Origin: a virus
Length of the DNA: 24,579 bases
IMG/VR virus record: IMGVR_UViG_3300029327_000056
Location: 1-24,579 of that record
Strand: one strand, 5' to 3'
Positions within the stretch are counted from its first letter, which is position 1. Every line of letters begins with the position of its first letter. The translations under genes and the position numbers were made by a program. Shown in pieces: positions 1-24,579 of the stretch. The notes beneath the pieces are model-generated. The model searched no databases, was not told the DNA's origin, and saw only the letters and a program-made list of their open reading frames with translations.

Positions 1-552
1 TCACTTTTTATTTATTTTTTTCTTACTGCTGATTTTACTGGGTTTTTTAACCGAAGATTTTTGAATTTCACTCTTTTGGGCTTTCCGGGAGCCTTTGGAT
101 GAAGTTTTCACCTTTTTCGTACTCTTAGATTTCGATTTTTTTAAGCTTTCTGTCTTCTTAACCTTAGTAGTTCCAGCAATCGATTCAGCTTTAGGTGCCG
201 AGGTTCTGCCGGCTTTGGCAACTTTTTTTCCACTCTTTGATTTCCTTGAGGAAGCTACACTCTTGCCATGCTTCTTTTTCGCCGATTTAGAGCGTAGTTT
301 TGATTTCTTCTTGCTCGATTTCTGCGAACTCTTCATCCAGGTCCTATCAGAACCGAAGGAAGGAGAACCATTCGTTTTGGGCTGAATGGCTGCAGGATTG
401 TATTCATCCTTCATTATGCGGTTCCACTGGTCCTGTAGTTCGCGGACTTTTTCGTTAACCTTCTGGTCTTCCTGCTGGGCCATGGCGCCAAATGAGAGAA
501 CTGCCGAAATAGAGAAGACAACAGGCAGCATGAGTAATTTTCGAATCTTCAT
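1..552 (-). CDS. exported lysine/serine-rich protein, function unknown
   Basis: I do not recognise a family. The start is set at the ATG at 552 (183 residues) because the frame there opens with a signal peptide (MKIRK, a hydrophobic core, then FGAMAQ, likely cut after residue 25) and a GGAG lies just upstream. A longer in-frame start at 684 would run through the promoter and leader. After the signal come about 40 charged, probably helical residues. The rest is a low-complexity tail of roughly 110 residues with about 39 lysines mixed with serine, resembling eukaryotic H1 or bacterial Hc1 tails in composition only. The signal peptide argues against a nucleoid role and for a periplasmic or surface polycation, for example one binding anionic cell-wall or LPS groups (inference). 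It has its own promoter and sits beyond the last phage fibre gene, so it may be a host gene or a cargo gene. Confidence 0.75.
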   Translation of the reverse strand: MKIRKLLMLPVVFSISAVLSFGAMAQQEDQKVNEKVRELQDQWNRIMKDEYNPAAIQPKTNGSPSFGSDRTWMKSSQKSSKKKSKLRSKSAKKKHGKSVASSRKSKSGKKVAKAGRTSAPKAESIAGTTKVKKTESLKKSKSKSTKKVKTSSKGSRKAQKSEIQKSSVKKPSKISSKKKINKK

Positions 553-672
553 AGATGAGCACTCCACTAGCATTAGCTCGGGGTCAAGCCCGGCAGCTTT
601 AAAAATAGGGCCGGCCCGGGGATTTGATCTTGCCGGCGAATCGCATTTTTCTGTTAACCTGGAATTGAGATC

Positions 673-703
673 AATATAACACAACTCGAGATTTCCTTGT
701 CAA
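673..703 (-). promoter_or_regulatory. sigma70-type promoter for the lysine-rich gene
   Basis: On the minus strand a perfect TTGACA -35 box (698-703) is followed, 18 or 19 bases on, by TTATAT/TATATT (673-679). The predicted start near 665 leaves a leader of about 110 bases before the ATG at 552. The leader contains a GGGCCGGCCC palindrome (608-617) followed by a T-rich run, and a small CGGG/CCCG hairpin. This separates the lysine-rich gene from the late operon ending at 760. Confidence 0.6.
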
Positions 704-759
704 TCTTTACCAGCGACGGAAGTTGTGGAACTGGCCCTGCATCCCCACATTAATTCATG

Positions 760-1971
760 CTACAGCAATGCTGAGTAGGCAACTACGCGGCCCGTTACAT
801 AGCCTCCAACCGAGGCGCCGCTTAGGATTCCGAGATTACAACCCCTTGCGCTTACCGCGCCCTCGGTAACAATGCTCGCATTGTTCAGGGTGCCGGCGGT
901 TATGAGAATGACCGCGCCGGGCACTGTCCGCATAGTTGTTGGAAACGGAATCGGGACGATGGTGTAGCCGGTCGGAACGGGGACCTGGGCGCATTCGTCG
1001 ATGACCACATATTGCCTCTGGCAACGTAGAATCGCTCGCTCCGGAGGGAGCAGCTCAAAAAGAGAGGACTGGGATCCGGATTCGAGTTGCGCGCCGGTTA
1101 TGGTCCAGGTGCCGGCGGCGAATGTTCCAATCGAGAACTCGATCTGGACTCCGTTATATGCGTTTGCCGGCATTGTGATGTCTGCTGTGAACAATTGCTG
1201 TGAAGCGGTGGTTACGAAGGTGCCGGTTGCGCCCGGTATTTGAGTGACTGCCGAGAAATCATTGACACCGTTTGCACTATAGGCCTTCCACGTTACCGTA
1301 AGAGATCCGCTCGAACATAGATTGACCTGGAGCTTGGCCGGGAGATTGACCAGGTCGGCTACATCCTCGCCCGGAATTCTTTGAATGAAGTAAACTCCGG
1401 TGCAGCCCGCTCCTCCCGTAAACCTGTAGGCATTCCTGTAGATCGCTCCGGATGGGGCCGTTACCTGCTGGCCGGTTACGTTTCCGCCCGTGCATTTGGC
1501 CTGCCATAGGTCGACCGCATGATTATATACTGCTCCGGCCGTAAACGTCTGGGCAGCTCCAGCCGCATGTGTCGCCTTTGGCTGATCGACATACATGTCG
1601 CCGTTACCCAGCCGGTTTTTAAAATGATCCGCGTTAGCGGCATGCGCCCCGATATAAGGAATGTAGATGTTAGTTGTCGGGTCGATTTTGGCCTCGGTGA
1701 TCCAATCCGATCCGTCCCATCGCTTTAGCGTCCAGGGAGCTGCATTGGTATCCAGCCAGGTCATGCCCTGATACTTGGTACCGGGTGCTGTTGTCCCGAG
1801 ATTATGGCTGGCAAGGGCCTGAAAAGCCGCCGTGAGATCCGCCAGCACCGCTGCCCCGGAATCATCCGAGATGACAAAATCATTTTGAGATGCCCTCGAG
1901 ACAGGCTGGAAAGCCTGCCCCACGAGCATTGCCAGGACCAACAGAATTGATAATATCTTGACGACCTTCAT
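760..1971 (-). CDS. tail-fibre-like protein with an N-terminal signal peptide
   Basis: This 403-residue protein is the last gene of the late operon, just after gpJ, where siphoviruses place receptor-binding fibres. From about residue 31 it reads like a phage fibre N-terminus (DFVISDDSGAAVLADLTAAF, then a TWLDT...LKRWDGSDWI segment that follows a common fibre pattern). The C-terminal half holds a beta-sandwich with the signature GAQLESGS near residue 295 followed by a CQRQY motif, widespread in phage fibres that bind glycans. Its first 28 residues are odd: basic MKVVK, a hydrophobic core, then VSRAS, which looks like a signal peptide. The start is well supported by an AGGAGG placed about 8 bases upstream of the ATG, and no methionine lies between this core and the fibre homology. 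Whether it is a virion fibre or an exported decoy is unknown. Confidence 0.75.
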   Translation of the reverse strand: MKVVKILSILLVLAMLVGQAFQPVSRASQNDFVISDDSGAAVLADLTAAFQALASHNLGTTAPGTKYQGMTWLDTNAAPWTLKRWDGSDWITEAKIDPTTNIYIPYIGAHAANADHFKNRLGNGDMYVDQPKATHAAGAAQTFTAGAVYNHAVDLWQAKCTGGNVTGQQVTAPSGAIYRNAYRFTGGAGCTGVYFIQRIPGEDVADLVNLPAKLQVNLCSSGSLTVTWKAYSANGVNDFSAVTQIPGATGTFVTTASQQLFTADITMPANAYNGVQIEFSIGTFAAGTWTITGAQLESGSQSSLFELLPPERAILRCQRQYVVIDECAQVPVPTGYTIVPIPFPTTMRTVPGAVILITAGTLNNASIVTEGAVSARGCNLGILSGASVGGYVTGRVVAYSALL

Positions 1972-1994
1972 GGATTCCCCCTCCTGTAACGGCT

Positions 1995-4900
1995 TTACGC
2001 CGGCAGATAAGCATTAAAGGCTACGCTTTTTACCACCGGGGTCGTGTTGTTCTCCCTGGTGCTAAGAACGATCTTGAACTCAAAATATCTTCCGAGAAAA
2101 TCACCCGCTGTAAACCGTGTGTAGTCCGACCAGGCGTCCCCAATGAGGCTCTTGCGGCGGATAAATGCCTTCACATCGACATTTTCTATGTCTCCTCCGG
2201 AAAAAGATGACCTTGAGGCGACGTCGGTCCACTGGCTCATCTTGTCCAGATAGTTTCTTGCGGTAGATTCTATTGCCGCCATTATCCGGTAGTTGGCAAC
2301 CGAGCCGCAGTCCAGAGTCCCCGACAGCACGTAGGTGCCCTCGGAGTGCAGGCTATCGTCGAGGGTCGCGAAGTCTTTAAGCTGCGATACCAGACTGATG
2401 TCGCTCAAATGCGATGGGACCGAGATTATGAGGTAGCCCGATTCATCGGTTGTGACGTTGGTCATTATTCCGGAAAAAACAGGGCTGTTGGTAAGCGATC
2501 CGGAAGGAGTAAGCCCCGTTATCGACGAGATCGAGGTTACGGCCGAGGCGGCGCTTGCCGACTGTCGGCCGTTTTTGTCACCGGCCTTAATCATGTAGGT
2601 CCCGACCCTTGCCGGAGTCTGAAACATTGTGGTCCTCGGAGGAACGTAGTTGGCAAGGGTTGTCGCATCTTCCCATACGGCCCCGACGGTTATCGGGGAA
2701 TACTTTATTACGTAAAAGGCGAGATCGCGGTCAGGCACCTCATCCCAGGTAAGGGATGCTATGCCGCCTATAACATTTACGTGGAAATTGGATACATTGG
2801 ATGGCGGTGAAAGCTTCCCGTAGATCTGTTTTAAAATATATGCCGTAGTGCTTGCCTGGCCCGTGCTCGCCTCGGATCTTACGAAGAAATCATAGAGACC
2901 CGGGTCGATTGACTTGAACACATAGGAGTTGCCGTAGATCTCACCGCATGCCTGCCACCCTATAATATTATTGTGAATCCACACGCGGTAGCGAACGATC
3001 CGGGCATCATTTGGACGCTGCCATGAAAAAACCGCCCTGGTGTAGTAAACTCCCGCCTCGTATTCGGTGAATTCTTCCACCTTGAGGCTCGTTGGAGGAG
3101 CAAGCGGACCCAGCCCGTGCAGATAATCATTGAGGTCGGGATCTATGGTCTCGAATTGATAGATTTCGTCTCGGTATTCGACGAGGGTGAGGGTTGCCTT
3201 CTGATCGTCCTGTTTTAGCGACATCTCGGTTATTCGAAACTTTTTAACAAGTGAGTTTACTTCTCCAAAAGCATAGACGTCGTATTTTTCCGGGACGGGA
3301 CAGTTGTCGGTAAGGCTCCAGAAAGAAGTATCAGCCGGGGTTGGAGGTATCGGCGGCGTATTTTGGATGCAGATGTAAATCTTCCCCTCGAACCTAACGG
3401 TATTTCCGACAAAGTAGGGCTGGCCTGCATCAAAGTGCGCACTATCATCAAATTCAGAGCCCGGCTGCGGCGTATCGGTCGTTAGCGTGTAGGGAGATAG
3501 GTCGCCCAGCTCAAGTTGAGCCCCCCAGGCATAAAGGGCCTTTGTGACATCGCCGGCATACGATGGATACCAGCCGTTATTCGCATCCTGGCAGAAGGCC
3601 AGGGAGATCCTTGCCCAGTCACCGGCCGCTGAGGAAGTCCCCTTTATCCAGCACCGAAACCAGCCGCCTATTCCCCATTCCACCCCGCAAGAAACGGCCG
3701 TGGCATTCCCATTAAATGTGACCTGCTTTGCTATGTTGCCGGTCTCGAGATCAAAGATCGCGTAGATGCCGTTTGCGCCTCCATCATCCATAATCATGGA
3801 GGCATAGCGCTTGCCGGCGTTTTTCAAAAAGATGGAGAAGGTGTAGGTCTCGCCTATTGAAATGGTAATGGGAGATCTTCCCAGGCAGTGGATTCCGGTG
3901 ACTGCTGTTTCAGTCAACTTTTCGGCCGTTCCGGTCCCGTTGGGAGCTTCCATCTCAAGCGTGTTGACGCTTATTCCCTCATTTAATATCAGGTTCCAGT
4001 AAGGGTTATTTAGCTGCTCGGACCACAGGGCCAAATTGGAGGATTTTACAACCAGGACTGAATCCGAGATCCGGTTCAAGACCGCCTTCTCATAGATTAC
4101 GTCTTCCGCGAGCCGGAGCATCAGCTTGTAATTCAAGCCGCCCGCAATCAATACTGCCTTGTCAAGGCTTGCGGTATTGGCTGTTGCCTCGACCAGCCTG
4201 CCCCCTTCTCCCCATTTGGGGACGTCATGCTGGATGAATACAACGTCGCCTATTTGGGCGTTCAGGGCCTCCAGATCCACGTCTATTTCGGCTGTCCGGA
4301 TCAGATACTTGTTGCAGTTGAGGCGATACATCCCAGCCCGCCAAACCTCGGAGGGTTTTACAATACCGAACAGGTCAAGGGTTGCACGGTACTGGTTGGG
4401 GGTAAGATCGGGATGATAGACGGTAAGCTTGTCACGCTGGTAGGAGTTCTCTGAATTTACATAATCAATTTCAATCTCTGTTGCCCGCTCCTCGATGGGA
4501 AGGAAAATTTCCTTGAACCTGGTTTCATTGATGTTCCCCACGGTATAGAGGTTTACCGGGTCCGAGGCCTTATCGATTGCAACCGTCAGGTGTACCCCGT
4601 TCCAGACCGGGACGGCGCGCCCGACCTGGCAAACCCTTAGAGCCGCCTCCCACATCGTGGAATCGAAATCGAATCCGCCATTAAAAGTTATACGTTTTTC
4701 CAGTCCGCCTTTGCCGTCCGGAACGTAGTCATCGCAGAAATCAGCCCATTCCTTGAACTTGGCGACATCCATCCTGCTTGGATCAATGCCGTCGTACCTG
4801 ACAACCCTCCAGGGCTGGTAACCGGTTCCGTTTCCAGATATCAGCGGCTGTGTGAAAATGTCGAATGCCACCCACGCCGGGTTATCCGACCACTGGAGAA

Positions 4901-6521
4901 GCCACTGTGAGCCGTCCCATACCTGAACGATTGACATCTTGCCCGAGCACGAGAACTTGAAGGAGCCCGATATCTGCTCGCTTGCCTTAATTCTTACAGC
5001 AACCAGGGCCTGGCGCGGGTACTCGAAAAGATCGAAAAATACCTCGCGCACGCATCCCAGAAATGACCGATCTCCAATCGTGTTGAGATCTGCATTGGGG
5101 CTGCCCCTGGTAATAAGAATTTCGTACGGGCCCTTTTGCCCGCTTGGGATGCTGTATTTGTAGGTGTAAGTGACCGGCTCGGTTTTTGACCCGGTGTGCC
5201 TCACATAACTGAGCGTAACGCAGCTATAGTTTTCCACTACCTCTTCGGTCCACGAGTACGGAGAGCTTCTGTACTCCGGGGGCGGAGCTCCCATCCAGTG
5301 CCAGGTGATCGTGGGGTCGGCGCCCGAAACCGTGCCTTGCGTGTGTGCCAGGTAATCATCCGCCGGGTGCGCGGTAATGTTCCACCAGTAGGAATTGCCG
5401 CCTATGCTTATGGCTTTCCCTTCCGACCACTGCGAAGGCTTGCCTCCATAGGCACCCGTCTCATCTCCGTATTGGACCAGGTTGTAAGTTATCTGCTCGG
5501 CCCCCTTGGTAATCTCCGTCCAGGTGGCATCGCCCACTTTTCGCACCTGGATCGTCATGTCTACTGCCATCTCCTGGAGGGTGGAAGTCGTCTCGCTTGC
5601 CTTCCAGAGCCCATAAGGAAATGAAAGATCCACCTCGATACCGTCAAAATCGTCGCCAACGGTTACAAAGGTATAAGGGGTTAAAAAACGGACCTCGACC
5701 GCGCTTGAATACTCCGTTTTGGTATTGGTGAACCCGGATATCGCCGGCTGGCTGAGAAAGCCGTTTCGGCATTCAATGCTTACTTCCTTGAAGTTTGCAG
5801 CCGGCTGATCGTTAATGTGAAAATCTCCGATGCCGAAGATCGGCCCGAGGCCAATGCAGATGATTGCATTTAGATACTGATCGTAGCCCAAGGTTTCGAT
5901 ATTGGATGATATGATATTGCCGTAGACCTTATGGAAGCCGTACCACCGGGCAAGTGGGATGCCCTGCTGCGCGGTATTATTCGGAGACCAGGAATAAGCC
6001 TGGGAGTCCTTGGAAGAATCACTGGAAGTGGTGCTGGCGGTTATAGGGGGAAGCAGGGCGTTTACGACCAGACCTCCCGCCAGCATCAAGCCGCCGGCGA
6101 GAATGCCGGTAAGTAAAGTATTGCCCCAAAACATCGTAAAACCCATGAGCCACGGCGCTACAAACATTGCCACGGCAGCAACCGCTATCATGAGAATCGC
6201 CCTGAGAATACTTTTGCCCCCACCGCCTCCCCCGGAGATCGCCGCAACTATCATCACGTAGTCGCCAGGCCCTGGATAGGTTAGGGAGATCTTTTCCTCC
6301 GGAACGAGGATGCCGTTCAGGTAGACAATTGCCGGCAGATCGGATGGAAAGTGTACCATCCGCAACTCCAAAAGCGACTTTGGAGCTGTAAGGGGCACGA
6401 GGACCGTCTCGCGCAGATCCCGGCGAAAGGGGTGCTCGAGTACCGCGAGAGATAGTTGCGGGTTGCGAGTTCCGGGTTGCAGGTCTTTCACCGCCGCGGA
6501 GGGAATCAAATCTTTTTCCAT
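1995..6521 (-). CDS. gpJ-like tail tip / central fibre protein
   Basis: At 1508 residues this is the largest gene and, like lambda J, it follows the L- and K-like genes. Such proteins form the tail tip and host-attachment fibre. Visible parts are: a repeat-derived N-terminus (about residues 1-26); a beta-rich start; a hydrophobic stretch (about 105-165) common in this COG4733-type family; a long tip core; an inserted beta-sandwich (about 828-1015) ending in a GAQLELG motif like that of the fibre gene downstream; a short CBM5/12-like segment (about 1030-1075, YFVGNTVRFEGKIYIC then W); and two fibronectin type III-like domains (about 1138-1235 and 1238-1330). The C-terminus is beta-rich. The ATG overlaps the end of the upstream peptidase gene by 16 bases, and its purine-rich ribosome site lies inside a palindromic repeat. 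Confidence 0.88.
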   Translation of the reverse strand: MEKDLIPSAAVKDLQPGTRNPQLSLAVLEHPFRRDLRETVLVPLTAPKSLLELRMVHFPSDLPAIVYLNGILVPEEKISLTYPGPGDYVMIVAAISGGGGGGKSILRAILMIAVAAVAMFVAPWLMGFTMFWGNTLLTGILAGGLMLAGGLVVNALLPPITASTTSSDSSKDSQAYSWSPNNTAQQGIPLARWYGFHKVYGNIISSNIETLGYDQYLNAIICIGLGPIFGIGDFHINDQPAANFKEVSIECRNGFLSQPAISGFTNTKTEYSSAVEVRFLTPYTFVTVGDDFDGIEVDLSFPYGLWKASETTSTLQEMAVDMTIQVRKVGDATWTEITKGAEQITYNLVQYGDETGAYGGKPSQWSEGKAISIGGNSYWWNITAHPADDYLAHTQGTVSGADPTITWHWMGAPPPEYRSSPYSWTEEVVENYSCVTLSYVRHTGSKTEPVTYTYKYSIPSGQKGPYEILITRGSPNADLNTIGDRSFLGCVREVFFDLFEYPRQALVAVRIKASEQISGSFKFSCSGKMSIVQVWDGSQWLLQWSDNPAWVAFDIFTQPLISGNGTGYQPWRVVRYDGIDPSRMDVAKFKEWADFCDDYVPDGKGGLEKRITFNGGFDFDSTMWEAALRVCQVGRAVPVWNGVHLTVAIDKASDPVNLYTVGNINETRFKEIFLPIEERATEIEIDYVNSENSYQRDKLTVYHPDLTPNQYRATLDLFGIVKPSEVWRAGMYRLNCNKYLIRTAEIDVDLEALNAQIGDVVFIQHDVPKWGEGGRLVEATANTASLDKAVLIAGGLNYKLMLRLAEDVIYEKAVLNRISDSVLVVKSSNLALWSEQLNNPYWNLILNEGISVNTLEMEAPNGTGTAEKLTETAVTGIHCLGRSPITISIGETYTFSIFLKNAGKRYASMIMDDGGANGIYAIFDLETGNIAKQVTFNGNATAVSCGVEWGIGGWFRCWIKGTSSAAGDWARISLAFCQDANNGWYPSYAGDVTKALYAWGAQLELGDLSPYTLTTDTPQPGSEFDDSAHFDAGQPYFVGNTVRFEGKIYICIQNTPPIPPTPADTSFWSLTDNCPVPEKYDVYAFGEVNSLVKKFRITEMSLKQDDQKATLTLVEYRDEIYQFETIDPDLNDYLHGLGPLAPPTSLKVEEFTEYEAGVYYTRAVFSWQRPNDARIVRYRVWIHNNIIGWQACGEIYGNSYVFKSIDPGLYDFFVRSEASTGQASTTAYILKQIYGKLSPPSNVSNFHVNVIGGIASLTWDEVPDRDLAFYVIKYSPITVGAVWEDATTLANYVPPRTTMFQTPARVGTYMIKAGDKNGRQSASAASAVTSISSITGLTPSGSLTNSPVFSGIMTNVTTDESGYLIISVPSHLSDISLVSQLKDFATLDDSLHSEGTYVLSGTLDCGSVANYRIMAAIESTARNYLDKMSQWTDVASRSSFSGGDIENVDVKAFIRRKSLIGDAWSDYTRFTAGDFLGRYFEFKIVLSTRENNTTPVVKSVAFNAYLPA
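6455..6467 (+). repeat. copy of a 13-base repeat, GTTGCGGGTTGCG
   Basis: The same 13 bases occur perfectly at 16679-16691 in the same orientation. Here they are followed by degenerate units (GAGTTCCGGGTTGCAGG). They are read in the gpJ frame and contribute the residues LQPGTRNPQL near the protein's start. The pattern resembles dispersed CGGGTTGCG-type repeats that I recall from intergenic DNA of various bacteria. Confidence 0.6.
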
Positions 6522-6563
6522 TCTTTCCCCCTCTCCGCGTTCTCTGCGCCCTCTGCGGTAAAA
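6487..6563. repeat. palindromic dispersed-repeat element across the gpK/gpJ junction
   Basis: On the minus strand a left arm TTTACCGCAGAG is followed by CGCAGAG-type units and a purine-rich centre, then a right arm CTCCGCGGCGGTGAAA that is an imperfect inverse of the left. The element codes for the last residues of the peptidase (TAEGAENAERGKE), supplies the purine-rich ribosome site and the ATG of gpJ, and contributes gpJ's first residues. I recall the translated string as typical of CGCAGAG-unit repeats in many bacterial genomes; the copy number in this host is not visible here. Confidence 0.65.
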
Positions 6564-6982
6564 TCAGCTTCCCAGAACCCGGTTATCCTGTGCGACCATG
6601 CGGATGAGTCAAGCCGCTCGATGCCTACCCTCATTTTGGGAAGAATATGAATAAAGCGTATGTTGTAGCCATCTGGAACCACCATGCCGATGTGGGTGGT
6701 GTATCGCGGATGAAGCTTGAAGGTGACGAAGCTGTAGGGAAGCGGGCCCGGCAGCAAAACGAACGGGCAGTTAAGCCTTACATGCTCTAAAGAGTCATGC
6801 ATCACCTCAGGCAGATCGGTCGAAGCGTACCCCTCGGGAACGAACAGTCCGGCCCGCTTGCGCAGCTCGATCATAAGCCCATAGCAGTCATAAGCATCAG
6901 GGCCTCGGCCGCCGTAACTAAATTCCTTCCCTAGAAGGTCCTCGTATCGAAAAGAGTTCGGCTCGCAACCCGAAACGCTCAT
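6506..6982 (-). CDS. NlpC/P60-family tail assembly peptidase (gpK-like)
   Basis: The protein of 158 residues matches the NlpC/P60 fold of lambda gpK-type tail proteins, which are thought to cleave peptidoglycan or process the tail tip. The catalytic cysteine is probably C33 in the motif DAYDCYGLMIE, with H97 in THIGMVV and perhaps H112 completing the triad. The ATG at 6982 overlaps the stop of the gpL-like gene as TGATG, with a GGAG upstream. Family homology appears to end near TGFWEADF. The final residues TAEGAENAERGKEWKKI come from the palindromic repeat that has replaced the native 3' end. Confidence 0.85.
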   Translation of the reverse strand: MSVSGCEPNSFRYEDLLGKEFSYGGRGPDAYDCYGLMIELRKRAGLFVPEGYASTDLPEVMHDSLEHVRLNCPFVLLPGPLPYSFVTFKLHPRYTTHIGMVVPDGYNIRFIHILPKMRVGIERLDSSAWSHRITGFWEADFTAEGAENAERGKEWKKI

Positions 6983-7593
6983 CACACCATTCTCCAGCCT
7001 TTGAGGTTTAGTCCCCGGTAGCCTCCGAACCTGGCGGTATTATTCAGGGCGTCGCAACGCTTGAATGTGCGGTTGCATTGGGTTTCCGCACCCGAATAGC
7101 CGCATTCGAAGCTCTTGAAATCCCAATTGCAATGAAGGGCGATGAAGCGATAGGCGGGATATCTCCTTCGCAGCGGACTGGCCGCACCGAGGTTAAAGGT
7201 TATCCATTCGGCGTCCGCCTCGGTCGAGAGCACCGAGAAGGTCATATCCAGTTCGGTGAAATCTTCTGAAAGGTGTCCACAGTTCACCACCTGGATTTGC
7301 ACCTCGGCACCGACCGCTCCGTCGAGCTGTTCGAGGTATGAATGAATGAGCTGAGTCACGTTGCAGACTTTAAGAGATATGGTCGGAATCTCCCCCTTGC
7401 TCGTCTGCTTTGCCGCATCGAGAAAGAAAGGGAATGCCGTGTAGACCTGGCCGTTAAAGGTGACATCCTCGTTATTTGAGCAAAAATAGAGATGCACCCC
7501 GGCCGAGAGTGTAATGTGCAGCAGCACGATCCACGGGTCCGGGGTGTAGAGCTTGTTCTTTTCGCGAACAATTGTTGTTGGAAGGGCTTTCAC
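6982..7593 (-). CDS. gpL-like minor tail protein with four-cysteine cluster
   Basis: At 203 residues and directly upstream of K- and J-like genes, this fits the lambda gpL family, which caps the tail tip assembly. The C-terminal part has four cysteines, C155, C164, C173 and C180 (the last three within ECGYSGAETQCNRTFKRC). Lambda gpL uses a comparable C-terminal set to hold an iron-sulfur cluster, so the same is likely here (inference). The beta-rich N-terminal half includes the NNEDVTFNGQVYTAFPF pattern usual in this family and in GTA-type tail hub proteins. Translation starts at a GTG that overlaps the previous stop (GTGA). Confidence 0.82.
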   Translation of the reverse strand: MKALPTTIVREKNKLYTPDPWIVLLHITLSAGVHLYFCSNNEDVTFNGQVYTAFPFFLDAAKQTSKGEIPTISLKVCNVTQLIHSYLEQLDGAVGAEVQIQVVNCGHLSEDFTELDMTFSVLSTEADAEWITFNLGAASPLRRRYPAYRFIALHCNWDFKSFECGYSGAETQCNRTFKRCDALNNTARFGGYRGLNLKGWRMV

Positions 7594-7928
7594 AGGGTTA
7601 CATCCTGAACAAAAATCAATTGCCCGTAGAGAATCGTGCGCTTCTTGCCTGAGTCGGTCATTTCGACGTCGTATTCATAGACGCCGATACTTGCCGCCAT
7701 CTGGTCGGTAAAGGCAAAATCGATAATGCCGGCAGTGGGTGCTCCAACGGCTGCCCCGTCGACCTGGAATGCGTATTCGGATGTGCCTTTTTTGGCCGAA
7801 ACTATGGCGGAGAGCTTGAAGGTTTTGCCCGTAAGGTCCAGCGTCTGGCCGTTTTGGGTAAGCTTCAGGGTGAGGCCGTATGTATCGCCTCTAAAACGCT
7901 TAATCTCAAGCTTGGTTGGCATTATCAT
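7590..7928 (-). CDS. small BppU-like tail/baseplate protein
   Basis: This 112-residue, mostly beta-sheet protein has the pattern RGDTYGLTLKLTQNG...LDLTGKTFKLSAIV, seen in the N-terminal domain of upper-baseplate (BppU-like) and related phage structural proteins that dock fibres onto the tail tip. The ATG at 7928 overlaps the upstream stop (ATGA) and has a GGAGG about 10 bases ahead; a second ATG lies two codons in. It sits in the block of accessory structural genes between the M-like and L-like tail genes. The exact role is inferred from fold pattern and position. Confidence 0.65.
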   Translation of the reverse strand: MIMPTKLEIKRFRGDTYGLTLKLTQNGQTLDLTGKTFKLSAIVSAKKGTSEYAFQVDGAAVGAPTAGIIDFAFTDQMAASIGVYEYDVEMTDSGKKRTILYGQLIFVQDVTL

Positions 7929-8098
7929 TTATCCATTACCTCCACGCGGATCGGAGCGTCGTCTATGATGATTTCAACGGCTCCGGGCTCCTGGACGTCC
8001 ACCGCGATCGCGCTGTCAACGACCGCCACATCGAACGCTGAAACCATTATGATCTCTCCATCGCCACCACCCAGCCAATCCGGAAACATGCCGCTCAT
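7925..8098 (-). CDS. 57-residue conserved-looking phage protein, unknown function
   Basis: This short gene is joined to both neighbours by ATGA overlaps (8095-8098 and 7925-7928), which strongly supports translation. The protein begins MSGMFPDWLGGGDGEIIMV, continues with acidic, valine/isoleucine-rich beta-like sequence and ends VEVMDK. Similar very small proteins with an N-terminal FP.xLGGG-type motif occur among the tail genes of other prophages (recollection, not searched). There is no membrane segment or catalytic motif. It is probably a virion component or a chaperone for the adjacent adhesin genes. Confidence 0.75.
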   Translation of the reverse strand: MSGMFPDWLGGGDGEIIMVSAFDVAVVDSAIAVDVQEPGAVEIIIDDAPIRVEVMDK

Positions 8099-8661
8099 GC
8101 CGGAGTCCTTGTCAGCTTGTCGGCCGATATGTCAAACTCATGCAAAACCGTTGTTCCGTCGTCGTCATAGACCGTGACATGGGCCTTATCGACCGATATT
8201 ACCGCCTTGTTGGTGAGCATCTTCCGGGCCTTGTTAGCCTCAAGTACTGCGGCGTAGAGAGCGTCTTCCTGGGCCTGGGTGAGCGCGCCGGCTGCACCAC
8301 CGCCTCCTGTGGCAATAACTGTGCTTGCAGCGCTCTGGATCAAAAGGACCTGGACACCAGCCGAGTAGGCTATGGGATCGCTTCCGGGTCCTCCGACAAG
8401 GTTTCCTCCGGCCACTTTAGCGATGTAGTTTCCGGGCCAGAAATGTAGTTGCCAGTCCCCCAATAGTTCGACGGTGATACCGACCGCAACACTGGGTCCG
8501 AGGGTTTCTTTCCCTGAGGCTCTTGCGATTTGTCCATATAAGATCCCCTTCTCAGAAGCTTCTGCATCCCGAATAGCGTTAATTAGATCCTGTGCAAGAA
8601 CCTCAGCCTGCGGAAAGGTTACCTCGATCAGGTTGCTCGCAAAGTCAACCGAGTAGGCCAT
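8095..8661 (-). CDS. phage structural protein, unknown function
   Basis: The protein has 188 residues. The first half is alpha/beta (SNLIEVTFPQAEVLAQDLIN, then a GDWQLHFWPGNYIAKVAGGN stretch). A glycine-rich linker (ATGGGGAAGALTQAQ) leads into a C-terminal part ending TVYDDDGTTVLHEFDISADK. This C-terminal pattern is familiar from proteins beside phage tail fibres, where it is a short beta unit after a helix. The start overlaps the upstream stop (TGATG). Its place among fibre-like genes suggests a tail accessory or fibre-connector protein. Confidence 0.7.
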   Translation of the reverse strand: MAYSVDFASNLIEVTFPQAEVLAQDLINAIRDAEASEKGILYGQIARASGKETLGPSVAVGITVELLGDWQLHFWPGNYIAKVAGGNLVGGPGSDPIAYSAGVQVLLIQSAASTVIATGGGGAAGALTQAQEDALYAAVLEANKARKMLTNKAVISVDKAHVTVYDDDGTTVLHEFDISADKLTRTPA

Positions 8662-9056
8662 CAGGACAACTCCGCTACTGTGTCTTCGACCTGGGCCACA
8701 TAAATCACAACACCTGATCGAGACAAATACCCGTAAGTGGTTAGAGGCTGATATTTCGTTGTGCCGCTCGCAAACCTTACTCGGACTTCAACCAGCATCG
8801 GATTCGCAACTGCCGGTATTCCGGCAATTACTATGTCTCCACCGGGAGCCGTACCAGTTGCCAGGACGTTTGAAAGATTGCTTGCCTGGGCAATCCAGTA
8901 TCGCGACCCCGACAGGACATTTTGGAGTGTGATCGAGGCATAAAACAAAGGGTCGGTCGGCTGCCTGACAACTGATTGCCAACCGGAGCCGCAAATCAAG
9001 GACTTGGAGGACTGAAGCGTGCCGTAGACCCCGCTGGAAGTCATTCTGCAAGACAT
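8661..9056 (-). CDS. small beta-rich tail accessory protein
   Basis: This 131-residue protein has no recognised family. It is rich in valine, threonine, serine and glycine in short alternating stretches typical of beta structure, with no signal peptide or membrane helix. The centre (GSRYWIAQASNLSNVLATGT) and the segment VEVRVRFASGTTKYQPLTTY are the most structured parts. The ATG overlaps the stop of the spike-like gene upstream (TGATG) and its stop overlaps the next gene's start, so it is translated from the late operon. It is likely a virion component attached to the adjacent spike. Confidence 0.65.
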   Translation of the reverse strand: MSCRMTSSGVYGTLQSSKSLICGSGWQSVVRQPTDPLFYASITLQNVLSGSRYWIAQASNLSNVLATGTAPGGDIVIAGIPAVANPMLVEVRVRFASGTTKYQPLTTYGYLSRSGVVIYVAQVEDTVAELS

Positions 9057-10498
9057 CAGTTCACTCCAAAATCGGGATCGATAAAGTAATAATCGTTTAC
9101 GTTTGGAAAGGTGAAGGCGCTGCGGAATATCACCGTAATGTCGGAATACTGTTTGATCGACGCAGCCGTGGTGATCTCCAGCTTGAATTTATTGTAGCTC
9201 CTGGCCCCATAGGTGGTTGCCGACCAGCCAGCGGTCGAGGCTACGAGGTTGCCTGAAAGTGCTTTCGTGGTCTCGCATTTGATAAGGCCGGTCGAGTTAT
9301 CGACGTAATAAACGTCTATCCACCACTTATCCTTCGTTGGGGTTCCAAAGGTGTCGCACGCCAGCATCTCGACAGTTATCGTCTTGGATGCCGGCGCCAG
9401 GTTGTAGAACTTCTTCATCGTGCTAAGGGTGAACGGAGCAGACGGAGACGAGAGCTTGAGCGGCTGTGAAACCCTGATTGACCACGGGGTATTCGAACCC
9501 TCAGGGAGGATGGAATTAAGCACCGGATAGTTCTGGCCAGGAGTCCAGTCTATAATTCCAAGCAGTGTTTCCTTTCTGAATTGGTACAGGCTATTGTTGG
9601 TGTTGACCGAAACGATCTCAAAATTGTCCAGCTGATTAGCTGTGGAAGGACTTCCTGCCGCCCAATGGGCCAAGGCAGAATACCCTAAATTACAGTCTTC
9701 CAGCGACACCTTAACTGCCCCGTATCCGGCAAGAACAGTTGGATCGACCCATACAAAACGAGTGGTCTCGGTGGAGTTCAGCACTCTGCAACCCCTGAAG
9801 AACCATTGATTGCTTGTAACCGGGCTAGAGAAAAGGAGAACGCCACTCGGAGCGCCGCCTATATCAAAATCACAGTTATCAAACAAATAATGTACACTTG
9901 AGCCCGCCGAACTAAAGATGCCGTAAGAAGTGGCTCCCCCACCATTGCTGCTGATATCAAAAAGACAATTTCGGCACTTCGTCCAACTCATAGTTGTGTT
10001 GTTGAGACCAATCTGGTTCCATGCTACATAAGCGTTCTTGGTTTCCCAAATCAAACCGTCATAGATACCAGCAGCCAATGTGCACAATGTAAAAGTGGCG
10101 TTTGGATTATCGAAGTAGAGCCGCAATTTGCGGCCATTGCAGAGGAAATGATTGTAATCCTTGAAAGTAAAGGCACTTGTCGAGTTGAAGGATAGTTTGA
10201 GTTCTCCCCCATTAGGCCAAATAGTGCCGTCATCGACAACCCACGTAATGGGCAGTTCTCTGGTCCCCCTCGTAGCCATAGTAATAGTAGAGGTAACTGA
10301 TATGGTGATCGGGTTGGCCCCGTCGTCAGAACGGATATAGACCGTATCGCCATTGGCAATTGCATAAGCTGATCCGGTGTTGGCGAGAACGGCCTTCAGA
10401 TCGTTCCAGGCCCCAGGCTGTCCTGCCCCGGCAGCGGGATCTTTGCTCGATCCATCCCCGTTATAAGTCGCGGAGGTATCGACATACTTAATAGCCAT
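9056..10498 (-). CDS. parallel beta-helix-like tail spike candidate
   Basis: The protein has 480 residues. The N-terminal 330 residues show the look of a right-handed beta-helix: an opening YVDTSATYNGDGSSKDPA (a form of the GDGSSwdpA start common in such proteins), a GDTVYIRS step, then repeated short strands with asparagine turns and buried C, F and L (FLCNGRKLRLYF, CRNCLFDIS, YLFDNCDFDI, FFRGCRVLN). The last 150 residues form a separate beta-sandwich-like domain. Such proteins are often glycan-binding or glycan-cleaving spikes, but I see no defined catalytic site. An AGGAGG lies about 8 bases upstream of the ATG. There is only a short gap to the upstream structural gene. Confidence 0.7.
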   Translation of the reverse strand: MAIKYVDTSATYNGDGSSKDPAAGAGQPGAWNDLKAVLANTGSAYAIANGDTVYIRSDDGANPITISVTSTITMATRGTRELPITWVVDDGTIWPNGGELKLSFNSTSAFTFKDYNHFLCNGRKLRLYFDNPNATFTLCTLAAGIYDGLIWETKNAYVAWNQIGLNNTTMSWTKCRNCLFDISSNGGGATSYGIFSSAGSSVHYLFDNCDFDIGGAPSGVLLFSSPVTSNQWFFRGCRVLNSTETTRFVWVDPTVLAGYGAVKVSLEDCNLGYSALAHWAAGSPSTANQLDNFEIVSVNTNNSLYQFRKETLLGIIDWTPGQNYPVLNSILPEGSNTPWSIRVSQPLKLSSPSAPFTLSTMKKFYNLAPASKTITVEMLACDTFGTPTKDKWWIDVYYVDNSTGLIKCETTKALSGNLVASTAGWSATTYGARSYNKFKLEITTAASIKQYSDITVIFRSAFTFPNVNDYYFIDPDFGVN

Positions 10499-10510
10499 AT
10501 CTCAGACCTC

Positions 10511-11890
10511 CTAGCTCACTATCGAATCAACGGTGCGGATTGCCGCAACTGAAAGGCCGGTTGATGTGACCGCGGACTCAACCTCGAAGGGCAAGATGCC
10601 CTTCTTGCGTACCCGTACAAGCACCGGAATATCGGCGGCATAAGTGATTGTGGTCTGCGCGGTTGTAGTTGATGCCTGCTCGTCAACGAATGGCACATAG
10701 GCGTCATCGCCGAGAGAATATGATTTTGAAAGCGTTACGCCGGCATGAAGAGTGAAAGTCGAGACTGACCAGGAATCATACTGGTATCGGTCATCCCCGA
10801 TCCTGATGAAGCCGCTCGATGGCGTGTCATTCGTGATCGCTTCCTGGACCACGACCGTGGCGTTGCCAAGGTTGTTGCCGGCAGCAAGGTTATACTGTGC
10901 CTTATTGATCGTGCCGCCAACCCAGGTTAGCCTGGCGACCAGCACCCGATCTCCCGAGACTACGCCCGTTACTTTTACCGGAACGACATTCGGGGGAGAG
11001 ACAACCGTGTTGTCGGCCGATATGAGCTGGAAGTTCTTAGCGTCATTGCCGTCATAGTTTTCGATCCAGATCCCGCGAGCACCGAAGAACTTGCCGCCTG
11101 CAAAGGTTCCAAAAGGACTCTTCACTTCGTCTGCGTAGGTGCCGGGGATTGCGCTCCGATACCGCCAGCCTTCGACAGCGTTGAGGGTCACGGCCGAAAC
11201 ATTGCGGGTGACATACTTGAGGTATTCGTAGACTTGGGCAAGCGTTCTAGCGGCGCAATTGATGGTAACATCGTAATTTTTGGTGACACCGCCGAGGGTC
11301 TTGCTGACCGAGCCGAAGGTGATCGTAATGTCGCTCCACCCGGCAATGGTAGCTCCTGCGGTCTGATTATTCAGATCGTCGTCCGTCGCCAATGGAACGG
11401 CATTGCGGCCGCCTGTGGAGAGGTCGATCTCAAAGTGGGAATAGGTGTCGGAGAGTTCGCGGGCCATAACTAAGACCTTGCCGGCATCGATCAAAGCCCC
11501 GCCCGACTTCACCTTGATTAGCACGTCTATGTGGCCGGTTCCCCACCAGGCCGTGATCTTCGCCCCGTTCTGAACTACATAGATATTGGTGCCAGCCTGG
11601 ATCGATCCAAGGGTGTAAATATTCGACCAAAGATTGTTGTTGTCGCTGGTCTTTACCGCGCCGCCCTTGAGGAACTGGAAAGAGGCATCCGGGATCGTCC
11701 AGCCGTTTATCAGGGTGTACTCGGTGGGCGTCTGCCCCGACATTGGCACTGTATCGTCAAGCTGCGCCAGCTCATCGAAGACGTCCATGAGCCAGGAATA
11801 GAGCTGGTTTACCGTGTAGACGGTTGCCCCACTCGTATGGGTGATGGTCTTGGCACCATAATCAATTGTGAAATCGTCCTGGATAGCCAC
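10511..11890 (-). CDS. large phage structural (tail-associated) protein
   Basis: This 459-residue protein starts with QDDFTIDYGAKTITHTSG then TVYTVNQLYSWLMDVFDEL, a pattern I recall from structural proteins of many uncultured phages. The remainder is beta-rich and includes VPVKVTGVVSGDRVLVARL and a C-terminal VRVRKKGILPFEVES domain. There is no enzyme motif. It starts at a GTG with an upstream GGGAGGGGGG. It lies between the M-like minor tail protein and the spike-like gene, so it is probably an anchor or shaft for side fibres. That role is inferred; only its coding nature and family-like N-terminus are clear. Confidence 0.7.
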   Translation of the reverse strand: MAIQDDFTIDYGAKTITHTSGATVYTVNQLYSWLMDVFDELAQLDDTVPMSGQTPTEYTLINGWTIPDASFQFLKGGAVKTSDNNNLWSNIYTLGSIQAGTNIYVVQNGAKITAWWGTGHIDVLIKVKSGGALIDAGKVLVMARELSDTYSHFEIDLSTGGRNAVPLATDDDLNNQTAGATIAGWSDITITFGSVSKTLGGVTKNYDVTINCAARTLAQVYEYLKYVTRNVSAVTLNAVEGWRYRSAIPGTYADEVKSPFGTFAGGKFFGARGIWIENYDGNDAKNFQLISADNTVVSPPNVVPVKVTGVVSGDRVLVARLTWVGGTINKAQYNLAAGNNLGNATVVVQEAITNDTPSSGFIRIGDDRYQYDSWSVSTFTLHAGVTLSKSYSLGDDAYVPFVDEQASTTTAQTTITYAADIPVLVRVRKKGILPFEVESAVTSTGLSVAAIRTVDSIVS

Positions 11891-11903
11891 TGTGCCCCCC
11901 TCC

Positions 11904-12254
11904 CTAAACCTCTTCCAAGGTCATTTCCGCCCGCCACCGGAGCTTAGAGCCTGCAGGTGCGAACTTTATCGGCTCCTTGAGTCGCACGTTGTGTTCCAGG
12001 CCGCTGTCAGGATTCGTCCAGGCGAAAGCATCCGATCCGACCTTTACCGCGGCCTCGAAGTTCTGGAGGCTCACTTTGTCGGCTGCCGAAAGGTACGAGT
12101 ACTTCATCTTCCACATCATTGGGATGCGGGTGCAGCGCGGCCTTGTCTTGGTATATCCGGCCTCGGATTTAACCCGGATAGTCGGGTCAAACGCCCGCTG
12201 TTCCTCCCAAGAATCGACGTCGGGGTTATCGGAAAGATTTGGAAAATCGGACAC
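11904..12254 (-). CDS. gpM-like minor tail protein
   Basis: At 116 residues and immediately after the tape measure gene, this is in the position of lambda gpM, a tail-tip component. The sequence has the pattern FDPTIRVKSEAGYTKTRPRC, then LSAADKVSLQNFEA, then FAWTNPDSG...VRLKEPIKF and a C-terminal WRAEMTLEEV. These elements match the beta-rich small distal-tail proteins in which a WxNP/WtPP loop precedes the last strands. It begins at GTG with GGGAG seven bases upstream. The assignment rests on position and pattern, not on a close homologue. Confidence 0.7.
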   Translation of the reverse strand: MSDFPNLSDNPDVDSWEEQRAFDPTIRVKSEAGYTKTRPRCTRIPMMWKMKYSYLSAADKVSLQNFEAAVKVGSDAFAWTNPDSGLEHNVRLKEPIKFAPAGSKLRWRAEMTLEEV

Positions 12255-12265
12255 TGTGACACTCC

Positions 12266-13150
12266 CTATGCTTTGCGGTTCCTGAGCATCTGACCGAGGA
12301 CGCCATACTCATTTATATCCTTGGCTACGATGCCGATAATCATCTTGTCCAAGCTGTGGGTAATTACTCCCTGTTCGAGCTTGAGAGGAGCGCTGGATTG
12401 ATTGTCGATTTTGACTTCAACGTTCAGGGCCTGTGTTGACTGCCCCGATTTCATTTCGCCGCGGCTCCACCCGCCTTTCGGAATAACTATCTCGCCCTTT
12501 TGGAGGATGGCTGGAAATTCGTCGGAAGCCAGCCCGGAGTGCAGGCGTGGAGCACCGGCCAACAGGAGCGAGCTTGCCATCCGATGGGTGCCGTCAAGCC
12601 CCACGATCCCTCCCGAGTGGAAATTGAGGAACCAATCAGGGGTTTCGCTCCACAGAATCGAGCCTTCTCCGGCCCCGCTGTTCCCACCGGTCCCGCCGCC
12701 GCCAAACCCGCCAAATCCGCCGAAAAGATTTCCCATGAGGTCTTCCAGGCCGTGTGAGAGCATTCGCGAAATGGCCTTGGACCAGGCATTTATGAGGAAG
12801 TTGCAGAAGGCGCTCCAGGCGTCTCCGGCAGAGACGATCTCGCCCTTGAAGATGCCGCTGAAAAGGCTTTTAAAACTCGAGCCGGCAGAACTGACGAATT
12901 TTTGGGTACTCGAATTCATTTCGCTTAAGGCTTTATGAGTCGATTGGAGGCTTTTCTCCGCCTCCCGGCTGACCTGTTGCTGCTGCTCGCGAGTTTTTTC
13001 CAGGGCCATTTGACGATCACGCTCAGCTGAGGCGATCTCAGCCTGAATCCGGAGTTGCTCCTCCATCGACTTAATCGTCTGATCGAAATCCCGTGTCGAA
13101 CCAGTATCACCTAGGCTCACAAGATTTATGCTGCGCCTGTTTTCTGCCAT
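12266..13150 (-). CDS. short tail tape measure protein (gpH-like)
   Basis: The protein of 294 residues follows the G/GT chaperone genes, as lambda H does. Residues about 20-85 are a charged, glutamine-rich coiled coil. A helical stretch follows (about 105-140, DAWSAFCNFLINAWSKAIS), then a glycine-rich linker, and the C-terminal third has HSGGIVGLDGTHRM...LHSGLASDEFPAIL and KGEIVIPK, close to the C-terminus of lambda-family tape measures. It is far shorter than usual for this family (lambda gpH is 853 residues). By the common rule of about 0.15 nm per residue it would specify a tail near 45 nm. There is no sign of a second fragment upstream. Confidence 0.8.
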   Translation of the reverse strand: MAENRRSINLVSLGDTGSTRDFDQTIKSMEEQLRIQAEIASAERDRQMALEKTREQQQQVSREAEKSLQSTHKALSEMNSSTQKFVSSAGSSFKSLFSGIFKGEIVSAGDAWSAFCNFLINAWSKAISRMLSHGLEDLMGNLFGGFGGFGGGGTGGNSGAGEGSILWSETPDWFLNFHSGGIVGLDGTHRMASSLLLAGAPRLHSGLASDEFPAILQKGEIVIPKGGWSRGEMKSGQSTQALNVEVKIDNQSSAPLKLEQGVITHSLDKMIIGIVAKDINEYGVLGQMLRNRKA

Positions 13151-13178
13151 TTCAGTTTAAATCCCCTTCTTACCGACC

Positions 13179-13876
13179 CTATTTCACCAATTTGTCACGT
13201 AATGATTGGATTGCTTTTATTTTTTGCTTCAGGAAGCCCAAATCTTGCCAGAACTGCAATCCCAGTGAATCATTCTCGAACTTAAACCCGGCTTCCTGAA
13301 GCAGGTGGACTCGGAGAAGGGAAATCACGTAAGGACCGCTCCGTTTCCATCGCGCCGGGTTTTTTCCGCAGTTATGACAAAGGCTTTGGATTGTCCTTCC
13401 TTCGCAATCTTCTACAGAATCAGGGTCACAGGCTTCGGAGAGAAGGAGATCTATCTCCCGATCCAGATCGATATTCTCCGGGCCTATTCCTCCAAAGGGC
13501 TTTCCGGTTCCCCTTCCCTAGCGGCCCCGGTGGCCTCGAAAACATTTGCCGCAACGCTTGCCACAATGTCCCCGGCGTAGCGAATCAAAAGATCTTTCCA
13601 GTCCTGGCGGTAGTCCGGGTCGCTCGGGTCCGCTGAGAACGGCTTGCCTTCTATTCCGAGAGTTCCCTTGGCAAAACCGCTGATTATGCGCGAGCCAAAT
13701 TTCAGGCGGTTCTCGAAAACTCGACTCTTCAACTTTTGGCCTCGACGCTCGAAGACGCCATTCTGGTAGGCCGCACGTTCCTCATTAGTCGGCATGCGGT
13801 AATAGATCTCGTGCACGTCACCGGTTATTCCATCCTGTATGTCCAGGGTGTTCCGTTCTGCCGCAAAATCACGCAT
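13179..13876 (-). CDS. tail assembly chaperone GT, made by predicted -1 frameshift
   Basis: The G frame stops at 13484, but the -1 frame stays open from the slippery site to a TAG at 13179 and has no start codon of its own with a ribosome site. If ribosomes slip at CCCTTTG (13493-13499), 104 residues are added after the GSPL-type end of G, starting GGIGPENIDLDREID and ending LRDKLVK, for about 232 residues in total. This is the G/GT arrangement of lambda and most siphoviruses, where GT binds tape measure and tail tube during assembly. The extension has four cysteines (about 22, 30, 39 and 42 of the added part, including CHNCGKN). Without slippage this 300-base stretch would be non-coding. Confidence 0.8.
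13484..13876 (-). CDS. tail assembly chaperone G
   Basis: The zero-frame product is a 130-residue, helix-rich acidic protein located between tail tube and tape measure genes, the fixed place of the tail chaperone in siphoviruses. Motifs include TGDVHEIYYRMPTNEERAAY and a C-terminal helix followed by a flexible GEPESPLEE tail. I choose the ATG at 13876 because AAGGAG lies 5 bases upstream. An ATG at 13903 overlaps the tail tube stop (ATGA) but has only a weak site; using it would add nine residues. The gene ends three codons after the slippery heptamer. Confidence 0.8.
   Translation of the reverse strand: MRDFAAERNTLDIQDGITGDVHEIYYRMPTNEERAAYQNGVFERRGQKLKSRVFENRLKFGSRIISGFAKGTLGIEGKPFSADPSDPDYRQDWKDLLIRYAGDIVASVAANVFEATGAAREGEPESPLEE
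13493..13499 (-). promoter_or_regulatory. -1 ribosomal frameshift site C CCT TTG
   Basis: Read in the G frame, the heptamer is C CCT TTG, which fits the X XXY YYZ rule for simultaneous tRNA slippage. It sits two sense codons before the G stop codon. After slipping, the reading frame continues for 104 codons. A GGAGGAATAGG tract follows at once. The position, frame and length of the opened frame match known gpG/gpGT programmed frameshifts. Confidence 0.75.
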
Positions 13877-13899
13877 TACTTCTCCTTGTGGTGCATGGC

Positions 13900-14829
13900 T
13901 CATGAAAACCTGATCAACAACTCATCGTCTCCATTGCTCATCGCCAGGGAAAAAGCAGCCTTGTAGACCACCCTTCCATCGCGGTCACCCGAGCCCATAT
14001 CGCTGTACTGGATCGCGGGGGCTTCGATTGCAAACCTGTTCCCGTCAGCACTACCTATAGCCAGGTTAAGCCTCAGTGGAGTTGCGGATTGCCAATTGCT
14101 CCAGAAGGGGTGGGTAGTAACCGCCACGGTCTCCGGATCGAAACTCCCGCGAGGTTTTCTGCCCGTGATCTCGAACCCGATAACCCCGTCCAATGCTGCG
14201 ATGCTTTTTCGTTCAACTACGCTGTTGTTGATATCTACCTCGAATTTTTCCGACACCGGTCCATAGCCTCCGATAGAAAAGTCTGCCCCGAGCGCGACCG
14301 GTGGAAGGATGCCGCTGAATGTCTGAGCCGAAGGCGATGCATCCGAGGGCGAGCTGTAGAATCCTTTGAACTTCCACTCCACCATTGCCGGTTTTCCCAC
14401 TTCGATGCTGATCCTGAAAGATCCCCGGCAACCAGTGAGTTTATGGAAAAGCCGGTCGATGTACACATAGAGGGTACATGACTCAAAATTCTCCGAAATA
14501 GGAGTATAGAGCAGGTCGGTTCCGGCATTTGCCGTCTGGCTCATCCCGCATGCCCTGAAAAGGTCCCCTTCCCATCCAAATGCCGGAATCGCCCCCTTCG
14601 TTCCGGTTCCCTTCATCTCGGTTTTGAAGTCGACCTCGACTCTACTGGTCCCGCGCAGAAAACTGAGCTGCGAAAGAGAGCCTCGCAAGATATTGCGCTC
14701 GACCGCCTCACCCGCCGGCGAGATAACCAGGTCGCGAACAGCAATCGCATTCGACGCCGGATTTGGAATGGGATCGATTCCGTATTCTGTTTCAATCTTT
14801 GCAAACACCACAGTATTTCGCGTGAACAT
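13900..14829 (-). CDS. major tail tube protein (siphovirus type)
   Basis: This 309-residue beta-rich protein precedes the G/GT genes, as the tail tube subunit does in siphoviruses. The start VVFAKIETEYGIDPIPNPASNA and the strands VEVDFKTEMKGTG and FRACGMSQTANAG match the phage tail tube family in which 'AKxExxYGxdp' opens the fold. It is about 60 residues longer than lambda gpV and probably carries an extra domain. The ATG has GGAG six bases upstream, and its stop overlaps the alternative start of G. It replaces the sheath and tube pair that Mu would have here; no tail sheath gene is present. Confidence 0.82.
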   Translation of the reverse strand: MFTRNTVVFAKIETEYGIDPIPNPASNAIAVRDLVISPAGEAVERNILRGSLSQLSFLRGTSRVEVDFKTEMKGTGTKGAIPAFGWEGDLFRACGMSQTANAGTDLLYTPISENFESCTLYVYIDRLFHKLTGCRGSFRISIEVGKPAMVEWKFKGFYSSPSDASPSAQTFSGILPPVALGADFSIGGYGPVSEKFEVDINNSVVERKSIAALDGVIGFEITGRKPRGSFDPETVAVTTHPFWSNWQSATPLRLNLAIGSADGNRFAIEAPAIQYSDMGSGDRDGRVVYKAAFSLAMSNGDDELLIRFS

Positions 14830-14855
14830 CTCGATCTCCCCTGGTCATGCCGGAA

Positions 14856-15305
14856 TTAGGCGTTGAACCGACACCGGGATTTGAAAAGGATCTGGTAGAG
14901 TGCGAAATCGCGGCCGCCGGCCACCGCTTCCTCCGAAATCGGGGCAAGCGGTTCCATCTCGATTCCGCATGATTCACCGGAGAGGGCGGCACGTACATCC
15001 TCGAGCACCTGGTAAATTCCTTTCTCCCCGGCCGCTCCATGCCGCACGGCTGAATCCCCTCTCAAATTCCGTACGGCTGCTATGACCCCGAAGATCATTT
15101 CCCGGTCTTGGCAGCCCGACATGTTTTGTGAGTACTTGCCCCGGGCGTATACGATGAATAGTGCGGGGCAAAGAGGCGCCAGTTCCTCGATTGTATTGAG
15201 ATCCCGTTCCAGGAACTCAGAGATGGAACCGAGCGTGCGGACGTACGGTAGTTCGCTCGACAGGCGTCCAATAATGGCCTGCTCGACATCGGCTACGGTC
15301 GGCAT
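14856..15305 (-). CDS. DUF1834 (Mu gp37-like) head-tail/tail completion protein
   Basis: The protein has 149 residues and matches the DUF1834 family: VEQAIIGRLSSELPYVRTLG at the start, a PALFIVYARGKYS strand, and a C-terminal GGRDFALYQILFKSRC. Members follow DUF1320 in Mu-like phages and are thought to act in tail completion or termination. I place the start at the ATG at 15305, just after the upstream stop codon, with AAGGA about ten bases ahead; a TTG two codons earlier is less likely. Confidence 0.82.
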   Translation of the reverse strand: MPTVADVEQAIIGRLSSELPYVRTLGSISEFLERDLNTIEELAPLCPALFIVYARGKYSQNMSGCQDREMIFGVIAAVRNLRGDSAVRHGAAGEKGIYQVLEDVRAALSGESCGIEMEPLAPISEEAVAGGRDFALYQILFKSRCRFNA

Positions 15306-15307
15306 AG

Positions 15308-15739
15308 TCAAAATCCTTCCAGGCTCGATCTCGAGAAAGCGCGCCCGGGATTGTCAACAGATGTCTCGGGTGATTTTGATTCGAGCGGATTCCCCTCGGG
15401 ATCACTCTGGCCGAGGGAAATCCTGCCCTGCGACACCTGTTCCAGGTAACGCACTGCGCCGCGATAGCGCTCGATTCGGTGCTCGGGGACCCTCTCCCTT
15501 CTCGAGTAGAGGTTGTAGACTGCAATGTCCACCGAGAGCCGCCGAATCGATTCAGGGACGGGAGAAAGGGGCACGGCTAACCTCGCACCAAGATATCCGT
15601 TTATCTCCTCATCGGCGTCGCTAATGGCCTGTTCCACCCTTGGCGCAACCACGTCTCCGGTCCCTTCGTCATCGGTCAACTGGACGAGCACGCCCTGCCG
15701 AAGCTGATTCCTGATCTGGTCAATGGTGCAGTAAGACAA
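15308..15739 (-). CDS. DUF1320 (Mu gp36-like) head-tail connector protein
   Basis: This 143-residue protein fits the DUF1320/Mu gp36 family: an N-terminal YCTIDQIRNQLRQG, the helix ISDADEEINGYLGARLAVPL, and DIAVYNLYSRRERVPEHRIE followed by YRGAVRYLEQVSQGRISLG. The family is helical and forms part of the connector below the portal. Translation begins at TTG with AGGA seven bases upstream, and no ATG is available near the conserved start. It lies between the major capsid gene and DUF1834, the standard Mu order. Confidence 0.88.
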   Translation of the reverse strand: MSYCTIDQIRNQLRQGVLVQLTDDEGTGDVVAPRVEQAISDADEEINGYLGARLAVPLSPVPESIRRLSVDIAVYNLYSRRERVPEHRIERYRGAVRYLEQVSQGRISLGQSDPEGNPLESKSPETSVDNPGRAFSRSSLEGF

Positions 15740-15781
15740 GGCCTGTCCTTTCGTTGCCGGCTTTCATGCGGGCTGCAGGTA

Positions 15782-16660
15782 CTACGCAAGCCATGGAACT
15801 ACGACCAGTTCGGCACTGCCGAACCATGGGTTCCCTGCGCCAGCGGCATCGTTAGGAACCTTAAGGATGGATCGGCCGGCGCTCTCGAGTGTCGGTGGGA
15901 CCACTAGATGAGTGGGATTAATTCCCAGGGGGGCGCCTTCCTCGCTCTTGAATCCCATCATCGCGGCGCGCGCGGCAGCATAATTGGTGCCACTGAGTGT
16001 GGACTTGCTGCCGTAGGCAAGCTGCCAAAGGCCGAAGCCAACGTTCTTACGATCATCCACGCCGTAGAGAAACTTTTTGCGCATGAAGACGTTTTCATCG
16101 TCAGGACGATCTACCGATATGAAATCCGGGCGCTTTCTTATCTGAAGTATTATGGGTTTAATCGGCCGTGAAAGATCGAGCAGGAACCAGGGATCGCCCG
16201 TGCCGCCGCCCGAATTGGAAACGCTTGCGCCACCCACTGGATGATCCGTATCAAAGAAGTACTGCCTGTCGTAGCAGGCCGTCGTAAAGCCGGCCTTGAG
16301 CAACGCGAACACAAGCATGTCGGGGTGCTGTTTTGCCGCCCAGGCCAATCCCTGGACCATCGGCGTGTAGACGCCAATCTGGTCATCCTCCACATCATTT
16401 CTGTCCACCTCGATCGTGGACTCGTAGTCCTTGTTCACTATTTCGTATTTGAAGGCCGAAAGATCGCGGATTGCGCGATCGCCAACCCATTCGCGAAGCA
16501 TCGGAAAATCTCCAAGCCATTTGTAGTCAACGGACCTGCCTTCCGAGGGCACCTCCATGGCAACAATGGGCCACTGTGAAGGAGCGCCGTCGAACGACTC
16601 GTTAAAAACAGTCTTAAAGGATTTATAAATTCCGGAGAGATTTGCCTGGTCTATTATCAT
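15782..16660 (-). CDS. major capsid protein (Mu gpT-like)
   Basis: The protein has 292 residues and closely follows the Mu gpT family (HK97-fold major head protein, about 305 residues in Mu): YKSFKTVFNESFDGA at the start, then VPSEGRSVDYKWLGDFPMLR, IEVDRNDVEDDQIGVY, and a C-terminal LVVPPTLESAGRSIL and PWFGSAELVVVPWL. The start is the ATG at 16660, with GGGAG seven bases upstream. A longer open frame to 16720 is repeat-derived DNA and lacks a ribosome site. No N-terminal propeptide is apparent. A 189-base repeat-containing spacer separates it from the cement-like gene upstream. Confidence 0.92.
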   Translation of the reverse strand: MIIDQANLSGIYKSFKTVFNESFDGAPSQWPIVAMEVPSEGRSVDYKWLGDFPMLREWVGDRAIRDLSAFKYEIVNKDYESTIEVDRNDVEDDQIGVYTPMVQGLAWAAKQHPDMLVFALLKAGFTTACYDRQYFFDTDHPVGGASVSNSGGGTGDPWFLLDLSRPIKPIILQIRKRPDFISVDRPDDENVFMRKKFLYGVDDRKNVGFGLWQLAYGSKSTLSGTNYAAARAAMMGFKSEEGAPLGINPTHLVVPPTLESAGRSILKVPNDAAGAGNPWFGSAELVVVPWLA

Positions 16661-16849
16661 TGCGTTGCTCCCTTTGGCGTTGCGGGTTGCGGATTCCCAA
16701 TGCCAGTACCTGCTTTCCACTGGCTTTTTCGGATGTAAGTTTTTCTAGCGGATCGAGTGTACGGGCGCTGATTCCTGTCGTCAGTTGCGTCTGGAGTTCC
16801 AACCCGCATAACGATGCTCGTAACCCGCAAACCTTTCACCCGAAACCGC
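16661..16849. repeat. repeat-bearing spacer upstream of the capsid gene
   Basis: The spacer carries GTTGCGGGTTGCG (16679-16691), identical to 6455-6467, and near its other end inverted counterparts AACCCGCA (16801-16808 and 16823-16830) around a CGATGCTCG unit. No open frame with a ribosome site is present apart from the final stretch leading into the capsid ATG. Unlike the tightly overlapping genes elsewhere in the operon, this looks like dispersed-repeat DNA inserted between two virion genes. Confidence 0.5.
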
Positions 16850-17254
16850 CTACCTCATATCTATATCAACACCCACTTCGGTGGCGCTGATGAACTCGGC
16901 GATCGTGCCGCATGCGACCGAGTTGCTGGTGGTCTTTGCAACAGTCTGATCGTCTGAGACGTTCACGGCTGCTCCGATGTCGGTTATGGCCAAGGCCGAG
17001 GAGGCCAGGCGAAAGACCCCTTTACGCCTGACCCGCACAGTCATGTCGCCGTTTGCGCCCGCGGAGTTATCCGCCTGTTCGCCCGCGATGCCTACGAATT
17101 TGAAGTTGGCGGTGTCCGCACCCGGCGTGGCATAACCCGATGTATTCAAGCAGACGATGGACCCGGCATATATCTTTGCTCCGGATGCCACCTTGTATTC
17201 AATTTCGAGCCCCTGGCGATAGGTTGTCTTCCTATCCGTAGATAAAGCAGCCAT
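16850..17254 (-). CDS. small beta-barrel capsid cement/decoration-like protein
   Basis: This 134-residue protein lies between the prohead protease and the major capsid, the slot used for head decoration proteins. The sequence is almost all beta: YKVASGAKIYAGSIVCLNTSG, then FVGIAGEQADNS and VRVRRKGVFRLASSA, ending EFISATEVGVDIDM. This is the pattern of DUF2190-type capsid cement proteins, in which a 'ysvaaGa.iyaGalV.l...G' hairpin comes first. There is no signal peptide. GGAG lies eight bases before the ATG. The role is inferred from position and fold. Confidence 0.75.
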   Translation of the reverse strand: MAALSTDRKTTYRQGLEIEYKVASGAKIYAGSIVCLNTSGYATPGADTANFKFVGIAGEQADNSAGANGDMTVRVRRKGVFRLASSALAITDIGAAVNVSDDQTVAKTTSNSVACGTIAEFISATEVGVDIDMR

Positions 17255-17381
17255 CTATTGTTCTCCTTTTCCGCCCGTTTCCGGTTGCCTGTTCATCCAT
17301 ATTGACCGTCTGAGTTGCTTTAATTGAAAGTCCATAACATTCGAGAACGACTCCACTGCGGCCTCAGTTTTCCCGCCTCAA

Positions 17382-18389
17382 TTATTCGTTGTACTTGTTC
17401 CAGGTCTCCTCGGAGATGTTGAGGAGCTTATTTATGTGATGTTGCCGATCTCCGGGACGCAAGGTTTGCCTGGAATCAAGGGACTTCGTGTCTATCCTGT
17501 CTAGAGGAACTACTCGAGGGGCCTTGGCAATAAAGAGGCGAAAACCTTCGAGGTCTTCTCTGGAATACTTTTCCGCCCACTCGCGCTGAGCGGGAGTGAT
17601 CTTGCCATCTTTGAGCGCTGCCGCTACAAGGTCACCGCGATCACGCTCGGCTAGCTTGCATTCAAGGGCGGCAACTTCAAGCGTCAGGTCCGGCTTTTGC
17701 CGAAGAGCATGAATAGTTGCAACCGTCTCGCTTTTTCCGGCTCCTTCGGCAACGCCGAGTGCGTCCATCACTTCCTTGCAGGCAACCACCGCCTCGGCCT
17801 TTTCCTTGAGCTTTCCCACTTCCCCCGAAATTTCTTCGGCTGATGACGTACCGGGCAGCCCGATCTGTTTTGCGAGTAATTCGAGAAATTCCATTCCTTC
17901 CCTCCCATTTGGGTTGTCATTTCCGTTGATAGAAGACTTGGCCGTTATCGGCTTTATCCAGTTAAGGCGCGGTGCATTGGTGAGTGCCACACGAAGCAGT
18001 TCGACAAGTCTTCGGCCGTCTTTTGACACGAGGAAGACGGGCGAAAAATAGCGGTACTCTTTTTTCGCCAGGTACTCCCGCGCCCGGTCTGTCCATTCCA
18101 CTACTGCCCACAATCCTTCTTTTCCGCGATCTTCCAGCCGCTTGATCCACCCAGCTGCCGGTGCGCGACTTCCGGCTTCGGTCTGGTGTTCGTAGTCGAT
18201 CACCATATCGAGACCTCTGATGCTGAAGCGCTCGATTACCTGCGACATTGCCTCTCCATCCACCACGAAAGACTCCGATCCCTGGATCTCAACCACTCCC
18301 CACGGAAAAACCTGGAATTGAGAAGGAACGGGAGCCCCATCGGGCAAGCCCGCGAAAAATCCGAGTCTTTGACTGCCATTGCTCTGCAC
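17382..18389 (-). CDS. prohead protease/scaffold (Mu gpI, gp32-like)
   Basis: The protein has 335 residues and matches the Mu I-type protease family. The N-terminal half (1-150) is the protease: FQVFPWGVVEI, VIDYEHQTE (residues 64-71, with D65 and H68), AAGWIKRLEDRG, EYRYFSPVF (111-119) and LTNAPRLNWI (136-145). The rest (about 155-335) is charged and helical, consistent with the scaffold region that in Mu is also made separately as gpZ. Translation starts at GTG with AAGGAG six bases ahead. The 161 bases upstream, before the portal stop, have no good gene. In Mu gp30 and gp31 would lie there. Confidence 0.88.
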   Translation of the reverse strand: MQSNGSQRLGFFAGLPDGAPVPSQFQVFPWGVVEIQGSESFVVDGEAMSQVIERFSIRGLDMVIDYEHQTEAGSRAPAAGWIKRLEDRGKEGLWAVVEWTDRAREYLAKKEYRYFSPVFLVSKDGRRLVELLRVALTNAPRLNWIKPITAKSSINGNDNPNGREGMEFLELLAKQIGLPGTSSAEEISGEVGKLKEKAEAVVACKEVMDALGVAEGAGKSETVATIHALRQKPDLTLEVAALECKLAERDRGDLVAAALKDGKITPAQREWAEKYSREDLEGFRLFIAKAPRVVPLDRIDTKSLDSRQTLRPGDRQHHINKLLNISEETWNKYNE

Positions 18390-18416
18390 TTTGAACTCCT
18401 TCCCTGGGGCTTCATT

Positions 18417-18569
18417 TCAGCCACAGCCGGGAACCCGGCTTAGCCAAGAGGGTATTCCCTGTTTCTTGGTCGTCTGAATACGACTCCGGGCTACCCCCAT
18501 TTCGAACATCCCCCCACTCAGTTCAGCTTTGGGCCAATGCGGCTCCGGTTTTAATAGCGCTTCTCCTGA
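18417..18569 (-). pseudogene. possible frameshifted 3' end of the portal gene
   Basis: In the -1 frame relative to the portal, an open stretch of 50 codons starts at 18569 and reads SGEALLKPEPHWPKAELSGG and further, ending at a TGA at 18417. In DUF935 portals the helix ending in a 'fglPvp..' segment is usually followed by GE-x-L-L/P-type residues and a C-terminal tail, and here this appears only in the shifted frame. The zero frame instead ends GNGDQEKRY. A one-base loss near 18569-18571 would explain it. No start codon with a good ribosome site serves the frame, apart from a weak ATG within it. Confidence 0.35.
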
Positions 18570-19798
18570 TCACCATTGCCGACGGGCAGCTTAAAGCGCT
18601 CGGCGAGTTGATCGCGATTGAACTGAAAGCCTATCTCCGAGAGGATTTTGTAGACTTCCGCAATGGACTTCATGTCTTCGGACGGCTCGCACAAGAAGTG
18701 GAATCTAGGCACGGGCACGTCCCAGCCGTAGTTGAAACCGATAAGAGGCCTTAGGATCTGCTGAGTTATCGTTTTGGAGAGCGCCTTGCAGTCCGCCTCC
18801 AAGATGTCCTGCCGGACTTCGGAATGTACCCGCCCCAGCGCATACGATCCCGCTCCCTTGCCTCCCGGCTCGGATGTAAGAGTCTGTCCGAGGACAGCCT
18901 TCGACATTTGTGCATCGCAAAAAGAGGCCAGGCTTTCATAGACATTGAGCGATGAACCCTTCTGGGCCTCGATGAATTCTATCTCCGTGGACTTTGATAT
19001 AATGCCCGCGGCATCCGAGCCAAGCGAACGAACGGCGTGAATCAGCGCCTCGCGGTCTGCCCTGGTTGCACCCGGCTCGTATTTGCCGATCCGAAGAGGC
19101 ATACCGTAAACTTCCGCAAACCCTATCCAGTCCTTTAATGCGTAGTTCTTGAACAGGTACATCCAGGCGCACACCCGCATGATTCCGGCACGAGTATCGT
19201 AGCCGGAACGGGCGCGGCATCGGTGGTAGACGAACTTGAAGGGCGGAGGCTCGATACCCTCGACGGGGACATGATCGGTGAGGATTCTCGGTGTAAGGGA
19301 ATTCCAGAAAGTGATTTTTTTCGGGTGCACCCACCGCAGGCCTCGAATACCGACCTGGCCCTCAGAAGCCTCCCAAAGGATTTCCATTATCGAATACCCT
19401 TTTCCCAGAGCATCGAGCAGGTCCAGGACGTTTTCGTCGAAGTCGGAAAGCCCCTGAATTAGCGCGCGGCAAAAAGCAGCGGTTTCCATGGCTTGTGCTG
19501 AGGAATCGGCAGCCGCAACTTCCCATTCGAGTCCCTGTATGGCCATCTTGCGCGTCTGGAAAAGGCTTGCCAGATGTGCGTCCTTTTCCTCCATTTCCTC
19601 GAAAAGCTCTGCCTGGCTAAAAACGTCGCCCGCATCTGCCTGCCTGAAGATCCGGGCAAGCCGCCCAGGGGTGAGTCCGCTCGAAGGATAGCCGCTCCAC
19701 CGATCGCGAAGCGTCGCCGTGGCGAGTTCGCGAATATCTGGCTTTAAAGACCCGGAGACCGGGATAGGCTGGCTGAACTGGTCATATAAAATGGTCAT
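18551..19798 (-). CDS. portal protein (Mu gp29, DUF935)
   Basis: This 415-residue protein fits the DUF935/Mu gp29 portal family, the dodecameric ring through which DNA enters the head. Matching features are the N-terminal LTPGRLARIFRQADAGD, then LFEEMEEKDAHLASLFQTRK, GYSIMEILWE, LRWVHPKKITFW, LKDWIGFAEVYGMPLRIGKY and SKAVLGQTLTSEPGGKGAGS. The start at 19798 follows AGGACGG. It is about 100 residues shorter than Mu gp29 (512), missing the C-terminal tail, and a possible frameshift lies at its end. It is separated from the terminase gene by the plus-strand outer membrane protein gene. Confidence 0.9.
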   Translation of the reverse strand: MTILYDQFSQPIPVSGSLKPDIRELATATLRDRWSGYPSSGLTPGRLARIFRQADAGDVFSQAELFEEMEEKDAHLASLFQTRKMAIQGLEWEVAAADSSAQAMETAAFCRALIQGLSDFDENVLDLLDALGKGYSIMEILWEASEGQVGIRGLRWVHPKKITFWNSLTPRILTDHVPVEGIEPPPFKFVYHRCRARSGYDTRAGIMRVCAWMYLFKNYALKDWIGFAEVYGMPLRIGKYEPGATRADREALIHAVRSLGSDAAGIISKSTEIEFIEAQKGSSLNVYESLASFCDAQMSKAVLGQTLTSEPGGKGAGSYALGRVHSEVRQDILEADCKALSKTITQQILRPLIGFNYGWDVPVPRFHFLCEPSEDMKSIAEVYKILSEIGFQFNRDQLAERFKLPVGNGDQEKRY

Positions 19799-20283
19799 TT
19801 TACCGTCCTGGAATGTTTCGTTAGTCGATGTATTCCACCCCTGCTTCCACTTGCGGTCCTTCCACTTCGTAAGCAAAAGAAGCGATAAGCCGCCGTGCTA
19901 CCCTTTAGAAATGTGTTGCAGCGGGATGGGGAGGTAATAACAGGGGTTCTTTTCAGGTAGGGATAAATGAAATGAACATTTTACTGGTTATTTTGGAGAG
20001 GAGGTCAGCGTAATCTTGTGCCTCAAATGGGCCGTGCGTCTCATCATTTGACACTCATTGATTGCCTGAAGTATATTCCCGACATTCCCCAACTATTAAA
20101 ACTTTATTGATTTCCATCCATGAAGGCTACTCCATCTTATTGGTCGCACAGAGTAGCTTTCGATGTGTATTTGACCGCTGATTGGCGATGAGGTCCCAGG
20201 AAGCGCGTTGCGGTTACTGGTGCATAGCGCACGCGACTCATCTCTTATTCCTTGTTATTTTCTCTTTTAGGAGGGGCTTTGTT
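19799..20283 (+). other. 485-base intergenic region upstream of the OMP gene
   Basis: This divergent spacer holds the OMP promoter (20048-20077) and a leader of about 200 bases, then the AGGAGG at 20269-20274. On the portal side it holds the ribosome site of the portal gene. I see no convincing minus-strand promoter, so the portal and following genes would depend on transcription reading through from the terminase side. A 30-codon GTG frame at 20018-20110 is noted but not called. Confidence 0.5.
20048..20077 (+). promoter_or_regulatory. sigma70-type promoter for the OMP cargo gene
   Basis: A perfect TTGACA (20048-20053) is followed after 18 bases by TATATT (20072-20077), one base off the consensus -10. 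Start of transcription would be near 20084. Its strength and independence from late phage control suit expression in the lysogen. Confidence 0.65.
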
Positions 20284-21438
20284 ATGAAGACGGCAATCAT
20301 GTGCAGTTTTGCTTCCCTGCTCATCTGGACCGGCGTGTCGTTTGCTCAGACCGTCAACACTCCTTCAACTGCACCGACCACCTCCAATACCAGCCCCTTC
20401 TTTATCAGTGCGGAGGCGCTCTTATGGTGGATGAAGGATAGTCCGGCGCCACCGCCGCTTGTCAGCACTGGAAACATCGGGGAGGCTGGAACAAACGTGG
20501 TATTGGGGGGAAAACAACTTGATACCGGCATGCACCCCGGCTTCCGGGTTACGGCTGGGTATTGGGAAAAGGAAAAATGGGGCCTTGAGGCAAGTTTTTT
20601 CTATCTCTCCTCCCAATCGACCGGCCGGAGTGTAAGTTCTTCGGGCCAGATCGATTCCCAATTACTCCTCGTTCCTTTCTATAACGTCCTTCGCCAGGAG
20701 GAGGACTCATCTTTCCTGTCTTTTCCAGGCGCTTTCTCGGGTCAGGCACACGAAGAGATGAGTTCCCGAATGTTTGGCGCCGAACTGATGGGCGGAACAA
20801 ACTTGGTGTCGAACAGGAGATGGAAAGTGGATCTTCTGGGAGGTTTTAGATACCTTAATCTTCGTGAGAAATTCTCATTGGCCACGAGCAGCCCGTTCAT
20901 CGACATTCCCAATGATATCTACCAGACGATTGATCAGTTCAATACTACAAACCATTTTTACGGGCCTCAGGCCGGCTTGCGGGCCAGTTCCGGATGGGGT
21001 CCGCTGACGGTCAACGGCACGTTTAAACTCGCTCTGGGCGCTATGGTCCAATCGGTTGATATTGACGGATCCCTGCTCACCAACGAATTCAACGCTCTGA
21101 GTTCTGCCTTCAAATATCCAGGCGGTTATTTCGCTCAGTCCACCAATATTGGCGAACACAGCCAAACTGACTTCGCTGTGATCCCGGAGGTGGGGCTAAA
21201 CCTGGGTTACAGAATCACCGACCGAATCAACGTTTTCGCCGGCTATACATTCCTCTATACAAACAACGTGGTTCGACCCGGCGACCAGATAGACCGCAGC
21301 ATCAATCCCTCACAGGGCGCGACATATACCGGGCTGCCTGATACACAGCTCATAGGAGCGGCCAGACCGGCGTTCTCGTTCAAGGAATCGGATTTCTGGG
21401 CTCAGGGAGTCAACATGGGGATCGAGTATCGGTTTTAA
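20284..21438 (+). CDS. BBP7-like outer membrane beta-barrel protein (cargo gene)
   Basis: The only plus-strand gene encodes 384 residues with a signal peptide (MKTAIMC...VSFA, cut before Q22). It resembles the BBP7 outer membrane family: FISAEALLWWMKDSPAPPPL near the start of the mature protein, VLGGKQLDTGMHPGFRVTAG, then paired amphipathic strands (WGLEASFFYLSSQ, RRWKVDLLGGFRYLNL, ITDRINVFAGYTFLY) and the C-terminal SDFWAQGVNMGIEYRF ending in phenylalanine, the usual barrel-assembly signal. The start at 20284 follows AGGAGG by nine bases; an upstream in-frame ATG at 20182 has no such site. It lies between terminase and portal, which are adjacent in Mu, and is antisense to late transcription. 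A likely role is altering the lysogen's surface, for example superinfection exclusion (inference). Confidence 0.82.
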   Translation: MKTAIMCSFASLLIWTGVSFAQTVNTPSTAPTTSNTSPFFISAEALLWWMKDSPAPPPLVSTGNIGEAGTNVVLGGKQLDTGMHPGFRVTAGYWEKEKWGLEASFFYLSSQSTGRSVSSSGQIDSQLLLVPFYNVLRQEEDSSFLSFPGAFSGQAHEEMSSRMFGAELMGGTNLVSNRRWKVDLLGGFRYLNLREKFSLATSSPFIDIPNDIYQTIDQFNTTNHFYGPQAGLRASSGWGPLTVNGTFKLALGAMVQSVDIDGSLLTNEFNALSSAFKYPGGYFAQSTNIGEHSQTDFAVIPEVGLNLGYRITDRINVFAGYTFLYTNNVVRPGDQIDRSINPSQGATYTGLPDTQLIGAARPAFSFKESDFWAQGVNMGIEYRF

Positions 21439-21512
21439 ACGCGTACCCTGTCCAAAATAAAGCCAAGGGGGCCAGGGGAACGAGTCCCCCCGCCCCGGAC
21501 GCGCAGCGGCGC

Positions 21513-21535
21513 GGGGAGTGAGGAGTGCGCTCCCC
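21513..21535. terminator. candidate hairpin between convergent OMP and terminase genes
   Basis: GGGGAG (21513-21518) pairs with CTCCCC (21530-21535) around an 11-base loop, and another GGGGA/TCCCC hairpin lies about 30 bases before it. Neither has a strong T run, so they would be weak intrinsic terminators. The 152-base spacer is unusually rich in G and C runs and may be repeat-derived. Confidence 0.3.
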
Positions 21536-21590
21536 ACTTTCATAGACTTATTCCGAACGCAAATGGTGACCGCTTTTCCATTTCGAGGGA

Positions 21591-23051
21591 TCAGTAGCGT
21601 TTGAAAGACGTGGCCCGGCGCTCTCCCAGGGCTTCGTATTCCACCGGGCCTCCCTCGCTACGAGTGGCAGCGTGCCAGGCGAGGGCACATGCTACAGCTG
21701 AATCGCCGTGGCGTCTGCCGCCGTCCCGACCTCTTCCACGGTAGTTTTCCGGGACACGCGCAACACCTTTTTCCATCCTAACCGAGCGCAGGTCGTCAAG
21801 TATATCGGGGTCTTTGGGGATCAGAATGGTTCTATCTTCGAAGGCCGCCCTGCAGGACGGCATGTTTTCGAGGTACCACTTGTCGGTCAGCATCACCTGT
21901 TTGATGCGCCGGGCTCCGTATCGCTGCATGGCGACTTCGGCCAGGTAATGGCCGTTTCCTCGCGCATCCATTGCCCCTCCCGAAAAGCGAGGCAGCCTGT
22001 CGGCGATATGGAAAAGGACCTGCTCCTGCTGGCGGAAGGGAACATTTCGAAGCTCGACCACAAACGGGGCCCGGTACCTTAATTTTCCGACCTCCTGGAG
22101 CGGGAAAATCACAGTGAGATCTCCGCTTCGGCCGAAATCCTCACCGAAAAACGAAGGCCGCTCCGGCGCGAGATCTTCCATGAGAGGAGTGACATTTTGC
22201 CTGAGCCAGTCGTTCATTTCGACCCACCGCCGCTCTTCGGGCATTTCAGCGAACTCTGGCCTGCATGCCCGGCGAATTACGGGAATGTTATCATCCATGC
22301 AGGACTCAATCAGGGCCCGTGGAATCCATGCCCCCGATCCGCGACTCGGAACGCAAAAGAGTTCCTCGTCCGCAAACTCGCCGTAGAAATCGACAAGTTC
22401 CTGCCTCCAAGCCGCCTCTGTCCCTTCCGACCAAGCCTTTCCGGTCCGCAGGCATATTCGCCTGAAAAGCCCTTGTTGCAGCGCATCATCAAGGGTGATA
22501 CGGTGGAGTGAATAGGGCTTCTTACACGACCGCACATCGTTTACGAGTTCATTGAAAGGATTTTCGTCGCCATTGTGGGTGCTTATTACGGCCAACCTGC
22601 CGCCCCACATGAGCAGGGCGACAGCGGCCTTGAGGAGCTGAGGCAGGTCGTTGTGGAATGCCGCTTCATCAATTACCACCTTGCCCTGCTTGCCCCGGAG
22701 ATTGCTCGGGCGACTTGATAGGGCCGTTACCCTGAAATCCGACGCAAAACGTATTCGATAGCCGAGGATGTCCTTTTCCTCATCCCGGATCATCGCCTCC
22801 TCCATCCGGTCGGCCGCAATGCCCAGGTTTCGAGCCCAAAATGCTGTATCGTTTATGAATTCGATCGCCATTTCACGGCTGTATCCGATGTACCAGACAT
22901 TCATCCCGCCGGTGGAAGCCGCCGTGAGAGCTGAATCCGCCGCTTCGCACCAGCTGAGCCCAACCCGCCGCGACTTTTCGCAAACCTTCACGGGCGCCGG
23001 GTCGTAGATCCATCTTTGCTGGTAGGGCAAAAGGGAAAATGGCGATATCAT
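21591..23051 (-). CDS. terminase large subunit (Mu gp28-like)
   Basis: This 486-residue DNA-packaging motor has both expected domains. The ATPase carries a divergent Walker A, KSRRVGLSW (26-34), typical of the Mu gp28 group, a Walker B KVVIDEAA (124-131, with D128 and E129), and a coupling motif STHNGDENP (157-165). The C-terminal RNase H-like nuclease has acidic residues D305 (GEDFG), D362 (AMDARG) and D450 (RRHGDSAV). The length is near that of Mu gp28. Its ATG overlaps the DUF3486 stop (ATGA). In Mu the portal gene follows directly; here the OMP gene intervenes. Confidence 0.93.
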   Translation of the reverse strand: MISPFSLLPYQQRWIYDPAPVKVCEKSRRVGLSWCEAADSALTAASTGGMNVWYIGYSREMAIEFINDTAFWARNLGIAADRMEEAMIRDEEKDILGYRIRFASDFRVTALSSRPSNLRGKQGKVVIDEAAFHNDLPQLLKAAVALLMWGGRLAVISTHNGDENPFNELVNDVRSCKKPYSLHRITLDDALQQGLFRRICLRTGKAWSEGTEAAWRQELVDFYGEFADEELFCVPSRGSGAWIPRALIESCMDDNIPVIRRACRPEFAEMPEERRWVEMNDWLRQNVTPLMEDLAPERPSFFGEDFGRSGDLTVIFPLQEVGKLRYRAPFVVELRNVPFRQQEQVLFHIADRLPRFSGGAMDARGNGHYLAEVAMQRYGARRIKQVMLTDKWYLENMPSCRAAFEDRTILIPKDPDILDDLRSVRMEKGVARVPENYRGRGRDGGRRHGDSAVACALAWHAATRSEGGPVEYEALGERRATSFKRY

Positions 23052-23569
23052 TCAGCAATACCGAGTATTTTTCGCCGGATCTCCTCGGCAGCTTCTTCTG
23101 ACAGGCCGTTTTTGCGGTTCTTCTGTCCGACCTCTTCGGCGGCCTTCTCCACCCGTGCCCGGAATTCCCGCCGCAACCGCTCGCGCTGTACATTCGACGA
23201 CTGGAGCCTTGCGAAATCGGAGAGAAGCTTTGGCAGGGTTTCCAGTTCTATTTTTCCATCGAGCTGAGACTCAATTATCATCTGTGTAAAGAGTCGGGAT
23301 GCCGCTTCGCCAAGCAGCAGGCCGTCCTCAGTATCGGATGCCAGCGCACGGGATTTTTCCTCGATCACGCGCAGCCGCCGGTAGCATTCCAGAAATTCGG
23401 CGCCGTAGCGGCCGATGGTCGTCTTGGTAATATCTTGGCCCTGCTCGGCAAGAAAGCTCCTTATTTCCTCGAAGCTCGAGCCTTCCACAAGCAACCGATC
23501 GACCTGTTCGGCAATATGTAATGGAAGCTCTTTTCCCTTCCCTTTTCTTTTCCTTGCAGTCTCGGCCAT
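23048..23569 (-). CDS. DUF3486 protein (Mu gp27-like), probable small terminase
   Basis: At 173 residues and just before the large terminase, this fits the DUF3486/Mu gp27 family. A basic N-terminus (ARKRKGKGK) leads into a helix-turn-helix-like region at about 17-62 (LPLHIAEQVDRLLVEG, SFEEIRSFL, ITKTTIGRYGAEF), suited to binding packaging-site DNA. A long helical, coiled-coil C-terminus follows. The ATG at 23569 overlaps the upstream stop as TGATG; an in-frame start at 23608 would lie inside the upstream gene. As for Mu, the small terminase role is inferred from position and the DNA-binding fold. Confidence 0.85.
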   Translation of the reverse strand: MAETARKRKGKGKELPLHIAEQVDRLLVEGSSFEEIRSFLAEQGQDITKTTIGRYGAEFLECYRRLRVIEEKSRALASDTEDGLLLGEAASRLFTQMIIESQLDGKIELETLPKLLSDFARLQSSNVQRERLRREFRARVEKAAEEVGQKNRKNGLSEEAAEEIRRKILGIAE

Positions 23570-23814
23570 CAGGCGAGTTCCCTCTCGATTTCCTGGATCT
23601 CCGCGCATAAGGGAAGGTATAACTCCCGCAGCCGGTGGAGATCGGATATAAGCTCCAGGGCCTCATCTGTTCGCAATTCCTTTAGAGGTATGATGGAGGC
23701 TGGCTGAACGATCTGCTTTATAGCCGAAATAAGTCCTTGAGCCCGCGCCGCAAGGCGCATCCGCTCCATCTTTTTTTCCTGAAGAGCCCCTTTGAGGATC
23801 AGCCGCTCACTCAT
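23569..23814 (-). CDS. small helical protein in the Mu gp26 position
   Basis: This is an 81-residue protein predicted to be two long charged helices (LILKGALQEKKMERMRLAAR and ELISDLHRLRELYLPLCAEI) with a short PASIIPLKEL link. There is no membrane segment. It occupies the slot between the gp25-like and gp27-like genes of Mu and is coupled to both (ATGA at its start, TGATG at its end), with GGAGG four bases before the ATG. Function unknown. Confidence 0.75.
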   Translation of the reverse strand: MSERLILKGALQEKKMERMRLAARAQGLISAIKQIVQPASIIPLKELRTDEALELISDLHRLRELYLPLCAEIQEIERELA

Positions 23815-24176
23815 CCTTCCTCCCTCCCGCTTGCCTGCTTTTTGAGCCGCACCATCGGACAGAACTGGTTCAAACCTATTTGGTCACTCAGCTTCGCAAA
23901 CCCCTGAGCGTTCATTATGAGAACGTCCTTCTGGTCGGATGCCAGGTTGGCATAGGTCTTGACCAACTCCACATTGTCCTCGTACATGCGGCGCACCTCG
24001 GAAAGACCGTCCTCAAAGACCTTCTGCTGTCTCAGGGTGTCTTCACGGTAGGCCCGAAGAGTTCTTTCGTTGCTCCTCTCGCTGAAATACCAGACAACGA
24101 AAATTATTCCCGGAATCCCGAACGAGGAGACTATCTTTACGGCAAGATCCAATGCAATCTGATCCATTACTGTCAT
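23811..24176 (-). CDS. membrane-anchored coiled-coil protein (Mu gp25/DUF2730-like or spanin-like)
   Basis: The 121-residue product has one N-terminal membrane segment (about 13-31, VKIVSSFGIPGIIFVVWYF) and a charged helix that should form a coiled coil (about 32-100). This matches both the DUF2730 proteins found at this place in Mu-like phages and the general build of inner-membrane spanins. I start it at the ATG at 24176, which overlaps the holin stop; an ATG at 24167 with AGGA eight bases upstream is equally possible. No lipobox partner gene is nested within it, which weakens the spanin reading. Confidence 0.7.
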   Translation of the reverse strand: MTVMDQIALDLAVKIVSSFGIPGIIFVVWYFSERSNERTLRAYREDTLRQQKVFEDGLSEVRRMYEDNVELVKTYANLASDQKDVLIMNAQGFAKLSDQIGLNQFCPMVRLKKQASGREEG

Positions 24177-24177
24177 C

Positions 24178-24579
24178 CTAGCTCTTCCAAGCCCTGACGC
24201 TCTTTTCCACCGAGCGGCCGACAATGTAGCCGCCAACCCCGAGCTTCAGGAGTTCCCACATGTCGGATGGGACATCGAGGCGGGCAAGCGAGAAAATTGG
24301 GGCAATGATATAGTTGTGAGCAACGACATAGGTGAAGGTGAGCATCAGGATTGGACGCCAGTTTCTCTGGAGCCAGCTTTGACCGCCCGCCTCCGCCACA
24401 ATTATTTGTGCCTGCGATTCGAGTTCTTTCTGTAGGAAGGAGTAGTCCTGGCTGAGCATCTGGATTTCGAGATCATGCTTTAATTTGTTCGCCAAGTCTT
24501 TATCCTGCACCATCTTGTCGATTACTTCGACGGCCTGGCCGATCAACTTTCCGATCACGGGCAATGTGCTAAGAAACAT
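24178..24579 (-). CDS. holin, 3-TM / GTA-holin type
   Basis: The 133-residue protein has an N-terminal region with a charged helix (about 15-55, LANKLKHDLEIQMLSQDYSF), then the family hallmark SWLQRNWRPILMLTF (68-82) opening the first clear membrane helix, a second hydrophobic stretch around 88-98, and a last one around 110-122. This is the layout of the three-TM holin family found in lysis modules and gene transfer agents, which permeabilises the inner membrane for the endolysin. The ATG is the last codon of the window, so a longer N-terminus or an endolysin gene beyond the edge cannot be judged. Confidence 0.75.
   Translation of the reverse strand: MFLSTLPVIGKLIGQAVEVIDKMVQDKDLANKLKHDLEIQMLSQDYSFLQKELESQAQIIVAEAGGQSWLQRNWRPILMLTFTYVVAHNYIIAPIFSLARLDVPSDMWELLKLGVGGYIVGRSVEKSVRAWKS

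Follow-up and report, generated by a model that had tools for sequence, protein, structure and literature searches.

Phage morons, among them lambda lom and bor and the porin Lc/NmpC of phage PA-2 (a precedent that our literature search did not recover), are single surface or outer-membrane genes that lie among late phage genes and carry their own sigma-70-like promoter. A second group of described systems is the gene transfer agents, of which at least three independently exapted and functionally characterised cases have been counted (PMC9765227). Those of the RcGTA type combine vertically inherited, selected head-tail genes with a short tape measure, which in RcGTA comprises 113+83+20 residues (PMC7296036), and have no replication or integration genes. 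Titles and abstracts of the literature yielded no Mu-like or Desulfobacterota gene transfer agent. Here we analysed a stretch of 24,579 nucleotides (the window; IMG/VR record IMGVR_UViG_3300029327_000056), which corresponds to G000:C30:16381-40959 of a 4.6-Mb genome in 119 contigs. It most likely holds a domesticated Mu-headed particle cluster of ~24 kb, in which a gene for a predicted BBP7 outer-membrane beta-barrel protein separates the terminase from the portal gene. The recognised genes of the cluster, with supporting matches and, where determined, their dN/dS, are as follows.

24178 to 24579, minus strand: GTA_holin_3TM-family holin, running on past the window to C30:41166 (PF11351, E=1e-16; phrog_3427)
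23048 to 23608, minus strand: terminase small subunit, Mu gp27 family (PF11985, E=1e-24)
21591 to 23051, minus strand: terminase large subunit (phrog_2, E=4e-36; dN/dS 0.053)
20284 to 21438, plus strand: predicted BBP7 outer-membrane beta-barrel protein, 384 aa, the feature in question (PF07585, E=1.4e-77; orthologue in UBA696; dN/dS 0.138)
18551 to 19876, minus strand: Mu-type portal, likely ATG at 19798 (PF06074, E=4e-108; dN/dS 0.084)
17382 to 18389, minus strand: Mu I-type protease/scaffold (PF10123)
16850 to 17254, minus strand: capsid cement/decoration protein (PF09956)
15782 to 16720, minus strand: Mu gpT-type major capsid protein (PF10124, E=2e-123; dN/dS 0.031)
15308 to 15739, minus strand: head-tail adaptor (phrog_195, E=9e-41)
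13900 to 14829, minus strand: tail tube protein (PF18906)
12266 to 13150, minus strand: shortened tape-measure protein, 294 aa, matching long tape measures at their C-terminal end
1995 to 6521, minus strand: lambda-J-type tail tip protein (phrog_31, E=3e-148)
760 to 1971, minus strand: tail fibre-like protein, the last element gene on this side (phrog_4492)

Between the host flanks, the cluster holds only structural genes, the holin, BBP7 and unmatched proteins, several window proteins having no family assignment. Pfam and PHROGs profile searches of ORFs of ~60 aa or more found no transposase, integrase, replication gene or repressor between the host flanks on C30, so neither the transposition genes nor the repressor of an inducible Mu-like prophage is present. 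The holin family is also known from ordinary phages. Like RcGTA-type agents, the cluster is inherited vertically under purifying selection, is free of replication and integration genes and has a short tape measure. Unlike RcGTA, it has a Mu-type portal, capsid, protease and terminase together with a surface gene in the packaging module; we call it a candidate gene transfer agent. The tape measure has 294 aa in the window and 266 aa in G002, vs 1050 aa in G015, a member of another genus; its reduction to the C-terminal end suggests a very short tail. Genes of the Mu F and G type were absent between portal and protease in the window's genus, while G015 has both (PF04233, PF05069), and the completeness of the particle is therefore uncertain.

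Two loci provide a comparison with what are apparently true Mu-like prophages. In G011 (C423) and on a second contig of the window's own genome (G000:C21), a Mu transposase gene (PF09299) lies upstream of the same packaging genes, and the families and order of the packaging and head genes are those of the cluster. Unlike these two, the cluster has no Mu transposase, and it departs from Mu-like prophages in having neither F nor G and in its short tape measure. The C21 locus (L131, G000:C21:1-20000), the second related phage locus of this genome, encodes an AAA ATPase in addition to the transposase. A gene of the G011 locus considered as a MuB candidate proved to be RdgC-like, and that assignment was ruled out.

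To place the cluster in its chromosome, we compared the window's genome with UBA696 (taken to be G008); all genomes of the genus are fragmented assemblies. The cluster occupies the same chromosomal locus in both, with collinear flanks of 81-87% nucleotide identity: mfd and selA on the left, and Hsp20, a receiver-PAS-kinase, a sensor kinase, thiD and thiL on the right (mfd, thiD and thiL were identified by eye). Substitution rates were estimated by the Nei-Gojobori method with our own script, taking the host flank genes as the yardstick. Results showed that dS was 0.44-0.86 in the main host flank genes and 0.50-1.35 in the element genes, the two ranges overlapping, and that dN/dS was 0.03-0.16 in element genes and flanks alike. 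Part of the tail module reached a dS of 1.0-1.35, above the flanks, and the tail-appendage genes at window positions 8661-10498 are not orthologues of the 1043-aa gene that UBA696 has there, which marks a module swap. We read the raised tail dS and the replaced tail gene as signs of some recombination, by exchange with phages. The terminase tree matches host taxonomy (supports 100/99, 98/93 and 99/98): the four copies from the window's genus grouped together (100/99) and then joined G012 and G015 (99/98), a pattern that is affected by shared ancestry. Taken together, the comparison indicates that the cluster has most likely been inherited vertically with the chromosome under purifying selection.

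These data bear on two other readings of the cluster. Related phages could have integrated independently in each species at a shared preferred site, with no vertical descent, and the tail genes with raised dS and the replaced gene would fit such a history. We consider it very improbable, since the cluster has no integrase or transposase, its stripped content is identical, host and head gene dS overlap and the tree follows host taxonomy. Alternatively, the cluster could be a drifting remnant of a Mu-like phage that has lost its early region, as the missing early genes, the missing F and G and the shortened tape measure might suggest. Hardly any credence can be given to this reading, because the low dN/dS range given above extends over head and tail genes at a dS of 0.5-1.35, and the stripped cluster keeps its locus in several species and its neighbouring gene in other genera. 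A dead prophage was rejected on dN/dS and synteny. The absence of transposase, integrase, replication genes and repressor, the shared locus, the host-like dS and the tree matching the hosts argue for a domesticated cluster rather than an inducible prophage. The earlier note had assumed a lysogen that switches between lysogeny and virion production, and this assumption was not borne out by a cluster that has no lysogeny genes and passes down with the chromosome. It had also held that its idea would fall if related phages lacked BBP7 and the prophage were dead; the first part holds for most relatives, whereas the second does not hold for the element.

In the other genera represented by G012 and G015, the cluster lies beside the same receiver-PAS-kinase gene, without BBP7. 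This receiver-PAS-HisKA_3 kinase gene (L029:964-2694; C30:41863-43593) adjoins the cluster in three genera and is a candidate regulator. Its orthologues were full-length (>600 bits) in six genomes of the family and partial in G012, and they occurred only in family genomes carrying a related portal, which was present in 7/7 genomes with an orthologue (in G003 as fragments only), a co-occurrence that shared ancestry also affects. In G002 and G003, the kinase gene adjoins thiD/thiL and is not visibly beside the cluster.

The position of BBP7 is unusual among related loci. As the earlier note had stated for Mu, terminase and portal genes are normally adjacent: across 54 loci holding both, the median gap was -1 nt. 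Gaps above 1 kb were found in only three loci, all from the window's genus, namely the window (1792 nt), the UBA696 element (2639 nt) and G002 (4964 nt), and only the first two contain BBP7. The same insertion, which that note proposed to look for in relatives, was recovered only in UBA696. Over 11.3 kb, a further IMG/VR contig, IMGVR_UViG_3300029327_000054, has exactly the sequence of G008, and the BBP7 observations are therefore two, not three; only two independent lineages carry the gene in this junction. BBP7 is read from the plus strand, antisense to its neighbours, so that it diverges from the portal gene and converges on the terminase gene, in agreement with the arrangement first described.

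In G002, the insert between portal and terminase (L047, G002:C76) is a host-type operon with an FAD oxidoreductase/FlpD protein and MTHFR genes, and may represent a real rearrangement or a chimeric contig; its identification as a por operon was ruled out. In UBA696, a palindrome (L003:11250-11390; -88.5 kcal/mol, z -11.3) sits between BBP7 and terminase and is one copy of a repeat scattered through the genus, whose genomes each give up to 58 pattern matches. Among close strains, the junction of L050 differs from those of L049 and G015 by copies of a ~200 bp tandem repeat.

As judged from the DUF2283 pair of UBA696 (described below), the palindrome, the tandem repeats and the G002 operon found there, the junction is prone to insertions. 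BBP7 might accordingly be an ordinary host gene, for example for a porin or another cell-envelope protein, that landed in a tolerant site and has nothing to do with the cluster. The unrelated items gathered in the junction speak for this, as do the distant BBP7 genes of three genus genomes, which lie outside phage genes. Against it, BBP7 was already in place before G000 and UBA696 split and has been retained between two essential phage genes, even though its loss would restore the usual junction; retention would still be compatible with neutrality toward the cluster. This is a strong rival, which we judge possible but somewhat unlikely.

The PF07585 match of the product spans the whole model (1-350/350; 261.7 bits vs a cut-off of 26), which upheld the proposed BBP7-like identity. 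As read from the sequence, the N-terminus MKTAIMCSFASLLIWTGVSFA resembles a Sec signal, the protein ends in Phe, and an AGGAGG stands ahead of the ATG. The full-length profile match is shared with other BBP7 barrels, but here the gene lies inside a phage-derived cluster and in a phylum that rarely has the family, with BBP7 in 2/395 sampled genomes, the window's own being one; that genome yielded a single BBP7 gene. Searches of PHROGs and of 50,697 phage records gave no match for BBP7, an alignment scan of viral contigs returned the UBA696 copy again and nothing else, the PDB profile search had zero matches, and the literature held nothing relevant on BBP7. An AlphaFold model built from 5 sequences had a pLDDT of 28 and was discarded, so that the signal-like N-terminus and the terminal Phe are the features pointing to an outer-membrane barrel beyond the profile match. 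Distant BBP7 genes (24-27% identical; L038, L039 and L040) were present in three other genus genomes, away from phage head genes, and the one in L039 adjoins type VI secretion-like genes (by eye). The UBA696 orthologue is at the same place and 82% identical, and dN/dS between the two was 0.138 (Nei-Gojobori), a value that, like the synteny, is based on one species pair. Conservation of gene and promoter in the sister species and a dN/dS of 0.14 support BBP7 as a kept and functional gene.

Two candidate signals lie between the portal gene and BBP7:

20048 to 20077, plus strand: promoter-like site TTGACA-18-TATATT, 11/12 sigma-70 matches, both hexamers identical in UBA696
19948 to 19968, minus strand: 21-nt block upstream of the portal gene, identical in both species by sequence comparison, a possible minus-strand start signal

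The near-consensus promoter reported earlier was thus confirmed at the sequence level, and position 20048, given there as the start of the feature, is the -35 of this site, while the BBP7 ATG is at 20284. The site points away from the portal gene and toward the terminase. Chance alone would place about 0.005 such sites on each strand of the junction, far below what was observed, and the hexamers are unchanged in UBA696 within a block only ~70% identical overall. The 31-nt promoter block had no other occurrence in 11 genomes of the genus. Directly after BBP7 there was no T-tailed hairpin, and the junction contained no strong terminator that would block read-through.

BBP7 resembles phage morons as an extra gene with a promoter sequence of its own between normally adjacent genes. 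It differs from them in its antisense orientation and in its carrier, a cluster that is inherited with the chromosome and has no replication genes, and from the textbook moron in having no recognisable terminator. Since no T-tailed hairpin follows the gene, we call it moron-like rather than a classical moron.

The same signals bear on an antisense switch, in which BBP7 would be on while the phage genes are silent, terminase-to-portal read-through would silence it, and its own transcription would hinder the portal. The antisense position within the terminase-portal stretch, the strong promoter-like site and the want of a strong terminator against read-through all suit this idea. We nevertheless regard it as improbable: the cluster has no repressor or lysogeny genes, and the portal may start by itself. 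The conserved 21-nt block may be an independent portal start or promoter, which would make read-through unnecessary.

We instead give about an even chance to a moron-like surface gene with its own promoter in a vertically inherited, domesticated particle cluster, likely of the gene-transfer-agent type. Under this reading, BBP7 would be an accessory gene that entered a phage-derived head-tail cluster at its terminase-portal junction, and would be transcribed from its sigma-70-like promoter while the cell makes no particles. The protein would be exported through Sec and inserted in the outer membrane, where it may alter the surface that the cluster's own particles, or related phages, encounter, by receptor masking, self-exclusion or as a recipient trait. 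The cluster itself would make DNA-packaging particles that carry host DNA. This model does not need antisense interplay with the packaging genes, although such interplay is possible.

A broader proposal is more doubtful and is put forward tentatively: an independently domesticated Mu-headed gene transfer agent, which several genera of a single family keep at the same locus beside a receiver-PAS-kinase found only in carriers, with one lineage bearing a barrel in the packaging module that influences particle uptake. If true, a Mu-headed cluster preserved intact at a single locus in more than one genus would add another, distinct origin of gene transfer agents, in anaerobes for which little is known about how genes are exchanged, and the surface gene in the packaging module would make recipient choice or exclusion testable. 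It also follows that some 'viral' contigs of IMG/VR are chromosomal, inherited elements.

In UBA696, the promoter occurs twice, in a 53-nt direct repeat (89%). The two promoter-bearing repeats (junction L003:9132-9795) flank a 71-aa ORF, which had no Pfam match, and the DUF2283 gene that it precedes. The repeats with these two genes possibly form a small cargo module.
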